A stretch of DNA of 64,000 nt from Halopelagius longus (GTDB lineage: Archaea > Halobacteriota > Halobacteria > Halobacteriales > Haloferacaceae), in contig NZ_FNKQ01000001.1 in the NCBI RefSeq assembly GCF_900100875.1, positions 744,001-808,000 on the forward strand, written 5' to 3'. The first letter of the stretch is position 1, and every line of letters starts with the position of its first letter. The position numbers and the translations under genes are program-made. Below, piece by piece: positions 1 through 64,000 of the stretch. The notes beneath the pieces were generated by a model. It worked only from the letters and a program-made list of their open reading frames with translations, searched no databases and was not told where the DNA came from.

Positions 1-302
1 CGCCCCTCGTCGTCTTCGACCACGGCGACGGCCCCCACTTTCGCCGAGACGTGGCCCAACTCCTCGCGGAGCGATTCGCGGACGGCCGACGGCGGTACGT
101 CGAGGGCGCGCCCGTAGTAGTCGCTGACGAGTTCGAGGACGCGTTCGTACCGCTGTCGGTCGTACGCGTCCTCCGCCCCGTCGTTGTATTCGAGCCCGTT
201 CTGGGCGATGACGCGGAGTTCGTCTAACAGTTCGAGGATGGCGATACCCCCCTTCTCGGTTCCGTTCGCCTCGTCCGGTTCTCTGCGGAGTCCCCGTTGC
301 AC
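1..302 (-). CDS. NUDIX hydrolase, N-terminal part (runs off left edge)
   Basis: Only about the first 100 codons are inside the window. A GTG at 302-300 opens a frame whose residues 20-37 read GIAILELLDELRVIAQNG, followed by YDRQRYERVLELVSDYYG. This is the helical N-terminal domain that precedes the catalytic domain in a group of NUDIX hydrolases (Pfam Nudix_hydro_N), enzymes that cleave nucleoside diphosphates linked to another group such as ADP-ribose. The frame ends at the window edge just as the beta-strands of the NUDIX fold should begin (KVGAVAVVEDDEG). The NUDIX box itself is not visible, so the substrate cannot be inferred. No ATG lies upstream in frame, so GTG is the preferred start. 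Confidence 0.8.
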   Translation of the reverse strand, partial: MQRGLRREPDEANGTEKGGIAILELLDELRVIAQNGLEYNDGAEDAYDRQRYERVLELVSDYYGRALDVPPSAVRESLREELGHVSAKVGAVAVVEDDEG

Positions 303-429
303 GACCCGTCGTTTCCGACGGACGGATTTAGATTCGTCTGTTCGCGTCGAGGTTCGTATCGAAAGTTGGTCACAGTGTCTCCCCCGTTTCATCGCCGCCT
401 CGAACCGAGGCGACGGTGCCTTGGGACGG

Positions 430-624
430 TCAGGATTCGTCCGTCCCCTCGTCGGTGTGTTCGACCTGCCAAATCTCGATGTCCCAGTCCGGCATCTCCT
501 CCGAGGGCGATTGCACCAACCATCCCCCTTCGATATCGACGCCGTTTCGGTGCGCCTCCGCCAATAGGCTCCGCAGTTCGTCCGTGAACCCCCCGGCGGT
601 CGTCACACCGCTTTCTTCGGTCAT
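430..624 (-). CDS. Small acidic haloarchaeal protein, 64 aa
   Basis: This is a 64-residue acidic soluble protein with ATG at 624. The core reads DELRSLLAEAHRNGVDIEGGW and then a WDIEIWQVE strand, a helix-plus-strand arrangement resembling short uncharacterised haloarchaeal proteins. There is no signal peptide, membrane segment or metal motif. It lies just downstream of two other small genes on the same strand (634-825 and 822-1121), so it may be the last gene of a three-gene transcript. Its function is unknown. The short length is the main doubt, although GC-rich third positions support coding. Confidence 0.6.
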   Translation of the reverse strand: MTEESGVTTAGGFTDELRSLLAEAHRNGVDIEGGWLVQSPSEEMPDWDIEIWQVEHTDEGTDES

Positions 625-633
625 GGGTTTCGG

Positions 634-825
634 TTACCGGTCGACGGATACGGTGTGAGTAGACTGTATCCACGCCCTGTCGTTCTCCGGGTCCGTTATC
701 ATGGCGATGGTCCCGGAGCCGCTCTTGTATTCTGTGTACGTTTCTCGCACTATCTGCTCGGTTGATTGGTTCTCGTTGTTCACGACGTTTGCACTCCCCG
801 CGTTGTTCTCGCTCGTACCGCTCAC
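634..825 (-). CDS. Small DUF7331-like haloarchaeal protein, 63 aa
   Basis: The C-terminal half (YTEYKSGSGTIAMITDPEND then RAWIQSTHTVSV) resembles the short haloarchaeal DUF7331 family: a Y-E-t-x-D-G core, then a strand ending in AWI. I chose the GTG at 825 because it overlaps the TGA of the preceding HalOD1 gene as GTGA, a typical translational-coupling junction. The longer open frame reaching 861 would overlap that gene by 40 bases. There is no export signal. Function is unknown, but coupling to a HalOD1 protein suggests a shared signalling role (inference). Confidence 0.6.
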   Translation of the reverse strand: MSGTSENNAGSANVVNNENQSTEQIVRETYTEYKSGSGTIAMITDPENDRAWIQSTHTVSVDR

Positions 826-1121
826 TGCTGCTCCGAGACGTGGATACGACCGTAACTCCACACCGTCACTTCGAGACCCGCCATCTCGAAAGTCACTCTG
901 ACGTCTCCCTGTCGCGGCTGCCCGCCGCTCGGCGCTTGGAGGAGACTCGAGAGGGCGTCCGGATCGACGACGGAGTACAGCGGTTCGATTTCGACCGGGT
1001 CCGTGCCGACCACGTCCGAAACTGCATCGACGATACCGACGATTACCGATTCAGGCTCCTCAGCGTCGAATTCCACCATCGCATACCCGTCTGACTCATT
1101 GACGGCTAATCCGTTACCCAT
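822..1121 (-). CDS. HalOD1 output-domain protein, 99 aa
   Basis: This is a stand-alone HalOD1 domain. The N-terminal half has a helix (SVIVGIVDAVSDVVGTDP) and the signature EPLYSVVDPDALSSLL. The C-terminal half is the strand pair GDVRVTFEMAGLEVTVWSYG followed by RIHV. HalOD1 is known as an output domain of haloarchaeal histidine-kinase and response-regulator proteins and also occurs alone, as here, where its biochemical role is not established. The ATG is at 1121. It heads a small same-strand cluster whose next gene overlaps it by four bases. A second HalOD1 protein is encoded at 62541-62810. Confidence 0.85.
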   Translation of the reverse strand: MGNGLAVNESDGYAMVEFDAEEPESVIVGIVDAVSDVVGTDPVEIEPLYSVVDPDALSSLLQAPSGGQPRQGDVRVTFEMAGLEVTVWSYGRIHVSEQQ

Positions 1122-1228
1122 GTTACTGTAGAAGTAGTGAAGGCGGTTGAGAGATTGCGTTCATCACCTGCGTATTTATATAGTGCCGCCGCTCTCCGGC
1201 CGCAAAACTAACTCGCGACCGAATTATG

Positions 1229-1873
1229 TCATCTCTCGGACACCACGGTCGACTCGATCAACTGCTCCGACGCCCGTCTGAGGCGTCTCCCGCAGGCGGT
1301 CGAGGAGATACCCATCTCCTCGGCGAGTTCCTGCAGGGTTATCTCGCGCGGGTCGCTGAAGTACCCCCTGTCGAACGCCAGCAACAGCGCCTCTCGCTGG
1401 CCGTCCGTCAGGCCGAACCCGCCCCGCGTCGCGGCTTGGTCGTTCTGGTACATCGCCTTCACCCGGAAGGTGATGTTCTCCGCCTTGCAGTACTCCCGGA
1501 ACGCGGTGAGCGAGTCCAAATCGGGCAGGAGTGCGCGGAACCTCCAGCCCCCGTCGTCGTGGGCAATCTCGGACAGGTAGATGCCGAGTTCGGCCAGCTT
1601 GTACGTGACGAGCTTCGCCCGGTCGGTCAACTGCACCCGGTAGATGCGCCGGTCCTCCAGTTCCGCGACGAGGCGCGGGTCGGTCACGGTGTGGTCCGCG
1701 GCCAACACCTCCTCGAACCCCTCGAAGTTCCCCTCGACGCTGAAGAACAACACGAGCGCGTCCCCCGCTTGAACGGGCTGCGTCTCCGGTCGAATCTCCA
1801 CCTCCGTCATGGCCTCTATCGTGCGTCCGAGCACGAAGTCCGGGTGCGATACGTGAACTTCTGCTATCGTCAT
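1229..1873 (-). CDS. HTH_10 (bacterio-opsin activator type) transcriptional regulator
   Basis: A 214-aa DNA-binding regulator. The C-terminal third has the HTH_10 signature: LTDGQREALLLAFDRGYF, then DPREITLQELAEEMGIS and a recognition helix rich in arginine (GRRLRRASEQLIES). The first 140 residues match the mixed alpha/beta domain usually paired with HTH_10 (BAT GAF/HTH-associated type). No PAS or receiver domain is attached, so the input signal is unknown. The start is ATG at 1873. The upstream same-strand neighbour is another small regulator ending 73 bases away, so the two may be co-transcribed. The gene is intact and of usual length for the family. Confidence 0.88.
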   Translation of the reverse strand: MTIAEVHVSHPDFVLGRTIEAMTEVEIRPETQPVQAGDALVLFFSVEGNFEGFEEVLAADHTVTDPRLVAELEDRRIYRVQLTDRAKLVTYKLAELGIYLSEIAHDDGGWRFRALLPDLDSLTAFREYCKAENITFRVKAMYQNDQAATRGGFGLTDGQREALLLAFDRGYFSDPREITLQELAEEMGISSTACGRRLRRASEQLIESTVVSER

Positions 1874-1945
1874 CGAATCTATGCTGTGGTGGGGTCGTTC
1901 TGCGGAAGCGCGTTCCCGTGGTGGAGGGCTGAGTCATGCACGTTT

Positions 1946-2296
1946 TCAGTCGTCGGCGGGGTCGGCCGCGGCACCGGGTAACGTTTCGAGCGCGGAGCCG
2001 CCGCGTTCGGTCAGGGAGACGACGTCCGCCGTTCGCTCCGTCAGTCCGACCTGTTCGAGCTTCGGCAGGTGACGGTGGTGAAGCGAGAGAGCGACGTCCT
2101 CCGAGGCGGCGGCGGGTCGTTCGGCGCGTTCCCGCGTCGCAACCGCGTCCGCCAGTTCGTCGAAGGACGCCTCCCCGTCGTTCTCGCGGAGGTACGCGAG
2201 CGCGTACCGCCGCCGAGCGTCCGCCAGCACGTCGAAGAGAGAGTCGGTAGAGCAATCGACGAAGGTCGAAGGCCCCCACGTAGGTTCGGTGCTCAT
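1946..2296 (-). CDS. DUF7344-like winged-helix protein, 116 aa
   Basis: A small ArsR-like winged-helix protein: SLFDVLADARRRYALAYLRE (helix 1), ASFDELADAVAT (helix 2), and VALSLHHRHLPKLEQVGLTE (recognition helix and wing). The LHHRHLPKL block is the hallmark of haloarchaeal DUF7344 proteins. Three more members of this family lie in or near the chromosome parts of this window (48169-48525, 51031-51363), showing how expanded it is. No cysteines or ligand-binding domain are present. The ATG at 2296 follows a TATA-like ATTATC about 27 bases upstream on the minus strand, consistent with a leaderless transcript. Targets are unknown. Confidence 0.82.
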   Translation of the reverse strand: MSTEPTWGPSTFVDCSTDSLFDVLADARRRYALAYLRENDGEASFDELADAVATRERAERPAAASEDVALSLHHRHLPKLEQVGLTERTADVVSLTERGGSALETLPGAAADPADD

Positions 2297-2516
2297 CTAC
2301 ACGGTAGTAGTAGTACTAGGATAATGAGCGCGAGCCCAAACTGTTTAGGGAGTCGGGGAAATCGGAACCGCCAGAACGACCACGTCACCGCCGCTCGGCG
2401 ACCGTTTCGAGGCTTCCGCCCCACCTCTGAGACCGACGGAGCGCCCGGTACGAACCGTTTTCGCCCGGCAGCGTCGGTTTTTTCGGCCGGCCTAACAATC
2501 GAAACGACTTTGTTCG

Positions 2517-2532
2517 TTTAGGCTGGCCTAAA
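2517..2532. promoter_or_regulatory. DtxR/Idr-type iron-dependent operator candidate
   Basis: The sequence TTTAGGCTGGCCTAAA is an inverted repeat with arms TTTAGGC/GCCTAAA around a two-base centre. It lies five bases before the ATG at 2537. TTAGG...CCTAA palindromes are the known recognition form of DtxR-family iron repressors, including the haloarchaeal Idr proteins. A further half-site, GGCCTAA, sits at about 2488-2494. Its place over the expected transcription start of a metal-chelate binding-protein gene fits repression when iron is sufficient. Binding itself is inferred. Confidence 0.7.
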
Positions 2533-2536
2533 TCGT

Positions 2537-3687
2537 ATGGGGCCTGAATCTCGCGGACGCGAGACGGTGACGCGGCGCGACTACGTGAAGTACGGCGGCG
2601 CACTCGTCGGTGGCGGCCTACTCGCGGGGTGTACCGGCGGTAACGGGGCCGACCCGTCCGAAACGCCGGCCGAGACGGGACGACGGCCGCGGACGACTCG
2701 TACTCGGTGACGATGGAACCGGTCGGCACCGTCGAGTTCGAGTCCGTCCCCGAAACGTGGGTTCCGTACACCGGCGATTACGCGGACATGGGCGTCGCAC
2801 TGGGGCGGGCCGACGGCCTCGCCGCCGTCGGCGTCCGCGCCCGGTACGGCGCCCACCTGTACGAGGAACTCCCCGGCGTCTCCGTCGACAAGAGCGAACT
2901 CACGCAACTGTGGCAGGACGGCACCGGCAAGGAGGTGTACTACGAACTCGGCGCCGACGTCCACCTCACCGACCCGAACTTCATGGTGAACCGCCTCGGG
3001 TGGAGTCGGGAGGACGTCGACGAAATCGCGGAGAACGTCGGTCCGTTCTTCGGGAACACCGTCTTCTCGCGCGTATACGAGTGGCACGATTACGCCGACT
3101 ACACGCTGTACGAGGCGTTCGAGAAAGTCGCGGCGGTGTTCCGGGAACGGGAGCGTTACGAGGCGTTCGTCTCCCTCCACGACGAGGTTCTCGCGGACGT
3201 CCAAAGTCGGCTTCCCGAGGAGACGCCCGACATCGCGGTGCTTTACCCCGCCGAGGTTCCGCCCGAGTCGTTCTACCCGTACCTCGTCGGCGACGGCACC
3301 CAATCGAAACAGTGGAACGACCTGAACGTCGGCGACGCCCTCGCGGAGAACGACGTCACGGACGCGCAGGCGGGCGGCGGCACAATCGACTACGAGGCGC
3401 TTCTGGAGATAGACCCCGACGCCCTCGCCATCAGGCTCCAAGGCGAGATTACCGACGAGTACTTCGAGCAGAACATCGCCTCGCACCTCCGGAACCACGA
3501 CGTGGCGAGCGAACTCACGGCGGTGCAGAACGACCGCGTCGTCTACGGCGGCCTCACGTACCAGGGGCCGATCATCCACCTGTTCCAACTCGAACGGGCC
3601 GCGCAGGGCCTTTACCCCGAGGAGTTCGGCGACGAGCGACTGTTCGACCGACAGCGAGTCGCGGATATCGTCAACGGGGAGTTCTGA
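2537..3687 (+). pseudogene. ABC transporter substrate-binding lipoprotein (siderophore/cobalamin type), frameshifted
   Basis: The ATG at 2537 begins a Tat lipoprotein signal (VTRRDYVKYGG, then LVGGGLLAGC with the lipid-anchored Cys). This frame runs into TGA at 2708-2710. The frame from about 2680 to 3687 continues with DDSYSVTMEPVGTVEFESVP and the two-lobed fold of BtuF/FepB/FhuD-like proteins, e.g. GGTIDYEALLEIDPDALAIR and VYGGLTYQGPIIHLFQLERA. Adding one base at the G run 2677-2679 would restore a single protein of about 383 residues. The mature part would bind an iron-siderophore, haem or cobalamin outside the cell. No permease or ATPase gene is adjacent. The shift is either a real inactivating deletion or an assembly error in a short homopolymer. 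An alternative internal GTG at 2707 would give a product with no export signal. Confidence 0.82.
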
Positions 3688-3935
3688 CCGGCGCGGCGTC
3701 GACTTGAGAGCGCCGCGTCGCGGGCGAACACTCATATAAAAATTGGAACTGACCCTCGTAATCGAGCGTACGATCGTCGCGGAGAGGATGTCGTGCCCGG
3801 AAATAGTAGAAATAGAGACTGTCGTCCGATTCGGCAGATTTAGCTCCGTCGCCGTTCGACTGCTCCGAATTCCCCAATAAATCCGTCGTCGGACTCTGCG
3901 CGTGAACGGAGTTCCCACCGCAGAGGACTGTGAGG

Positions 3936-3942
3936 TATATTA
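3936..3942 (+). promoter_or_regulatory. TATA box for gamma-glutamyltransferase gene
   Basis: TATATTA is centred about 30 bases before the ATG at 3969, the spacing expected for a leaderless haloarchaeal transcript. It argues for 3969 as the start. An earlier in-frame start at 3930 would lie upstream of this box. Confidence 0.6.
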
Positions 3943-3968
3943 ATGACAATTGGCCGAGGGTACGGGCC

Positions 3969-5873
3969 ATGGACCGATCCGACGAGAGTCCGGCGGACGA
4001 ATCGAACGACGCGGAGACAGACGAGACGGCGGCGCGGTTCACGGCGACGAAGCGGGCGTTCCTGCGGGGTTCGGGCGTCGCACTGGGGGCGGGCGTGCTC
4101 CCGGCCGGGGCCGGTACCGCCGTGGGAACGACCGGCGGGAAGTCGAACTCCGTCGCGAAGGGAGGCGGCGGGATGGTTTCGAGCGTCCACCGGCAGGCGA
4201 CGAACGCGGGCGTCGAGGTTCTGAAGGACGGCGGGAACGCCGTCGACGCGGCGGTCGCCGTCCAGTTCGCCCTCAACGTCGTCCAGCCCCACTCCTCGGG
4301 AATCGGCGGCGGCGGGTTCATGCTCGTCTACAGCGCCGAGGAGGACGAGATAATCGCCATCGACAACCGGGAGCGTGCGCCCCTCGGGGCCCAGCCCGAC
4401 ATGTTCCTGAACGAACAGGGCGAGGAGGTTCCCTTCTTAGAGCGTCACACGAACGGGAAGGCGGTCGGCGTCCCCGGAACGCTGAAAGCCGCCGACGTGG
4501 CCGTAAAGCGGTTCGGAACGAAGGAACTCGGCGAACTCATCGAACCGGCCGTCGAACTGGCCGCGCCGGACGGAGAGACGGTCACCGTCGACGAGTTCCT
4601 CGCGGACTCGATCGCGGCCAACGTCGAGGAAGGGTCGTTCACGTCGACCGCAAAGGAGGTGTTCGCGCCGGGCGGCGACCCCCTCCAAGAGGGCGACGAA
4701 CTCGCCCAACCCGACCTCGCCGACACTCTCCGCACCATCCGCGACGAGGGCATCGGCCCGTTCTACAAGGGCGAAATCGCGGAGGACATCGCCGAGACCG
4801 TCCAAGGCGCGGCGCGGTACCGAAAGACGGGCGGGAACATGACCGTCGACGACCTCGGCCGGTACAACGTCGAGATTACGCGCCCCGTCCACGTCACCTA
4901 CGAGGGCGACGCGCACGACATCACCGTCCGGACGATGCGCTCTCCGACCTCCGGCGGGTACGTCATCGGGCAGATTCTCTCGCTGTTGGAACCGTTCGAC
5001 CTCGCGCAGTACGACCGCCGGTCGTTCGACGTCTACCACCGGATGATAGAGGCGTTCCAACTCGCGTTCGCCGACCGAAACGAGTACTTGGGCGACGAGG
5101 AGTTCGTTGACATCCCGTGGCAGGGGTTCCTCGACGAGGAGTACCTCGACGAACGGCGAAAGATCATCGACCCGAAGAAGGCGACGGCGGCGACGCGCGA
5201 ACCCGGCGACCCGTTCGCGTACCAACCCGGCGGGCAGTACTACACGAGTCCCAGAGACGTCGAGGAGGCCCAGAACGTCAGCAACGCCTCCGGAAACAAG
5301 GGGAAGAAGACCGGCACCGAGGAACCGTCCGGGCAGACGACGCACTTCACGACGGCCGACGCCGACGGCAACTTGGTCTCGTGGACCAGCACCATCGAGC
5401 AGTTGTTCGGGTCGGGAATCATGGTCCCCGGACGGGGGTTCATGCTCAACAACGAACTCACCGACTTCGACTCCGAACCCGGCGGACCGAACGAGGTTCA
5501 ACCCGAGAAGCGCCCCCTCAGCAGTACGAGTCCGACGATAGTCACGCGCGACGGCGACCCCTTCCTGACGGTCGGGTCCCCCGGCGGGTGGTCCATCATC
5601 CACACCGTCTCCCAGATTCTCCTCAACGTCGCGGAGTTCGGTATGGACATCGACGAGGCCGTCGCGGAACCGCGCGTCTACTCCGCCACGGGTACGTGGG
5701 TCCAAGCCGAGGGCGGCGTCCCCGACGGCGTCGTCGACGAACTGAACGCCGCCGGCCACGACGTCTCCGTCGTCGAGACCATCGGTAACGCGCAGTCCAT
5801 CCGCATCGAGGACGACGGCGAGTACGTCGGCGTCGCGGACAAGCGCCGGAACGGGTGCGCAAAGTCGCCGTAG
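3969..5873 (+). CDS. ggt: Gamma-glutamyltransferase, Tat-exported
   Basis: A 634-aa gamma-glutamyltransferase precursor, which transfers or hydrolyses gamma-glutamyl groups of glutathione-like peptides outside the membrane. Residues 27-45 (TKRAFLRGSGVALGAG) form a Tat-type signal in which the twin arginine is KR. The large-subunit start shows GGNAVDAAVAVQFALNVVQP and SSGIGGGGFML. The self-cleavage site and catalytic threonine are at about residue 457 (GQTTHFTTADADG). The small subunit follows with WTSTIEQLFGSG, GFMLNNELTDFD and the oxyanion-type GSPGGW. Length and motif order are normal for the family. Haloarchaea often use gamma-glutamylcysteine rather than glutathione, so that is a likely substrate (inference). 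It appears monocistronic. Confidence 0.93.
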   Translation: MDRSDESPADESNDAETDETAARFTATKRAFLRGSGVALGAGVLPAGAGTAVGTTGGKSNSVAKGGGGMVSSVHRQATNAGVEVLKDGGNAVDAAVAVQFALNVVQPHSSGIGGGGFMLVYSAEEDEIIAIDNRERAPLGAQPDMFLNEQGEEVPFLERHTNGKAVGVPGTLKAADVAVKRFGTKELGELIEPAVELAAPDGETVTVDEFLADSIAANVEEGSFTSTAKEVFAPGGDPLQEGDELAQPDLADTLRTIRDEGIGPFYKGEIAEDIAETVQGAARYRKTGGNMTVDDLGRYNVEITRPVHVTYEGDAHDITVRTMRSPTSGGYVIGQILSLLEPFDLAQYDRRSFDVYHRMIEAFQLAFADRNEYLGDEEFVDIPWQGFLDEEYLDERRKIIDPKKATAATREPGDPFAYQPGGQYYTSPRDVEEAQNVSNASGNKGKKTGTEEPSGQTTHFTTADADGNLVSWTSTIEQLFGSGIMVPGRGFMLNNELTDFDSEPGGPNEVQPEKRPLSSTSPTIVTRDGDPFLTVGSPGGWSIIHTVSQILLNVAEFGMDIDEAVAEPRVYSATGTWVQAEGGVPDGVVDELNAAGHDVSVVETIGNAQSIRIEDDGEYVGVADKRRNGCAKSP

Positions 5874-6122
5874 GCGGCGTCGGCGACTCGGACTTTTCGC
5901 GGTGGGGGTATTCCGCTTCGTCCGGCGAGCACACTCTCTCTACCGAGCGATCGAGACGGAACCTCAGGTATCGCCGGAACCGTCGAGCGCCGTCTCCGTC
6001 ACGTCGTCTTCGACCTCCACAACCGCTAACAGAAAGGATTCTATCGCCTCAGCGTCCACCTCGGTCGTCGCTTTTGTATTCCAACGAGATTCCGCAGTTG
6101 AGAGGAGGGGAAATGACTGTAT

Positions 6123-7040
6123 TCACTGGACTTTGGCTTTGGAAGCGCCGTTGAGCAAGTGGACGGCAATCCCGCCGAGAACGACGTTGAAACCGACGAG
6201 AACGGCGACAGCAGGAATCACCGTATTCCAGGGGCCCGAGAAGGCCGTCACGTTCAACACCGTCATCACATTCTGGCCGAGCATGAACGCTCGGACACCG
6301 TCGACGCCGTAGGTGATAGGATTGACCACCGCAACCGACTGGATCCATCCCGGAAGAACCTCGAGCGGGACAAACGCGCTAGAGACGAACAACAGCGGGA
6401 ACGTCAGAAGGTTGGCGATCATGGTCGTCGCCTCTTGATCGTGCGTTACGAGCGCGACGATGTTCGAGAACGCCATGAACGCGCCACCGAATATCACCGC
6501 AATCGCTACGACGCCAACGAAACCCAGCACCCCCGTCCGAAGGTAGCTCCCGACCGACGCGCCTGACTGAAGGTACAGCATCACGTAGCCAAGCAACAGG
6601 ATAATCGCGGTCTGGGCGGCAATTCGGACCACCTCTGACAGGACTTTGCCGAGGAACATTGCACCCCGGTCCATCGGTGAAGCGAGGAGTTTCTCGAACA
6701 TTCCCGTGTCCATGTCGTCGACTAATCCGATACCGGAGACCGCAGCCGCAGCGAGCGCGGACTGAATCACGATAGCCGGGGTGAGGTACGTAATGTAGTC
6801 GACGCCACTACCGAGCGTCTGAGCGAGTGCGCCGCCGACAACAGCGCCGAGGACTTCGGCCATCAGCACGAAGAAGATGACCGGCTGGATCAGCGATGAG
6901 AACGTCACGAAGGGGTTCCGGGACGTCTTGACGAGCCACCGCTTGACGCTGATCTGCACGTCCGCCGCGAAACCGTTCCCTGGAGCTTTTTGCGCGATGT
7001 CGCTTCCCGCGACATCGCCCTCGTCGGTGATGTTGCTCAT
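6123..7040 (-). CDS. ABC-2 type transporter permease
   Basis: A 305-aa integral membrane protein of the ABC-2 family (drug, antibiotic or polysaccharide exporters), with six hydrophobic segments. The first follows a basic cytoplasmic stretch (RWLVKTSRNPFVTFSSLIQP), and the conserved region near residues 100-130 reads GMFEKLLASPMDRGAMFLGK, the cytoplasmic loop typical of DrrB/NodJ-like permeases. The ATG at 7040 overlaps the stop of the ATPase gene by four bases, so the two are translationally coupled. Together they would form a dimeric exporter. The cargo is unknown. Confidence 0.9.
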   Translation of the reverse strand: MSNITDEGDVAGSDIAQKAPGNGFAADVQISVKRWLVKTSRNPFVTFSSLIQPVIFFVLMAEVLGAVVGGALAQTLGSGVDYITYLTPAIVIQSALAAAAVSGIGLVDDMDTGMFEKLLASPMDRGAMFLGKVLSEVVRIAAQTAIILLLGYVMLYLQSGASVGSYLRTGVLGFVGVVAIAVIFGGAFMAFSNIVALVTHDQEATTMIANLLTFPLLFVSSAFVPLEVLPGWIQSVAVVNPITYGVDGVRAFMLGQNVMTVLNVTAFSGPWNTVIPAVAVLVGFNVVLGGIAVHLLNGASKAKVQ

Positions 7041-8107
7041 TCGGTCGTCCCCCGTCCGGAGACAGTAGCGCTCCGTTCGTTCGTCCCATCTCGGTTAGAT
7101 GCCTCCGGACTCTCACCGGTGAGCGCAAGGAACACGTCGTCGAGCGTGGGCGACCGGACATCGAATCCCGTGACGACAACGTCAGCCTCGTGCAGCGCGA
7201 CGAAGAGTTTACTCACAGCCTCCCGAGCGCCTTCGGCTGTGATGGTGAATCCATCGTCCGTTGTTTCGATAGTCGCGGTGTCGAGGGCATCCGATTCACG
7301 CACTACTTCTATTGCACGTTCAGTCGCCTGTTCGGACGAGTCCGCCAGCGTCAGATCGAGAATATCGCCGCCGACAGCCGATTTGAGCGCCCTCGGGGTG
7401 TCAGTTGCGACGATTTTACCGTCCTGAATCACGGACAGGCGGTCACACAGCCGGTCCACTTCTTCGAGATACTGTGTCGTGAGAAACACCGTCGTTCCGC
7501 GTTCGTTGAGTCGCTCGAAGTAGTTCCAAAGGCGCATTCTGGCTTCGGGGTCGAGACCGGTCGTCGGTTCGTCGAGGAACACCAGCGGCGGTCGATGCAC
7601 GAGAACGGTGGCAGCGTCCAGTCGCTTTTTCATCCCGCCGGAGTAGTTCTCCGCTCGCTCGTCGGCAACGTCTGTGAGACCGACTAAATCGAGCAGTCTC
7701 TCGATACGTTTATCTTGCTCTGAGTCGGGGACACCGTACACCTCACAAGCGAACCGAATGTTCTCACGCGCGGTGAGTTCCTCGTCGACGCTGGTCTCTT
7801 GAGCCATGTAGCCGATGGATTCGGACACTGCCTGTGGCTCCGTTTCGACGTCGTATCCGTTGATACTCACCGAACCCTGATTCGGACGGAGCAGTGTCAC
7901 GAGGGTCTTGATAGTGGTCGTCTTTCCGGCACCGTTCGGGCCCAGAAAGCCGAAGAACTCGCCTTTCTCGACAGCGAGGTTGACACCGCAGACGGCTTCC
8001 GTACCATCTTCGTATGTAACGTGTACGTCGGTCGCATTAATTGCGAGTTGCTCTTCGTTCGACTGGCACGAGTTATCGGCCTGCATTCGGGGAGGTTGCG
8101 ACTCCAT
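7037..8107 (-). CDS. ABC transporter ATP-binding protein (DrrA-like)
   Basis: A 356-aa nucleotide-binding subunit for the neighbouring ABC-2 permease. Walker A is GPNGAGKTTT, the signature motif is NYSGGMKKRLDAA, and Walker B is PLVFLDEPTTGLDPEAR. These are followed by the H-loop position and a C-terminal extension of about 100 residues (DUF4162-like), usual in DrrA-type exporters. A TATA box at 8167-8176 drives the pair. The regulator gene at 8197-8883 lies immediately upstream on the same strand and is a plausible controller. The ATG at 8107 and an in-frame ATG seven codons later are both possible starts. Confidence 0.92.
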   Translation of the reverse strand: MESQPPRMQADNSCQSNEEQLAINATDVHVTYEDGTEAVCGVNLAVEKGEFFGFLGPNGAGKTTTIKTLVTLLRPNQGSVSINGYDVETEPQAVSESIGYMAQETSVDEELTARENIRFACEVYGVPDSEQDKRIERLLDLVGLTDVADERAENYSGGMKKRLDAATVLVHRPPLVFLDEPTTGLDPEARMRLWNYFERLNERGTTVFLTTQYLEEVDRLCDRLSVIQDGKIVATDTPRALKSAVGGDILDLTLADSSEQATERAIEVVRESDALDTATIETTDDGFTITAEGAREAVSKLFVALHEADVVVTGFDVRSPTLDDVFLALTGESPEASNRDGTNERSATVSGRGTTE

Positions 8108-8166
8108 AGCGGGATTTCATACTTCGGAGAGTTGCCCGCTAAGACTGTCTCTCATTCGTGCGGCAG

Positions 8167-8176
8167 TTTATATACC
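8167..8176 (-). promoter_or_regulatory. TATA box of the ABC exporter operon
   Basis: On the minus strand this reads GGTATATAAA, a near-ideal haloarchaeal TATA element, about 60 bases before the start at 8107. It implies a short leader and a promoter separate from that of the regulator gene just upstream. Confidence 0.6.
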
Positions 8177-8196
8177 CCGTCGAAGAACCGGTGGTC

Positions 8197-8883
8197 TCAC
8201 TCGGGTAGCGGTGGCCACGTGGAGGCAACAGTCGTCTCGATGAGGTAGGTCTGTGCCCGACGGAGACGCTCGGAGACCGACGACGCGGTGATCCCGAGTT
8301 CGGTGGCTACCTCGTCGAGCGTCGCCGTTCGCGGAATGTCGAAGTAGCCCATCTCGTAGGCGATCCGGAGCGCCTCACGCTGGTGGTCGGTGAGTCCGTC
8401 TCCCGCTTTTTCGGCTTCCCCATCGTAAGTGAGTCGCCGGAGGGAGAATTCACCGTTTCGCTGCCAGAACGTACGAAACTCGTCCAACACTGTCCTGTCG
8501 GTGAACCACCCGGATTGAATCCAGCCGGTCGGCGTGACGCGGATCTGCTCGATGATGGAGTCGGTGGTGGCGAGCGCGCGGAGCTTCGAGAGATCCTCGA
8601 TCTGTTCGCCGAGTTGGGCGTCCATCCCGAGAGCTGGCAAGACCTGGTACCGAGACGTTTCGCCTGCCTGTCCGACCAGAGTGTACTCCGCCACGAACGA
8701 CGACGATTCGAAGGCTCGCTCGATCAACGCGGGCGTTTCATGCGTCGCGTGAACGATAAACGGCGGACGATTGCCGTGATTGGGCTGGAGTTCGACATCC
8801 AGCGTCGCTTCTGGAACGTCTCCTGCAACCGTCACGAGCGGGAGATGCTCGCAAGTGATCTCGTATTCGGCGATGAGGCCCAT
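8197..8883 (-). CDS. HTH_10 transcriptional regulator next to ABC exporter
   Basis: A 228-aa bacterio-opsin-activator-type regulator. The C-terminus carries LTDHQREALRIAYEMGYF, then DIPRTATLDEVATELGITAS and the recognition helix VSERLRRAQTYLIET. The N-terminal 150 residues form the associated sensory-type domain, including EYEITCEHLPLVTVAGDVPE. I chose the ATG at 8883 over the GTG at 8895 because a TATA-like box at 8907-8913 lies 27 bases upstream, giving a leaderless message. It is encoded directly before the exporter genes on the same strand, so control of that exporter is the simplest reading. Confidence 0.88.
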   Translation of the reverse strand: MGLIAEYEITCEHLPLVTVAGDVPEATLDVELQPNHGNRPPFIVHATHETPALIERAFESSSFVAEYTLVGQAGETSRYQVLPALGMDAQLGEQIEDLSKLRALATTDSIIEQIRVTPTGWIQSGWFTDRTVLDEFRTFWQRNGEFSLRRLTYDGEAEKAGDGLTDHQREALRIAYEMGYFDIPRTATLDEVATELGITASSVSERLRRAQTYLIETTVASTWPPLPE

Positions 8884-8906
8884 GTCTCTCAACACTCGCT
8901 ACTACA

Positions 8907-8913
8907 GATATAC
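8907..8913 (-). promoter_or_regulatory. TATA box of HTH_10 regulator gene
   Basis: On the minus strand this reads GTATATC, centred 27 bases before the ATG at 8883. It supports that start and a leaderless transcript. Confidence 0.55.
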
Positions 8914-8983
8914 AACTTGGAATGGTGGCCAGATAACCGTCTCCCACTCGACTACTGCCGACGGTTTGCGACGTGTTTTCATA

Positions 8984-9100
8984 CTCTACCGCGCGTGGGA
9001 AGGCCGCCTCGCCGACATCCGCGACGCGGTTCGGGAGGCCGCCGCGGTCGGCGTGGACATCGCCCGCTACCACGACATCCCGCTTATCCTCGATAGCCCT
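8984..9100 (+). pseudogene. Possible gene remnant
   Basis: About 39 codons on the plus strand read LYRAWEGRLADIRDAVREAA, then AVGVDIARYHDIPLILDS, with G or C at almost every third position, as in real haloarchaeal genes. The flanks on both sides lose this pattern, there is no plausible start codon, and the frame then continues into non-coding-like sequence. I read it as the decayed tail of a gene. The helical repeat-like sequence did not let me name a family. Confidence 0.3.
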
Positions 9101-9267
9101 TCTTTCACTCTTCTTCGCCGTGACGCCTGTACATCGGAGAGGTACCTCCGCAACAGCAGGATGGGGATTTCATATCGCGTTATTCAGTTTACCCACACTG
9201 TCAGCCCGGCGGAGAGTCCCGCCTCCGGCATACCAAAGCATTACTTGTCGCGTGCCAACCTGATACC

Positions 9268-10356
9268 ATGGCCCTTCGCAAACCGCCGTTACGCGAGGTA
9301 CACGCCGCGCGCGACGCGAAGTTCACGGAGTTCGGCGGGTGGGACATGCCGGTGGAGTTCGACTCTATCAGAGACGAACACGCGTCGGTTCGCGAGTCGG
9401 CGGGCATCTTCGACGTCTCCCACATGGGGGAGTTAGAGGTGTCCGGCCCCGACGCGACGACGCTGATGCAACGGCTGACGACGAACGACGTGACGAACCT
9501 CTCGCCGGGCGACTCGCAGTACGCGATGATAACCGACGACGAGGGGACGATTCTCGACGACACCGTGGTCTACCGCCTCCCCGAGGAGGAGACGTACCTC
9601 TTCGTCCCGAACGCGGGCCACGACGAGGAGATGTACGGGCGGTGGACGGAGTACCGCGACGAGTGGGACCTCGACGCGACCGTCCGCAACGTCACCGACG
9701 AGTGGGCGATGTTCGCCGTCCAAGGCCCGGACGCGCCGGGCCTCGTGGTGGAGGCGGCCGACGGGGGCGTCTCCGACCTCTCGAAGTTCGAGGCCGCCTA
9801 CGCCGACGTCGCGGGCGTCCGGTCGTGGGTCGCCCGAACCGGCTACACGGGCGAAGACGGGTTCGAGATACTCTGCCCGTGGGAGGACGCCGAGACCGTC
9901 TGGGAGGCGTTCGACTGCCAGCCCTGCGGCCTCGGGGCCCGCGACACCCTCCGCATCGAGATGGGCTTTCTCCTCTCGGGGCAGGATTTCGACCCCGAGG
10001 AGGAACCGCGGAACCCCTACGAGGCGGGCGTCGGCTTCACGGTGAAACTCGACACGGAGTTCGTCGGGAGAGACGCCCTCGAACGCGTCGAGGCGGAGGG
10101 CGTCGAGGAGAAGTTCGTCGGCGTGAAGCTGTTGGACCGCGGCATCGCCCGCCACGGGTACGACGTGACCGACGGGGACGGCGACGTAATCGGTCGCGTC
10201 ACCTCCGGGACGATGAGTCCGACGCTGGGCGAGTCCATCGCCCTCGGATACGTTCCGGTCGAACGCGCGACCCCCGGGTCGAAGGTCGGCGTCGTCGTCC
10301 GCGGCGAAGAGAAGCGCGCGAAAACCGTCACACCACCTTTCCTGGAGGATAAGTAA
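9268..10356 (+). CDS. gcvT: Glycine cleavage system T protein (aminomethyltransferase)
   Basis: The T protein transfers the methylene carbon from aminomethyl-lipoyl-H protein to tetrahydrofolate and releases ammonia. The 362 residues are standard length. Early motifs are FGGWDMPVEFDSI and GIFDVSHMGELEVSGPDA. The middle has the folate-site FAVQGPDAPGLV and TGYTGEDGFEI, and the C-terminus has GRVTSGTMSPTLGESIALGY. It is first in an operon with gcvH (stop and start adjacent), gcvPA and gcvPB. The start ATG follows a weak TATA-like element by about 27 bases. The lipoamide dehydrogenase (L protein) gene is not in the window. Confidence 0.96.
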   Translation: MALRKPPLREVHAARDAKFTEFGGWDMPVEFDSIRDEHASVRESAGIFDVSHMGELEVSGPDATTLMQRLTTNDVTNLSPGDSQYAMITDDEGTILDDTVVYRLPEEETYLFVPNAGHDEEMYGRWTEYRDEWDLDATVRNVTDEWAMFAVQGPDAPGLVVEAADGGVSDLSKFEAAYADVAGVRSWVARTGYTGEDGFEILCPWEDAETVWEAFDCQPCGLGARDTLRIEMGFLLSGQDFDPEEEPRNPYEAGVGFTVKLDTEFVGRDALERVEAEGVEEKFVGVKLLDRGIARHGYDVTDGDGDVIGRVTSGTMSPTLGESIALGYVPVERATPGSKVGVVVRGEEKRAKTVTPPFLEDK

Positions 10357-10737
10357 ATGTTCGAAGTTCCCGAAGACAGAAAGTACCTTGAATCGCACGA
10401 GTACGCGACCACCGACGGCGATACCGCGACCGTCGGCATCACCGACTTCGCGCAGGACGAACTGGGCGACGTCGTCTACGTCGAACTACCCGACGAGGGC
10501 GACGACGTCGCGCGGGGCGAGGAGTTCGGCGTCGTCGAGAGCATCAAAGCCGTCTCCGACCTGTATTCGCCCGTCTCGGGCACCGTCGTGGAGGTCAACG
10601 ACGACCTGTTCGACCACCCCGAGTACGTCAACGACGACCCGTACGGCGACGGGTGGATGCTGAAGGTCGAGGTGACCGAGGGGGAAGGGTTCGACGAGTT
10701 GCTCTCGCCCGAGGAGTACCGCGAGCAGACCGAATGA
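10357..10737 (+). CDS. gcvH: Glycine cleavage system H protein (lipoyl carrier)
   Basis: A 126-aa lipoyl carrier that shuttles the aminomethyl intermediate between the P, T and L proteins. The lipoylated lysine is about residue 64 in [18 protein letters not shown]. The family fold is clear from [20 protein letters not shown] near the start and [18 protein letters not shown] near the end. The start immediately abuts the gcvT stop codon, and its own stop overlaps the next gene as ATGA. The protein is strongly acidic, as usual for haloarchaea. Confidence 0.96.
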
Positions 10738-12056
10738 CGCGGGGAAGCCCCTACGCGCCGCACACGGACGCGGAGACGAAGGAGATGCTCGCCGCCGTCG
10801 GCGCAGAGAGCGAGGAGGACCTCTTCGACATCCCGGAGGCGGTCCGCTTCGACGGCGAGTTCGGCATCGAGGCTCGCCGCGAGCGTGACGTTCGACGGGA
10901 GATAGCGACCACGCTGGCGAAGAACGACGACCTGACGGAGTTCCTCGGCCGCGGCCACCACTCCCACTACGTTCCGTCCCTCGTGGACGATCTCTCGCGG
11001 CGGTCGGAGTTTCTCACCTCCTACACGCAGTACCAACCGGAGATAACGCAGGGGTTCCTGCAGGTCCTCTTCGAATACCAGTCGATGCTCGTCGAACTGA
11101 CGGGCCTGCCGGTGGCCAACTGCTCGATGTACGACGACGCCACCGCACTCGCGGAGGCGGCGCGACTCGCCGGGCGCGCCCGCCGCGTCTCCGGCGAACG
11201 CGTCCTCGTCCCCGAGATTCTCCGCGAGGGCAAACGCCGCGTCCTCGACAACTACGTCGCCGGAACCGACCTCGACGTCGAGACGTACCCGATGGACGAC
11301 GGCACCGTCGATATCGACGCCCTCGAAGCGCAGGTGGACGAGGACGTTGCGATGGTGTACGCCGAGAATCCGACGGTCCGCGGGAGCATCGAACCGCGCC
11401 TCGCAGAGATCGGCGATATCTCCGACGACAGCGGTGCGCTGTTCTGTCTCGGGACGGATATCGTGGCCCTCGCACTGCTGGAAGAACCCGCGTCCGTCGG
11501 CGCCGACGTGGTCGTCGGCGAGGCGGACGCCCTCGGCATGCCGACGAGTTACGGCATGGGACTCGGCCTGTTCGCCACCCGCGAGGAGTTCCTCCGGCAG
11601 GTGCCGGGCCGCCTCGTCGGCGCGAGCGAAGACGCCGCAGATAAGCGCGCGTACACCCTGACGCTGCAGACGCGCGAACAGCACATTCGCAAGGAGCGGG
11701 CCACCTCGAACATCTGTACGAATCAGGCGTGGGTGGCCCTGCGGACGGCGATGCACGCCGCGTACCTCGGCCCGTCGGGCCTCGTTGACCTCGCGAAGCG
11801 GTGCGTCACCGACGCCGAGTCGCTGGCCGCCGAGTTAGACGGCCTGAAGGGCGTTCGCGCGCCCGTCCACGACGGACACCACTTCCGCGAGTTCGTCGTC
11901 CACGTGGACCAACCCGCGAAGGCCATCGCCTCGGACCTCGAAGCGGAGGGGTTCGCCGTCCACGTCGTCGGCGAGCACCGCCTGCAAGTCTGCGTCACCG
12001 ACCTGAACGCCTCGAAGACGGACGCCCTCGTTTCGGCGTTCGAGGAGGTTCTCTGA
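10734..12056 (+). CDS. gcvPA: Glycine dehydrogenase (decarboxylating) subunit 1
   Basis: The N-terminal-half subunit of the split P protein, 440 aa. It works with GcvPB as a PLP enzyme that decarboxylates glycine and loads the remainder on GcvH. Recognisable stretches are [39 protein letters not shown] (contacts the substrate side), [20 protein letters not shown], and near the C-terminus [19 protein letters not shown]. The ATG at 10734 overlaps the gcvH stop by four bases, and its own stop overlaps the gcvPB ATG by one base, so all three are tightly coupled. Confidence 0.96.
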
Positions 12057-13483
12057 TGGATTTCGACCAAGCACGCTACGCCCGCGAGGACGTGTACGAA
12101 CCGCTCCTCTCGGAGAAGAACTCGACGCGCGTCGAGATAGACGAGGAGGACTCGCCCCTCCCCGACGACCTGACGCGCGACTCGGTGGAACTGCCCGAAC
12201 TGTCCGAACCCGAACTGGCCCGCCACTACACGCGCCTCTCGCAGATGAACTGGAGCGTCGAGACGGGGCCGTACCCCTTGGGGTCGTGCACGATGAAGTA
12301 CAACCCCTCGTTCACCGAGGACGTGGCCGCCGACCCGAACGCGGCGATTCACCCCGACCGGTCGGCCCGGAGTTCGCAGGGAACGCTCGAACTCCTGTCC
12401 GACTTACAGGACTACCTCGGTCGAATCGGCGGCATGGACGCCGTGACGCTCCAACCGCCCGCGGGTGCGGCAGGCGAGTTCGCGGGCATCCTCGTCGCGA
12501 AAGCGTACCACGAGGCCAACGGCAACGACCGGAGCGAGGTCATCGTCCCCGCCTCCGCGCACGGGACGAACTTCGCCACCGCCGCGATGGCGGGGTACGA
12601 CGTGGTCGAACTCCCCTCCGGGGAGGACGGCCGCGTGGACGTGGAGGCCCTCGACGCCGCCGTCTCCGAGGACACCGCCGCGCTGATGCTCACCAACCCG
12701 AACACGGTGGGACTGTTCGAGCGAGACATCGTCGAAATCGCGGAGATGGTCCACGACGCCGGTGGACTGCTCTACTACGACGGCGCGAACCTCAACGCCC
12801 TGTTGGGACGGGGGCGCCCGGGCGACATGGGGTTCGACATCATGCACTACAACGTCCACAAGACGTTCGCGACGCCGCACGGCGGCGGCGGCCCCGGCGC
12901 GGGACCGGTCGGCGTCGTCGAGGAACTGGCGGAGTTCCTCCCGAGTCCGCACGTCCGCGAACGCGGCGGGTCGTACGAACTGTACGAACCCGAGCGGTCG
13001 GTCGGCAAGGTGCACGGCTACGCGGGCAACTGGCTGGTTCTCGTGAAGGCGTACGCCTACATCGCTCGTCTCGGCGACGAGGGGTTGGCGGACGCCAGCG
13101 CGAAGGCCGTCCTCAACGCGAACTACCTCGCAGAGCAGGTGGACTTGGAGGTGCCGTACGGCCCGTTCCACCACGAGTTCGCCGCGACGGCGGGCGAGAG
13201 AGACGCCGCGGACGTGGCCAAGCGGATGCTCGACTACGGCGTCCACCCGCCGACGACGAAGTGGCCCGAGTTCGTCCCCGAGGCGATGCTGACCGAACCG
13301 ACCGAAGTCGAGAACCGCGACTCCCTGGACGACTTGGCGCGCGCGTTCAACGAATCGCTCGCCGACTCCGAGGAGGAACTCGAAGACGCGCCCTCGCGGA
13401 CGGCGGCGCGCCGCATCGACCAAGCCAGCGCCGCGCGGAACCCGCGACTCTCGTGGCACGCGCTCGACGCCGAAGAAGAGTAG
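12056..13483 (+). CDS. gcvPB: Glycine dehydrogenase (decarboxylating) subunit 2
   Basis: The C-terminal-half subunit of the P protein, 475 aa, carrying the pyridoxal-phosphate lysine in NVHKTFATPHGGGGPGAG. Also present are GSCTMKYNPSFTEDVA near the N-terminus, the EFAGILVAKAYHEANGND cofactor-fold segment, and LLYYDGANLNALLGRGRPGD. The start ATG shares its first base with the last base of the gcvPA stop (TGATG), a coupling junction. It is the last gene of the operon and ends shortly before a convergent small gene at 13505. Confidence 0.96.
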   Translation: MDFDQARYAREDVYEPLLSEKNSTRVEIDEEDSPLPDDLTRDSVELPELSEPELARHYTRLSQMNWSVETGPYPLGSCTMKYNPSFTEDVAADPNAAIHPDRSARSSQGTLELLSDLQDYLGRIGGMDAVTLQPPAGAAGEFAGILVAKAYHEANGNDRSEVIVPASAHGTNFATAAMAGYDVVELPSGEDGRVDVEALDAAVSEDTAALMLTNPNTVGLFERDIVEIAEMVHDAGGLLYYDGANLNALLGRGRPGDMGFDIMHYNVHKTFATPHGGGGPGAGPVGVVEELAEFLPSPHVRERGGSYELYEPERSVGKVHGYAGNWLVLVKAYAYIARLGDEGLADASAKAVLNANYLAEQVDLEVPYGPFHHEFAATAGERDAADVAKRMLDYGVHPPTTKWPEFVPEAMLTEPTEVENRDSLDDLARAFNESLADSEEELEDAPSRTAARRIDQASAARNPRLSWHALDAEEE

Positions 13484-13504
13484 AGAACCCGACTTTTTCG
13501 CGGC

Positions 13505-13669
13505 TTACGCGTCCGCGGTGGAGATGCCGTCGTTGATGTTGATGAAGCCGTAGCCGCACTCGCTACAGCGCCACTTCGTCTTCTCTCCGAGGTGAAGCTC
13601 CGTGTAGGCCGTCCGCCAGAACTGGCTGTTGTCGCACTCGGGGCAGTCGTACTCCATCTCGAGACTCAT
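13505..13669 (-). CDS. Zinc-ribbon protein, 54 aa
   Basis: A tiny protein with two CxxC knuckles: YDCPECDNSQFW at residues 7-18 and WRCSECGYGFININDG at 33-48. Together they form a classic four-cysteine zinc ribbon like those of the haloarchaeal DUF7838 group. There is no other domain. The start at 13669 is chosen because the protein then begins MSLEMEYDCPEC and a TATA-like AGTATCTT lies about 28 bases upstream. The longer open frame upstream has no coding character. It is probably a nucleic-acid or protein-interaction module, and its exact role is unknown. Confidence 0.8.
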   Translation of the reverse strand: MSLEMEYDCPECDNSQFWRTAYTELHLGEKTKWRCSECGYGFININDGISTADA

Positions 13670-13856
13670 ATCGCACGTTCCGCGACGCGCCAAGTTGAAG
13701 ATACTGATTCGAACGGTGACCTCCCGGAGCGTATATCGCATTTTGCGATACGGAATGAAAGGGTGCTTCGTATACAACCTCGGAGGACGAGTTCGGCGCG
13801 TGCTCTGTCTACGGTATAGGCTGGCTCGAAATGGCCGATCAGGAGAGCGAGCGAAG

Positions 13857-14093
13857 TTACCGGCCGGATTCTCTGTACGCAAGAAAGGCTCTCCAGAGGA
13901 AGACGCTACCGACACTGAGGGCGAGTGGACTCGTAACGTGGAGGTAGCTGAGAGTCCCGGAGAATCGGGGCTGGAGCCTCGCCGTTAAAACGAACCAGAA
14001 GAGTCCCCACAGTACGATCGTACCTAGAAGTTGGCGCATCACTCCGGCCGTCCGAGTCGCTTTATCGGCGGGGCCGAGCGAGGATGTGGTCAT
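13857..14093 (-). CDS. Small two-helix membrane protein, 78 aa
   Basis: A predicted membrane protein beginning MTTSSLGPADKATRTAGVMR. Two hydrophobic helices follow: LLGTIVLWGLFWFVLTA (about residues 23-39) and TSPLALSVGSVFLWRAFLAY (about 54-73). The loop and tail are basic. The start at 14093 is preferred over 14114 because the upstream codons (RGRCWC) look non-coding. No family was recognised. It is a plausible small integral membrane protein of unknown role, with no obvious operon partner. Confidence 0.6.
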   Translation of the reverse strand: MTTSSLGPADKATRTAGVMRQLLGTIVLWGLFWFVLTARLQPRFSGTLSYLHVTSPLALSVGSVFLWRAFLAYRESGR

Positions 14094-14231
14094 ACACCAA
14101 CACCGTCCTCGCACTGCAAGTACTTACTTCCTCTATGTATCTCTGGTTGGGGTTCGCATCGAAGCCATCCGCTGAGGGTGTGCAGAGTCGAGCAGGTCTC
14201 GGCAGGGCGGCTCTGACGCTGTTTGTCGACG

Positions 14232-14780
14232 CTATCGAGGGCGCACTGGGTCCGGAAGCGGTCGAAGTTCCGGCATCGTTCCCGACCGCTCGATCGTCTG
14301 GATTTCGACGTCGTTCACCGCGACGGTGAGCGTTTCCCAGTCGCTCGGTACGTCTGCTCCGCCGACGAGGTGAGTGACGGAACCGCATCGCGATTCCCCG
14401 GTCTTTCCGCCGGACGACGTTTCGCTACTGAATCCGGACGTAACGGTGAATCTCAAGACGAACTCGTTCGCGACAGAACGGGTCAACTCAGGTTCGACGT
14501 CTCCCAACTCGCTACAGAGCCTCACGTCGAACGTCAAATCCGCGGACTCGCCGTCGCTCACGATGTGAACCCACCCGCTGTGAGTCTCCCCCTCACTCGG
14601 GAACGATGTACGACTCTTCGAGTAGACGAGTCCGAGGGAGTCGTCGCCCTCGTCGGTTTCGCTCTCGTCCGACCTACTAAGGGCCACAGAACTCGTCCAC
14701 CCGTGACAGCCGGCGAGGCAGCCGATACCGGCGATGGAACTGACGGCCAGCACCTCGCGGCGGGATACTGGAGGGCTCAT
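14232..14780 (-). CDS. Tat-exported lipoprotein, unknown function
   Basis: The N-terminus (VSRREVLAVSSIAGIGCLAGC) combines a twin-arginine signal with a lipobox ending in Cys at about residue 24. The 158-residue mature part is acidic and beta-rich, with SGWVHIVSDGESADLTFDVR and WETLTVAVNDVEIQTIERSG, compatible with an immunoglobulin-like or other beta-sandwich extracellular domain. No named family was recognised. ATG 14780 and GTG 14783 are both possible. A TATA-like CTTATCG lies about 27 bases upstream of the former. No neighbouring genes hint at its role. Confidence 0.78.
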   Translation of the reverse strand: MSPPVSRREVLAVSSIAGIGCLAGCHGWTSSVALSRSDESETDEGDDSLGLVYSKSRTSFPSEGETHSGWVHIVSDGESADLTFDVRLCSELGDVEPELTRSVANEFVLRFTVTSGFSSETSSGGKTGESRCGSVTHLVGGADVPSDWETLTVAVNDVEIQTIERSGTMPELRPLPDPVRPR

Positions 14781-14847
14781 CACTCAGTGAATACGCACTC
14801 TCGATAAGTGCTTTTCTACTGCCACGTCGTGGACACGGAGCGCACTC

Positions 14848-15012
14848 TCAGTCGTCTCTCCGTCTGTCCTCGACGCCGGGTGCGAACTCGAACGGATTCG
14901 GTTCTATACCTTCGTGGTACGAGCGAACGGCCAGCTTCGTCCCGAGGTAGCTCGCTCCGACCGTACCGAAGAACGCGACGACGAACGTCCCGGAGCGTAC
15001 CGAGACGCCTCC
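14848..15012 (-). pseudogene. Start-less remnant of a small membrane protein
   Basis: On the minus strand, 54 codons ending in TGA at 14848 read GTFVVAFFGTVGASYLGTKL, then AVRSYHEGIEPNPFEFAPG and an RRRDD end. This is a hydrophobic helix followed by a polar tail with GC-rich third positions. There is no ATG, GTG or TTG in this frame back to an in-frame TAG inside the preceding alcohol dehydrogenase gene. It is either a decayed gene whose start was lost or a product made from a non-standard start. It lies right after the dehydrogenase stop codon. Confidence 0.4.
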
Positions 15013-15013
15013 G

Positions 15014-16126
15014 TTACGGTTCGCTGACCCGGAGAACCGGCTTGATGGCGTCGCCGTTCTCGGAGTCTTCGACGGCCTGCTCTATCTCCTCGAAGTCGTA
15101 GTACGTCACGAGTTCGTCGAAGGGGAACTTCCCCTGTCGGTACAACTCGACGAGGTCCGGGATGAACTCCCGCGGCGAGGAGTCGCCCTCGACGATTCCG
15201 GTGACGGAGCGACCGTTGAGGATGAGGTCGTTCACGTCGAAACTCGCTTCGGCACCCAACGGCGGCGCACCGGCGATTCCGAGCGTCCCGCGTTGGGTGA
15301 GCGTCTCGACGGCCTGTTCGGCGACGTCGGTGACGCCGGTCGTTTCGAGGGCGTACTCGACTCCCCCGTCGGTCACCTGTCGGACCGTTTCGACGACGTC
15401 GTCTACGTCGTCGGGGTTCACCGTCTCGGTCGCACCGAGGGCGGCCGCCTTTTCGAGGCGGTTCTCCCGGAGTTCGACGACGACGACGTCGGTACAGCCC
15501 TTGATATCCGCGGCCATGACCGCCGAGAGACCGACCGACCCCGCGCCGAAGACGACGATGGACGACCCCGCCTGCGGGTCCAGCGAGTTGATGACCGCTC
15601 CCGCACCGGTTTGGATGCCGCACCCCAACGGCCCCAGCAGTTCCAAGGGAACGTCGTCTTCGACGGGGACGACGTTTCGCTCGGTGGCGACGGCGTGGGT
15701 GGCGAACGACGACTGGCCGAAGAATCGGCCGCTTATCTCCTCGCCGTCGCGCGAAATCGGGGACGTACCGTCCTCCGGTCGCGCGCCGCCGAAGTTGTAT
15801 TCGTAGAAGTGCTCGCAGTACGCGGGGTGTCCGTCTCGGCAACTGGGGCAGCGTCCGTCGGCGTCGAAACTCATGACGACGCGGTCGCCCGGTTCGACCG
15901 ACGCGACGTTCGCTCCCACCTCTTCGACGACGCCGGAGCCTTCGTGCCCGAGGACCGCCGGAAGCGGCGTCGGATACCACTGGTCGCGGACGATCATGTC
16001 CGTGTGGCAGACGCCGGCCCCGACGACGCGGACGACGACTTCGTTCGCCTGCGGGTCGTCCAGTTCTACGGTCTCGATGTCGAACGGTCCCCCCTCTTCT
16101 TCGACTACCGCGGCTTCGATCTCCAT
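15014..16126 (-). CDS. Zinc-dependent alcohol dehydrogenase (MDR superfamily)
   Basis: A 370-aa medium-chain dehydrogenase that oxidises an alcohol (or reduces an aldehyde) with NAD(P). Catalytic zinc ligands are visible: Cys in GVCHTDMIVRDQW, His-Glu in LGHEGSGVVEEVG, and Cys in PLGCGIQTGAGAV. The structural-zinc lobe reads DADGRCPSCRDGHPAYC. Three cysteines are kept, but the usual first cysteine is replaced by an acidic residue, an exchange also known in haloarchaeal relatives. The coenzyme fold shows VFGAGSVGLSAV followed by an acidic strand end (VVVELRENR), favouring NAD. The closest general class is aryl/benzyl-alcohol dehydrogenase. The true substrate is unknown. Confidence 0.92.
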   Translation of the reverse strand: MEIEAAVVEEEGGPFDIETVELDDPQANEVVVRVVGAGVCHTDMIVRDQWYPTPLPAVLGHEGSGVVEEVGANVASVEPGDRVVMSFDADGRCPSCRDGHPAYCEHFYEYNFGGARPEDGTSPISRDGEEISGRFFGQSSFATHAVATERNVVPVEDDVPLELLGPLGCGIQTGAGAVINSLDPQAGSSIVVFGAGSVGLSAVMAADIKGCTDVVVVELRENRLEKAAALGATETVNPDDVDDVVETVRQVTDGGVEYALETTGVTDVAEQAVETLTQRGTLGIAGAPPLGAEASFDVNDLILNGRSVTGIVEGDSSPREFIPDLVELYRQGKFPFDELVTYYDFEEIEQAVEDSENGDAIKPVLRVSEP

Positions 16127-16279
16127 GTGTCAATCAACCTTCAGTATGCTCTCGGTTAGAATTTTGGTCGACGGACGGACTCGTCCGTCGCGAGAGCGCT
16201 CCGCGAACCGCGAGCACGGGTCGAGCGTCGTCCCGCCTACTCACGTTCGGCCGTCGCCGTCCCGCCTTCGGGTCCTCCC

Positions 16280-17266
<987 letters not shown>

Positions 17267-17725
17267 TCAGGCCGTCCGGGCGGCGTCCTCTCGTTCGTCG
17301 GACAGGGCTTCTTCGCGGAGTTCCCGGGACCGCTCGGAGGAGACGCTCAGGTTCGGCACCTCCGTCGGGTCGCCGTCCTCGTCGATGGCGACGTAGACGA
17401 AGTACGACTCCGTCGTCAGTTCCGTCTCGCCCGTGAGGGGGTCCTCCCGGAAGACGCGGAGACGGACCTTGACGCTGGTCGTCCCGGAGTCGTAGACGTA
17501 CGCTTCGATGAGTGCGGTGTCCCCGCGCGGAATCGGTCGGTGGAAGTCGACGCCCTCCATGCGGGCGGTGACGCACGTCTCCCCCGAGAACCGCATCGCG
17601 GACATCGCTCCCACCTCGTCCATCCACTTCATGACGTTGCCCCCGTGAGCCATGTCGTAGTTGTTCGTGTCGTCAGGTTGGACCAGCACCCGGTTCTCGA
17701 TGTACGTCTCCTCCAGATCGACCAT
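17267..17725 (-). CDS. Acyl-CoA thioesterase, hotdog fold
   Basis: A 152-aa single hotdog-domain protein of the YciA/BACH type, hydrolysing acyl-CoA to free acid and CoA. The central helix and active-site region read NNYDMAHGGNVMKWMDEVGA (the Asn/Asp-x-x-x-x-Gly arrangement of the family). They are followed by VTARMEGVDFHRPIPRGDTA and SVKVRLRVFREDP. The C-terminal 30 residues are an acidic/basic tail with no domain. Chain-length preference cannot be read from the sequence. It lies 72 bases from the hydroxyacid dehydrogenase gene on the same strand but with no functional link evident. Confidence 0.88.
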   Translation of the reverse strand: MVDLEETYIENRVLVQPDDTNNYDMAHGGNVMKWMDEVGAMSAMRFSGETCVTARMEGVDFHRPIPRGDTALIEAYVYDSGTTSVKVRLRVFREDPLTGETELTTESYFVYVAIDEDGDPTEVPNLSVSSERSRELREEALSDEREDAARTA

Positions 17726-17879
17726 ACACTCGCTACCGAGACGCCCCGAATAACGCTTCTGTCATGCGGTCGTATCGTTGTCTGTCGATTGTGAGGGATT
17801 CGGCGGAGCGGTCGTCGCCGGTCCGATTCGACTCGCCGCCGGCCAAATCTCTTTGCCCCCGCGACCCGAACGGCCGGGT

Positions 17880-18125
17880 ATGAGCATCACGCTGTACGCT
17901 CTCGACGGGTGCCCGTACTGCGAGAAGGTCCACGACGCCCTCGAAGACGGCGGCGTCGAGTACGAGACGGAGTGGGTCGAAGCGCTCCACTCCGAACGGA
18001 ACGAGGTCAAGCGCGTCAGCGGTCAGCGCTCCGTTCCGGTACTCGTCGACGAGGAACGCGGCGTGACGATGAACGAGAGCGACAACATCCTCCGGTACGT
18101 CGAGGAGACGTTGGCGGCCACATGA
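17880..18125 (+). CDS. Glutaredoxin-like / GST N-terminal domain protein
   Basis: An 81-aa thioredoxin-fold protein. The redox motif CPYC sits at residues 10-13 (LYALDGCPYCEKVHDALED). The cis-proline region is GQRSVPVLVDEERGVTMNES, the segment that binds a low-molecular-weight thiol in glutaredoxins and GST N-terminal domains. No helical GST C-domain follows. In haloarchaea the partner thiol would probably be gamma-glutamylcysteine (inference). Its stop overlaps the start of the cobalamin adenosyltransferase gene by four bases, so the two are coupled although no shared pathway is obvious. Confidence 0.88.
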   Translation: MSITLYALDGCPYCEKVHDALEDGGVEYETEWVEALHSERNEVKRVSGQRSVPVLVDEERGVTMNESDNILRYVEETLAAT

Positions 18126-18655
18126 AGATATACACCGGCCGCGGCGACGAGGGGATGACCGACCTCCGGGACATGTCCCGGGTGTCGAAGACCAGCGCCC
18201 GCATCGAAGCCTACGGGACGGTGGACGAGGCGAACGCGCTGATCGGAACTGTCCGCCCCACGGGGTACGACGACGTGGACGAGAAACTCGAACGCGTCCA
18301 GAACCACCTCCACGTCGTGCAGGCGGACCTCGCGAACCCGGACCCCGACGAGGACGACCCGGTCACCACGGCGGACCACGTCGAGGAACTGGAGTCGTTC
18401 ATCGACGAGGCCGACGAGGAACTGGACCAACTGAACTCCTTCATCCTCCCGAGTGGGAGCGACGCCGGGTCGAAACTCCACCACGCGCGCGCGGTGACGC
18501 GCAGGGCGGAGCGCCGAACCGTCGAACTGGCGTCGGAGGAACCGGTGAACGAGCAGACCGTCGCCTACCTGAACCGCCTCTCGGACGCCCTGTTCACCCT
18601 CGCGCGCCTCGTGAACAAGCGCGACGGCGTCCGCGAGGACGCCCCGACGTACTGA
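18122..18655 (+). CDS. Cob(I)alamin adenosyltransferase, PduO type
   Basis: A 177-aa ATP:cob(I)alamin adenosyltransferase that makes adenosylcobalamin in the last steps of coenzyme B12 synthesis or salvage. The ATP-binding N-terminus is MKIYTGRGDEGMTDL and the four-helix-bundle signature is RIEAYGTVDEANALIGTVR. The C-terminal active-site helix is present as LHHARAVTRRAERRTVEL followed by YLNRLSDALFTLARLVN. Length is normal. The ATG at 18122 overlaps the preceding gene's stop as ATGA. Confidence 0.93.
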   Translation: MKIYTGRGDEGMTDLRDMSRVSKTSARIEAYGTVDEANALIGTVRPTGYDDVDEKLERVQNHLHVVQADLANPDPDEDDPVTTADHVEELESFIDEADEELDQLNSFILPSGSDAGSKLHHARAVTRRAERRTVELASEEPVNEQTVAYLNRLSDALFTLARLVNKRDGVREDAPTY

Positions 18656-18737
18656 ACACCACGCCTCCGTTCTTCCGTCCATCGCCCGATAGCGCTCCGC
18701 TACCCTCGATAGAACATTGTCTCGACCGACACAATCC

Positions 18738-18744
18738 TTTTATC
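18738..18744 (+). promoter_or_regulatory. TATA box for gene at 18767
   Basis: TTTTATC is centred about 27 bases upstream of the ATG at 18767, giving a leaderless arrangement and supporting that start. Confidence 0.5.
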
Positions 18745-18766
18745 TGTTGCTTGCCTACGGTCAGAT

Positions 18767-19033
18767 ATGAACAAGCACTTCGAAGACGCTTGGTACTACC
18801 TCCGACGCGCGGGCGAACACCTCTCCGTGGGCATTCGAGAGGAAGCCGAACCGGTCGAACGCCGCGTTCGCAAGATGCTCGGGCGCGAGGAGGAGGTGCC
18901 CCCGTCCGGACGGGAGCGTCTGCAAGCCGAACTCCGCCGCCGGGCGCCGCGACGCGTCGAAGTCGGCGGGAAGAAGGCCATGCGCCGCGCCCAGAGCGGT
19001 ATCCGACGCTACCGCGGCGGGTCCGCGGAGTAA
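18767..19033 (+). CDS. DUF7553-like small charged protein, 88 aa
   Basis: A small, highly charged protein beginning MNKHFEDAWYYLRRAGEHLS, an N-terminal helix conserved in haloarchaeal DUF7553-type proteins. An Arg/Glu-rich middle (RRVRKMLGREEEVPPSGRER) and a basic C-terminus (KKAMRRAQSGIRRYRGG) follow. The unusual basicity for a haloarchaeal protein suggests nucleic-acid binding, but this is inference. It is the last chromosomal protein gene before the tRNA and the integrated element. Confidence 0.8.
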   Translation: MNKHFEDAWYYLRRAGEHLSVGIREEAEPVERRVRKMLGREEEVPPSGRERLQAELRRRAPRRVEVGGKKAMRRAQSGIRRYRGGSAE

Positions 19034-19057
19034 GCCGAATCGCCCCGAAGAAGAACG

Positions 19058-19064
19058 TTTAAGT
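19058..19064 (+). promoter_or_regulatory. Promoter of tRNA-Val
   Basis: TTTAAGT lies about 30 bases upstream of the first base of the tRNA gene, at the usual TATA-box distance. Confidence 0.55.
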
Positions 19065-19091
19065 CTCGCCCCGGGATACGATTTTGTGCGC

Positions 19092-19166
19092 GGGTTGGTG
19101 GTCTAGCCCGGTTATGACGGCTCCTTCACACGGAGCAGGCCGGCGGTTCGAATCCGCCCCAACCCA
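19092..19166 (+). tRNA. tRNA-Val (anticodon CAC)
   Basis: The 7-bp acceptor stem pairs GGGTTGG with CCAACCC. A GCTCC/GGAGC anticodon stem encloses the loop TTCACAC, giving anticodon CAC (valine codon GTG). The T arm is GGCGG-TTCGAAT-CCGCC, and the discriminator base is A. The CCA end is not encoded. The last 13 bases (19154-19166) are the left copy of the attachment-site repeat of the integrated element that follows, and the tRNA gene remains intact. Confidence 0.97.
19154..19166 (+). repeat. attL core (tRNA 3' end)
   Basis: The core is CCGCCCCAACCCA, the 3' end of tRNA-Val. An identical 13-mer occurs at 45622-45634 next to tandem tyrosine recombinase genes. Tyrosine recombinases commonly use tRNA 3' ends as integration targets. 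Confidence 0.85.
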
Positions 19167-19242
19167 TCCTCTTAAGGCGATTACACCGTGAGCGTGCGGA
19201 CCGTTCTCACCCGTTCTATCTGATTTCTGAGAGGTGGTCGCG

Positions 19243-19353
19243 GTGAGTCGGACGGTCGAGTTGGAGCCTCCCGTTTGCGACTACTGCGGGTGCTACGTTC
19301 TCGACGATGACCAATCCTGTCCGGCACTCAAGGACGGGAGGTGTCAGCCGTGA
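19243..19353 (+). CDS. Mini zinc-finger protein, 36 aa
   Basis: A GTG-initiated micro-ORF encoding MSRTVELEPPVCDYCGCYVL, then DDDQSCPALKDGRCQP. Five cysteines in C-x2-C-G-C...C-P...C arrangement form one or two zinc knuckles, as in the short CPxCG-type proteins common in haloarchaea. It is preceded by GAGAGGTGGTCG, a plausible ribosome-binding site, and its TGA overlaps the next GTG as GTGA. It is the first gene inside the element. Function is unknown. The zinc motif and the coupled junction are the support for calling so short a gene. Confidence 0.55.
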   Translation: MSRTVELEPPVCDYCGCYVLDDDQSCPALKDGRCQP

Positions 19354-19472
19354 CGCGAAGGAGAGCCGGGAGGGCCGTCTACTGTTCCAAGGCTTGGACC
19401 CTCATCGGCGCAAGACTCCGGAGAACCGGAGTACACCGACCAACCACAATGGGGGTGGTCGGGCGTGTGTGA
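19350..19472 (+). CDS. Basic micro-ORF, 40 aa (tentative)
   Basis: It starts at a GTG overlapping the stop of the mini zinc-finger gene (GTGA) and encodes a basic 40-residue peptide beginning MTRRRAGRAVYCSKAWTLIG. Its end overlaps the next micro-ORF by eight bases. The only support is its place in a chain of overlapping starts and stops. Composition is unusual for a haloarchaeal protein (arginine-rich), so it may be untranslated. Confidence 0.3.
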   Translation: MTRRRAGRAVYCSKAWTLIGARLRRTGVHRPTTMGVVGRV

Positions 19473-19602
19473 CGACCCGTCCCACCGATTTGAGCGTTAC
19501 GTAGGACGAGAGCTGATTTCAGGTAGGTGGTCAACGAGTCCCCCGACTGAACAACCCGCAGACTGGGATCTCGAGCCCAACCTCGGAGGTAGTGACGCGT
19601 GA
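19465..19602 (+). CDS. Small hypothetical element protein, 45 aa
   Basis: GTG-initiated and encoding MCDDPSHRFERYVGREL, then ISGRWSTSPPTEQPADWDLE. It is acidic, with normal haloarchaeal composition. Its TGA overlaps the GTG start of the 546-aa gene by GTGA, so the two are probably translated together. No domain was recognised. It may be an accessory to the larger protein. Confidence 0.5.
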   Translation: MCDDPSHRFERYVGRELISGRWSTSPPTEQPADWDLEPNLGGSDA

Positions 19603-21239
19603 GCCACATCGCACCTCACTTCCACGAGGTCGACATGTTCCTGTGGTTCACCGACAACGGTCTCTCGCCGTACTGGGCGCTCTCGAATCTCTGTATTGGC
19701 GAGTTCGACGGTTACCGGAAGATCACCTTCGAGATTGGAGACGAAGTGTGGACCGCTCGGATCAACTACAACCCCGAGACGGGAATTGCACCCCGCGACT
19801 CTGACCCGATCGAGTCGGAGAAAGCGTACGAGTACAAGATCCACGCAGAAGGCCCGGACGAGCAGAAGGCTGATTTCGTCTTCTCGCCTCGGTGGGACGA
19901 CCAGAAGAAGCCCGACGGTGACGAGATGAAACGCCCTTGGTGCGGTGGCGAAGGCGTTCAGGCCCACGTGCAGGGCTCGAACCTCACGTACGACGAGTAC
20001 CTCTTCGTCCTGCAGTCCACGCTCCAAGCGTTCGCTGACGAAGCAGAGACGGACTTCTCTCGACGATACTTCGGTCGCCCCCGAGGAGACTCGAACATCG
20101 TCACGACCGAACTGTACGTCCGCCTCATGCGTGAGTACGCGAAGAAGCTCACCCGTTCGACGGGCATCTTCTATCGGATTATGCACCTCCTCGCAGAGGA
20201 GAAGGACTCACAGTTCATCTACAAGGGCGACAATACCAACGTCGTCGGCAAGCGCCACGCATTCGCCCTTGACCCGTTCTCGTCGTCGAAACTCGTCGAC
20301 GATCACTCGCTCGGGAAGCGTCTGAAGTGCTATCACCCAAAGTACGTCCGCTCGAAGGAGAGTCGAGACGACCCACTCTCCTCACCGAAGTTCGGCGTTG
20401 CGTTCCACAAGTCGCTCAACACAACGGAGGGAATTACTGGAGAGTACCGTTCTGGTGGTTCTGCTGTGAAGTGGCGTGACCGTAAGCAGTTACTCCGCGA
20501 ACTCGAGGAGACGTTGATCAACGTCCTTCGGTGGGCGGGCATTCCAGTCGACGCCGATCCGACTGCGTTCGTCGAGGACTATCACTTCCAGGTTGAGAAG
20601 TCCGACCGCTCCATTGGTCACTTTGGTGACCCGACGCCTCGACTGGAGGCCGAACAGGAGAATCTCGTGATAACGGTACTTCAGGACATCTCTCCGAGTG
20701 CACGGTCGGTGATGGAGATGCTCGCCACCGATGGTGGTGAAGCTCACTACAAGGACGTCGCAGACGAGACGGGATACTCCGTCTCTCAAGTCTACCGCGC
20801 TCTGGAGGAGATCGGCGAGGCGGTCGTGAACGAAAACGGGCTCGTTCGGTTCTTCTCGGAGAAGATCCGTCAGGAGATCACCGCCATCGTCGAACGAATC
20901 GAGTCCTCCATCGAGGACGGCATCGGCGCAGTCGCGCGGCTCGCGAACGTTGAGACGCGTTCATCTGCCGACTCCGCCATCCAACGCTGGATGTCGAGGT
21001 ACGGGGCGTCGTTCGAGAACATCGGTGACGGTGAGGGGAAGATTCGCTTCGACACCGTCCTGTCGGAGTTGAAGTCGCACGGAGTACCTACCATCGACGA
21101 AGTCCTTGAGGAGGGACTTCTCGCATGGAAGCGTGCTGGGCGTAACCCGCGCGTCTTCGCCGAGCTGGAGTTCGTCGCAAAGGAGATCATCGGACGAAAC
21201 CGAGACGACGGTACTGTGGGGCGAGAAATCACCTGGTAG
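19599..21239 (+). CDS. 546-aa element protein with C-terminal winged helix (DUF7845-like)
   Basis: A large protein typical of haloarchaeal integrated elements. The N-terminal domain (about residues 1-330) starts HEVDMFLWFTDNGLSPYWAL and includes KADFVFSPRWDDQKKPDGDE. It resembles the uncharacterised DUF7845 group. At about residues 365-430, SARSVMEMLATDGGEAHYKD, then VADETGYSVSQVYRALEEIG, is a winged helix-turn-helix. The remaining C-terminus is helical. There are no nuclease or ATPase motifs. The GTG start is coupled to the preceding micro-ORF. Its place next to the attachment site and the wHTH suggest DNA binding for maintenance or control of the element (inference). Confidence 0.8.
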   Translation: MSHIAPHFHEVDMFLWFTDNGLSPYWALSNLCIGEFDGYRKITFEIGDEVWTARINYNPETGIAPRDSDPIESEKAYEYKIHAEGPDEQKADFVFSPRWDDQKKPDGDEMKRPWCGGEGVQAHVQGSNLTYDEYLFVLQSTLQAFADEAETDFSRRYFGRPRGDSNIVTTELYVRLMREYAKKLTRSTGIFYRIMHLLAEEKDSQFIYKGDNTNVVGKRHAFALDPFSSSKLVDDHSLGKRLKCYHPKYVRSKESRDDPLSSPKFGVAFHKSLNTTEGITGEYRSGGSAVKWRDRKQLLRELEETLINVLRWAGIPVDADPTAFVEDYHFQVEKSDRSIGHFGDPTPRLEAEQENLVITVLQDISPSARSVMEMLATDGGEAHYKDVADETGYSVSQVYRALEEIGEAVVNENGLVRFFSEKIRQEITAIVERIESSIEDGIGAVARLANVETRSSADSAIQRWMSRYGASFENIGDGEGKIRFDTVLSELKSHGVPTIDEVLEEGLLAWKRAGRNPRVFAELEFVAKEIIGRNRDDGTVGREITW

Positions 21240-21379
21240 CGCGGTGACGGCTGAGTGGCAACACTCGTCTGGCTGACGTTCTTTTATATACAACTCGTCC
21301 GAACCTCGGTTTCTATTGGAACTCGATTTTCGTCGTCGTCGTCTCTTTCGAGTCCTAAGAGCCTGCAGCCACTCGGGTC

Positions 21380-21422
21380 GTTCGCATTAGGTGCGAACAT
21401 CCCCTTAGGGAGTGTCCCTAAG
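21380..21422. other. Two tandem perfect hairpins in intergenic DNA
   Basis: GTTCGCA-TTAGG-TGCGAAC (21380-21398) is followed five bases later by CTTAGGGA-GTG-TCCCTAAG (21404-21422). They lie between the convergent ends of the 19599 and 21507 genes. They could be a bidirectional terminator, a structured RNA or a replication signal. No T-run follows either stem. Confidence 0.5.
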
Positions 21423-21506
21423 AGGGACAGACTCCGAAAATACCCTCGCACCGCGGCGATTTCTAAGTGATGCACGAGAAAAGGAGGGGGCAAGAGAATG
21501 ACGAAG

Positions 21507-21965
21507 TCACCGACGCCCTTCCTGGAAGTGAGAAAGATACTGTCGGACAGTAGACTTACTGATGTCAAGATTATTAGCGATTTCTGCATCACTCAAGTAG
21601 TGAATAGAACGTAGATAGGCAGCAATTGCGGGCTTTCCAAGAGCTGCAATAGAGACGGGAACGAAGTTTGATTTAGAGACGGTGTCGAACTTACCTACCC
21701 GTGACCAAAGCTCTGCAAATAACCGAGCACGTTGCCTACTACGGCGAAAAAGCAAGTGTTGATCAGCAAAACAACGCATTTCGCCAGTAGGCGTTCGAAC
21801 CCAAGCAAAGCCACCTCCCCTCCCCTTACTGAACCGGAAAACAGCGACTGTCAATTCGCCATCTTCCCAATCGATAGTCCGATCGATGTCGTACCAATAC
21901 CTCTCTGGGGGAGAACCCGTGAAATGCCGCTCAATGTGTTCGCGCTCCTCATCTGTGAGCTCCAT
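21507..21965 (-). CDS. Element protein with C-terminal helix-turn-helix, 152 aa
   Basis: Starts MELTDEEREHIERHFTGSPP. The middle domain has a beta-rich stretch (GELTVAVFRFSKGRGGGFAW then GEMRCFADQHLLFR). The C-terminus IHYLSDAEIANNLDISKSTV followed by RQYLSHFQEGRR is a clear helix-turn-helix of the sigma-region-4/FixJ-like kind. It is probably a DNA-binding regulator of the element. The gene is divergent from the HNH nuclease gene, with 113 bases between their starts. No family name could be assigned with certainty. Confidence 0.75.
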   Translation of the reverse strand: MELTDEEREHIERHFTGSPPERYWYDIDRTIDWEDGELTVAVFRFSKGRGGGFAWVRTPTGEMRCFADQHLLFRRSRQRARLFAELWSRVGKFDTVSKSNFVPVSIAALGKPAIAAYLRSIHYLSDAEIANNLDISKSTVRQYLSHFQEGRR

Positions 21966-22078
21966 TACCTATTAGAGAGGGTTTTACAGATTGTAAAATC
22001 CGCGCCTTTCATTTATAACACCCATCCAGCGCAATAGCAGAGTGCGGCACGACCTACCAGGAGAGTGAGAAAATCATA

Positions 22079-22489
22079 ATGGAAGAACGCGATTGGGAAG
22101 CCATCCGCCGAAGCGTGCTTGAGCGCGACCAAGAGCAGTGCATGAACTGTCGTATTCCGAGAACTGATGCTACCCTCGATGTCCACCACATCGTGCCTCG
22201 TGGACAGGGAGGATCAGATCGATTCTCGAATCTGGTCGCGCTTTGCAGACAGTGTCACGATGCCGCGCACGGCAAGGCGATGGCTCCCGTGGTTAGATGG
22301 TACAGCAATGGTCAAATGGATTCCGTTGAGTTCGAGGCCTACCGCCATCTGTGGAAGACGATCGACTGGGTACGCTTCAATGAGGAAGGGCGATTCTGGT
22401 ATATCCCCTTAGGGGACATTGGGCGGTTCGTTGACGAACCGCTCATAGAGGATAGGGAACGGATGCCCTTCGGTAAGCAGAGTAGATAG
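22079..22489 (+). CDS. HNH endonuclease, 136 aa
   Basis: A small HNH nuclease. Zinc knuckle CMNC at about residues 21-24, catalytic LDVHHIVPRGQGGSDRFSNL at 37-56, and second knuckle CRQCHDAAHGK at about 60-70 give the complete HNH signature. The C-terminal 60 residues (WKTIDWVRFNEEGRFWYIPL) are unassigned. Such enzymes act as homing, restriction or phage-packaging nucleases. With no terminase nearby, a role in defence or element mobility is more likely. The message probably starts at a TTTATAA-type box near 22011-22018. Confidence 0.85.
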   Translation: MEERDWEAIRRSVLERDQEQCMNCRIPRTDATLDVHHIVPRGQGGSDRFSNLVALCRQCHDAAHGKAMAPVVRWYSNGQMDSVEFEAYRHLWKTIDWVRFNEEGRFWYIPLGDIGRFVDEPLIEDRERMPFGKQSR

Positions 22490-22752
22490 GAAGACGCACC
22501 CGCAGTTGGCCTTCGGCCACACCGATATTTCTCAGATAAAGCATCAATCTACGTCCACCCACACATCTAGATTCCGAGCGGGAGTTAGTTGTCCCTGGGA
22601 GCCCATACTGATGCGGTACGCTCATCGTATGATAACAAGGTCACAAGGATAGATGATTCCCAGATGGGAGTTGGTTGAGGAATAGATGTAAAAGAAGGTA
22701 CTTAGACTCGTCCAGATCCTCAGGGAGTGAGCTGCTCGTAGCCTAATCACCC

Positions 22753-24852
22753 TCAACTGAACGACTCTAAACTACACTCGGTGTGTGAACTCAGATAGCG
22801 CTCAATCCGTCGTTCGTGCCATCCAATCGGCGATAGGATGCTTTCTGCTGCCTGTATCAGTTGATCGCGGTAGAACGGCCCGTCGTACTCCGAGGGCTCT
22901 TCGCTCTTGAGGACGACACGGTCTCGAGACGACTTCTCGTCGTCGACGACGACGTACGACACGTTCTGGCCTGGGCGTCGGGTGAGTCCCTTTCCGTCGG
23001 CGCGTTTCAAGGCGGCGACGTTCCGGGTGTTCTGCGTGTACTCGTCAAGCGACTTCGAGACACGATTGTTCACGACCAGTCGCGTCGGGTCAATGGCCCC
23101 ACGTTCGAGGCGATCGATCATCGTGCGGAGTCGCTCACACACCGCTTCCGGGTCGCGGGTTTCGTCTAGGGCCTCGATGAGTTCCCGCTGTGCATCCTCG
23201 ATGTACGTCGGTGTACTTCGTTGACGGCACTCGATACCTCGATACTTATACTCATCAACACCGGCTACCTTTCCGAAGTACTTCGTGAGGGCACCGGCGT
23301 CGGAATCCGCACGGGGAACAAATGCAATCCAGTCGTACTCGGCCTCGTACTCTAAGCGGATTCCCACGTCCTCAGTGATCTGGGCTGCAAGTTCGTCAAG
23401 CGGCGTCTGTTCCGCGCCGTCGACGGGGGTTACCCAGATGCTGTCGACAATTCCGTGGACGACACGCCACCCGTTCGCCTCGAAGACGGCCTTGCTATCG
23501 AGAAGGATTTCGCGCGCGAAGGCGTTGATCGCCTCGTGGCACTCGATTCGGCCGAACTTCGCGTTGGAGAATCCCTGATACCCGAAACACGAGACGAGTA
23601 TCCACTTGATGGCGTTCGACTGGCCTTCGAGGGCGGCCTGCCGGTCGGGGTCCTTAGTGTCCTCTAGTTCCTCCTTGATAGCATCACGATCGGCGATGAG
23701 CGGTTCGAGAACGTCGGGGAGATACCCTCGTTCGTCACAGATGGAGTACCCCAGTCCGGGGACATCGTCGCGGTCGGCGTGACAGTCACACCGAATCTTG
23801 TCTGGGCTCACGTTTCGAGTGACGATGATATTCGGGAAGAGCGAGGAGAAGTCCAGTTCGTGGACATCCTCGTGCAACCCAACCTCCGGAGTGAACGTGA
23901 ACCCACCTCGGTCGGCCGCATGGAGTTGTCGCATCGTCTTGAACTGCTCGTGCCGCCACGAGTGCCACGGGACGAGCACGCCGCGAGACCGTGCCTCTCG
24001 TATTTGGATGGCCGTCAGAACGTTGCCGATCGAGGACCACGCCAACTCTTGGAGCGGCTTGTGCGACCGAGAGACGAGGTCGAGACAGCCGTCCAAGTTC
24101 GTCTGGTCCCAAAAGAACGTATTCGACTCGTCGATGATGACCCGACCCGGGACATTGTAGCGGGCAGGCGAGTGACCGACCTGTCCGTAACTCTCGTACG
24201 TAGACTCGCCGGCGAGCGTCTGATAGCCGGGGAGCCTCCCGAGTGCGAACTCCGAGATATCGTACTGGTCGGCCTGTTCGAACAGCCGGGGTATCAGCTC
24301 ACTCGACGATACTTGCAGGACATCAGGGTCGTCTTCCTGAATCTGCTCGCGTACCCCCGTCAGCACGTCATCCGGGACGCCCGACAGTAGTTTATCTCCG
24401 ACTTTTATCTCCGTTATCGGGGGTGAGGCGAGTTCGGCTTCGTCTACGGCGAGACGGAGAACCGAGGGTCGCTGCGTTGGCGTCGGGTCGACGCCCGCCT
24501 CCAGACAGTATCGGTACTCTCGGGAGAAGTCGACGTTGTAGAGGCGGTAGTCGCCGGGTGATCCCCACCCTCTGACCTCGTTGGCGACGTTCGTCACAGC
24601 ATCGAGGTCCGCGACATCGACGCGCAAGACCGTCGTCGGGTCGTGCCGAAAGCCAACCTGTTCTTCGACCTGCTGCGTCGCCTCAACTTGAGGGTGGTTG
24701 CGAAGGTATGCTGCGGCTTCTGTGAGGTCGCCACCGTGGACGGAGACGTATATCGTCGGCGTGTACGAGTCGTTGCGTGTCACCGTCGTTCCGTCGTCGG
24801 TGAGCGACCATTCGAGTACTGTGCCATCTCGGTAGTCGATCTTGTAGGTCAT
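22753..24852 (-). CDS. B-family DNA polymerase, proofreading residues not evident
   Basis: A 699-aa B-family polymerase, shorter than replicative PolB. Motif A is LDFSSLFPNIIVTRN (about residue 330). Motif B is SNAIKWILVSCFGYQGF (about 420), with V where Asn is usual. Motif C is VVHGIVDSIWV (about 467), where the usual YGDTDS has become HGIVDS but keeps the second aspartate. A thumb-type motif YKYRGIECRQRS follows. In the exonuclease region, Exo I (normally DIE) and Exo II (normally N-x3-FD) are replaced (RLAVDEAEL and VLQVSSSELIPRLF), so 3'-5' proofreading is probably lost. The ATG overlaps the stop of the 90-aa gene upstream. It is probably a repair/translesion or element-replication polymerase. 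Confidence 0.9.
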   Translation of the reverse strand: MTYKIDYRDGTVLEWSLTDDGTTVTRNDSYTPTIYVSVHGGDLTEAAAYLRNHPQVEATQQVEEQVGFRHDPTTVLRVDVADLDAVTNVANEVRGWGSPGDYRLYNVDFSREYRYCLEAGVDPTPTQRPSVLRLAVDEAELASPPITEIKVGDKLLSGVPDDVLTGVREQIQEDDPDVLQVSSSELIPRLFEQADQYDISEFALGRLPGYQTLAGESTYESYGQVGHSPARYNVPGRVIIDESNTFFWDQTNLDGCLDLVSRSHKPLQELAWSSIGNVLTAIQIREARSRGVLVPWHSWRHEQFKTMRQLHAADRGGFTFTPEVGLHEDVHELDFSSLFPNIIVTRNVSPDKIRCDCHADRDDVPGLGYSICDERGYLPDVLEPLIADRDAIKEELEDTKDPDRQAALEGQSNAIKWILVSCFGYQGFSNAKFGRIECHEAINAFAREILLDSKAVFEANGWRVVHGIVDSIWVTPVDGAEQTPLDELAAQITEDVGIRLEYEAEYDWIAFVPRADSDAGALTKYFGKVAGVDEYKYRGIECRQRSTPTYIEDAQRELIEALDETRDPEAVCERLRTMIDRLERGAIDPTRLVVNNRVSKSLDEYTQNTRNVAALKRADGKGLTRRPGQNVSYVVVDDEKSSRDRVVLKSEEPSEYDGPFYRDQLIQAAESILSPIGWHERRIERYLSSHTECSLESFS

Positions 24853-25121
24853 CGGGTGCTCTGGTCGCCCACATCGTCTTGGTCAACGTGAGCTTCAAGT
24901 TCGTCAATTCGGCGTTCCTGTTCCAGGACGATCGAGACGATCATCGGTATCTCGGGGGTGCGATGATTCAGGTAGCCCGCCGCGTCAGCGTGGGCACGCA
25001 CGTGGTCGAACAGGCGGTCGAAATGCGGTTGGTCACGGCGACGGAGCGCCCTCCGGAAGTCGCTCCAGTCGTCTTCGACAGCGCGAATCGTGTCTCGGAA
25101 CGTCGGGTTAGTTCGGCCCAC
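24849..25121 (-). CDS. DUF8156-like small protein between RadA-like and PolB, 90 aa
   Basis: Begins at GTG 25121 (MGRTNPTFRDTIRAVEDDWS), then FRRALRRRDQPHFDRLFDHV and AHADAAGYLNHRTPE, ending in a predicted coiled coil (VSIVLEQERRIDELEAHVDQ). The MGRTNPT...W..FRRALRRR pattern is that of haloarchaeal DUF8156 proteins. It overlaps the RadA-like gene by 14 bases and PolB by four (ATGA). The tight coupling suggests it bridges or regulates the two partners. The ATG-initiated longer frame to 25226 would lie wholly over the RadA-like gene and is rejected. Confidence 0.75.
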   Translation of the reverse strand: MGRTNPTFRDTIRAVEDDWSDFRRALRRRDQPHFDRLFDHVRAHADAAGYLNHRTPEIPMIVSIVLEQERRIDELEAHVDQDDVGDQSTR

Positions 25122-25791
25122 CGATCTGCACCTCCATCGGGGCCGGCGTCTCGATCTCGTCGAAGACAGCATGGCGGGATGAGAGGACACGCCGCCAGAA
25201 CGCGAACGTCGTCTGCACGAGGCCATCCTCGACCGGATAGACTAGTGTCTCGAACTCGTCACCGCTGAATCGCGGGCCGAAGGCTGTCTGCTCACATTGG
25301 AGGACCGTTGTCGACACGTCCGCGACGGGTTCCGAAAAGGCGTCGTCGGTCGTCCGTGTAACCAGTACGGGGAGGTCGTAGTCCACGGCCAGTCGGACGA
25401 CGCGACGAAGTGCCGCCGTTAGCATCTGGTCGGCCTCCTGGGATCCGAGGTCGTCAGCACGATAGAACGCGTCAACATCAGGAAGGACTACGAGTTCGAC
25501 GTCGTCAGGAAGTTCAGCGGGGATATCATCGATCAGACTGTAGTGCTGCCACGGAGTGAACGCCCGCGCAATATGCACTCGGTTGAGAACGCGCATGCTC
25601 GGCGCGAGTTCGGCCATAGGCTGAGTCGTGCCGTTTCCACGCGAATCGATCCAAACGGCCGACCCGCTCTCTAATAGGATATGGTCAAGGACGAGCGAAT
25701 GCAGCGCACCCGATGCTCGGTCTTCCATTTCGAGGAGCGTCACGCCTGTGTCGAGAGTCGGTAGTTCTGGTATCGTTCGACGCGTCATCAC
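25108..25791 (-). CDS. RecA/RadA-like protein with degenerate P-loop, 227 aa
   Basis: The layout is that of a RecA-fold core: an N-terminal strand and loop where Walker A should be (VTLLEMEDRASGALHSLVLD, with Lys-Thr replaced by Ala-Leu), a strand AVWIDSRGNGTTQ, and a Walker-B-like strand DDVELVVLPDVDAFYR. Further strands (LPVLVTRTTDDAF and STTVLQCEQTAFGPRF) follow. It lacks a functional-looking ATP site, so a structural or recruitment role, as in bacterial ImuA/SulA-type RecA relatives, is more likely than recombination. The stop is overlapped by the DUF8156-like gene. A TATA-like element lies just upstream near 25797-25806. Confidence 0.68.
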   Translation of the reverse strand: MMTRRTIPELPTLDTGVTLLEMEDRASGALHSLVLDHILLESGSAVWIDSRGNGTTQPMAELAPSMRVLNRVHIARAFTPWQHYSLIDDIPAELPDDVELVVLPDVDAFYRADDLGSQEADQMLTAALRRVVRLAVDYDLPVLVTRTTDDAFSEPVADVSTTVLQCEQTAFGPRFSGDEFETLVYPVEDGLVQTTFAFWRRVLSSRHAVFDEIETPAPMEVQIGGPN

Positions 25792-25833
25792 GTTATACAG
25801 TCTATCACCCCTGTCAATAGGCGACGCGGGGTC

Positions 25834-25852
25834 GTTTCCGTTGTTTCCGATA
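25834..25852 (-). repeat. 19-bp motif, copy upstream of RadA-like gene
   Basis: GTTTCCGTTGTTTCCGATA on the plus strand, 43 bases before the RadA-like start. It matches 26919-26937 at 17 of 19 positions. Both copies sit in the same orientation upstream of a minus-strand gene of one module, as expected of a shared operator or an initiator-binding box. Confidence 0.6.
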
Positions 25853-25857
25853 TCGGG

Positions 25858-26871
25858 TTAGGAGAGGTCCGTTCGAGGGCGGTACGTCCGGGCGCGCTTC
25901 TCTCCGTCGGCAACGACGAGGCGGTAATGCTCCATCTTTTGCAAGTAGTTTCGGACCGTCCGCTTCGTCTTCGGGTTGTCGACGCGCCGGCAGTACTCGT
26001 CGTAGAGTTCGCCCGGATTCGTCTCCCCTTCTTCCTCCAGAATCTCGAAGAGGACGCGCTGATGCTGCCGTAATTTCTCGACCGCCTTGCGACGAACCTC
26101 GGCCCGTCCGTCGGGGACTGCATCCTCGACGATATTGCTCGTGATGTGATCCTGCCCAGCCTGTTGTGCTTGCCGGGCAGCGTTGCGAAGTATTCCGATA
26201 GCAATGCGTGCGTCCCCTGCTGCGGCATCAGCGATAAGCGCCAATTGAGGCTTTCCGATAGCGTCTTCCGTTAACCCCCACCGGGTTCGCGCCTCCAGTA
26301 TCGAAACCAGTTCATCGAGATGGTACTTGTCGAAGTTGATGCGGACGCAACTCTGGAAACGGCTACTTAGTCGGTCATCGAGATATGAGAATAGGTCTTC
26401 CTCGCGATTCGTGATAAGAATCGCCGTGATGCCCCGCGTTTCGTATAGATCGTAGAGGACGCTCTTATCTTCGAGCTGGTCGACTTCGTCAAGGATGACG
26501 ACGTAGTGGGGACCGTCGTAGTTCCGGAGGCGATTCAGGAGTTCATCTGTCGGGGTCGACCGCCGGTGGATGTCGACCGTCTTTCCGATACCGTCCAGGA
26601 CGCGGTAGAGGACTCGGAATCGCGTGTAGTCTTGCCAGCAGTTGATGTACTGCGAGTTGATGTTGAGGACGTTCTCCCGAAGGCGTTCGGTCGTAAACCG
26701 GGCGATACACGTCTTTCCTGCACCCGATGGACCGAGAAGCAGGGATGTCTCGCCTGGCTCTTTGTGCATAATGGGCTTGAGGGCGTTCGAGAGGACGTTC
26801 ACCTCCTGGTTTCGATGCTCAACCTCCTTCGGTGTGAATTCCGGTTGGAGGACGCGAGCATCTGTAATCAT
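25858..26871 (-). CDS. Orc1/Cdc6 family replication initiator, 337 aa
   Basis: Begins MITDARVLQPEFTPKEVEHR, the typical haloarchaeal Orc1/Cdc6 N-terminus. Walker A is GPSGAGKT at residues 47-54 and Walker B is VVILDEVDQL. Sensor 1 is AILITNREEDLFSYLDDRL with SSRF, and AGDARIAIGILRNAAR is the sensor-2 lid. The last 80 residues form the winged-helix DNA-binding domain (YDEYCRRVDNPKTKRTVRNY). Such a gene on a mobile element normally marks its own replication origin. It is the first gene of the minus-strand module ending with the polymerase. Its promoter region holds one copy of a 19-bp motif repeated upstream of the next gene. Confidence 0.92.
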   Translation of the reverse strand: MITDARVLQPEFTPKEVEHRNQEVNVLSNALKPIMHKEPGETSLLLGPSGAGKTCIARFTTERLRENVLNINSQYINCWQDYTRFRVLYRVLDGIGKTVDIHRRSTPTDELLNRLRNYDGPHYVVILDEVDQLEDKSVLYDLYETRGITAILITNREEDLFSYLDDRLSSRFQSCVRINFDKYHLDELVSILEARTRWGLTEDAIGKPQLALIADAAAGDARIAIGILRNAARQAQQAGQDHITSNIVEDAVPDGRAEVRRKAVEKLRQHQRVLFEILEEEGETNPGELYDEYCRRVDNPKTKRTVRNYLQKMEHYRLVVADGEKRARTYRPRTDLS

Positions 26872-26918
26872 GGCTGGGCGGGTGTTTTCTCGGCAATACA
26901 GATAAACGGAATTGTGTG

Positions 26919-26937
26919 GTTTCCGTTAGTTCCGATA
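26919..26937 (-). repeat. 19-bp motif, copy upstream of Orc1/Cdc6 gene
   Basis: GTTTCCGTTAGTTCCGATA, the partner of 25834-25852, about 48 bases before the Orc1/Cdc6 start. The TTCC/GGAA content recalls archaeal origin-recognition boxes, though it is not a full match to the known ORB consensus. Confidence 0.6.
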
Positions 26938-27028
26938 CTAGGCTGTTCCCGCCATCCATCCTGGACAGAAGAATCTCTTATGTATAGAGACAACTTCATT
27001 ATCTGTCCGTTTCCCCCTTTTGAATACC

Positions 27029-28717
27029 GTGGAGAAGGTTACTCGATTAATTGGTGCCCATCACGCCCTTGATGAGGTGACTCGGTTAGACGAGTTCGAA
27101 TCTTGGGTGACTCAAAACTTCGAGGGTGACGACCAGGATCACATTAAAGGATACAAAATCTTGGTCAGAGCACTCTTCCGGACTTTTCAGGAGGAGCTGA
27201 ACATTCACAGGAAATGCCTGGACATTGAGTCTTCGTTTGAATATTTCCGTGCAGAATCGTCGATAGCAGATATTGATTCGTTGGAAGCCAATTGTGAGGC
27301 TTCACATCTACTCAAACATCTCAATGAGTTCGACCGGCGCCTATACCGTGCCCACAATCGAGAGTATCTCAATAGGGAGCTTGCTTCACTTAGGAGCGAT
27401 GTCATCAAGCCGTTCAATGAACTCTTCGAGAAGTACGGTCGAACGAAGACAACACTTGATCTCTCTGAATACTTTGACTACCAGGCAATCAAAATAGTTC
27501 TCCCTGCCGTCAACGATGCCAACCGAGGTTACCCGGAGGCATACCAACACGGCTGGCTTGATAGGCGTTACACTCAAGCGGAGCTTGATGCCAATTTTGA
27601 GAGTTATACAGCGGCGCTCTGCTGGCTCTATGCGGAGCTGGCCTTGAACGAGACAGAGCTATTGACGGTGCAGGAGGCACTCTTTGACGCTGACGACTGG
27701 AGAGAATTAAACCGTACGTACGGAGAGGTACGGGATACGATTCTCCAGCCCATCGAAGACCGCGTTGACTCCAATTCTGCCTCCTATGAAGTCGATATAC
27801 CCGACTCATCCACCGAAGTCGACCATTTGCTAAAAGGCGCACCTGATCCGGCAGTCGGGATTGAGAAGTCGCTCGATCGGATCTTTCTTTGGGAGGACAC
27901 ATATAGGGGTGACGAGGTATTCGTTGGGTCTGGAAGTGCAGGCTTCATTCTCGTGTTACGAGGCCTCCAATCGATTCGCGATCAGCTTGATACGGACGAG
28001 CCGATCCAGATACGGAGACTGAAACATCCCGACGAGCCGGGCTACAACTACTCCTATGCTGTCGAACACGCCGGCTGGGCGTTCGACAACACGGGCAGCC
28101 TGCATGGCTGGGCTGTTTTTGTCCGGGTAGCGACCGACTACTCCGGATTTGGAGGAAGGCAGTACAAGCTCGTGGAGGAGCTCCTTGAACAACTGACTGA
28201 CCAAGAGGTAATTGAAGTAAAGGAGCTCGAAGTTCCAGAGGACGTTCTCCGGACGTATTTGGAGGAGCAACAGGTGTCTCACGATCGGTACACACAATCA
28301 GAAGAGCTTGAATTCGATAACCGGCGTCTCGATCGGATCATTGCTGGTGATGAGGGGACTCGAACGGAATTCAAAGAGGAATTTCTCGACTCGATGATCG
28401 AAGTCGGAAAGGAGATTGCAGCACTTGCAAACTACAAAGGGGGTGTGCTGATCTTCGGTGTTGATGACGAGGGAACGGTACGGGGGGTCGAGAACCAAGA
28501 AGAAGTCGAAAACAAGATTTCGGGGATACTGTGGGACATGATGGAACCGCCGCTTAGTGCCGATCTCTATCCAATCACCTATGAAGGGGAACCGATTGTC
28601 ATCGTCGATATCCCCGAAGCAGATGAGCCCGTTGCCTGTAATTTCACCTACTACTTCCGGAATGGGACCAACGTTCGGAAGCTCACGTATCAGGAGTTAA
28701 AACGGCGGTTTGGGTAA
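27029..28717 (+). CDS. Large protein with C-terminal Schlafen AlbA_2 domain
   Basis: A protein of about 562 aa. Residues 1-420 are helical and unassigned, with an aromatic-rich patch (GYNYSYAVEHAGWAFDNTGS). The last 130 residues are a Schlafen AlbA_2 domain: GTRTEFKEEFLDSMIEVGKE, then IAALANYKGGVLIFGVDDEG and a YYFRNGTNVRKL end. AlbA_2 domains occur in tRNA-cleaving Schlafens and in many prokaryotic defence proteins. GTG 27029 is chosen as the start; TTG 27020 is an alternative. GC is visibly lower than in chromosomal genes. It is paired with a second AlbA_2 protein downstream, so a defence function is inferred. Confidence 0.8.
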   Translation: MEKVTRLIGAHHALDEVTRLDEFESWVTQNFEGDDQDHIKGYKILVRALFRTFQEELNIHRKCLDIESSFEYFRAESSIADIDSLEANCEASHLLKHLNEFDRRLYRAHNREYLNRELASLRSDVIKPFNELFEKYGRTKTTLDLSEYFDYQAIKIVLPAVNDANRGYPEAYQHGWLDRRYTQAELDANFESYTAALCWLYAELALNETELLTVQEALFDADDWRELNRTYGEVRDTILQPIEDRVDSNSASYEVDIPDSSTEVDHLLKGAPDPAVGIEKSLDRIFLWEDTYRGDEVFVGSGSAGFILVLRGLQSIRDQLDTDEPIQIRRLKHPDEPGYNYSYAVEHAGWAFDNTGSLHGWAVFVRVATDYSGFGGRQYKLVEELLEQLTDQEVIEVKELEVPEDVLRTYLEEQQVSHDRYTQSEELEFDNRRLDRIIAGDEGTRTEFKEEFLDSMIEVGKEIAALANYKGGVLIFGVDDEGTVRGVENQEEVENKISGILWDMMEPPLSADLYPITYEGEPIVIVDIPEADEPVACNFTYYFRNGTNVRKLTYQELKRRFG

Positions 28718-29088
28718 TACACCAACTGTCAGCTATCGTCTCCCGGTTTAGAGGCTCCCGACAGAGGTCCTCAATCAAAATGGAGTTTCTGAATGTTCGA
28801 GTTCATACTTTGCGCAGTTCGGACCATGGATACCATATAAACAATGCCTCGCGCCAATCGACTGAATGTTCGTTTTTGTGAATAGAATCGAACATTGCGT
28901 TCATTATATTGGGAGGGTTGAACAGAAGTACGGTCAGAGATCACTACGAATCATCTCATCGACTTGGCCACGGCCTATTCGAGAAGAGACACAAGTTGGT
29001 GAGACGTGCGCTATACACCTGTTGTTACATCCAAGACCAAATCTAATCTTACAGAGGTTCTATATTCCTCAACACAGAGGCCTATCTA
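28718..29088. other. Intergenic region between the two Schlafen-type genes
   Basis: I see no supported gene in these 371 bases. TCTATATTCC at about 29058-29066 is a fitting TATA box for the gene at 29089. A second box (ACCATATAAA near 28828-28837) lies 30 bases before an ATG at 28866, but the frame it opens is not protein-like. Confidence 0.5.
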
Positions 29089-30546
29089 ATGAAGCGACGA
29101 GAAACTACACAAGACCTGCTAGAGATTTTTGGAAAAAGTCCTGGTGCAGAGAGTTCAGATCTCGAATTCAAATCGCTTGAGATTTTGAATACAAAGGGCC
29201 AAAAGAAGAAACTGGTTCGCGTCCTCTCTGCTATTGCGAACGGGGGTGGTGGGACTGTAATAATTGGAGTAAGACGTGAAGGGGACGATATTAGATTACA
29301 GGACGTCTCAGTTGATCGTGAGATACGACAGGAGCTAACCCACATCGCCCAAAACTATGCTAGTCCTGCTCTTACTGACCTTTGGGAGATCAAATTCGAG
29401 GAACATATGGGGAATAATTTACTTCGAATTGACATTGATAAGGCTACTGTCGAGCTAATTAAATTCGATTATGAAGGCGAGTGGCGGGTCTTTATCCGTG
29501 AAGAAGATGGGATGCGAGAGATGTCATCAGGTGAGATATCAGAGTTCTACAAGAAGAGGAAACAGCGGCAATCTTCTGCATATAAGTCGAAGATTGAGCA
29601 AATTATCCACGCAAACTATACCCCTCCAGTAGATCTTGATCGGGAATATCCAGATACAATTCTGGAGAGGGCTATCACTCGAGTTGATCCTAACTACACA
29701 GCTGTTTGTGGGCATGCAGTTATGGGAGACAGAATGGGAAAATCAGTCAGTTACCATCTAGAGACTAACGTCTCCTCCCATGGTTCATACGGTGAGATCA
29801 TCTCTCTTCTTCAGAGTGCCGATGAATGTCTGAATGCAGACTTGGGACGTAGTCTAGGCTATACGTTCCGAATAGCAGATATGCAATTGATGGGGATGAC
29901 GATTAACGGGCTCCGCGAGGATCTCTCACGGATCGCTGAAATCCAGGACACCCTTGAGGAGTATACGAGAAAAGGATGGGATTACGGCCCTGTCCTTGCA
30001 GGGTATACGTCAACTGATGTTGGTATTTTCTGGTTTGAACTACAAAAAGAAACATCGTCGTTCCTTCGAGGAAATATCGGATTCATTCTACCGGATATTC
30101 CGATTGAAGATTCGCCTTTACGAGACTTCCTTACGGAGAATGCGAGTTTACCTCCAAACTACAACCATCAGCACGGTTTACGGTTTATACATCTTAACGG
30201 ACATGGATTAGGACCGCTAAATAATCCCGTGCCTGTGGAAATCGGTGAGCATGAGGGATTAACGTACAACCATCTAATCACAGATAATCCGCTATACGAT
30301 TGGCCAGAAGAGGTTCAGGAGGCTGCAGAGTCTCCAGTTCCAGAATGGTTGATGCACGGTATATCATCAGTTGAAAGACTTCCTTCACTTGTCTCTGGGG
30401 GATATCTTGATGACGATGAGCGATTTTCACTAAATTATCTTTCTTATACCCAGGTCTCCGGAACCCATCCAACTGTCCTCGTTGACGTTTCGACGCGAGC
30501 CCTGGACACCGATGAGATCTCTATTAAATCTGAATTCAATCTCTGA
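29089..30546 (+). CDS. Protein with N-terminal Schlafen AlbA_2 domain, 485 aa
   Basis: The AlbA_2 domain is at the N-terminus (about residues 18-150): ESSDLEFKSLEILNTKGQKK, then VRVLSAIANGGGGTVIIGVR and WRVFIREEDGMREMSSGEI. The remaining 330 residues are unassigned and contain alpha/beta segments such as DVGIFWFELQKETSSFLRGN. The domain order is the reverse of the preceding gene's protein. An AT-rich codon pattern marks recent transfer. The predicted action is RNA or nucleotide targeting during infection, by analogy with Schlafen-type defence proteins (inference). Confidence 0.82.
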   Translation: MKRRETTQDLLEIFGKSPGAESSDLEFKSLEILNTKGQKKKLVRVLSAIANGGGGTVIIGVRREGDDIRLQDVSVDREIRQELTHIAQNYASPALTDLWEIKFEEHMGNNLLRIDIDKATVELIKFDYEGEWRVFIREEDGMREMSSGEISEFYKKRKQRQSSAYKSKIEQIIHANYTPPVDLDREYPDTILERAITRVDPNYTAVCGHAVMGDRMGKSVSYHLETNVSSHGSYGEIISLLQSADECLNADLGRSLGYTFRIADMQLMGMTINGLREDLSRIAEIQDTLEEYTRKGWDYGPVLAGYTSTDVGIFWFELQKETSSFLRGNIGFILPDIPIEDSPLRDFLTENASLPPNYNHQHGLRFIHLNGHGLGPLNNPVPVEIGEHEGLTYNHLITDNPLYDWPEEVQEAAESPVPEWLMHGISSVERLPSLVSGGYLDDDERFSLNYLSYTQVSGTHPTVLVDVSTRALDTDEISIKSEFNL

Positions 30547-30642
30547 AGCTCTGATGCCATAGAGAACAGGATTCAACCTCACCGAGTCATGCAATGCCAG
30601 AGAACGCCCCTAGATGCACAAGGTGTGCCTTTCTCCCTTTAT

Positions 30643-31266
30643 TCATTGAAGCGGTAGGTGGTCCATTGCTCGGGAGGTGACGTGATCCGGGACTGGCCCG
30701 AGGTAGTTCCGCCGGAACGTCTCGCGTCCCGAGTCCGTCATTGCCCAGCCACCCCATGCCATCGTCAGTTCCTCGGCGATCGGAACACCCTCAAAGGCGA
30801 GCGAATAGAACGTGTCCGTCGCCCACGTTCGCCGGAGGTCGTGCATTCCCAGGTCGTGCCATCGATCATCCCCAAGATCGTCCGCGAGTTCCTCCCGCGC
30901 CTCGCTAATCCAATCGCGGAGCGACCTAGTCGAGACATCGATGATGGGTTCGTCGGCGCGGAGGCGAGCAGCCGACTTTAGGTACTTCACGCGCTCACGG
31001 AGGTCTCGAGCGACTGGCGTTGAGCGCGTTCCGGTCTTTCCGTCGGGGATGACGAGGCGCCACTTATCGTCGCTACCATCGAGACGTTCGAAGTGACGTG
31101 GCTCTACGTTTCGGACTTCGTCACTCCGGAGTCCAGTAAGAGCGAGATCGAGAGCGATACGTCGTCGAGGATAGTCTTCGTCGACGAGGTCGAGGAGCTG
31201 TTGCTGTTCGATCCGGGACAGCCAGAGTCGGCGACCAGACTTTGAAGGATAGGGTCGAGCTTGCAT
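30643..31266 (-). CDS. Tyrosine recombinase, catalytic domain only, 207 aa
   Basis: Only the catalytic domain of an integrase-type tyrosine recombinase. Active-site residues in order are Arg in ALTGLRSDEVRNV, Lys in IPDGKTGTRSTPVA, the HxxR box in MHDLRRTWATD, Trp in TMAWGGWAM, and Tyr in FRRNYLGPV. The N-terminal core-binding domain of about 100 residues is missing: the ATG at 31266 is followed at once by PYPSKSGRRLWLS. It could be truncated or belong to a naturally short haloarchaeal group. It lies in mid-element, far from either attachment site, on the strand opposite the other recombinases. Confidence 0.82.
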   Translation of the reverse strand: MQARPYPSKSGRRLWLSRIEQQQLLDLVDEDYPRRRIALDLALTGLRSDEVRNVEPRHFERLDGSDDKWRLVIPDGKTGTRSTPVARDLRERVKYLKSAARLRADEPIIDVSTRSLRDWISEAREELADDLGDDRWHDLGMHDLRRTWATDTFYSLAFEGVPIAEELTMAWGGWAMTDSGRETFRRNYLGPVPDHVTSRAMDHLPLQ

Positions 31267-31568
31267 ACTTCCGGTAAACAGAGGTAGCTACGAATCTCGG
31301 AACCTTAGCCCGTTCGGAGACTCCGATATGGAGAGTAAACCCGCTACTTGGCAGGATCAAGGAGCAGATGGTTACGAGAATAGGTTATTCTCGGAAGCAT
31401 CGGTTCAACCAACTTTGACTCTTGTTACTGTCATTACCGTCCTCCGGAATAAAGAGGATGTATTCAGCAGGTGGTTACTATCCGTTTCACACTCTTGATT
31501 GTAAAACAGCTGTTTGGTAAGTGCGCGTCTGTGTCAATATTAAGAGTGATTATTTAGTTAAGTGGATA
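31267..31568. other. Intergenic region with first copy of dispersed repeat
   Basis: No gene is seen. It contains the repeat copy at 31383-31433, which at this place forms a near-palindrome CGAGAATA-GGT-TATTCTCG (31375-31393), and an isolated GTATTCAGCA box at 31460-31469 that recurs in the larger repeats near 32.1 and 32.9 kb. Confidence 0.6.
31383..31433 (+). repeat. Dispersed intergenic repeat, copy 1
   Basis: Begins GGTTATTCTCGGAAGCATCG. It is closely similar over about 50 bases to copy 2 (32168-32219), including the shared TTGACTC and TACTGTCAT blocks at the right end. Confidence 0.75.
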
Positions 31569-32015
31569 TCACATCGATCGGGTTTCAATAATATATAGGG
31601 GTACGTCAAATATATAGTCATTTAAAATTCCGTCATTTAGATCTTGATCAAGCCATGATAAATTTGCATCTGACTCCCGCGTAGTTACTATAACAGCAGC
31701 GTCAATCATATCATCTCTAGAATAACTCTCTAAACAAAGAATGTCCGACCGAACTCGGGCTCGGTTCTTGCTGCCAATATATTCAGCAGCCACCCGATTA
31801 TTGTATCCATGGAATCGTGGCTTGCTACTTCGAATATATGCAATATGGTTTTTATCCCACCCGTTACGGTCGAAAACATCTAAACGTTCGTCATAATCTG
31901 ATGCTTCTCCCAAATCGATAGCGAGTTGTCGAATATCTGGGTACATATTGTTTCTACGCAATTCATCCATTGATTGTCGGATCTCTATTTCACCAGTAAT
32001 CTGCCGAGTGCTCAT
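31569..32015 (-). CDS. Hypothetical protein, possible nuclease-like, 148 aa
   Basis: Starts at ATG 32015 (MSTRQITGEIEIRQSMDELR), supported by a TTTATCA box about 27 bases upstream. GTG 32024 is an alternative. The second half (GYNNRVAAEYIGSKNRARVR, then SDILCLESYSRDDMIDAAVI) has the strand-helix-strand look of restriction-endonuclease-like folds of the BglII type. The metal-binding triad is not clear, so this is only a suggestion. It is AT-rich compared with the chromosome. It stands between two copies of the dispersed repeat. Confidence 0.65.
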   Translation of the reverse strand: MSTRQITGEIEIRQSMDELRRNNMYPDIRQLAIDLGEASDYDERLDVFDRNGWDKNHIAYIRSSKPRFHGYNNRVAAEYIGSKNRARVRSDILCLESYSRDDMIDAAVIVTTRESDANLSWLDQDLNDGILNDYIFDVPLYIIETRSM

Positions 32016-32083
32016 GCCGTACACTTTTGAGCATATTTGATAAATCTGTTCTCTGTATGTTACTCCGAAGCTGAGCGAATTCT

Positions 32084-32111
32084 GTGACCGATATGCGCCC
32101 GGTATTCAGCA
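32084..32111 (+). repeat. Upstream box of the composite repeat, copy B
   Basis: Starts GTGACCGATATG and ends GTATTCAGCA. It lies 84 bases before repeat copy 2. The same pair with nearly the same spacing (82 bases) occurs at 32901-32928 and 32983, so the full repeat unit is about 110-135 bases. Confidence 0.65.
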
Positions 32112-32167
32112 TGCTTGCCAGTGCCTGTCAGGAGACAGTGATTTCGGCAGCACGATATCCGAGAGTG

Positions 32168-32219
32168 GGCCATTCTCGGAAGCAGCGGTTCCAACTAGGT
32201 TGACTCCTGATACTGTCAT
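32168..32219 (+). repeat. Dispersed intergenic repeat, copy 2
   Basis: Begins GGCCATTCTCGGAAGCAGCG and ends TACTGTCAT. It is the closest relative of copy 1 and lies just downstream of the 32249-32422 gene's stop codon on the opposite strand. Confidence 0.75.
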
Positions 32220-32248
32220 GCAGTTTGTTTCGTCTTCTCGGCGCTGAA

Positions 32249-32422
32249 CTAACTGCGAAGTAGCACGTGCAGTGCTACCGTTGGGTGCGACGCGTACAAC
32301 GCGCCAGCGCCGACGGAGGCGATGCCACTGGCGATCAGGAACTGTCTGCGATTTAGTTGCGCGAGTACGTGAGTCGCTGGTTCGGCCGCTGGAGTCGATG
32401 CCCTTGCATGAGTCCGCGACAC
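32249..32422 (-). CDS. Short Tat-signal peptide-like protein, 57 aa
   Basis: A small protein consisting almost only of a twin-arginine export signal: QLNRRQFLIASGIASVGAGA, then LYASHPTVALHVLLRS. There is no lipobox cysteine and no mature domain, so it may be a membrane-anchored micro-protein or the stub of a truncated exported protein. GTG 32422 is given as the start. TTG at 32449 would add nine residues and no ATG exists. It is convergent with nothing and flanked by repeat units on both sides together with the next gene. Confidence 0.5.
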   Translation of the reverse strand: MSRTHARASTPAAEPATHVLAQLNRRQFLIASGIASVGAGALYASHPTVALHVLLRS

Positions 32423-32591
32423 CGACGATGCTGCAGTGGTCTCAGACAACCGCGAGCCGTCTAGGTGAGGAGACTACACCGCCAACGTGATCCCCAGGAT
32501 AGTCGGCGGACAGAACGAGGTGACGCGGGCGGATTCGGTGGCTTAGCGTCGGCCAACAACAGTTAAATATCATAAAATAGGATTGTAATGA

Positions 32592-32599
32592 GGAGGTGA
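32592..32599 (+). promoter_or_regulatory. Strong Shine-Dalgarno sequence
   Basis: GGAGGTGA, a full complement to the 16S rRNA 3' end, six bases before the ATG at 32605. Strong ribosome-binding sites are uncommon in haloarchaeal genes, so this fixes the start and points to efficient translation from a leadered message. Confidence 0.75.
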
Positions 32600-32604
32600 A
32601 AGAT

Positions 32605-32799
32605 ATGGCTGGCTTGGTGGAACTGGCCGCAGGTGCATTCGTCGCGATAGCACTCGTCCTCGGCGGCATCGATGCGCTATTCGGTCAACCCCGTGACAGC
32701 GCAGGACGGTATCAGACGTACCGACTGAACCAGTTCGTGGGACTGGTGATGACTGTCCTGTTCATCGGGATTGCCGCGTACATCTACGTGAGTTTCTAA
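32605..32799 (+). CDS. Small two-helix membrane protein, 64 aa
   Basis: Two transmembrane helices: ELAAGAFVAIALVLGGIDAL (about residues 5-24) and FVGLVMTVLFIGIAAYIYVS (about 44-63). They are joined by a polar loop (QPRDSAGRYQTYRL) expected on one side of the membrane. The start is set by a perfect ribosome-binding site. No family was recognised. Small two-helix proteins of this kind can be holins, toxins or subunits of larger complexes, and nothing here decides between these. Together with the Tat-type micro-protein it occupies a segment bounded by two large repeat copies. Confidence 0.7.
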   Translation: MAGLVELAAGAFVAIALVLGGIDALFGQPRDSAGRYQTYRLNQFVGLVMTVLFIGIAAYIYVSF

Positions 32800-32900
32800 A
32801 CTCACGACCCTTTTTTTCTAGCCGTTAGAGATCCGGATCAGCCGCTCAGTAGCGCAGACGTACTTACCGACTCAATTAGCTCACATTGAGTGCCAAGTTG

Positions 32901-32928
32901 GTGACCAATATGGGCTCTGTATTCAGCA
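32901..32928 (+). repeat. Upstream box of the composite repeat, copy C
   Basis: Starts GTGACCAATATG and ends GTATTCAGCA. It aligns with copy B without gaps and lies 82 bases before repeat copy 3. Confidence 0.65.
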
Positions 32929-32982
32929 AACCCACCAATCGGTCTCTGACTTAGCATCTCCAAAGGCTTCTCTTCCTTGAAT

Positions 32983-33000
32983 GGGGTATTCTCGGAACTA
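32983..33000 (+). repeat. Dispersed intergenic repeat, copy 3
   Basis: GGGGTATTCTCGGAACTA. It keeps the TATTCTCGGAA core; the right-hand part has diverged. Confidence 0.6.
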
Positions 33001-33076
33001 GTCAAAGGGTCGGATTGAACTTAAGCAACGGAAGATTTGGGGAAGACATATCTAACAGCTGTATTGAATGTATATT

Positions 33077-33763
33077 ATGGTATCACGTAGGAGACTCATT
33101 TCAGGAATGAGTTTATTAGGAATTGGAGGTGCTGGGGGCTGGTCATATTCAACTGGGAATCTTCCAAGGCTTCCGGCTGAATTACGTTCACTTCTCCCTG
33201 GAGGATATCTGAGCGTCGGTGAGAGCACAATGTTTGGTGAGCTAACGGTGACTGTGGTTGACGTAGCGACGGCTAAGGAGGCTCAATTCATCATTGGTAG
33301 TAAGCCCCGATCCTGGAAAGCGCCAGACGGCGGGAAACTTGCGCTGTTCAAACTCGCGGCTGTCAACGACGATATCACAGAACATGAGGCACCTGCGTTC
33401 AATCTACAGAACTACGATACGCTGAAAGAAGACCCAAATACACTCTATTTGACTGGCATCAATGACATCCGTGTGTATGGGGGTAACGAAGGGGCTGTTC
33501 TGCCTGATCTCGGATACCAGTCACTGGGTATTGATGGAATCAATGTTTACGGCAGACAATTATATGTCTATTCAAACGGGGTTGGAGATATAGGTCCAGC
33601 TGTCGGCCCAAACACTACACACGAGGGATGGGTCTGGGGCCTCATCGAAGATGATCAGGCTCCAGCACTCCGTATTCAGACGGAGAATAATACTGCTCAG
33701 TGGAAGTACGACGATGTGAGTTCGTCGATTAAACCAGATCAAGGGAGAACAATTGAGATGTGA
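33077..33763 (+). CDS. Tat-exported protein of unknown function, 228 aa
   Basis: The N-terminus MVSRRRLISGMSLLGIGGAG is a twin-arginine signal without lipobox. The mature part is beta-rich (GELTVTVVDVATAKEAQFII, then GKLALFKLAAVNDDITEHEA), resembling the immunoglobulin-like extracellular domains of DUF4352/Telomere-repeat-type secreted proteins only in outline. The ATG at 33077 has a CATATCT box 27 bases upstream, favouring it over 33068. It is AT-rich compared with chromosomal genes. It is the first of three envelope-directed genes in a row (33077-36365). Confidence 0.72.
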   Translation: MVSRRRLISGMSLLGIGGAGGWSYSTGNLPRLPAELRSLLPGGYLSVGESTMFGELTVTVVDVATAKEAQFIIGSKPRSWKAPDGGKLALFKLAAVNDDITEHEAPAFNLQNYDTLKEDPNTLYLTGINDIRVYGGNEGAVLPDLGYQSLGIDGINVYGRQLYVYSNGVGDIGPAVGPNTTHEGWVWGLIEDDQAPALRIQTENNTAQWKYDDVSSSIKPDQGRTIEM

Positions 33764-33781
33764 GTTATGTTTCTTCGTATG

Positions 33782-33797
33782 GGCCATTCTCGGAAGT
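33782..33797 (+). repeat. Dispersed intergenic repeat, copy 4
   Basis: GGCCATTCTCGGAAGT, core conserved, just after the stop codon of the 33077 gene. Confidence 0.65.
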
Positions 33798-33862
33798 AAT
33801 GGTACGGGGATAATTCAGGGATATCTTAATCAACAAGCTGAGGATTGGAAGGTATACATCGG

Positions 33863-34597
33863 ATGACCAAATTGAATGACCCTCTGAAGCGGGAATCAAG
33901 AGAACGGCGAGGAGTGTACTCTGAGAGTAACGGACAGAGACAGAGGTCATTGCCTGTTGCAGATTTTCTCCAAAAGAATTCGGAGATATTTGCGGTAATT
34001 GGGATATTTGCTGCGGTTACTACCTCTGTTCCTAGAATTGTACCGGATAGTACCTCGGCAGGAACATATGCCGTAGTAGGTGGGGTGTCCCTGTTCTCGC
34101 TGACAGGAGTGATATTGTTAGATCGGATTTCAGGTGAGGCAGGAGCGGCTAGTGCAGAAGGGAAAGTATTGAGGTCACTTTGGTACACTGCTACTGGTCT
34201 CTCATTTCTTATTTTAGCCTCTGCAGTATTCCAAGCCGTCTTGTCGAGACAGGAGACTGCTCAACCAATCTTAGATTCAATTGGTGCAGTTCTAGTGGGT
34301 ATTGCGTATTTCACAATCATCCGCCACTATGATATTCCTACAGATGGACTTCATAAATCAACTCAGTGGGCCATAGAGAAGTCGAAATATAGTTCGTTTA
34401 TTGTTCTTTATTGGGCAGTCTCTGCCCCAGAAGTTGAATTATCCCTATTTCAGCCACCATATTTCATGGCAGCAGTTCAGGCCTCTCTCTGGCACGGTAT
34501 TGGAATGATGATTATGATTCTTCTCATTATGATCATTGACGGGATATGGTCAGAACTTGAAGAACAGATGTCCCAATCTTACGACCGCCAGGGATAG
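33863..34597 (+). CDS. Polytopic membrane protein, 244 aa
   Basis: Starts at ATG 33863 (MTKLNDPLKRESRERRGVYS), a basic cytoplasmic head. Hydrophobic segments follow at SEIFAVIGIFAAVTTSVPRI, YAVVGGVSLFSLTGVILLD, ATGLSFLILASAVFQAVL, SIGAVLVGIAYFTIIRHY and MAAVQASLWHGIGMMIMILL, about five to six helices. No transporter signature or family was recognised. Its stop codon overlaps repeat copy 5. It lies between two genes for exported proteins, so the three may form an envelope complex (inference). Confidence 0.72.
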   Translation: MTKLNDPLKRESRERRGVYSESNGQRQRSLPVADFLQKNSEIFAVIGIFAAVTTSVPRIVPDSTSAGTYAVVGGVSLFSLTGVILLDRISGEAGAASAEGKVLRSLWYTATGLSFLILASAVFQAVLSRQETAQPILDSIGAVLVGIAYFTIIRHYDIPTDGLHKSTQWAIEKSKYSSFIVLYWAVSAPEVELSLFQPPYFMAAVQASLWHGIGMMIMILLIMIIDGIWSELEEQMSQSYDRQG

Positions 34598-34615
34598 GCT
34601 ATTCTCGGAAGCATC
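34597..34615 (+). repeat. Dispersed intergenic repeat, copy 5
   Basis: GGCTATTCTCGGAAGCATC, core conserved. It starts at the last base of the preceding gene's stop codon. Confidence 0.7.
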
Positions 34616-34691
34616 CCAGAGACGGTTCTCAAGAGTATACTCTTCGGAAGAATAATTAGTATCCCTACATGACTGTGTTCTAACCAACCTT

Positions 34692-36365
34692 ATGCGTAAA
34701 CTAGTTATCTTACTGCTTGTGATCTCGTTGGCTCTTTCTGCCGTTCCAACCTCAACTCATGCACAGTCTTCTTCAACCTACGAAGGAGCGATCGTCAACG
34801 TCTCCGCTCAAGCAGAGGCAAACTACGTTTCTGAGACATCATCTATAGTCGAATCGTATGGCTTCGATTCTATACAACACGCCTCTCTATTGTTCACCGA
34901 CAGCGGGACCAAGTACATAGTGCTATCAGAATCAGATCCAGCTGTTGGTCAAGCATCTATAACCGGCGTTGAGATTCTGCCACCGGAAGGTGGGACTGGT
35001 CTGCTCGTCGCGACTAGCCTCAACGTCAACCCAGAGGGAACAAAAGTTTTGCTTGACGAACTTGAGAAAAACCCTGAAAAGTATCAGTACGAGTTCGTAC
35101 AAGTTTCTGCGTCAGTCACCCAAATCACACATACGGTTGACGCAACTGAAGGAGAGCTGGTACTCCAAGATTCGTTATTGGGACTGGGCGAAGAGCGGTC
35201 CTCGTCTAACGCATTCAAAAGCCCAGGTCGGGAGGGTAAGTGGTCAACAGTAAACCTCTCTCTCGCCAAACAGAACAGCGAACTAAGTAGCGAACTTACT
35301 GGTCGTCTTCCCCTCTCTACTAGTAGCATCGGTCGAGCAAGCCAACAAACCCGGTGGTGGATGTCGACCAATGCAACAGTCAATATGGTCGTTGTTGGCG
35401 GTGGAGATGGTGGTGTCTCCGCCATTGTCGGCCAGACTACTCCGAAATCGACTACGGTCTCTAACCTGGAGGAGCTCTCGGCACACCGAGGAGAGGTAGT
35501 TACAGTCACCACAAACGTGGTCGGAAGTTCACTAAGTACTCAGGAAACACTATTATCGGCCGCGAAATGCGCACCGTCCTCAATCACAAATCCGGCTACT
35601 GGTTGTCTCCCCGTTCCGACAGATGGAGTCGTTCACGGTGGAGTTCTCTTCGATTCACCACCCCAAAACACAGACCAGTTGGTCTACTACGCCGGCGTCT
35701 CAAATACGGTTCAGGATACTCCTGTTGAGCCTGAAACTGGCAGATACAAAGTAACGGGCCGTGTCGTCGACGCAAGTCAACTTGACCCACGGTTAGAAGG
35801 AACTGCTCTCATCGTTTACGACCGTGAACGAGTTGATCGTCTAAGCATTGAGAGCAGTACGGCGACAGAGTACGCCTCGACAGTCAGAGAGTACATCCAA
35901 GAACAACAGTTGTCGTCACAGTCAGAGTGGCAGTCAATAACGGTGACTGCAACCGTAGAGGAAGACCAGAGTACAGAAAATCCGACACAGACACCGTCTC
36001 GTGACGAAAAGAGACCGTCTGAGAAATCCACGGAATACCAAAGTAAGAGCGGAGATGAAACTAAGAGCGGTGGCGAAACCGTAGAAGCAGCAGAGTCGAG
36101 TTCAGTCCAACAGTCGGCGGTTCAGTCTGACTCCACCCTCAAAAGTATCCAACGGACTGTCGACGAGGTAAGTGGCTCTCAGGCGGTCGGACTTGTTGCC
36201 GGTATTGGGAGCGTCGTGTTCCTAATCTCAGGTGCAATCATCTCGTTGATCGATATGCTTGGCAAGCTGCTCGGAAACGAGAACATGGAAATCCAGTACG
36301 AATGGGTACCTTGGGTAATCGGAATTGCGTTACTCGTGATTACGTATATCTATGTGACAGCTTGA
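34692..36365 (+). CDS. Secreted membrane-anchored protein, 557 aa
   Basis: A Sec signal (MRKLVILLLVISLALSAVPT, cleavage near STHAQ) leads a 430-residue outside domain with several beta-rich repeats, two likely disulfide cysteines (KCAPSSITNPATGC), and a Ser/Thr/Lys/Glu-rich stalk (about residues 430-480). Near the C-terminus are two transmembrane helices (AVGLVAGIGSVVFLISGAII and VPWVIGIALLVITYIYVT). The domain order signal - beta domain - low-complexity stalk - anchor is that of a surface protein. OB-fold-like features (YKVTGRVVDASQLDPRLEGT) recall haloarchaeal secreted nucleic-acid-binding-type proteins, which is speculative. Confidence 0.72.
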   Translation: MRKLVILLLVISLALSAVPTSTHAQSSSTYEGAIVNVSAQAEANYVSETSSIVESYGFDSIQHASLLFTDSGTKYIVLSESDPAVGQASITGVEILPPEGGTGLLVATSLNVNPEGTKVLLDELEKNPEKYQYEFVQVSASVTQITHTVDATEGELVLQDSLLGLGEERSSSNAFKSPGREGKWSTVNLSLAKQNSELSSELTGRLPLSTSSIGRASQQTRWWMSTNATVNMVVVGGGDGGVSAIVGQTTPKSTTVSNLEELSAHRGEVVTVTTNVVGSSLSTQETLLSAAKCAPSSITNPATGCLPVPTDGVVHGGVLFDSPPQNTDQLVYYAGVSNTVQDTPVEPETGRYKVTGRVVDASQLDPRLEGTALIVYDRERVDRLSIESSTATEYASTVREYIQEQQLSSQSEWQSITVTATVEEDQSTENPTQTPSRDEKRPSEKSTEYQSKSGDETKSGGETVEAAESSSVQQSAVQSDSTLKSIQRTVDEVSGSQAVGLVAGIGSVVFLISGAIISLIDMLGKLLGNENMEIQYEWVPWVIGIALLVITYIYVTA

Positions 36366-36376
36366 ACCCTGGTGAG

Positions 36377-36390
36377 CTTCGGAGAATAGG
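36377..36390 (-). repeat. Possible inverted copy of the dispersed repeat
   Basis: CTTCGGAGAATAGG is the reverse complement of the repeat core with one mismatch (CCTATTCTCCGAAG). It lies just after the stop of the surface-protein gene. Confidence 0.4.
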
Positions 36391-36425
36391 ATTTTATCAG
36401 AAATAGTAAATTAGCCAGATATGGA

Positions 36426-36737
36426 TTACACCTGTATTATTTTGTCTGCTCTCCACTCAATCTGAGATCCGCTAATATCGATAGGGGTAACGCGCGTAAT
36501 CCTGTAGGAATTCCCATCTTCATTTCTCAGATTCATCATCAATTGTTTGTTCTTTTTATTTAGGTCATGAAAGTGAGAACGTTTTATTGAACCGCTTCCT
36601 GAGGGCTCAATTCTTCCTTTCGCAGAACCCTCTCTTTTTGAGGTTATGGTGACCCTGTATCGGCCCGGTATAACAGACCCATCCACACTAAGTTCTACTC
36701 TGTGACCATTGTCAGGGTCAAACACTACTTCATCCAT
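36426..36737 (-). CDS. Small hypothetical protein, 103 aa
   Basis: A soluble, unusually basic small protein (MDEVVFDPDNGHRVELSVDG, then YRVTITSKREGSAKGRIEPS and HFHDLNKKNKQLMMNLRNED), predicted to be mostly beta. There is no signal, cysteine or membrane segment. It is AT-rich with codon use unlike chromosomal genes. No family was recognised. It lies alone between the surface-protein gene and the defence operon. Confidence 0.6.
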   Translation of the reverse strand: MDEVVFDPDNGHRVELSVDGSVIPGRYRVTITSKREGSAKGRIEPSGSGSIKRSHFHDLNKKNKQLMMNLRNEDGNSYRITRVTPIDISGSQIEWRADKIIQV

Positions 36738-36859
36738 AGCCTATTGTTGGCAGTATTTTGTCATATATGTTCGGTAGTCTTCACTACTAAGAATGGCCCA
36801 GTAGCGGAGAGAAAAGTGAATCAAGCGGCCACCGGTCGAGGGTAACAGCGAAAAGGTAG

Positions 36860-38188
36860 CTAACGAATTTGGGTTGGTATCCAACTCTCAGGATATCCTA
36901 CAGAGATTAAATCAGACGCGGAGATGTGAGTAACTTCCCCATCTAATGGCGAGTCTCGATTCGTTTCGACACCATCACTAATTATCAATCCCTGTATATC
37001 GATGTCTAAGTCAGAGAGGTACTCTTCATACTGTGCGAACTCAATGTATTTGAGCAGTTCTTCCAGCCCTCGAGTGAAGGTCTGCTGGTTATCGCTGTAT
37101 TTGATCTCACCGAGGACGACCGCAGTCAGAACCTCTCGTGCTCGAGATTCGTATACTTCGAGGACGAGATCGGGTCGTCCGCTAAATAGAGATGGTTGTG
37201 TATCGTTTCCAAGGAAAGCATCGACCAACTCTCCGTGTCGTCGTTGTACGTTCTGGTAGCGGTCGATGTAGTCTGCCTCAATTCCCTCAAGCTCCGAGAG
37301 AGGAACGTGAAATGAAAGGCCGCCATTCTGATCATGATAGATATCGACTGTATACTGATCACTCTCGAGGATGGCTAGCTGTTTTGCCCCAGATTCGATA
37401 GGCTGTAGTCTCAAACCTCGCGAGCTGAGACAACGCAGGAGTTGGAAAATACAGAACAGTTCGAATAACCGTGGTAACCGCTCTGGAATGACGAGGGTGT
37501 TCGACAATAGTTGTGACACGTCTTCATCCTCGTACTTACCCGCCAGTAGCCGACGGTATCGATCATAGAGCCTGTAAGCATCGGTGTAGAGTGATTGCCG
37601 AGCGGTCCGAGCAGTATTCAGCATTCGCCTTGTAACCCTAATATCCTCTCCATCACGGATTCGGTTCAGATGGACATTCCGAGCATAGATGCGGTCAAAC
37701 ATAGCGATGCGTTCTGTAGGCCAGGCTTCTCTCCGCCAGTCATAGTTGATGTCAGAGATATCCTCCTGTACCGTCGAATGCACTAACCAGAGCAATTTTT
37801 TGAGGACGAGGTTTTCTCCGATATCGTACTCGGTGTAGGGAGTCTTGCAGGCGAACCGCGTTCGGTCACCAGCCGACTCGGTGTACCGAACTCGGGTTGT
37901 TGCCTGCCAGTCGATACCGCCGCGAACCTCTCCTCGGGTGATTTCTCGATCCCGCTGGTTAGCCGTCTTGATACGCCGAAGTCGCCCTTGCAGCGTCTCG
38001 ATGAAATCGACTACATCGCTACTGAGACAGAAGTGAATCCGTTTGAGGCGATCAATCTCGTCAATGCCTAGCTCTGTAATGTCGAGCGTACGAGCGACCG
38101 CCTGCTTGTTTACCGTCCCATTCTGAAGGTAGGTGATCAGCTCTTCCCGGACACCATCAACCAATTCTGCGTGCTCTAACTTACTCAT
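36860..38188 (-). CDS. McrC-type nuclease subunit, 442 aa
   Basis: The partner of the McrB-like gene just upstream, which it overlaps by eight bases. The C-terminal third has a PD-(D/E)xK nuclease: SGRPDLVLEVYESRAREVLT (Asp at about residue 340), then VVLGEIKYSDNQQTFTRG with the E-x-K at about 362, and a following helix LLKYIEFAQYEEYL. The N-terminal two-thirds are helical, as in McrC-like proteins that dock on the hexameric motor. In type IV restriction, McrC cuts DNA carrying modified cytosines recognised by McrB. It is last in a four-gene minus-strand operon. Confidence 0.85.
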   Translation of the reverse strand: MSKLEHAELVDGVREELITYLQNGTVNKQAVARTLDITELGIDEIDRLKRIHFCLSSDVVDFIETLQGRLRRIKTANQRDREITRGEVRGGIDWQATTRVRYTESAGDRTRFACKTPYTEYDIGENLVLKKLLWLVHSTVQEDISDINYDWRREAWPTERIAMFDRIYARNVHLNRIRDGEDIRVTRRMLNTARTARQSLYTDAYRLYDRYRRLLAGKYEDEDVSQLLSNTLVIPERLPRLFELFCIFQLLRCLSSRGLRLQPIESGAKQLAILESDQYTVDIYHDQNGGLSFHVPLSELEGIEADYIDRYQNVQRRHGELVDAFLGNDTQPSLFSGRPDLVLEVYESRAREVLTAVVLGEIKYSDNQQTFTRGLEELLKYIEFAQYEEYLSDLDIDIQGLIISDGVETNRDSPLDGEVTHISASDLISVGYPESWIPTQIR

Positions 38189-41100
38189 CAGATCGAGGTG
38201 GCAGGTCGAAAAAGTCCTCAGCTTTCTGTTTTAGCCGGGATTCATCAAGCGTTAGATCAACAATGCCTGCTTCTGTCTGCACACTCGTGGCAGTAAGTGA
38301 GTCGATCAGACTCCGCTGATTTTGGGGTGACATCCCCTCAAGTTGCGGGAATACTAGTGCGATGACGGCGTCTGTCAATGCGGGACCAGGATCTTCGAGT
38401 GTCGAAGGGCCACTCGCAGCAAGATAACCGAGCATATCTCGGACAATCGATGGACCGATGGTCTGGTGTTTGTTGACCCTATGCCAGATTACGGATAATT
38501 GTTTGTACGTTGCCTCTAAGGGTTTGAGGAGGGATTCATCAGCCTCAGTCCATACGGTCCCGTAGTTCTCTTCTGCGTCTGGATTCAGAAGCGATGTTCG
38601 TACACGACCATCCTTTGATAGTGACGGCACGCCGACGTGCACGAAGTTGAAGCGTCGCATGAACGCGTAGGAGAGTTCGTAAAGTGACGTCTTGTCATAG
38701 GTATTCATCGTCGCCAATAGTCGCCATGAGGGTGTAACCGGGAAGATATCTTGGTTTGTAACGATAGACTCCAGAACATCGTCAGTAGTTGATTCATCAA
38801 GTGAAGCAATCTCGATAGGAGACTCCCGTTCATAGGGTAATTGAACGGAGTCACCTGAGAGTACCGAGAACAGTTGACCGAATGCCTTGTCGATATCTGA
38901 CCGATTGATTTCGTCAATCACAAGCCACTCATTGCAGATAGAGCCATCTTTCCGGAAGCAGTCTAGGAAGATACGTGGTTGGAAGACAAGTTCGTCGCCC
39001 TCCGCCGATCGGTTTGGTATGTATCCACCAATAGTATCGAAGGTGGTCCACTCAGCAGTCGCTGTAGTGAATCGATATCCATCAACGATATCTCCATGCT
39101 GGTTAGAAACAGTCTTGCTGACGTGCTTTGCCAGTTTAGTCTTCCCCGTCCCTGGGGGACCAGTAAATATGATGTGTTTCCCTGAGTTGAGTGATGATTG
39201 GATTTGACGTCGGAGGTCAGCCTCCGACTCGTAGTAGAGTTCGTCAGGGAGCTCGACAGAGACGTTCAGAGATGAGAGACGCGCTCGAAGATCCTCGATA
39301 CGCTCATTGAGTGGGAATACTGAACGGATAGCCTCAAACGCGCGTTTAGATAGTGGGAATAATGTTCCTCGTGCATTATCCCGGATCACCGTTGTCCCTT
39401 TCAATTCATCTAGTGAAGAGAGCATCTGCCAATCGACTGGCGCGAGGGAGTCGTCGTATCGGATGGTGATTCCCTCGACTGGTTCATTGCGATGTTCTGG
39501 CTGTTCCTTATGGAGTCCCTCAGCCACAGTTCCCTCCCCAACTATCTGCTGGACAGGTGAGGACTCGTAGAATAGCACTCGATCCCCAGGACGGGCTCTC
39601 TCGAATTCTTCGTAGAGCCGTCGTTTCCTCCCAGATTCGTTATAGGCCGTATAGAAGACCTCCTCCCCTTTGTCGATAGACTCTAAATCCCAAATTTCTG
39701 GACTTGCGGTCATCCAGAAATAATTCGGCCCGCCTGCCTCTGCGAGCTCTAAGATCGACTCATACTGCGGTTTTGAGAGTTCTGTGATGACGTAGTTGTT
39801 GTTCGTCTCAATGAGCTCGCTTCCTTCCAATTGCGGAATTGACTGTATTTGGTCCCAGTCGACTCCCTCAAGTGAGTCATCCCATCCAATGGTAATACCC
39901 TCAACTGATTCATCACGGGTCTCGGAATACTCTTCGTGGAGTCCAGCCTCAATGTGCCCCCGGCCGACAATTGCCTGTGTAGGCGCATTCCGGTATATTA
40001 GGACTTTATCGCCCGGACGTGCTTGTTTATATGCGGACTGGTTCCGCCGTTGTCTACCCTCACTCGTGGTGGTTTTGTAGAACGCTTCACCATCTTCGCG
40101 GTGCCAACTCTCACTCGCTGAGTTCACCCAGAAGTAACGGGTTGAGGAATCCCTGTGCCCATTATCTACTCGGGTGAGATCCAAACGATCTACCGTCTCA
40201 TTGATTACCGTGTCCTCATTCTCTGCTAACTCTTGGACTACCATACGTCGAGCAACCGCACCGACGAAGTGATCAAGTTGAGCATTGAACTCCTCTACAG
40301 TCCAGTTGTGGAATAATTTCTTACCCTCCTTGAGGCAGTTTACCGCAATTCCGTGGTCCGAAAAGGGATACCAGTCAACACTAATCAAAACCTCATGATC
40401 AAAATCAGATGGCCCTACAGCGGAGGGATCATCTAATTCAGCCATCGTCTCGAAATGTGCTTGAGTAACGCGTCCGACACCGAATGCTACGTCAATCTTG
40501 GTCTTCGGGGCCCCAGCGACGACAATGTCTCCCTCTTCAATCTCCTTTTGGACGTTGTATGCCTGCCGCTCCGGGGAATTGTGCGTTTCTGGAGGAGAAT
40601 CGATTTCCTCATCTGGACGGAAAACCGCCTCTTTTGTGAATCCAATCGATGCAATTCCCTCCTTCTGCCAAGTGGTCCAATAAGGGTCATCACCACCCTC
40701 TGGCGAAATTTTCCACACGTTCGCACTATCCTCTTCGAATTCAGGGACAGAATACAAGATATCGAGCAGGTTCTGATACAGCCCAACGATCTCAATTAAG
40801 TCCTTAGTGAGGGTGTCGTTTGCATCTTCACCAAGATCGTCTATGTCATAGGCCCGGTAGACGATGGTTCCCGCATTATATTTGTCAGCTCTATTCACAG
40901 GTTCCTCCTCACTATCTAAGACCACTTCCTCCGTTAGTTGAGATGGACCACCTGTGAACCGATTTGGCCAATCAATTTGTGAGCGATAGGATTCTGCATG
41001 CCGGGAGAGTATCTCTTTGGAGTATGGAGGTCCAGTAAGGCCTGAGGCTCGTTGTGCCTCAGTCGCGCCTTGGTTTAGCGTAAGATAGAGCGTCTCTGCA

Positions 41101-41408
41101 TCGGTGTCAAAGAGATATACGACGTAGATTCCCTTCTGAGTTGTCTGTGTTTCCTCTGGTATTTGGATAGGGATATAGGGGATATCAGACATATCCCCCT
41201 GCCCCATTGAGGGTCGAACGTGGAACGTATCATCCAGGTCACCAAGAACTCCTTTCGTTGCCTGTTCTGCTTTATTTGTGACGAGATCAAGTAGATCCTC
41301 GTCCGTATTGACTCGTGTATATTCTCTCCCTCTGCCAATGCGTTTGGGAGAAGGATACTGTTCAAGAATTTGTTTGAGCACTTCTCCGAAACTGGGGGTA
41401 CCCGCCAT
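38181..41408 (-). CDS. McrB-type AAA+ restriction motor with EVE/PUA-like modules, 1075 aa
   Basis: Modules in order are as follows. (1) A MrcB N-terminal domain, with VVYLFDTDAETLYLTLNQGA at about residues 100-120. (2) A PUA-like module around 225-330 (WKISPEGGDDPYWTTWQKEG and GDIVVAGAPKTKID). (3) A first EVE domain at 420-545 (YFWVNSASESW...GDKVLIYRNAP). (4) A second EVE domain at 560-690 (YFWMTASPEIW...GDRVLFYESSP). (5) An AAA+ motor with Walker A GPPGTGKTKLAKHV near 750, Walker B WLVIDEINRSDID near 825, and sensor/arginine region MNTYDKTSLYELSYAFMRRF near 900. EVE and related domains read modified bases, so the protein should sense modified foreign DNA and drive McrC cleavage. Two full EVE copies plus a third PUA-like module is unusual. 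Confidence 0.9.
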   Translation of the reverse strand: MAGTPSFGEVLKQILEQYPSPKRIGRGREYTRVNTDEDLLDLVTNKAEQATKGVLGDLDDTFHVRPSMGQGDMSDIPYIPIQIPEETQTTQKGIYVVYLFDTDAETLYLTLNQGATEAQRASGLTGPPYSKEILSRHAESYRSQIDWPNRFTGGPSQLTEEVVLDSEEEPVNRADKYNAGTIVYRAYDIDDLGEDANDTLTKDLIEIVGLYQNLLDILYSVPEFEEDSANVWKISPEGGDDPYWTTWQKEGIASIGFTKEAVFRPDEEIDSPPETHNSPERQAYNVQKEIEEGDIVVAGAPKTKIDVAFGVGRVTQAHFETMAELDDPSAVGPSDFDHEVLISVDWYPFSDHGIAVNCLKEGKKLFHNWTVEEFNAQLDHFVGAVARRMVVQELAENEDTVINETVDRLDLTRVDNGHRDSSTRYFWVNSASESWHREDGEAFYKTTTSEGRQRRNQSAYKQARPGDKVLIYRNAPTQAIVGRGHIEAGLHEEYSETRDESVEGITIGWDDSLEGVDWDQIQSIPQLEGSELIETNNNYVITELSKPQYESILELAEAGGPNYFWMTASPEIWDLESIDKGEEVFYTAYNESGRKRRLYEEFERARPGDRVLFYESSPVQQIVGEGTVAEGLHKEQPEHRNEPVEGITIRYDDSLAPVDWQMLSSLDELKGTTVIRDNARGTLFPLSKRAFEAIRSVFPLNERIEDLRARLSSLNVSVELPDELYYESEADLRRQIQSSLNSGKHIIFTGPPGTGKTKLAKHVSKTVSNQHGDIVDGYRFTTATAEWTTFDTIGGYIPNRSAEGDELVFQPRIFLDCFRKDGSICNEWLVIDEINRSDIDKAFGQLFSVLSGDSVQLPYERESPIEIASLDESTTDDVLESIVTNQDIFPVTPSWRLLATMNTYDKTSLYELSYAFMRRFNFVHVGVPSLSKDGRVRTSLLNPDAEENYGTVWTEADESLLKPLEATYKQLSVIWHRVNKHQTIGPSIVRDMLGYLAASGPSTLEDPGPALTDAVIALVFPQLEGMSPQNQRSLIDSLTATSVQTEAGIVDLTLDESRLKQKAEDFFDLPPRSDE

Positions 41409-41491
41409 TATCTCATCTCTATTGAATGTCCTCTTAAAACCCGCGTTCAGAAAGGCTGCATCGTATCAGGAACGGCAGCTCGATTGCTGTA

Positions 41492-41896
41492 TTAAGCGGT
41501 GTTGAGGAACTCGTTCGCAGGATACCCTGCCTTAGAGACAATCGTTCGGGCCCTGCGGCGGACTGTTCTATTCGTGGGCCGTTCTCCCTCCTCACTAATC
41601 GTAGACTTGATGTATTCCGCAACCTCGTCCACTTCATCTTGAGTCGCGCACTCTGCCACGCTGCGAAGTGATCGTTCATAGCCGGCAATAGACGATGGAA
41701 ACCCTTGCCGCCCACCGATCAGATCATCATTCACAAGTCCGATCTCACGTAGGTGTCCGTGGATACGCAATTCCATGTCTCTCGAGATTGCCATCGATGG
41801 GTATAGTGGGGGTGCCTCTAGTTTGAACCCTTGGACCGATTGTGTCCCTTCTTTGGAGACTGCCAGTAGTGCAAGATATGAGATGGTTTTCTCCAC
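41492..41896 (-). CDS. Companion of McrBC-like system, 134 aa
   Basis: A small soluble protein starting at GTG 41896 (MEKTISYLALLAVSKEGTQS). The C-terminal half (TQDEVDEVAEYIKSTISEEG, then RPTNRTVRRRARTIVSKAGY) looks like a helical DNA-binding or adaptor domain with a basic helix. No known family was recognised. It sits between the HTH gene and the McrB-like gene on the same strand with gaps of about 85 bases, so it belongs to the defence operon. It might be a specificity or regulatory subunit. Confidence 0.65.
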   Translation of the reverse strand: MEKTISYLALLAVSKEGTQSVQGFKLEAPPLYPSMAISRDMELRIHGHLREIGLVNDDLIGGRQGFPSSIAGYERSLRSVAECATQDEVDEVAEYIKSTISEEGERPTNRTVRRRARTIVSKAGYPANEFLNTA

Positions 41897-41983
41897 GGCG
41901 TCCGCACCTAACGACCGTGGTAATCTGGTTTACTCACTATCCAAGCCCAGTCAAAGATCCTTTGAGATCGACTCTCTATACCT

Positions 41984-43159
41984 TTACTCGGAGTTTTCCT
42001 CAACCCACCAAATAGGAACTTGATCCCCACTCTTTTCGGTTACTGGATGACACTTGATCTGCCCAGAGCTGAGTAGAGACGATAGGGCATGCCGAGCCGC
42101 ATCTGGAGCACAACCAAGTGCAGCAGCGATTTCAACAGTACTTGCAAATGGATCCCGGATTTGCTCTAGTAACTCTAGCACCCTCTCTGGAGAGACCTCT
42201 TCATTAGGATCATCACTATCCTTTCTGTCTTCTATGATATCACGGATCGATGGAGGAAAGCTATCTGCATCTTCAACGATGTCGTCAATAGCTGACTCCA
42301 GAACCGACTTATCTCCCTCGGCGGTATGACTGTCTAGATCTGGTAACTCGTCCAGTATTGCCTGTTGATGAATCTCCTCCTCTAATGCATCCATGTTCAC
42401 CTCCGGCTTCGTTGAGGATCTGTAATTCTTGATTTCACCTGGTTTGGACGGTGATTGACCCTTATCGACGACTGCGCTATTTTTGTCAATACCAAGATCT
42501 TCCGAGGTGATTCGGGCTACTGCATCTTTGATTTCGACTTCCGTGTCTAAGTATTGGGAAAATAGCGTTTCGAGAACTGCTTTCTCTCCTTTCGGATATG
42601 AGGACTGGAACCAAACGCGTACCGTGTCTAATTTCGAAGTATCAATTGGGACTCCACCCGATAGAGTGAGCAAATCGTAAAGCCGATTTGCCTTAACTGG
42701 CCCCCCCTGTTCTACGGCGGCGATGAGATTCTCGGTGCTATGGATCCGTGCTATGTCGACATCGAACCGCACAGATACGTCAACATGCTCACCCCAGTAT
42801 TTCTGTGCAAATTCCTCTTCAGCCTCCTCAATTGCCTCAGTAAGTAGCCCTTCAAAGTCGTAATTCTGCTCTTTGAGGCCGAAATATGTCCAGTATAGAA
42901 GTGCACGAACGGCCTCATGAAACTGAGCATCTTCTACGTTGGCCTCGCGAGAAGGGTCAAGGAAAATCCGCTTACGATCATCATCACCGAGCAGATATTG
43001 TATGGTGTCAAAATCGAGAATTCCGTTTGTGATCCGTTCACGGATGGTCTTTCGCCGATTGGAATACTGCTGTGTATACTCGTATTTGATTTCGCCCCTA
43101 AGAAGTGCTCTATCCTTTGGGGTGAGTATACCTCGAGGGCGCTCATTGCGGTCAGACAT
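41984..43159 (-). CDS. Defence-operon protein with C-terminal winged helix, 391 aa
   Basis: The first gene of the McrBC-like operon. Residues 8-70 (RGILTPKDRALLRGEIKYEY, then RRKTIRERITNGILDFDTIQ) form a conserved haloarchaeal N-terminal module seen in regulator-like proteins of unnamed families. The middle is acidic and low in complexity. The C-terminal 80 residues (VLELLEQIRDPFASTVEIAA, then ALGCAPDAARHALSSLLSSG) are a winged helix-turn-helix. A 15-bp palindrome lies between its TATA box and its start codon, so it may regulate its own operon, for example keeping restriction silent until infection (inference). Confidence 0.75.
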   Translation of the reverse strand: MSDRNERPRGILTPKDRALLRGEIKYEYTQQYSNRRKTIRERITNGILDFDTIQYLLGDDDRKRIFLDPSREANVEDAQFHEAVRALLYWTYFGLKEQNYDFEGLLTEAIEEAEEEFAQKYWGEHVDVSVRFDVDIARIHSTENLIAAVEQGGPVKANRLYDLLTLSGGVPIDTSKLDTVRVWFQSSYPKGEKAVLETLFSQYLDTEVEIKDAVARITSEDLGIDKNSAVVDKGQSPSKPGEIKNYRSSTKPEVNMDALEEEIHQQAILDELPDLDSHTAEGDKSVLESAIDDIVEDADSFPPSIRDIIEDRKDSDDPNEEVSPERVLELLEQIRDPFASTVEIAAALGCAPDAARHALSSLLSSGQIKCHPVTEKSGDQVPIWWVEENSE

Positions 43160-43163
43160 AGTA

Positions 43164-43178
43164 AAGCCAATTTGGCTT
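43164..43178. promoter_or_regulatory. Palindromic operator candidate of the defence operon
   Basis: AAGCCAA-T-TTGGCTT is a perfect 15-bp palindrome four bases before the start codon at 43159. It lies downstream of the TATA box, where a bound repressor would block initiation. Confidence 0.6.
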
Positions 43179-43259
43179 AACCCATCAGAGCAAATATATT
43201 TACCGTGCCAATCCGTCTACTGCCAATGCGAGCAGTTGACCACAATAGAACCGATCGAC

Positions 43260-43292
43260 GTCCGGGGCACGGCCACTAACCAGGCCCCGGAC
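43260..43292. other. Hairpin upstream of tandem recombinases
   Basis: Perfect 9-bp arms GTCCGGGGC/GCCCCGGAC with a 15-base loop, flanked by further GATCGA/TCGATC complementarity. It may be a terminator, an RNA structure or a recombinase-binding arm site. Confidence 0.5.
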
Positions 43293-43530
43293 ATCGGAAT
43301 GATCGATCACGGAGCGAGCCAGTAGGATGGTGCTCCGTATGTTCCCAGAGGGGAGCGTACGGTAAGTGCGTTTTCCATCAACCTATTGCGTTCGTTCCTG
43401 GGCCTCGTCGTACCCTAATTCGACGAACGACTGAACGAATGCAGATCAAAACCAAACGACAGATCCGACAACGTGGAAGTAGAGTCCGCTGTAGACCTCG
43501 CAGGTCCACCATTGCAGAAGAAGCACACCT

Positions 43531-43536
43531 GGAGGT
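43531..43536 (+). promoter_or_regulatory. Ribosome-binding site of first recombinase
   Basis: GGAGGT lies eight bases before the ATG at 43545. It sets that start against the upstream ATG at 43473. Confidence 0.65.
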
Positions 43537-43544
43537 TGAAGTCT

Positions 43545-44516
43545 ATGAGTAACGGACTAACTCCCAAGGCACCTGCCGAGGCTGTAAAGGAGTACCTCAA
43601 TGCGAGGGAGTCCAAACTATCGGAAACGACTATAGAGAGTCAACGAAATCGGCTGGAGGCATTCGTTGAATGGGCAGAAGAGAACGGGCTCCAGAATATG
43701 AGTTCACTCAGCGGACGAGATATCCACTACTTCCGTATGTGGATTGAAGAGCGTGTTGAGCCAGTAATTCTTGCGGGCCATTTGCAGACTCTCAGAGAGT
43801 TTCTGGAGTTCTGTGCTTGGAGAAGCGTAGTTCCGAACGGGATCTCTGAGCGGGTTCACATCCCGACAGTAGAGCCTGAAGAGGAGACACGAAACCACTT
43901 CTTAGGGCCGGATCGAGGAAAGGCAGTACTGGACTATCTTCATCAATTCCAGTACGCCAGCCGTGACCACGCCCTGTTCACACTTCTCTGGCGAACAGGA
44001 ATTCGACTTGGAACGTTGCGATCGTTCGACGTCGGCGATTTCGACGCTGGAGCACAGTTACTCCGTATTCGGCATCGACCGAAGACGGAGACGCCCTTAA
44101 AGAACGGAAGTGACGCGGAGCGGTCAATTAGCATCAGTAGTAGTACCAGTAACGTAATTCTGGACTACATCAACCATCATCGATGTGATGTCATCGACAG
44201 ATACGATCGAAATCCTCTGATCACGACTCAACAAGGCCGGGTTAGTAGAGGAGCAGTCCGAGACGCAGTTTATCGGGTTACTCGCCCGTGCGTGATTGGG
44301 AGCTGTCCCCACGATCAGGATCCGAAAACATGCGAAGCTATGGATTCTGGTTCGCCCCAGAAGTGTCCGAGCTCGCGCTCACCTCATAGTATTCGCCGCG
44401 GATCGATGGCGTGGTTCCTTCGCCGAGGGACATCGTCAGAGCTCGTCTCTGATCAGATGGACGTATCGAGAGGCATCTTGGAGAGTTACTGGGGTACGGG
44501 GGGTGAGTGGGTTTGA
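43545..44516 (+). CDS. Tyrosine recombinase, first of a tandem pair, 323 aa
   Basis: A XerC/D-like integrase. The core-binding domain at residues 10-105 starts PKAPAEAVKEYLNARESKLS. The catalytic domain has Arg in RTGIRLGTLRSFD, Lys in TPLKNGSDAERS, HxxR in SPHSIRRGSM and Tyr in ILESYWG. The His/Trp between HxxR and Tyr is Asp here (DQMDVS). A cysteine-bearing insert (VIGSCPHDQDPKTCEAMDSG) before HxxR looks like a zinc site common to haloarchaeal members. It overlaps the second recombinase gene by ten bases. Its place beside the right attachment repeat makes the pair the likely integrase of this element. Confidence 0.9.
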   Translation: MSNGLTPKAPAEAVKEYLNARESKLSETTIESQRNRLEAFVEWAEENGLQNMSSLSGRDIHYFRMWIEERVEPVILAGHLQTLREFLEFCAWRSVVPNGISERVHIPTVEPEEETRNHFLGPDRGKAVLDYLHQFQYASRDHALFTLLWRTGIRLGTLRSFDVGDFDAGAQLLRIRHRPKTETPLKNGSDAERSISISSSTSNVILDYINHHRCDVIDRYDRNPLITTQQGRVSRGAVRDAVYRVTRPCVIGSCPHDQDPKTCEAMDSGSPQKCPSSRSPHSIRRGSMAWFLRRGTSSELVSDQMDVSRGILESYWGTGGEWV

Positions 44517-45607
44517 GCGACTCACCGACCTACGAGGTACCTATCGCCGGTGAAACCGATGGTAGTGGAGACCGGATCCCTGACCTCTCACCGCGGGAAG
44601 CATTAGAGAGGTGGCTGAGCAGCATTCGCGTCTCAAAGGCAGAGTCGACTGTCTCAGCGTATTGGTATCAACTCAAGCACTTTGCCGAGTTCTGCGAGGA
44701 GGAGGAAATCGTCTCGATCAGCGATGTGTCGGGATGGGACCTCGAGGAGTACAAGAACTACCGCCTTTCAACGGGGATGAAGGCCGCGACGTTGAACAAG
44801 GAGTTCCTCACGTTGCGCAGTTTCCTCCAATATTGCGCCCGTGTCGAGCTCGTCGATGATTCGCTCCCGGAGAAGGTCGACCCGCCGGACGTCTCGCGAG
44901 ACGAGTTCGTTGATGACACTCGACTCCACTCGGATAACGCGAAATCACTACTCGACTACTACGAAGCGAACGAGTACGGTTCGCGTGCCCACGTACTACT
45001 CGCATTAGAGTGGTACACCGGCGCCCGTCTCGGGGCGATCCGCGGTCTCGACATCGACGATTACGATTCGGAGAGGGAGTACCTGCAGTTCTTCCACCGA
45101 CCGGCCGACGATACACCGCTAAAGAACGGCAAAGACGGAGAGCGGGCTGTCGGTCTTCCGACGGACATCTGCGAGATTATCGACACCTACCTCGCGGAGA
45201 ATCGGCACGCGGTGCACGACGACAACGGTCGGCGTCCCTTGGTAACCAGCGAGGTTGGTCGTCCGTCGAGGAACGCAGTCCGAGCGTGGACGTACATCGC
45301 GACCGTTCCGTGTATTTACGGTGCATGTCCTCACGGGAACAACCCGGAGACGTGCGACTACCTCTCGTACTCCACCGCCAGTCAATGTCCATCGTCCCGA
45401 AGCCCGCACCAGGTTCGGACCGGCTCGATTACGTGGCAGCTGAATCGGGGAGTGCCAATCGAGAAGGTGGCGAAACGGGTGAACACCTCAGTTCGCGTAC
45501 TGAAAAAGCACTACGACAAGCCGACCGAGCTGGAGGACCTCGAAGAGCGCCGTCGTGAGTACGTCGATCGTCTTTCCTTCGGCGATTCTGAGGGGGGTGG
45601 AGCATGA
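44507..45607 (+). CDS. Tyrosine recombinase, second of a tandem pair, 366 aa
   Basis: Related to the preceding recombinase but not a recent duplicate. The N-terminal core-binding domain is SPREALERWLSSIRVSKAES. Catalytic residues are Arg in YTGARLGAIRGLD, Lys in TPLKNGKDGERA, HxxR in SPHQVRTGSITW and Tyr in LKKHYDKP. The intermediate His/Trp is replaced by Asn (RVNTS). The insert IYGACPHGNNPETCDYLSYS again carries paired cysteines. GC is higher than in its partner. The GTG start at 44507 lies within the end of the first gene. The stop is 15 bases before the attR core, as expected for an integrase of this element. Confidence 0.9.
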   Translation: MGLSDSPTYEVPIAGETDGSGDRIPDLSPREALERWLSSIRVSKAESTVSAYWYQLKHFAEFCEEEEIVSISDVSGWDLEEYKNYRLSTGMKAATLNKEFLTLRSFLQYCARVELVDDSLPEKVDPPDVSRDEFVDDTRLHSDNAKSLLDYYEANEYGSRAHVLLALEWYTGARLGAIRGLDIDDYDSEREYLQFFHRPADDTPLKNGKDGERAVGLPTDICEIIDTYLAENRHAVHDDNGRRPLVTSEVGRPSRNAVRAWTYIATVPCIYGACPHGNNPETCDYLSYSTASQCPSSRSPHQVRTGSITWQLNRGVPIEKVAKRVNTSVRVLKKHYDKPTELEDLEERRREYVDRLSFGDSEGGGA

Positions 45608-45621
45608 GGGCCGTGTGTATC

Positions 45622-45634
45622 CCGCCCCAACCCA
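45622..45634 (+). repeat. attR core
   Basis: CCGCCCCAACCCA, identical to the tRNA-Val 3' end at 19154-19166. Sequence before it belongs to the element (recombinase stop at 45607) and after it to the chromosome. Confidence 0.85.
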
Positions 45635-45867
45635 CTTCTCTTCGAGACCACCGACGAGCGATAGCGAGGAGACCGTGTATCGAAGTGACCGTATTCTCCG
45701 CTGATTCGGGAAGTCAATATAACGGACGGGAAATTATAATATCATAGACACCATTGGCTCTACGTGCACACCGTGCTACATACTGGCACGGTTCCGAAGC
45801 CGGATAGATCCAGAGAACAGTTCCAGCGCCGACCGTTGGAGCACCTAAAAGCCACAACAGAAAACCG

Positions 45868-46845
45868 ATGTCACCGAAACGGGCCGGACGCGAACGAATC
45901 GATTACGACCGACGCAAACTCCTGAAAGCGATTCCACTGGCCGGAGCCGTCGCAATCGGTAGCGGAACGGCTTCGGCGAAGCCTGCGTTCCCGGATACGA
46001 TCCCTCTCCCCGAAGGATTCCAGCCCGAAGGGATCGTCACCGGCCGGGGGACGACGTTTTTCGTCGGGTCACGGGTCTCGGGGGCGGTCTACCGGGGTGA
46101 CTTGCGTACCGGGGAAGGCGAGGTCTTCGTACCGGCGGCCGAAGACCGGGTCGCGATCGGTCTCTCGCACGACCACCGGAGCAACAACCTCTTCGTTTCC
46201 GGGGGCGAGACGGGGAAGGGTTTCGTGTACGATGCGAAGACGGGAGAGTCGGTCGCTACCTACACCCTCACCGACCCGGGAACGTTCGTGAACGACGTCG
46301 TCGTAACGTCGTCGGCGGCGTACTTTACCGATTCGTCCCGCCCTTACCTCTACAAGGTGCCACTCGGTCCGGCCGGGCAGTTACCCGAGCAAAGCGAGGT
46401 AGAAGAGATCCCACTGGGCGGCGATTTCCGGTCGGTCGAGGGGTTCAACACCAACGGCATCGACGCCCCGCCCGACGGAGAGTTCCTGATCATCGTGAAT
46501 TCGTCCACCGGACTACTGTACAAAGTGGATCCGGAGTCGGGCGACGCGAGTGAGATCGATCTCGGCGGAGAGACGGTGACGAACGGGGACGGAATCCTGT
46601 TGGATTGCAAAACGCTGTACGTCGTCCGAAACGAAAACAATCTCATCGCGGTTGTGGACCTCGAATCGGGAAAAGAGGAGGGGGAAGTAGTGTGTGAGAT
46701 CACCGATTCGGATTTCGACGTACCGACGACGATTGCCGAGTGCGGGGACGCCCTCTACGCGGTAAATGCTCGGTTTGGAACCGAGAACCCCGAAGACGCA
46801 GCGTATACCGTCGTCCGCGTTTCGAAGAAGAGACGCTCCGAATAG
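45868..46845 (+). CDS. Exported SMP-30/gluconolactonase-like beta-propeller
   Basis: A 325-aa exported protein. The Tat signal is RIDYDRRKLLKAIPLAGAVA, ending near TASA. The rest shows repeated beta-blades of the SMP-30/NHL type, each with a TGRGTTFFVGSRVSGAVYRG-like pattern; GFNTNGIDAPPDGEFLIIVN and LLDCKTLYVVRNENNLIAVV carry the conserved Asn/Asp positions. Family members are lactonases or binding propellers. No gluconolactonase-specific metal set could be confirmed, so the activity is open. It is the first intact chromosomal gene after the element. Confidence 0.82.
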   Translation: MSPKRAGRERIDYDRRKLLKAIPLAGAVAIGSGTASAKPAFPDTIPLPEGFQPEGIVTGRGTTFFVGSRVSGAVYRGDLRTGEGEVFVPAAEDRVAIGLSHDHRSNNLFVSGGETGKGFVYDAKTGESVATYTLTDPGTFVNDVVVTSSAAYFTDSSRPYLYKVPLGPAGQLPEQSEVEEIPLGGDFRSVEGFNTNGIDAPPDGEFLIIVNSSTGLLYKVDPESGDASEIDLGGETVTNGDGILLDCKTLYVVRNENNLIAVVDLESGKEEGEVVCEITDSDFDVPTTIAECGDALYAVNARFGTENPEDAAYTVVRVSKKRRSE

Positions 46846-46976
46846 ATATCGGCAAGTCACACTTCCGCGCCGAAGCACCGCTCAGACCACCTCAGCGAGG
46901 AATCGGCCCCTCACCGGTGGACGATGAGCAGTTCTTCGATGGAAACAGTCTTCGTCGAATCCTGTCAACGTCGCCT

Positions 46977-47171
46977 ATGGATAGAAACGAACTGTACCGC
47001 GTCGTCGGACTATTTCTCTTGGCGATGGTGACGCTAGCGAGTGATCTCTCGTCGCTTACGTTCCCAGCCAGCGTATTCGGCTCTCTCGCGTTTGCCGTCT
47101 CCGTTGCCGTGATGATTCTCGCACCGTCGTACGTCATCGCGGATACCGTGATGGAACTGACCGAGAGATAG
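46977..47171 (+). CDS. Small two-helix membrane protein, 64 aa
   Basis: MDRNELYRVVGLFLLAMVTL begins a helix, and VFGSLAFAVSVAVMILAPSY forms a second. A short polar loop separates them and the tail is acidic (DTVMELTER). The start at 46977 is chosen because the codons upstream show no coding pattern. The protein is of unknown function with no export or binding motif. Confidence 0.6.
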   Translation: MDRNELYRVVGLFLLAMVTLASDLSSLTFPASVFGSLAFAVSVAVMILAPSYVIADTVMELTER

Positions 47172-47270
47172 GCCGTCTGTGCCGAGCGTTTGTCGCCGTA
47201 GAGTCGTTATTCGCTGCGTCCGCCGCGAGAACGCCTCCGAGTCGGCACTCGACCCTCTCTGCACCTCCGA

Positions 47271-47984
47271 TTAGCCGAGTTCGACGGGCAGGTCGTCGTT
47301 CCGAAGCCGGTAGTGTGGCGGTTCGAACGCGGTCGTCACGGCGTGGACGCCGACCCCGGCGTCCCGCACGCGTGCGAGTAGGTCGCCGAATTCGGGGTCC
47401 ACCTCGCGGTACGGGCGGAAGCGTTCCACGTCGGGCCGTTGGACGACGAAGACGACGTGCGTCTCGTACCCGTCCTCGCGGAGTGCGTCGAGACTGCGGA
47501 GGTGGCGACGGCCGCGTTCGGTCTGACGGTCCGGGAACTTGGCGACGCCGTCCTCGACGTGCGTGCAGGATTTGACCTCCACGTAGGCGGTCTCTTCGTC
47601 CGGCGAATCGAGGAGGAAGTCCGTTCGGCCGTGGTCCGGGAGCGAGGGTTCCCGTTTTCGGGTCGCGTACCCGTCGAACGCCGGTATCGCGTCGCGAGAA
47701 AGTGCGCGTTCGAAGAGGTCGTTCGCGAGAGCGGTCCTGACGCTCACGTACACCCCCTCGACGTCGACCGCGATGGCGTCGTAGTCCGTCGCCCTGTCGG
47801 GGTCGTCCGCGGGCGAACAGAGGATTTCGCGTCCCGGTTCGACCGTACCTTCGAGGGCGCCGGGGTCGCCGAGGAACGCGCGTTCGGGCGCGTCGTCGAA
47901 GCGGACGCGGACGACGAAGCGGTTCGGGCGGTCCACGACCGTCCCCGTCAGGAGGTCCTCGTCGAAAGTGAGAAGCGGTTCCAT
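47271..47984 (-). CDS. sfsA: SfsA family nuclease
   Basis: A 237-aa SfsA protein. The N-terminal OB-like domain is TGTVVDRPNRFVVRVRFDDA with the LxNPG-type loop replaced by FLGDPGALEG. The C-terminal domain has the PD-(D/E)xK-like core GRTDFLLDSPDEETAYVEVK with the E-x-K, and the following SCTHVEDGVAKFPD. SfsA was first named for sugar-fermentation stimulation in E. coli and is now regarded as a DNA/RNA-binding nuclease. The start at 47984 (MEPLLTFDEDLL) is chosen because upstream codons are non-coding in character. Confidence 0.9.
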   Translation of the reverse strand: MEPLLTFDEDLLTGTVVDRPNRFVVRVRFDDAPERAFLGDPGALEGTVEPGREILCSPADDPDRATDYDAIAVDVEGVYVSVRTALANDLFERALSRDAIPAFDGYATRKREPSLPDHGRTDFLLDSPDEETAYVEVKSCTHVEDGVAKFPDRQTERGRRHLRSLDALREDGYETHVVFVVQRPDVERFRPYREVDPEFGDLLARVRDAGVGVHAVTTAFEPPHYRLRNDDLPVELG

Positions 47985-48168
47985 GCCAGTCTCGTCTGGC
48001 GTACTACCGGACGACCCTTCGACCTTTGGAAGGCGGGGCGGTCCACCCGACGCCGCGGTGCCCACTCTTCTCTCGGAGAGACGGTCTATCTGACAGGCAG
48101 TTATCGACTCTCAACATATTTAGGTACAACACTTTGGGGGGTGGAGGACGTTCCTCGAAGTAGAAACG

Positions 48169-48525
48169 ATGGCTGCAAAAGAAGGCGGAAACTGGTTCGA
48201 CGGGGCGTTCGGCGACTACTTCGCCGTCCTCGGAGAGGAGCACCGAGACGCCGTGGTCGAAATTCTCGCGGACGAAGGGAGTTCGGTCGGCCTCTCGGAG
48301 TTGGCCGAACGGGTCGCCGCGGAGACGCGAGGCGTCTCACTCGACGGCCTCCCTGCAAGCGACGTCGAACGGGTGGAACTGTCGCTCCACCACAACCACC
48401 TGCCGAAGTTAGACGAGGCGGGCGTCGTCGCGTACGCGTCCGGAGAGAAGCACGTCGCTCCGACCGACGACACCGAGGCGGCCGACGACCTCGTCGGGTC
48501 GGACCACCCCTTCTCGACGGTCTGA
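48169..48525 (+). CDS. DUF7344-like winged-helix protein, 118 aa
   Basis: A small ArsR-like winged-helix protein with the family pattern FAVLGEEHRDAVVEILADEG, then VGLSELAERVAAETRG and the hallmark VELSLHHNHLPKLDEAGVVA. It has no sensory domain. An AT-rich stretch (ACATATTTAGG near 48113-48123) may be its promoter element, with a leader of about 25-30 bases. Paralogues occur at 1946-2296 and 51031-51363. It is probably a transcription factor with unknown targets. Confidence 0.82.
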   Translation: MAAKEGGNWFDGAFGDYFAVLGEEHRDAVVEILADEGSSVGLSELAERVAAETRGVSLDGLPASDVERVELSLHHNHLPKLDEAGVVAYASGEKHVAPTDDTEAADDLVGSDHPFSTV

Positions 48526-48759
48526 AAGCCTCGCTGCGGTGTGCCCCGTCGCGCCGAGTCGGGCGGCGGAGCGGACCAGTCCGTCCCCCGGTCGGTTACC
48601 CCCTCCGACCGAGGTCTTCGATGACCGATTCGAGCCTGAAACACACGCGAGTGACACATTCTAACTGAACTACGGTTTCCATCGAGCGACGCTGTACTAT
48701 CCGTCGGATTGGCCAAACAGTTTACAGACGTACGACGTCCTCAGTTCGGTGGTGGTTCT

Positions 48760-49257
48760 ATGAGTGCCAACAGCCCCAACAAACTGTTTAAGAGCGAACT
48801 GCAGGACATGTACAGCGCCGAACAGCAGATTCTGAACGCGCTGGAGGAGATGTCCGAGGAGGTGGAGGACGAAGAGCTTCGGGAGGCGTTCTCCCAGCAC
48901 CGCGAGCAGACCCAAGGGCAGATAGACCGACTCGAACAGGTGTTCGAGAAGGTCGGGATGGAACCCGAGGCCGACGAGTGCAAGGCCATAGGAGGCCTCA
49001 TCGAAGAGCACGAGGAGTTCACCCAGAAGGACCCCTCCACGTCGGAGCTGGAAATCTTCGACAACGTCTCGGCCCAGAAGGTCGAACACTACGAAATCGC
49101 CTCGTACGGGAGCCTCGCTAAACTCGCCGACCAACTCGGCATGGACGACGCCGGCGACCTCCTCCACGAGACCCTCGAAGAGGAGGAGCAGACGCTCACC
49201 AAACTGGTCAACCTCGCGAACGACTACGACTACGACCAGTTGCAGGGCGAGGCCTGA
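48760..49257 (+). CDS. DUF892 (YciE/YciF-like) ferritin-like protein
   Basis: A 165-aa four-helix-bundle protein of the DUF892 family. The N-terminus KLFKSELQDMYSAEQQILNA, the helix LREAFSQHREQTQGQIDRLE, and later AQKVEHYEIASYGSLAKLAD supply the Glu and His positions (E-x6-Y, E-x2-H) that form a ferritin-type di-metal site. The family is linked with stress responses in bacteria. The start at 48760 (MSANSPNKLF) follows GGTGGT by five bases; upstream codons to 48709 are unlikely. It appears monocistronic. Confidence 0.9.
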   Translation: MSANSPNKLFKSELQDMYSAEQQILNALEEMSEEVEDEELREAFSQHREQTQGQIDRLEQVFEKVGMEPEADECKAIGGLIEEHEEFTQKDPSTSELEIFDNVSAQKVEHYEIASYGSLAKLADQLGMDDAGDLLHETLEEEEQTLTKLVNLANDYDYDQLQGEA

Positions 49258-49347
49258 CGCCGCCCCTCGGACGAGACGACGCGTACTGTCCACACCCGCG
49301 CTATTTTCTACCGAACCGGAGACGCCGAGTCCGACCGCACGAGGGCG

Positions 49348-50061
49348 TCAGTCGCCGTCGAACGGCCGAGCGTCGGCGAGGTCGAACAGGTGGACGATGT
49401 CCTCGCGGCCGTAGTGGTCCAACAGGTCACGCAGGGCGCGGAACGTCAGCGTCTCCGTCGCGCCGGCGTCCGCGAGTGCGACGTATCGTTCGCCGAAGAC
49501 GGGGACGTCCGCGTTGAGCACCTTCTCGAAACCCCGGTACTTCGACGGCCGCACCTCGTCGAGGTCGATGCCGTGTTCGTAGTCGGTCCAGCGCGTCTCC
49601 TCGGGGTCGATACCGACGCGCTCGCAGGCGTCTTCGAGGCGGGTGTACTCGCCGAACGCGTCCCACGCGTCCGGTTGCACGTCGTCGTGTTCGAGTTCGT
49701 CTTCGAGCAACCGCGCGAGCCTCGACGCCGCCTCCCCGTCGTCGTCGCAGGCCTCCCGCGCCCGTTCGATTCGGCCGAGCAACTGCGGGCGGTCGAATCT
49801 CCCGCCGCCGTACGTGAGGTACGTCTCCCCCTCGCGCGCGTCCATCCACTCGGCGACGCGCCCGCAGAGGGCGAGTTCGTCTTCGGGGGAGTCGGCGGTC
49901 CGAAAGAGCATCTCCGTCTCCCGGTCCCCCGCCGGCGACTCGTACCCGAGGACGACGGCGAGGAGTTCGAAGTACCGCGGGTCACCGAAGTCCGGGGGCC
50001 TCTCGTAGCGGTCGAGCGTCGGACTCACCGTCTCGATGTCGATGGCGAACCGTCCCGTCAT
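49348..50061 (-). CDS. DnaQ/RNase H-fold 3'-5' exonuclease-like protein
   Basis: A 237-aa protein with the layout of a PolB-type exonuclease domain standing alone. Exo I is MTGRFAIDIETVSPTLDRYE (D-x-E at residues 7-9), Exo II is YLTYGGGRFDRPQLLGRIE, and Exo III is LLDHYGREDIVHLFDLADA with the Y...D pair. No polymerase domain follows. It probably trims single-stranded DNA or RNA 3' ends in repair. ATG 50061 starts the protein directly at the first strand; the longer open frame upstream overlaps a divergent regulator and is rejected. Confidence 0.82.
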   Translation of the reverse strand: MTGRFAIDIETVSPTLDRYERPPDFGDPRYFELLAVVLGYESPAGDRETEMLFRTADSPEDELALCGRVAEWMDAREGETYLTYGGGRFDRPQLLGRIERAREACDDDGEAASRLARLLEDELEHDDVQPDAWDAFGEYTRLEDACERVGIDPEETRWTDYEHGIDLDEVRPSKYRGFEKVLNADVPVFGERYVALADAGATETLTFRALRDLLDHYGREDIVHLFDLADARPFDGD

Positions 50062-50196
50062 CCGTCGCCCACCTCGGATTCGAAGGAGAAGTACGATGCG
50101 ATTTTCCCGGGGCGACTCGCCCGCCGTCGCCCGGCCGAGAGCCGTCGAGAACCGTGAGGAAACGTTTTTCCGCTGCCTCCCGTGGTACGGGACGTA

Positions 50197-50919
50197 ATGG
50201 CGACACAGGGTGAGGACGCCGAGGGCGGGGGACGGACCGAACGGGGGGTTCGGGTCACGCTGGACATCTGGCATCCCGACTGCTGGACGCTCGAGGTGAC
50301 CGAGGAGACGGACGCGGGACTCCTCGGCCACGGCGTCCACAGCATCGACGGGACGGCGACGGGGCGATTCACGGCGTACGCCGATTCGACGGCCGAACTC
50401 GACGCCCTCGTCGCGGCGGTACGCGACTCCGAACTCACCGAGTCGGTGTGGGAGACGGACGAGGAGGCGGGCGCGGAGACGCCGGTGGCGGGGAGTGCGA
50501 CGCGCGGACTCGTCGTCCGGTACGATCTCTCGAACAGCATCAACGACGCCCTCGTCTCGCGGGGGTTCATCCCGGACGAACCGGTTCGGATGCAGGACGG
50601 CCGCGAACGGTGGACCGTCCTCGTCCACGAGACGCGCCGAACCGTCCACGACCGGTTGGAGGAGGTCCGCGAGGAGATGGACGCCGACGTGCGCGTCGAA
50701 CTCATCACCGCGCCCGTAGACGGGACGGGGATGTTCCGGACGGACGCCCTCTCGGAACGGCAACGCGAGGTGTACCGCCTCGCCCGCAGGCGGGGGTACT
50801 ACACGTGGCCGCGGAAAGTGTCGGCGGGCGAACTCGCGGCGGAGGCGGGCGTCTCGAAGGCGACGTTGCTCGAACACCTTCGGAAGGCGGAGTCGAAACT
50901 GCTCGGAGACGTGGACTGA
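50197..50919 (+). CDS. HTH_10 transcriptional regulator, 240 aa
   Basis: A bacterio-opsin-activator-type regulator. The N-terminal domain (residues 15-150) begins VRVTLDIWHPDCWTLEVTEE, a form of the sensory domain with a conserved HPxCW patch. The C-terminal HTH_10 is LSERQREVYRLARRRGYYTW, then KVSAGELAAEAGVSKATLLE and HLRKAESKLLGDV. The start at 50197 (MATQGEDAEG) is preferred to 50182. It is divergent from the exonuclease-like gene with 135 bases between starts. The cysteine patch could sense redox state or metal, which is only a suggestion. Confidence 0.87.
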   Translation: MATQGEDAEGGGRTERGVRVTLDIWHPDCWTLEVTEETDAGLLGHGVHSIDGTATGRFTAYADSTAELDALVAAVRDSELTESVWETDEEAGAETPVAGSATRGLVVRYDLSNSINDALVSRGFIPDEPVRMQDGRERWTVLVHETRRTVHDRLEEVREEMDADVRVELITAPVDGTGMFRTDALSERQREVYRLARRRGYYTWPRKVSAGELAAEAGVSKATLLEHLRKAESKLLGDVD

Positions 50920-51030
50920 CTCTCGGGGTCGGTAACGCGGACTCTATCGTCCGAAACCGAATCGCTCGGTTTGCGACGTTCGTCTGCGTGTGTAGCGTCC
51001 TGCGGACCGATACTGTTCGAGGCCGTCGCG

Positions 51031-51363
51031 TCAGGGCCCGGGCCGGCGGGAGAGCGTTTCGACTTCTTCGAGCAGTACCCTCGGGGCGACACCGTCCAGA
51101 TACCGGACCGTGTTGCTCCTCGCATCGTACTCCACGATACCGACGTCGTCCAACCGCGGAAGCGCAGAGTGGTGGAGTTGGACGGCGATCGCCCCCAAGT
51201 CGGCTTCTACCTCTCTTCGTACCTCGCGCGCGAGGCCGGCTACCGTCGCGACGCTCTCGGACGAATTTCGGAAGTGAAAGATGACGCTGCGACAGTACTG
51301 ATCTGCGAGCACGGTGAGAAGCCGGTCTAACTCGTCGGGGTCGATCGATTGTCGGGGAGCCAT
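51031..51363 (-). CDS. DUF7344-like winged-helix protein, 110 aa
   Basis: A small winged-helix protein: LDRLLTVLADQYCRSVIFHF (helix 1), VATVAGLAREVRREV (helix 2) and the hallmark IAVQLHHSALPRLDDVGIVE. It ends with VLLEEVETLSRR. The start at 51363 (MAPRQSIDPDEL) is chosen; four codons upstream is a second ATG. It is a single-domain transcription factor of unknown target, more diverged than the other two family members in the window. Confidence 0.8.
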   Translation of the reverse strand: MAPRQSIDPDELDRLLTVLADQYCRSVIFHFRNSSESVATVAGLAREVRREVEADLGAIAVQLHHSALPRLDDVGIVEYDARSNTVRYLDGVAPRVLLEEVETLSRRPGP

Positions 51364-51659
51364 GTAGTAGATCACCTCTCACAGTATCCGTGTGAACTGT
51401 GTATGCGACCCGTCTGGACCGCCGAAGGGACGGTACGCTGCCGTCTCCCGTCCGTAACCGAGGCGGACACGTACTATGTACTCTCGGGTACTGTACTTCG
51501 TTCCGAGGCGGGCCGGACCGATAATGGTACCTTTCACCCACATTTTCATAGACAGTCCCCGATACGTCGGCGGTTCGCAGACGACGGCTGTCTCGCCTCG
51601 CGGCCGCCCTCTCATACTAGGGAGGGTCGCTATGCGGCAGTAGAGTGAGACGAAGTAGC

Positions 51660-53069
51660 ATGTCATCTGTTGACGTAAACGACGGGCGGAGTCTCAAGCG
51701 GAACATGGGGCTGTTCGGCGCACTCAGCACCGTCGTGGCGGGCACCCTCGGGGCGGGGTTGTTCGTCACGTTGGGGACGGCGAGTGCGACGACGGGGCCG
51801 AGCGTCATCCTCGTCGTCGCCCTCTCGGGCGTCCTCGCCATGAGCATCGCGCTCAACTACGGGTGGGTCGCCACCATCTTCCCGGGGGCCGCGGGGTCGT
51901 ACGCGTACGTCTCGCGGACGTTCGAGAGTCGGCTTCCGGGCTTCGTCGTCACGTGGTCGAAGTGGTTGGGGTACATGGCGGCCGACGCCGCACTCGCCAT
52001 CGGGTTCGGGTCGTACCTGCAGGTGTTCTACCCGGCGGTGGACCCGACGCTGGCGGGGTTCGGCCTGTTGACCGTCCTCTTTCTCGTCAACCTCGTGGGG
52101 ACGAAAGGGTACAGCGTCTCGCAGAACGCCATCTTCGGCGTGCTCATCCTCTCCATCCTCGTGTTGGTGATTCCGGGGTCGTTAAGCGTCGAACCAGCGA
52201 ACTACCGGCCGTTCTTCACCGGCGGGTTCGACGGCTTCCTCGGCGCGGCGGTTCCCCTGTTCTACGCGTACATCGGCATCGCCGTCGCCGGGCAGATGGG
52301 CGCGGAGGTGAAGAACCCCTCGCGGAACCTCCCCTTGGCGATGGCGGGCGGGACGGCCATCCTCATCGTCCTGTACATGTGGACCTCCGCGGTCATCTAC
52401 GGCGTCGTCTCCGACTACACGGTGTTGGCGAACTCGGCCCGACCGCTGGCGACGGCGGCGGAGGCGTTCCTCGGCGATAGCGCGACGGCGATAGTCGCGT
52501 TCGGCGGCCTCCTCGCCACCGCCTCCAGCGTCCACGCGGTGATGGCGGCGGGCATCAAGATGCCGTACTCGTGGGCGTGGGACGAGGTGTTCCCGAAGTG
52601 GTTCTCCTCCGTCTCCGAGCGGTTCGGAACGCCGCACTGGTCGCTTCTGACCCTCTACGCCGTCGCCTCGGCGCTGACGTTCTGGAGCACCGGCCTGAGT
52701 CAGGCCATCGCCATCGCGACGTTCAGCTACCTCATCGCCTACGCCGCCGTCTCCATCACCGTCCTCTACATCCTCTGGACCGAGTCCAGACTCGCAGAGA
52801 GCGCCGGGTTCACCCGCCCGACGCTCCTCTCGGTGACCGGACTCGTCGGCGCACTCGGCTCCGTCGGCCTCCTGACGCGGGCGTATCAGGGGTCGCTCTC
52901 CGTCTACGTGCCGTGGGTGGCTATCGGCCTCGTCGTCTTCTCCGTCTTCTGGTACCGCGGACAGAAGAAGGGGGTGGACGTGGAGGCCATCTTGGCGACG
53001 CTTCCGGGCGTCCCCTCCGACGAGTACGACCCGCAGGTGCGCACGAAGGGGGTGGCCGACGATGACTGA
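51660..53069 (+). CDS. APC superfamily amino-acid permease
   Basis: A 469-aa transporter with about 12 transmembrane helices. The first has the APC signature LFGALSTVVAGTLGAGLFVT with the unwound GAG segment of the substrate site. Others include GWVATIFPGAAGSYAYVSRT, FVVTWSKWLGYMAADAALAI and GGLLATASSVHAVMAAGIKM. A C-terminal cytoplasmic tail of about 35 residues follows. The gene overlaps the downstream M20 peptidase by eight bases, so import of an amino acid or N-acylated peptide and its hydrolysis are probably linked (inference). The ATG at 51660 is just upstream of conserved sequence. Confidence 0.9.
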   Translation: MSSVDVNDGRSLKRNMGLFGALSTVVAGTLGAGLFVTLGTASATTGPSVILVVALSGVLAMSIALNYGWVATIFPGAAGSYAYVSRTFESRLPGFVVTWSKWLGYMAADAALAIGFGSYLQVFYPAVDPTLAGFGLLTVLFLVNLVGTKGYSVSQNAIFGVLILSILVLVIPGSLSVEPANYRPFFTGGFDGFLGAAVPLFYAYIGIAVAGQMGAEVKNPSRNLPLAMAGGTAILIVLYMWTSAVIYGVVSDYTVLANSARPLATAAEAFLGDSATAIVAFGGLLATASSVHAVMAAGIKMPYSWAWDEVFPKWFSSVSERFGTPHWSLLTLYAVASALTFWSTGLSQAIAIATFSYLIAYAAVSITVLYILWTESRLAESAGFTRPTLLSVTGLVGALGSVGLLTRAYQGSLSVYVPWVAIGLVVFSVFWYRGQKKGVDVEAILATLPGVPSDEYDPQVRTKGVADDD

Positions 53070-54315
53070 CGGACGCGACGTTGACGGACGCGACGCCTCC
53101 GTGTCCGACGCACCGAACTCTCTCGCCGTCGATTACGACGAGACGGTGTCGCTCCTGCAGGACCTCGTGCGGATTCCGAGCCCGTACTTCGAGGAAGACG
53201 AGATGAGCGAGTTCGTCTACGAGTGGTTGGACGAACGCGGACTCGACCCGGAGTACCACCGCGTGAGCGAACCGGATATCACCGAGTACGAGGGGAGAAA
53301 CGTCGTCGCGCGACTGGCGGGATCCGACTCCGACGCGCCGACACTTCTCCTGAACGCGCACATGGACACCGTCCTCATCGTCGAAGACTGGGATGAGGAC
53401 CCCACCTCGGGGCGCATCGAGGACGGGAAACTGTACGGGCAGGGGGCCTGCGACATGAAGGGCGGCCTCGCCGCCGTGATGAAGGCGTTCGAGGCACTCG
53501 CCGAATCGGACGCCGAACTCCGCGGCGACGTGCTTCTGACGGCCGTCGTGGACGAGGAGGGGCCGTACGGCCTCGGGACGGACCGCCTGATACGCGACGG
53601 CTACACCGACGACTGCGACATGGCCGTCGTCACCGAACCCGGTCCGGTTCTGGCGCAGGAGGACGTCGAGAACCCCGCCCTCCTCCTCGGCGCGCGGGGG
53701 CGCTTCCTCTACGACATCGAGGTGCGCGGGAAGGCCGCCCACGGGTCGAAACCGAGCGAGGGCGTCAACGCCGTCGCGGACGCCGGGCGGTTGGCCGCCG
53801 GACTCGCCGAGATGGAGACGGGGACGCACCCGAAACTCGGCGACGGGTCGGTCTGTCCCCTCAAAATCGAGGGCGGCAGTCAGACGCTCTCGGTGCCCGA
53901 ACGCGCCCGGTTGATGGTGGACCGCCACGTCGTCGTCGGCGAGACGGAGGAGGACGTTCGCGCGGACGCCGAACGCGTCGTCTCCGAACTCGGCGTCGAG
54001 AGCGAGGTGGACGTGGGGTTCCGCGAGGCCCCCTCCGACGACATCCGCTACGGGCCGTACGTCACCGACGAGGACCACCCCCTCGTCACGTCGTTGGCGG
54101 CGGCGACGCGCGAGGTGACGGGCGAGGACCCCGCGTACGGCTACTTCTCGAGCGTCGGCGACTTCAACTACCTCGGCGACAGGGCGGGCCTCCCGACGGT
54201 CATCCTCGGTCCCGACGGGGGGAACATCCACGCCGCCGGCGAGTTCGTCCGCCTCGACGACGTGGTGGAGGTGGCGGACGTGGTGACTCGGGCCGCCGCC
54301 GACCTGTTGGGGTAG
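53062..54315 (+). CDS. M20 family metallopeptidase (ArgE/DapE type)
   Basis: A 417-aa di-zinc amidohydrolase. Metal ligands occur in LLLNAHMDTVLIVEDW (His and Asp), GQGACDMKGGLAAVM (bridging Asp), AVVDEEGPYGLGTDR (catalytic Glu and ligand Glu), VVTEPGPV (Asp/Glu position) and the C-terminal GGNIHAAGEFVRL (His). The dimerisation domain lies between residues 210 and 310 (RGKAAHGSKPSEGVNAV). It acts on N-acyl amino acids, dipeptides or related amides; the precise substrate is unclear. It is translationally coupled to the permease upstream. Confidence 0.9.
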   Translation: MTDGRDVDGRDASVSDAPNSLAVDYDETVSLLQDLVRIPSPYFEEDEMSEFVYEWLDERGLDPEYHRVSEPDITEYEGRNVVARLAGSDSDAPTLLLNAHMDTVLIVEDWDEDPTSGRIEDGKLYGQGACDMKGGLAAVMKAFEALAESDAELRGDVLLTAVVDEEGPYGLGTDRLIRDGYTDDCDMAVVTEPGPVLAQEDVENPALLLGARGRFLYDIEVRGKAAHGSKPSEGVNAVADAGRLAAGLAEMETGTHPKLGDGSVCPLKIEGGSQTLSVPERARLMVDRHVVVGETEEDVRADAERVVSELGVESEVDVGFREAPSDDIRYGPYVTDEDHPLVTSLAAATREVTGEDPAYGYFSSVGDFNYLGDRAGLPTVILGPDGGNIHAAGEFVRLDDVVEVADVVTRAAADLLG

Positions 54316-54363
54316 TCGGACTCGCGCGTCCCTCCTCTCGACGCGCCCGCGGCGGGGAAAGCG

Positions 54364-54370
54364 TATTTAA
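54364..54370 (+). promoter_or_regulatory. TATA box of DNA methyltransferase gene
   Basis: TATTTAA is centred 27 bases before the ATG at 54394, which it supports over the GTG at 54385. Confidence 0.6.
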
Positions 54371-54393
54371 TTTCGAGGTGTACGGTGGACGCA

Positions 54394-55470
54394 ATGGAGT
54401 CGCGCCACCGCGTCGTCGTCGGCGACGCCCGCGAGATGGACGTCGAAGACGACGCCGTCGAACTCGTCGTCACGTCGCCGCCGTACCCGATGATCGAGAT
54501 GTGGGACGACCAGTTCGCCGAACTCTCCGCGGACGCCGCCGACGCCCTCGCGGCCGGCGACGGGGCCGCCGCCTTCGACGCGATGCACGAGGTTCTGACC
54601 GAGGTGTGGCGCGAGGTAAAGCGCGTCCTCGTCCCCGGCGGCATCGCCTGCGTCAACGTCGGCGACGCGACGCGGAAGGTGGACGACAGTTTCCGCGTCT
54701 ACCAGAACCACGCGCGCATCGTCGAGGCGTTCGCGGAACTCGGATTCGAGCCGCTTCCGGACATCCTGTGGCGGAAACCGACGAACAGCGCGGCGAAGTT
54801 CATGGGGAGCGGGATGATTCCGCCGAACGCCTACGTCACCCTCGAACACGAGTACGTCCTCGTGTTCCGCAACGGGTCCGAGTCCCGCGGGTTCGACCCC
54901 GGCGACACCGCGCGGTACGAGTCGGCGTACTTCTGGGAGGAGCGGAACCGCTGGTTCTCGGACGTGTGGACGGACGTGACCGGCACCTCCCAGCGCATGG
55001 AGGGGGCGGGCGGTGCATCCTCGGAGGGGGGCGACTCGCTCGGGGAGTTGCGAGAGCGAAGCGCCGCCTACCCCTTCGCGGTGCCGTACCGCCTGATAAA
55101 CATGTACTCCGTCTACGGCGACACCGTCCTCGACCCCTTCTGGGGGACGGGAACCACGTCGCTGGCGGCGATGGTCGCCGGTCGGAACTCCGTCGGCGTC
55201 GAACTGGAAGCGGGCTTCGCGGACGCCTTCGGCCGGCGGGCGGCGGACGCGCCCGCCCTCTCCCGGAAGGTTGCGACGCGGCGACTCGACGACCACCGCG
55301 AGTTCGTCGCCCGACGCCGCGAGGAGGGCGAGGAACTCGGGTACGAGTCGGAGACGTACGACTTCCCCGTGACGACGAAACAGGAGCAGTCGCTGACGCT
55401 CTACGTCGTCGACGAGGTGACTGAGACGGACGAGGGGTACCGCGCGCGGCACGAACCGCTGGAGCGGTAG
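54394..55470 (+). CDS. Beta-class DNA methyltransferase (N4-cytosine/N6-adenine), likely CTAG type
   Basis: A 358-aa amino-methyltransferase with motif IV (VVTSPPYPMIEMWDDQF, about residues 27-43) before motif I (VLDPFWGTGTTSLAAMVAG, about 246-264), the beta-class order. The SPPY form is typical of N4-cytosine enzymes. The N-terminal sequence strongly recalls the haloarchaeal orphan enzyme Zim, described as methylating CTAG, so that is the favoured target. No restriction nuclease is adjacent. It is convergent with the amidohydrolase gene, whose end is two bases away. Confidence 0.88.
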   Translation: MESRHRVVVGDAREMDVEDDAVELVVTSPPYPMIEMWDDQFAELSADAADALAAGDGAAAFDAMHEVLTEVWREVKRVLVPGGIACVNVGDATRKVDDSFRVYQNHARIVEAFAELGFEPLPDILWRKPTNSAAKFMGSGMIPPNAYVTLEHEYVLVFRNGSESRGFDPGDTARYESAYFWEERNRWFSDVWTDVTGTSQRMEGAGGASSEGGDSLGELRERSAAYPFAVPYRLINMYSVYGDTVLDPFWGTGTTSLAAMVAGRNSVGVELEAGFADAFGRRAADAPALSRKVATRRLDDHREFVARRREEGEELGYESETYDFPVTTKQEQSLTLYVVDEVTETDEGYRARHEPLER

Positions 55471-55471
55471 A

Positions 55472-56782
55472 TCAAGGCTGGGACGCGCCCTCGAAGTCGA
55501 CGCTGCGGGCGCGCCGCCGTATCTCGTCGGCGTCGCCCGTCTGCAGGCCGCCCGCCGCCTCGTCGTACACCACCCGTCCGTCGACCATGGTGAACTCCAC
55601 GTCGTCGCCGTGCGCGCCGAAGACGAGGTGCGAGAGCACGTCGTGAAGCGGCGTCGCGCGCGTCACGTCCGTATCGAGGGCGACCACGTCGGCCTTCCAC
55701 CCCTCGCGGAGTTCGCCGACGCGTTCGAACCCGGCGGCCTTCGCGCCGTTGACCGTCGCCATCTCGAAGATGACCTGCGCGGGCGTGGCCTCCGGGTCGA
55801 GGTGTTCGACCTTCTGAAGCAGGCTCGCCTGTCGCATCTCGGTGAAGGGGTCGAGCGTGTTGTTGCACGGCGGGCCGTCGTTGCCGAGAGCGACGTTGAT
55901 GCCCCGGTCGAGGTAGTCCACGACGGGCGCGACGCCGGAGGCGAGTTTCATGTTCGAGGAGGGGCAGTAGGTGACGTTCGTCCCCGTCTCCGCCAGCAGT
56001 TCGCGCTCTCTCTCGTCGGTCCAGACGCAGTGGGCCAAGACGACGTCCTCGCCGGTGAGGCCGACTTCGTGGAGCCACTCGATGTTGCGCATCCCGGTGT
56101 CCTCGGCGACGGTTTCGACCTCGTCGCGGTTCTCGCTTGCGTGGGTGTGGATGGTCACGCCGTCGTACCGGTCTGCGATGTCGCGCGCCCCGCGGAGGCA
56201 CTCCTCGGTGCAACTGACCGCGAACCGCGGCGTGACGGCGTAGCGAATCCGGCCGTCGCACGCGCCGTGGTACTTCTCGACGAGTCGCTCCGTCTCTCTC
56301 AGCGCGGCGTCGGTGTCCTCGGCGAGTCCGTCGGGCGCGCGCTTGTCCATCAGCACCTTGCCGAGACGCCCGCGGATGCCCATCTCGGCCGCCGCCTCGA
56401 ACGCCTCGTCGGCGTGGGCCACCGAGAGATGGTCTACGACCGTCGTCGTTCCGCTCTCTAACAGTTCGAGATAACCCAGTTCCGCGGCCGCCCGCATCCC
56501 CTCGGCGTCCAGCGACGCCTCCATCGGGAGGACGTGCTCGAACAACCAATCGAGGAGGGCGGTGTCGTCGGCGATGCCCCGCCCGAGACTCTGGACGGAG
56601 TGGATGTGGCCCCCGACGAGGCCCGGGACGAGCAGGTCGAACTCCCGAACCTCGTGGTCGGGGTGGGCGTCTTCGACCGCCGCTCTGTCGCCGACGGCGA
56701 CGATGCGGTCGTCCTCGACGACGACCGCGCCGTCGTCGTGTACGGTTGCCGAGTCGGCGATGACGGTTCCGGCGAGTAGCAT
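55472..56782 (-). CDS. Amidohydrolase, 5'-deoxyadenosine/S-adenosylhomocysteine deaminase type
   Basis: A 436-aa metal-dependent deaminase of the MtaD/TRZ family. Metal ligands are His-x-His in GLVGGHIHSVQSLGRG, His in IHTHASENRDEV, His in VVLAHCVWTDERE, and Asp in NVALGNDGPPCNNTLD. The Glu near HASE is the general acid/base. The N- and C-terminal beta-sandwich parts (LLAGTVIADSATVHDDGAVV and VEFTMVDGRVVYDEA) are complete. It should deaminate 5'-deoxyadenosine, methylthioadenosine or S-adenosylhomocysteine. Its position beside a SAM-dependent methyltransferase gene is suggestive but may be chance. Confidence 0.9.
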   Translation of the reverse strand: MLLAGTVIADSATVHDDGAVVVEDDRIVAVGDRAAVEDAHPDHEVREFDLLVPGLVGGHIHSVQSLGRGIADDTALLDWLFEHVLPMEASLDAEGMRAAAELGYLELLESGTTTVVDHLSVAHADEAFEAAAEMGIRGRLGKVLMDKRAPDGLAEDTDAALRETERLVEKYHGACDGRIRYAVTPRFAVSCTEECLRGARDIADRYDGVTIHTHASENRDEVETVAEDTGMRNIEWLHEVGLTGEDVVLAHCVWTDERERELLAETGTNVTYCPSSNMKLASGVAPVVDYLDRGINVALGNDGPPCNNTLDPFTEMRQASLLQKVEHLDPEATPAQVIFEMATVNGAKAAGFERVGELREGWKADVVALDTDVTRATPLHDVLSHLVFGAHGDDVEFTMVDGRVVYDEAAGGLQTGDADEIRRRARSVDFEGASQP

Positions 56783-57108
56783 CTTCCCTCACGGTGGTGG
56801 GGAGTCCGACTGATAGGGGTTCCGAATCGGCTGCACCCTCCGGGGGTGTGCCGACGAGCGATAGAGCGACGGCGACCGGTGATGCGGTAGACGCCCTCCA
56901 CGCCGCCGTGCGGCGTTCGTCCGGCCGACCCGCGTCGGACGGGCAGAGACGCGTCTCTCACCAGCCGATGACGGTCTGACGACGGCATGCGAGCGGCGAC
57001 GTTTGAGCGCCGTTCGACAACGATCGCTCCCGGAACCGCTCCGGTTACGAGGTATCTCGACGCGGCAACCGGCGGTCGGCCCGTGACTCGGCCGCTACCA
57101 GGACGACG
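56783..57108. other. Intergenic region, 326 bases
   Basis: I see no convincing gene. A perfect short hairpin, ACGCCGC-CGT-GCGGCGT (56900-56916), is the only clear structure. It lacks a following T-run. Confidence 0.5.
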
Positions 57109-57375
57109 TTACGCCGTATCCACGTTCGCATTATCCGTCCGACGGGACGAAGCCGCCAGAGCGAACGCGGCGAGTGAAACGGCGCAAACACCGATTCCGA
57201 CGATTCCGTCGGTTACTCCGGAGAGTGCGAGCGCTAACCACCCGAACGCGCAGAGAGTTCTCCAGAGTCGGTTTCTGTCCGCTGTTACCGCCTGCCAACC
57301 GCTGTTACCGGCGAGTGTCAAGCAGGCGGCTAAGAACAGTACTTCCACGATACTACTAGCGGAGACCATCTCCAT
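57109..57375 (-). CDS. Small membrane protein, 88 aa
   Basis: Three hydrophobic segments: SSIVEVLFLAACLTLAGNSG, LWRTLCAFGWLALALSGV and DGIVGIGVCAVSLAAFALAA, with a short polar C-terminus (SSRRTDNANVDTA). ATG at 57375. No family was recognised. The AT-rich run just upstream (57376-57400) may hold its promoter. The predicted three-helix topology is the only thing that can be said. Confidence 0.6.
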   Translation of the reverse strand: MEMVSASSIVEVLFLAACLTLAGNSGWQAVTADRNRLWRTLCAFGWLALALSGVTDGIVGIGVCAVSLAAFALAASSRRTDNANVDTA

Positions 57376-57485
57376 AGTTGTTATTTAGACGACATTATTA
57401 TTCCTTTCGCCGATGTCGAGGGGATTCTCTTCGGCACGTGTCGCGTTGCATACCTCAGACCCCGGGTCGGACGGTTCGGGGTCGT

Positions 57486-58238
57486 TCAGTCCCGCCACAG
57501 ACCGGAGAGCCAGATGCCGCCGGAGGTGAGCAGGCAGACGACTCCGACGGCGGAGGCGACGACGCCGAGGAGCAGTCCGTCGGGGAAGTCGAAGTCGTCC
57601 GTGTGAGAGGCGGTCTCGACGGCGTAGTGGGTGCCGTTCCGTTCGACTATCGCCGCCGAGGGCATCGGTTCGTCCTGCCACGGGCGGTAGTCGTACGCGT
57701 CCTCCGACACCGTCGCGTTCCGTACCTTCCGGAACGTCGCTCGCTCGGCGGCCGAGAGCGTCTCGTACTCGACGACGAGTTCGTCCCTGACTGCGGCCGC
57801 GATTTCGGAGTCGTTCGCGCGCGTCGTCGCTACCGTCCCCGAGGAGAGCGAGTACGCGTAGTAGGCGTCGTACGACTCCGTGAGGAACGTGTAGTTGCGC
57901 CGCAGTCGCCGAACGTCCGACCGGACCGCCAGGCTATCGACCGTCGCGGAGCCGTTCCGAATCGCCCGTTCGAGCGTGCTGCGGGTCCGGTTCGGCGCGC
58001 GGAGCCCCGACGCGACGTGGCGGTACTCCACGTCCTCGGGGTTGAACGCCAGTCGTACCGCGTACTGGTCGGCTAAGCGGGAGTCGTTCTCGGCGTCTAT
58101 CGGCGTCGCGGTGTACCCGTTGGCGACGCGGTGTCGCTCCGGGCCGTCGAGTCGTTCCGCCTCGATAGCGTAGACGGGACCCGGGAGGAGCAGTAACCCG
58201 ACGAGGAGGAGCACGCGGACCGTGCGCTTCGAGGACAT
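57486..58238 (-). CDS. Exported/membrane-anchored protein, 250 aa
   Basis: An N-terminal signal (RTVRVLLLVGLLLLPGPVYA) is followed by an extracellular domain of about 185 residues with alternating acidic helices and strands (EDVEYRHVASGLRAPNRTRS, then YETLSAAERATFRKVRNATV). The C-terminal transmembrane helix is GLLLGVVASAVGVVCLLTSG. The E-R-x-x-F-x-x-V/A motif resembles haloarchaeal DUF7979-type surface domains. It precedes a 12-TM protein gene cluster on the same strand but is separated from it by about 60 bases. Function is unknown. Confidence 0.72.
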   Translation of the reverse strand: MSSKRTVRVLLLVGLLLLPGPVYAIEAERLDGPERHRVANGYTATPIDAENDSRLADQYAVRLAFNPEDVEYRHVASGLRAPNRTRSTLERAIRNGSATVDSLAVRSDVRRLRRNYTFLTESYDAYYAYSLSSGTVATTRANDSEIAAAVRDELVVEYETLSAAERATFRKVRNATVSEDAYDYRPWQDEPMPSAAIVERNGTHYAVETASHTDDFDFPDGLLLGVVASAVGVVCLLTSGGIWLSGLWRD

Positions 58239-58299
58239 CTCCGCCGACAGTCTCCGGTCGTCTGATAAGTGTTTTCTCGTCTCTCGGGCGCGCGCCGAC

Positions 58300-59727
58300 T
58301 CACGGCAGGAACGGCGGTTGCGCCGTCGGTAGCGAGATGAGCCAGAGGCTCGCGGCGGTGTACCCCACCATGACGAACACGAACGGGAACTGGCTCCGGA
58401 TGGCCTGCATCCGACTCGGGAACAGGCGGTAGGCGATGGAGTGGGCGACCCAGACGGCCAGCACGTGGCCGCCGAGGACGAACACGATGTCGAGCGCGCT
58501 GAACCACGCGGGAAGCGTCAGCACCAGCGGATTCGCCGGGGGCGACAGCGGCGTCCCGACGACGGCGACCAACGACGGCGCGAGCGAGACGAAGAAGCCG
58601 AAGTAGTGCGCGAGGTGATAGCCCGCCGCGATGGCCAAAAGCGGCGGCGCGAAGCCCACCGCGAGTTCGTGCGCCGTGCGGTGCGTCCGCAGGCGGTCGG
58701 CGGCGGCGCGGGAGGCGAGGAGGTACGCGCCGTAGAAGACGAGGAAGCCGAGGACGAACAGGCCGCCGTAGACGAGGAGGGGCGGGACGCCGACGCCGAC
58801 GGCGGCGCGGACGAACTGTGCGCCCTGCCGAGTCGTCACGAACCCGCTGAAGGTGAGTTCCCACACGAGGGCGACGGCTATCGCCGCGTCGTCGAGGCCG
58901 GTCACGAGGCCGTTGGCGTACGCGTCGTCGCTGTCGCCGCCGACGAGTCGCATCCCCGGCAGGTGGACGCGGAGGCGTCCCTCGTCCCACGAGAACGGCG
59001 CGACGCGGCCGTAGAACCGGAAGAACACCGAGACGGGGTCGACGTTCCGGAACCACGTCTCCGCGCCGACGGCGAGGGCCCCCGAGACGGTCAGTAGCGA
59101 GTAGGCGACGACGGCCGCGCCGAGCAGTCTCGGCCGGGAGGTGATTCCGGTCGTCGTCTCCATCCAGACGAGGCCGAGGAGGCCGACGACGGCGGGCCAC
59201 CGCCCGAATCGGGCCGGGTAGTCGAGGAATCCGTTCGGGAGGCGCGCGGCGACGGTCCGCCACGGGTTCAGCGCGGGCCAGACGTTCCCGACGGCGTAGG
59301 AGACCATCGTGAGACCCGCGCGCAGGCCGGCGAAGACGACGACGACGGCGAAGTTGACCGTCGGCACCCGCGGACCGGTCAGACCGCTGTAGGCGACGAG
59401 GACGAGGCCGACGAGTCCGAGGAGGTGAAGCGAGACGACGCCGACGCGGTAGAGCGACCGGACGCCGACGTCGCGGTGGGTCCGGTGGATGTCGCGGACG
59501 AACCGCCGGTCGGTGACGAAACTGGCCAACAGCGCCGACGCGCCGATGGTCGCGCCGCCGGTGGCGACGTAGAGCCACCGCGGAATCGACAGCGCGTCCC
59601 TCGACGCTCCCTGCAGGCCGACGGCGGCGTTGCTGGCGGCGACGCCCTCCGCGACGAGGAGCGTTCCGACGAGGGCGAGACAGCACGCGAGTGCGCGTCC
59701 GAGGAGTTCGTCACGCGATGAGGGCAT
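58300..59727 (-). CDS. 12-TM haloarchaeal membrane protein (often named fenitrothion hydrolase-like)
   Basis: A 475-aa integral membrane protein with about twelve helices, e.g. ALACCLALVGTLLVAEGVAA, VGVVSLHLLGLVGLVLVAYS and VVALVWELTFSGFVTTRQG-like segments. Conserved elements within loops include GNVWPALNPWRT and GYHLAHYFGF, with histidines and tryptophans that could bind metal or haem. Homologues are often annotated fenitrothion hydrolase, but that activity is doubtful as a native role. The ATG at 59727 overlaps the preceding zinc-finger membrane gene by 17 bases. With the Tp34-like lipoprotein gene further upstream, a metal-uptake function is a reasonable inference. Confidence 0.8.
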   Translation of the reverse strand: MPSSRDELLGRALACCLALVGTLLVAEGVAASNAAVGLQGASRDALSIPRWLYVATGGATIGASALLASFVTDRRFVRDIHRTHRDVGVRSLYRVGVVSLHLLGLVGLVLVAYSGLTGPRVPTVNFAVVVVFAGLRAGLTMVSYAVGNVWPALNPWRTVAARLPNGFLDYPARFGRWPAVVGLLGLVWMETTTGITSRPRLLGAAVVAYSLLTVSGALAVGAETWFRNVDPVSVFFRFYGRVAPFSWDEGRLRVHLPGMRLVGGDSDDAYANGLVTGLDDAAIAVALVWELTFSGFVTTRQGAQFVRAAVGVGVPPLLVYGGLFVLGFLVFYGAYLLASRAAADRLRTHRTAHELAVGFAPPLLAIAAGYHLAHYFGFFVSLAPSLVAVVGTPLSPPANPLVLTLPAWFSALDIVFVLGGHVLAVWVAHSIAYRLFPSRMQAIRSQFPFVFVMVGYTAASLWLISLPTAQPPFLP

Positions 59728-59992
59728 AGGCGATGAGGAATCCGAAGTAGAGGAGAACGAGGACGCCCAGCGCGCGGATGCGGAACGAGCGAATCTCCGC
59801 CTCCTCTTCGAGGTACGCCTCGCGGTACGATTCTCGCTCCGCCTCCGTCATCTCCGCGGGGTGGCGCACCCCGCGGTGGAGGACGCGGAGTCGGTCCGTC
59901 GGGAACGTCCGCCCGCAGGTTCGGCAGGCGACCCCGTCCGTTCCGGTCGTCTCGTCGGGCGCGTCCGTCGTGGCGTTCGTCGTCTCCGTCAT
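59711..59992 (-). CDS. Zinc-finger membrane protein (DUF7410-like), 93 aa
   Basis: After a Thr/Glu-rich head, ACRTCGRTFPTDRLRVLHRG followed by VRHP forms a C2H2-type finger (C-x2-C...H-x4-H). A charged helix and one C-terminal transmembrane helix (ALGVLVLLYFGFLIAYALIA) complete it. The arrangement fits haloarchaeal DUF7410-like proteins. The start at 59992 (MTETTNATTDAP) is chosen; upstream codons are non-coding. Its end overlaps the 12-TM gene, so the two products probably work together in the membrane. Confidence 0.78.
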   Translation of the reverse strand: MTETTNATTDAPDETTGTDGVACRTCGRTFPTDRLRVLHRGVRHPAEMTEAERESYREAYLEEEAEIRSFRIRALGVLVLLYFGFLIAYALIA

Positions 59993-60086
59993 GGGTTGTG
60001 AATGTGGTCGTCGGTCGTCTTCCGTCCGTGCGTCGGTGTAGGAGCGACCGTCTCTCAGGTGTTTCGTCTCGTCGGCGGGGTGCACC

Positions 60087-61172
60087 TCACTCGCTCACCT
60101 CGAACGTCACCGGCGGCATGTCGAGGAACGCCGTCTCGTAGCCGTCGTGGCGGGCTATCTGCGGCGGCACGTCCACGGTCACTTCGAGCGTATCGCCGCC
60201 GCGCACCTCGCCGACGCCCGCGCCGTAGTGGTAGCCGAGTTCCGGGTCCAGCGTCCGCGCGAGAGAGCCCTCGAACGCCGTCTCGCCGTCGCGGGTCAGC
60301 GTCGCGGTCAGTCCCATCATCGGCAGGGCGATTCGGTTGTGCGGCGTGCGAGCCGAGAGGTAGAGGTAGGTACCGTCGAAGTCGCCGAACCGGCTATCCC
60401 GATTCTTCGCGGCGAAGGCGTGGAAGACGGCGTCTCCGCTGGTCGCCCGGCCGAGATGTCGGCCCGGAAGGGCGTCTTTCTTCGGTACGACGCCGACGGG
60501 GAACCCCATGTCCATGGGTTCGACCGCGCCGCGTTCGCCCGCGTCCTCGAGGCGGTTCAGCGGAACGTCGTGCAGGTCGTCCGTGTCGAAGGTGAACGCG
60601 AACGAGGCCGTCTGCGCCGACTCGAAGCGTCCGGCGAACGCCCCGGTTCGGTCGAGGGAGACGCCGCCGACGCTCACCGTCGCCTCGTACTCGCCCTCGC
60701 CCTCTAAGACGTAGTTCGACCCGTAGTGGAGACCCATCTGCTGGGAGAGCATCGGGTAGGCGAGTTCCTCGGTGACGAGACTCCCGTCGCGAGTTATCTC
60801 GATGGTCACCCCCGAGTCGAGGGGGAGGACCGTCCGCGTCTCGCGGTCCCAAAGCGAGACCATGAGGTGCAGCGAATCATCCGACTCGACGACCGTCTTC
60901 GTCAGTTCGGTGCCGGTGAGCGTCCAGAAGCGGTGCGGGTACGAGTACGTCAACGCGACGCCGTAGGGTCCCGTCGTCGTCGTTCCGTACGTCTTCATCC
61001 CTTCGGTGAGGGCGGGCCGGTAGACGGCGTTCGGGCGGTCCTCGACCAACGGCGGGTCGCGCCACGCCGACTGCGTCTCGAACCCGAGCGTTCCGAGACA
61101 CCCCGCGGTGCCGACGAGCGAACCCGCCCCGAGTGCCTTGAGAGCGTCGCGGCGGGAGAGGTTAGGTGACAT
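60087..61172 (-). CDS. Tat lipoprotein related to Tp34/Fe2+-transport periplasmic proteins
   Basis: A 361-aa lipoprotein. Residues 1-25 carry MSPNLSRRDALKALGAGSLV and GTAGC (lipobox). The mature part contains EELAYPMLSQQMGLHYGSNY followed by a G-x-Y strand, the signature of Tp34/P19-type iron-binding proteins (Met and His ligands, HYG-N). A second, similar half (LPMMGLTATLTRDGETAFEG, then ELGYHYGAGVGEV) suggests an internal duplication. It matches haloarchaeal DUF7350-type proteins. It is first of a likely operon with the zinc-finger membrane and 12-TM genes. Iron or copper handling is the most likely role. Confidence 0.78.
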   Translation of the reverse strand: MSPNLSRRDALKALGAGSLVGTAGCLGTLGFETQSAWRDPPLVEDRPNAVYRPALTEGMKTYGTTTTGPYGVALTYSYPHRFWTLTGTELTKTVVESDDSLHLMVSLWDRETRTVLPLDSGVTIEITRDGSLVTEELAYPMLSQQMGLHYGSNYVLEGEGEYEATVSVGGVSLDRTGAFAGRFESAQTASFAFTFDTDDLHDVPLNRLEDAGERGAVEPMDMGFPVGVVPKKDALPGRHLGRATSGDAVFHAFAAKNRDSRFGDFDGTYLYLSARTPHNRIALPMMGLTATLTRDGETAFEGSLARTLDPELGYHYGAGVGEVRGGDTLEVTVDVPPQIARHDGYETAFLDMPPVTFEVSE

Positions 61173-61305
61173 GGTGCGAGACTGCCGTCCGCGGCGGCGG
61201 ACGACGCCAATGGGCCCTCTTACGGTCCGACGGGGATGACGTTTGCGAAGGGGGCGCGCGGTTCGACTCGCGGACCGAACGGCGGCGCGACGAACGGACT
61301 GCGGA

Positions 61306-62136
61306 CTACTCGTCGAGAATCTTGTGCTGGAAGGCGCGGTAGACGCTGATGCCCGTCTCCGTGAGGACGACGTTCTTCTGTTTGCCAGCGGGTTCGAGGC
61401 GGATGTACTCCTTCTCGCGCAGGGGGTCGATGATGGCGGCGTCGAGGCGGCGGTACTCCGACTGGCGACTCTCCGTCGAGTAGTTGTCGAGAAACGGTAG
61501 GTCGTAGTCCTCGGCCCTGTCAATGAGGTTGCGCTTGTTGACGGAGTAGGGCTTCTCGACGGTCATCTCGTAGAGGTACCCCATGATGTGGACCTGTTCG
61601 CGCGTCGGCGACTCGATGGGGTAGTCGGGCACGGTGGTCACCTCCGCGACGCCGCGGGTAAGCGGCGTCTCGGCCACGTCGTGGCCGTAGGACTCCGGCG
61701 TGACGCTGTAGGGGAGGGCGTCCGTCGTCATGCAGGCGATGGCCGCGCCGACGGCGGCGACGTTCGGTCCGGAGGAGATGTTGACGAACACCTGGTCGTC
61801 GTCGTGTCTGGCGGCGATCGTCGTCGCGACGCCCATCACGTCGTACACGTCGCGGATGCGTACGGGAACTCCGCGCGCGTCGCAGAACTCGTCGAGTTCC
61901 TCGCGGACGGCGAGTTGGTACGGCGTCGCGGCGTCCCAGTCCACCGCCTCCGCCTCCGGCGTCCACGCCGTATCGACGGATAGGTCGCCCGACTCGTCGG
62001 GCCCGCGTCCCGGGTCGTTCACGAGGAGGTACACCACGTCCGCGGCCTCCCGGCGGGCGGGTTCGACCACCCGGTCCCGTTCGTAGCCCAACGGGGCGAT
62101 GTGAACGCGTCGCCCCGACGGAAGTGTCGCGTTCAT
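61306..62136 (-). CDS. HFX_2341-type transcriptional regulator
   Basis: A 276-aa regulator. The N-terminal domain (residues 8-160) reads RRVHIAPLGYERDRVVEPAR, then DDDQVFVNISSGPNVAAVGA and AIACMTTDALPYSVTPESYG. This is the CARF/Rossmann-like fold of HFX_2341/DUF6293 proteins. The C-terminal winged helix follows (KRNLIDRAEDYDLPFLDNYS, then YRRLDAAIIDPLREKEYIRL and VVLTETGISVYRAFQH). The ATG at 62136 has a TATA element 24 bases upstream. The Rossmann-type domain may bind a nucleotide ligand. The gene lies below a strong polypurine tract. Confidence 0.86.
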   Translation of the reverse strand: MNATLPSGRRVHIAPLGYERDRVVEPARREAADVVYLLVNDPGRGPDESGDLSVDTAWTPEAEAVDWDAATPYQLAVREELDEFCDARGVPVRIRDVYDVMGVATTIAARHDDDQVFVNISSGPNVAAVGAAIACMTTDALPYSVTPESYGHDVAETPLTRGVAEVTTVPDYPIESPTREQVHIMGYLYEMTVEKPYSVNKRNLIDRAEDYDLPFLDNYSTESRQSEYRRLDAAIIDPLREKEYIRLEPAGKQKNVVLTETGISVYRAFQHKILDE

Positions 62137-62157
62137 GCCACGAGTGGAGCGAACAGG

Positions 62158-62163
62158 TATATC
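62158..62163 (-). promoter_or_regulatory. TATA box of HFX_2341-type gene
   Basis: GATATA on the minus strand, about 24 bases before the ATG at 62136. A leaderless transcript is likely. Confidence 0.5.
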
Positions 62164-62201
62164 AATCTTCGGACGTGATTCGACGGTCCGACGGACGGAC
62201 C

Positions 62202-62310
62202 GGAGGAGAACGGGGGAAGAGAAAGGGAGAGGGCGGAGGTGGTTGGAGGGCCGAAGCGGAGGGGGTGAGGGGGCGGGCGAGTGGAGGGGAGTCGGTGAGG
62301 GCGGAGGGAG
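62202..62310 (+). repeat. Polypurine tract
   Basis: About 109 bases with only 16 pyrimidines on the plus strand (roughly 85 percent purine), rich in GGAGGG and GGGGG runs. Such tracts can form triplex or G-quadruplex DNA. It lies upstream of the HFX_2341-type gene's promoter. Confidence 0.85.
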
Positions 62311-62540
62311 TTCCGCGGGCACCGAGGCGGCGTCCGCGGCGCGCGCGCCGTCGCATCGCCGACTTACCGGGGAAACCCCGGCACGGGACCGGTCGGCGGT
62401 CGGGGCCGACGACGACGCGCACTCGTTGCTTCCTCCCGACGGTGGTTCAACATTATCTCGTTACAATCGTGACAATCGTGAACGACGGGACGTTCGAGTC
62501 GTTCGCTTCGACCGAGAGAAGAGGAGACGGACGGAGGCGG

Positions 62541-62810
62541 TCAGTTTCGCTGGGGAATCGCGTCCGCCTCGGTGAGGTGGATGCGGCCGTTTCCGTGGAC
62601 GACGACGTGGAATCCGGCGTAGTCGAACGAGACGGTGAGACCCTCGACGGCCGAGGGGCCGTCCACTAGCGAACTCAGCGCGTCGGGGTCCACGACGGCC
62701 GCCAACGGCGGCAGGTCGACGGCGTCGGTGCCGGAGACGTCGGCGACGAGAGAGACGAGCGTAGTCGCAAGAGAACCCCCAGCGGATTGCGGTAGTAGCT
62801 CTTCGTGCAT
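62541..62810 (-). CDS. HalOD1 output-domain protein, 89 aa
   Basis: A stand-alone HalOD1 domain: SLATTLVSLVADVSGTDAVD, then LPPLAAVVDPDALSSLVDGP and the strand pair LTVSFDYAGFHVVVHGNG ending RIHL. It is the counterpart of the protein at 822-1121. The ATG at 62810 lies 27 bases after a strong TATATAA-like box (62835-62841 on the minus strand), so the transcript is leaderless; upstream codons to 62891 are rejected. The role in signalling is unknown. Confidence 0.84.
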   Translation of the reverse strand: MHEELLPQSAGGSLATTLVSLVADVSGTDAVDLPPLAAVVDPDALSSLVDGPSAVEGLTVSFDYAGFHVVVHGNGRIHLTEADAIPQRN

Positions 62811-62834
62811 GGTATATCGAGACGGGGTGACGGG

Positions 62835-62841
62835 ATATAAA
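62835..62841 (-). promoter_or_regulatory. TATA box of HalOD1 gene
   Basis: TTTATAT on the minus strand, centred 28 bases before the ATG at 62810. Confidence 0.65.
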
Positions 62842-63020
62842 CCCTGTAACCGCCGCAGGAACGCTCTCGGGAGATGTACGAAACACGTCATGTTTCGGTC
62901 GCCGCGCCGTCGTCCGAATCGGGTCCTCGCGCGCCGTCGCGGCCGAATCCGTCCGGTAGGAACACTCTCTCGGGCGCTAACCCGCGGCAGAGGTAAGGCG
63001 CTCGCATCCGTACCCGGGCC

Positions 63021-63341
63021 ATGGACGTAGAGGTAGCGGTTCGACTCCTCGTGGCGGCGTTCTGCGTCGTCGCCCCCTCGGTTCTCTTCGTCGGCCTCGT
63101 CAGGGGACTCGACAAACTCCGGGACGACCGCCTCGTCGAACAGGTTCTCGAACGGATGGACGACGACGACGCGACCGCGCCGACGTACCGGCGCGCCCCG
63201 TTCACCTCGGCGGTGAGCGACGGCGGACGGGCGGCCGAGACGGTCGCATGCGGCGTCTGCGGCGCGCCGAACCCCGCGTACGCCTCGTACTGCGGAACGT
63301 GCCTCTCGGCACTCGACGGCGACTCGGAAGCGTCGAAATAG
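63021..63341 (+). CDS. Membrane-anchored zinc-ribbon protein (DUF7577-like), 106 aa
   Basis: One N-terminal transmembrane helix (VRLLVAAFCVVAPSVLFVGL) is followed by a charged cytoplasmic stretch. A C-terminal zinc ribbon (TVACGVCGAPNPAYASYCGT then C) has the CxxC...CxxC pattern of DUF7577/zinc-ribbon tails. The ATG at 63021 is chosen because the protein starts MDVEVAVRLL directly before the helix. Function is unknown. It is convergent with sucD, 24 bases away. Confidence 0.78.
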   Translation: MDVEVAVRLLVAAFCVVAPSVLFVGLVRGLDKLRDDRLVEQVLERMDDDDATAPTYRRAPFTSAVSDGGRAAETVACGVCGAPNPAYASYCGTCLSALDGDSEASK

Positions 63342-63365
63342 AAGAAAACGGGAGTTTCGGCGCCG

Positions 63366-64000
63366 TTACAGGAAGTCTTCGACGTGTTCTGCGACTTCCT
63401 CCGGCGTGTCGCCGACGGGGACGCCGGCGTCGTTCAGCGCCGAAATCTTCGACTCGGCGGTGCCCGTGCCGGACCCCGAGACGATGGCGCCCGCGTGGCC
63501 CATGCGCTTGCCCGGCGGCGCGGTGCGGCCCGCGATGAAGCCCGCGACGGGCGTGTCCATGTTCTCGGCGATGTACTTCGCGGCCTGCTCTTCGTCCTCG
63601 CCGCCGATTTCGCCGCACATGACGACGGCCTCCGTCTCCTCGTCCTCCTCGAACAGTTCGAGGGCGTCGATGAACGACGTGCCGATGATGGGGTCGCCCC
63701 CGATGCCGACGGCGGTGGTCTGGCCGATGCCGCGGTCGGTGAGGTTCGAGACGACCTGGTACGTCAGGGTGCCCGACCGGGAGACCAGACCGACGTTACC
63801 GGACTCGAAGATGTTGCCGGGGAGGATGCCGAGTTTCGACTCGCCGGGCGTGATGATGCCGGGACAGTTCGGACCCAGCAAGCGCGTGTCCACCTCGGAG
63901 AGTCGCTTGTTCACCTTGGCCATGTCCTGCGTCGGGATGCCCTCGGTGATGGCCACGACGAACTCGAGGTCCGTATCGAGGGCCTCGAAGACGGCGTCGC
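63366..64000 (-). CDS. sucD: Succinate--CoA ligase alpha subunit, C-terminal part (runs off right edge)
   Basis: About the last 210 codons of SucD, the subunit that carries the phosphohistidine and CoA-binding site of succinyl-CoA synthetase in the TCA cycle. Visible motifs are [56 protein letters not shown], and [20 protein letters not shown] with the active-site His. The 5' end with the CoA-binding Rossmann fold is beyond the window. sucC is normally just upstream and would lie off the edge. Confidence 0.97.

Follow-up and report, generated by a model that had tools for sequence, protein, structure and literature searches.

A PolB2 mutasome operon on a tRNA-Val integrative element of Halopelagius longus, with a linked Orc1/Cdc6 paralogue as its putative transcription factor

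Genes of the PolB2 locus

The analysed window (a 64,000-nucleotide stretch of the Halopelagius longus contig NZ_FNKQ01000001.1) holds, on the minus strand between positions 22753 and 26871, four open reading frames (taken from the window's ORF list) which make up a PolB2 mutasome operon (iRadA, PPB2 and PolB2) and a linked Orc1/Cdc6 paralogue. The four-gene module recognised by the first-pass annotation was recovered with every reading frame in its place, and the conservation of gene order, which it had put forward as a check, was found in the loci of relatives: order and adjacency are shared by dozens of haloarchaea, and the arrangement is thus not a matter of chance. A publication by Rogozin (2008) is said to have dealt with the PolB2 family. 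The mutasome has been described by Makarova 2014 (PMC4104785) and Timinskas 2025 (PMC11791011), hence the system is of a known type; the translesion or mutagenic complex that had been suggested by analogy was the right idea, and one already in the literature as the PolB2 mutasome (PMC11791011). What is new here is the carriage by a tRNA-Val element with its empty site, the second operon behind a UV-B box, and the promoter box common to orc1, iRadA and polB2.

The iRadA gene (25108–25791, minus strand; 227 amino acids from a GTG start, with an ATG at 25788) encodes a RadA/Rad51-fold protein without a working P-loop. The product matches Rad51 above Pfam's cut-off, and its AlphaFold2 model (pLDDT 80) matches the structures of Dmc1, RadA and Rad51 (best E-value 8.5e-12, TM-score 0.63). 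The RadA P-loop GEFGSGKTQ reads EDRASGALH in iRadA (register set by eye), i.e. the Lys-Thr pair is gone, and in the alignment to RadA the Walker B Asp is gone as well (VVLPDVD in place of LIVDSL); fold match and alignment together bear out the earlier reading of a RecA-fold protein whose Walker A has lost Lys-Thr. The ppb2 gene (24849–25121, minus strand; arCOG07300-type) encodes a helical partner of 90 amino acids, formerly noted as a coiled-coil protein and identified here as PPB2. From its context and from relatives, the true start was refined to the GTG at 25121, 7 nt past GGAGGTG, with a product beginning MGRTNPTFRDT; the MGRTNPT N-terminus is conserved among relatives, and MGRT has been defined as the diagnostic motif of PPB2 (PMC11791011). 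The stop codon of ppb2 overlaps the start of polB2 (ATGA).

The polymerase itself (polB2, 22753–24852, minus strand; B-family, 699 amino acids) matches the PolB2-type subfamily model NF004418 at 1119 bits (cut-off 692). In the alignment of 19 relatives the motif A Asp (D334) and the motif B Lys (K416) are unchanged, and motif C reads HGIVDS, in which the first Asp is replaced by Ile (I468) and the second (D470) is retained, both of these positions and the motif C His being invariant. Judged from the sequence, the exonuclease active-site residues are lost: with DPDVL as the anchor, and by eye, AVD stands at the position of Exo I (DIE) and SSSELI at that of Exo II (NxxxFD), while the exonuclease region gave no sequence alignment to any PDB polymerase. 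Both features that the first-pass annotation had picked out (no recognisable Exo I/II residues and an altered motif C) therefore stand. The AlphaFold2 model aligns over its full length with archaeal PolB, although it is mediocre (pLDDT 67, shallow alignment) and no claim is based on its details. PADLOC also matched PolB2 to a model for homing endonucleases, probably an artefact caused by inteins within that model.

The replacement of the first catalytic Asp by Ile in 19 of 19 relatives, and the long-standing annotation of the PolB2 family as inactivated, would suit a catalytically dead polymerase in a structural or regulatory complex, as was originally proposed for the family. We consider this very improbable, since Sulfolobus Dpo2 carries the same Asp-to-Ile change (motif C is IID in the S. 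islandicus PolB2) and yet is as active as the replicase, and since the motif A Asp, the motif B Lys and the second Asp and His of motif C are all invariant here. Dpo2, the characterised PolB2 and an experimentally demonstrated translesion extender, is accurate on undamaged DNA; it has no exonuclease, and it can extend primer ends that are mispaired or lie opposite a lesion (PMC8764526). In vivo, the mutagenesis induced by damage has been traced to this polymerase (PMC7390963). The term low-fidelity polymerase, which the earlier analogy took from the bacterial systems, needs correction in this light.

The orc1 gene (25858–26871, minus strand; 337 amino acids) scores 172 bits with TIGR02928, slightly under the 181-bit cut-off, and its product matches the Cdc6_lid domain. 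Walker A (GPSGAGKT) and Walker B (VVILDEVD) are intact, and the C-terminal winged helix was aligned with 2qby. In the tree, the PolB2-linked Orc1s group as one separate clade (support 100/100).

The integrative element and a second, resident operon

The operon sits in a 26.5-kb integrative element, delimited by an att repeat, paired integrases and an empty site, and the earlier statement that it is carried by an element holds on these grounds. The integration target is tRNA-Val(CAC) (19092–19166, plus strand), whose 3' end (19154–19166) forms attL; a 13-bp direct repeat of this end, attR CCGCCCCAACCCA, lies at 45622–45634 (plus strand). Two tyrosine recombinases are encoded on the plus strand at the right side, one at 43473–44516 (Phage_integrase, under the curated cut-off) and the other, adjoining attR, at 44507–45607 (Phage_integrase plus a SAM-like N-terminal domain). 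The empty site was found in a congener and was located via the tRNA-Val flank, the gene to the right of attR being unusable as it is missing in relatives. A search of IMG/VR with the polymerase found no relative, thus the element is not a viral type known in IMG/VR.

The genome holds a second PolB2 operon, 49% identical to the element copy and placed behind the haloarchaeal UV-B box TTTCACTTTCA of Boubriak 2008 (PMC2556686). The exact box precedes the start of this resident operon by 61 nt and, in the same genome, radA by 62 nt, whereas it is missing from the promoters of the element copy, where a CGGAA-type box stands instead. As exact UV-B boxes are weakly enriched genome-wide (5 vs 3 in the reversed control), we base their meaning on position and gene identity. 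One genome thus has both wirings of PolB2 (UV-B box and CGGAA box) side by side.

Relatives of Pol V occur on bacterial mobile elements and offer an analogue for a module that serves its element and not the cell (e.g., by filling gaps, or by helping the element's DNA to survive restriction or conjugation). The McrB-like restriction gene encoded by the element, the many PolB2 operon copies located on plasmids, and a putatively private regulator insulated from the host UV box would all agree with such a role, which we hold to be unlikely; it would in any case be compatible with lesion bypass and not opposed to it.

A promoter box shared by orc1 and the mutasome genes

The element's orc1 and iRadA promoters have a 44-nt box in common, TCGGAAn3(A/T)CGGAAAcgAcC, whose core stands 19 nt before the TATA element. 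At the iRadA-ppb2-polB2 promoter it reads CGATATCGGAAACAACGGAAACGACCCCGCGTCGCCTATTGACA (25812–25855, minus strand; followed by TATA-like CCTAT) and at the orc1 promoter TAGTATCGGAACTAACGGAAACCACACAATTCCGTTTATCTGTA (26897–26940, minus strand; followed by TTTAT). When the whole 3.9-Mb genome was scanned with model R1, these two promoters alone were significant (E-values of 9.3e-5 and 4.3e-5, respectively; next site 0.28). A shorter pattern (CGGAAN4CGGAANCGAC, 2 mismatches) gave 242 genome matches, proved uninformative in this GC-rich genome and was replaced by the 44-position model. The position weight matrix derived from 63 non-redundant orc1 and iRadA upstreams reached 25.9 bits (20 shuffles: mean 9.4, maximum 10.0), and within the clade of the window 25 of the 44 columns of the orc1 box are identical, against 4 of 55 in its flanks. 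Nearly all strong sites in the genomes of relatives precede orc1, iRadA or polB2.

Where the operon is broken up, the box recurs before each part: a matrix trained on orc1 and iRadA promoters only found it ahead of polB2 in 36 of the 39 loci whose polB2 has separated from iRadA-PPB2, against 0 of 34 unsplit ones (p = 1.1e-17, a value that takes the loci as independent and ignores their relatedness). After the removal of near-copies, 18 of 20 split loci had it. Box control of the SRAP gene, an operon neighbour, was considered and dropped, as all 26 upstreams of this gene scored <1 bit. No mention of a promoter box shared by orc1, iRadA and polB2 was found in the PolB2 mutasome literature searched.

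Over 60 genomes, which are not phylogenetically independent, the box and the linked-type Orc1 co-occur (21/6/5/28, p = 1.3e-6), and they do so within the PolB2-positive genomes as well (p = 0.005, under the same dependence). Two genomes without PolB2 have a linked-type Orc1 with the box at its own promoter; conversely, four have boxed PolB2 genes while none of their Orc1s reaches 45% identity, and in one the box is present with neither a linked-type Orc1 nor PolB2. These four to five genomes with boxes and no close Orc1, together with the fixed distance of 19 nt from TATA (which is like a basal-factor contact), would fit a box that is read by another host factor (e.g., a general damage regulator or a particular TBP/TFB pair), with Orc1 as just one member of the regulon. 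We regard this as possible, although rather doubtful: a genome with just two significant sites is more easily reconciled with a dedicated than with a global regulator, the box accompanies the Orc1 clade even into PolB2-free genomes, and its CGGAAAC core resembles the published haloarchaeal ORB TAACAGCGGAAACAGTGGGG.

Initiator or transcription factor

The first-pass annotation had also considered a special replisome for the element, in which Orc1 would initiate element replication and the PolB2 complex would aid replication or fork restart. Orc1/Cdc6 proteins are generally initiators, many operon copies are on plasmids, and a role in replication initiation or origin regulation was suggested from the Orc1-PolB2 link (Makarova 2014, PMC4104785). 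An origin beside orc1 was looked for and is unsupported: at 26840–27200 there are no direct or inverted repeats of at least 9 nt, and beside orc1 there are neither repeated ORBs nor a G-string, each promoter having a single box without a G-string, and such boxes also precede iRadA and polB2. Moreover, most plasmid copies have other, unrelated Orc1s nearby, PolB2 is dispensable in Halobacterium, and that of H. volcanii is reported (unpublished) to be deletable. With the Orc1 clade linked to a promoter element and not to an origin, we do not favour the replisome and judge it improbable.

We rather reason, with a probability of roughly two in three, that the window carries an element-borne PolB2 mutasome controlled by its own Orc1/Cdc6 paralogue, with Orc1 acting as a transcription factor. 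The broader proposition, to which we give odds slightly better than even, is that a haloarchaeal Orc1 clade was co-opted as private transcription factors of PolB2 mutasomes which read the CGGAA-type box, and that mobile elements may thus carry a self-controlled mutagenic repair module, insulated from the host UV regulon that would drive the resident copy.

Proposed mode of action

Archaeal activators usually sit at a box upstream of BRE/TATA. We envisage that Orc1 (an ATP-bound AAA+ protein with a winged helix) would work as a transcription factor and not as an initiator, would bind the shared box upstream of TATA at orc1 and at iRadA-ppb2-polB2, and, after DNA damage, would boost the transcription of both (activation being preferred to repression). 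PolB2 would then form a complex with a single iRadA and a trimer of PPB2, in which iRadA may dock onto the polymerase as adjacent subunits do in RadA filaments, and the MGRT arm of PPB2 may lie in the cleft; structural models of such a PolB2-iRadA-PPB2 heteropentamer have been published (PMC11791011). The complex would extend primers beyond lesions without proofreading, which would bring survival as well as mutations. The resident operon would be wired otherwise, via the UV-B box that it has in common with radA.

Halobacterium NRC-1 has ten Orc1/Cdc6 paralogues, two of which were found essential. The linked clade would provide a concrete candidate job (that of a transcription factor) for one of the many haloarchaeal paralogues, because its members adjoin a translesion polymerase complex and share with it a near-exclusive promoter box. 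The CGGAA-type box becomes a second candidate damage box of haloarchaea next to the UV-B box of 2008.

Comparison with known systems

The closest system is the PolB2 mutasome, which agrees with the window copy in its three proteins and their order (iRadA-PPB2-PolB2), the dead P-loop, the MGRT arm, the Asp-to-Ile change of motif C and the linkage to Orc1/Cdc6 (arORC2); the window copy differs in being placed on a tRNA-Val integrative element, in a genome with a second, differently wired chromosomal copy.

In regulatory terms the locus resembles the Sulfolobus Dpo2 operon and the damage regulon of Orc1-2, a precedent for an Orc1 that is no initiator and controls damage genes: here too a PolB2 operon would be under an Orc1 paralogue acting as damage-response regulator, and the Walker A/B motifs and winged helix are retained. 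If the window Orc1 is indeed a transcription factor, a second archaeal phylum after Sulfolobus would have this role. The box, in contrast, is of the CGGAAAC type, and the DDRE hexamer ANTTTC is absent from the window boxes (the complementary strand gives GGTTTC or CGTTTC), so we liken the window Orc1 to Orc1-2 in its working and do not class it as Orc1-2. It also differs in adjoining its targets, and it seems confined to one or two promoters and not global.

The bacterial analogy of a RecA relative paired with a polymerase was sound in its idea, although the nearer analogue is Pol V (UmuC-UmuD'2-RecA) and not the ImuA-ImuB-DnaE2 system formerly pointed to. The latter likewise pairs a RecA relative with a lesion-bypass polymerase, but DnaE2 is of the C-family and ImuB a Y-family relative, and both are absent here (by ORF list and profile search, the operon has a B-family polymerase and no Y- or C-family one). 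E. coli Pol V, with RumAB and MucAB as its relatives on mobile elements, resembles the window operon in mobile carriage and in coupling an error-prone polymerase with a protein of the RecA family; Pol V, however, uses a Y-family polymerase with UmuD' and an active RecA, hence the architectures are alike and the polymerases have no common descent. Mobile carriage together with a private regulator would make the element-borne operon an archaeal parallel to rumAB and mucAB.

A PolB2 mutasome with a linked Orc1

The four minus-strand open reading frames of the first-pass annotation were recovered at the same positions (orc1, 25858..26871; iRadA, 25108..25791; ppb2, 24849..25121; polB2, 22753..24852) and constitute a PolB2 mutasome, i.e. 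iRadA, PPB2 (arCOG07300) and PolB2, accompanied by a linked Orc1/Cdc6. The mutasome initially proposed by analogy is thus upheld by family identity, within a family that was already published. The association of the four genes was described by Makarova 2014 (PMC4104785), while Timinskas 2025 (PMC11791011) modelled the PolB2 mutasome as a 1:1:3 complex, defined its MGRT arm, inactive iRadA and Asp-to-Ile change, and reported orc1/cdc6 as enriched beside polB2 in archaea. Sulfolobus Dpo2 is active, has undetectable exonuclease, copies undamaged DNA accurately and extends mismatches and lesion ends (PMC8764526); damage-induced mutagenesis in Sulfolobus originates from it (PMC7390963). Since association, complex model and Dpo2 activity are published, the module adds one more example to a known type, and by family analogy it would act in damage-induced lesion bypass. 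What is new are the promoter box and Orc1 clade dedicated to the module, its carriage by an element, and the presence of two differently wired PolB2 copies in one genome; no description of the box was found in the open-licence literature searched.

The polymerase matched the NF004418 subfamily model (1119 bits) and Pfam DNA_pol_B. An alignment of 19 sequences placed motif A (DFSSLF/YPNI, with D334), the motif B lysine (K416) and a motif C reading HGIVDS, in which I468 and D470 are invariant, in agreement with the altered motif C noted earlier. The acidic residues of both Exo I and Exo II are missing as well, as judged by eye from the DPDVL anchor. A sequence search of the PDB matched archaeal polymerases over residues 264-683 only, which marks the N-terminal region with the exonuclease part as highly diverged; the AF2 model (pLDDT 67) aligned over about 800 columns with archaeal PolB structures. 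The C-terminus (ECSLESFS, 22756-22790) carries an LxxF-like tail, conserved in most aligned haloarchaeal PolB2, that may be a degenerate PCNA-binding motif.

Predicted structure comparison assigned the RecA-like protein to the RadA/Rad51/Dmc1 fold; besides the reported loss of the P-loop (Walker A) Lys-Thr, it lacks the Walker B Asp. The linker gene starts at GTG 25121, preceded by GGAGGTG, and its product (MGRTNPTF...) keeps the annotated 90 aa. The nucleotide motifs of Orc1 are intact.

The integrative element

The 13 bases that end tRNA-Val (19154-19166) are repeated at 45622-45634, directly behind two tandem tyrosine recombinase genes, and GC content is 48-60% inside the element vs 63-67% outside. 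In a same-genus genome tRNA-Val joins the window's right flank directly; therefore, the 26.5 kb between the repeats are an insertion. Repeat, recombinases and uninterrupted site together bear out that the module is element-borne.

Other cargo comprises two AlbA_2/Schlafen-type genes, an HNH gene, a DUF7845 gene and a McrB-like gene (1075 aa; MrcB_N, EVE, AAA_5). The latter and an unassigned 442-aa gene behind it, where McrC would stand, together span 36860-41408 and are a probable type IV restriction pair. The AlbA_2/Schlafen genes (27020-28717 and 29089-30546) are both on the plus strand; the first is transcribed away from orc1, so that its upstream region and the orc1 box occupy one intergenic space. 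An imperfect palindrome (GGACAGA...TCTGTCC) lies in that upstream region. A 207-aa integrase-like frame (30643-31266) is probably the leftover of another recombinase gene. To the right of attR, 45672-49358 is missing from the congener's site (the match restarts at 49359); this part of the chromosome therefore contains another insertion or deletion.

A promoter box shared by the module genes

The window orc1 and iRadA promoters have TCGGAAnnnACGGAAAC in common, 19 nt before a TATA-like element. After removal of near-copies, the sequences upstream of 27 orc1 and 36 iRadA genes yielded a 44-nt motif of 25.9 bits, vs a mean of 9.4 and a maximum of 10.0 in 20 shuffled sets; its window copies lie at 26897..26940 (orc1) and 25812..25855 (iRadA), both on the minus strand. 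Among the window's closest relatives, 25/44 columns are identical in the box vs 4/55 in the flanks. Matches of at least 18 bits (2.8 Mb of strands, 82 loci) fell upstream of iRadA (57), orc1 (33) and elsewhere (47), the last nearly all before a second iRadA copy or a polB2 split from iRadA-PPB2. As polB2 promoters were absent from the training set, they provide a held-out test: the box precedes 36 of the 39 split polB2 genes (18/20 with near-copies removed) vs none of the 34 unsplit ones.

Across the whole home genome the box is significant at the two window promoters only, and in 60 related genomes strong sites stand almost all before orc1, iRadA or polB2 genes. The search model (R1) was built from 33 sites, some of which are among these strong sites, so the matches are partly by construction; the specificity is not. 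The exceptions are a VOC-family gene (genome G041) and a PD-(D/E)XK nuclease downstream of Orc1 (genome G043). At the latter locus (L175, G043:C4:46000-58000) a linked-type Orc1 without PolB2 is followed by the PD-(D/E)XK/Cas4-like nuclease with its weaker second box, possibly another repair gene using the same regulator. At L171 (genome G057) and L174 (G041), in genomes lacking PolB2, the Orc1 box lies beside a two-domain VOC (glyoxalase/dioxygenase-like) gene, which it precedes in G041, where no close Orc1 was found. A SRAP (HMCES/YedK-type) damage gene is convergent with the linked Orc1 in 26/80 loci (e.g., L010, L012, L026); upstream of it the box is absent in these 26 loci, and several of these regions share a different motif, GTTAACCAACA.

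A second, differently wired operon

The genome encodes a second PolB2 operon (C1:969 kb; iRadA-PPB2-PolB2, 49% identical) without Orc1. Its start is preceded, 61 nt upstream, by TTTCACTTTCA, the box of UV-B-induced haloarchaeal promoters such as radA1 (Boubriak and co-workers, PMC2556686). The home genome has only five exact copies, one of them 62 nt before radA. TTTCA(C/G)TTTC occurs upstream of three further operons of related type (loci L103, L104 and L130), compared with five such matches elsewhere among the loci (1.32 Mb, counting both strands).

Orc1 as the candidate reader of the box

The linked Orc1s form one clade (100/100) apart from other Orc1s of the same loci. Because they were labelled as linked by their identity to the window Orc1, the clade shows distinctness and not linkage by itself; linkage is seen instead in the comparison of split and unsplit loci. 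Box and linked-type Orc1 co-occur (p 1.3e-6 in 60 genomes; p 0.005 in PolB2-positive genomes), and two genomes with a linked-type Orc1 and no PolB2 retain the box at orc1. Against Orc1 as reader stand five genomes that have boxes and no close Orc1. This comparative evidence suggests that Orc1 may regulate the module through the box.

A precedent exists in Sulfolobus, where Orc1-2 is not an initiator but a damage regulator and binds ANTTTC in several promoters, that of its own gene included. The window box differs in sequence, and we thus liken the window Orc1 to Orc1-2 in its proposed working without classing it as such. The core of the box resembles a haloarchaeal ORB (TAACAGCGGAAACAGTGGGG) minus the G-string, and such likeness is expected for a reader of the Orc1 family.
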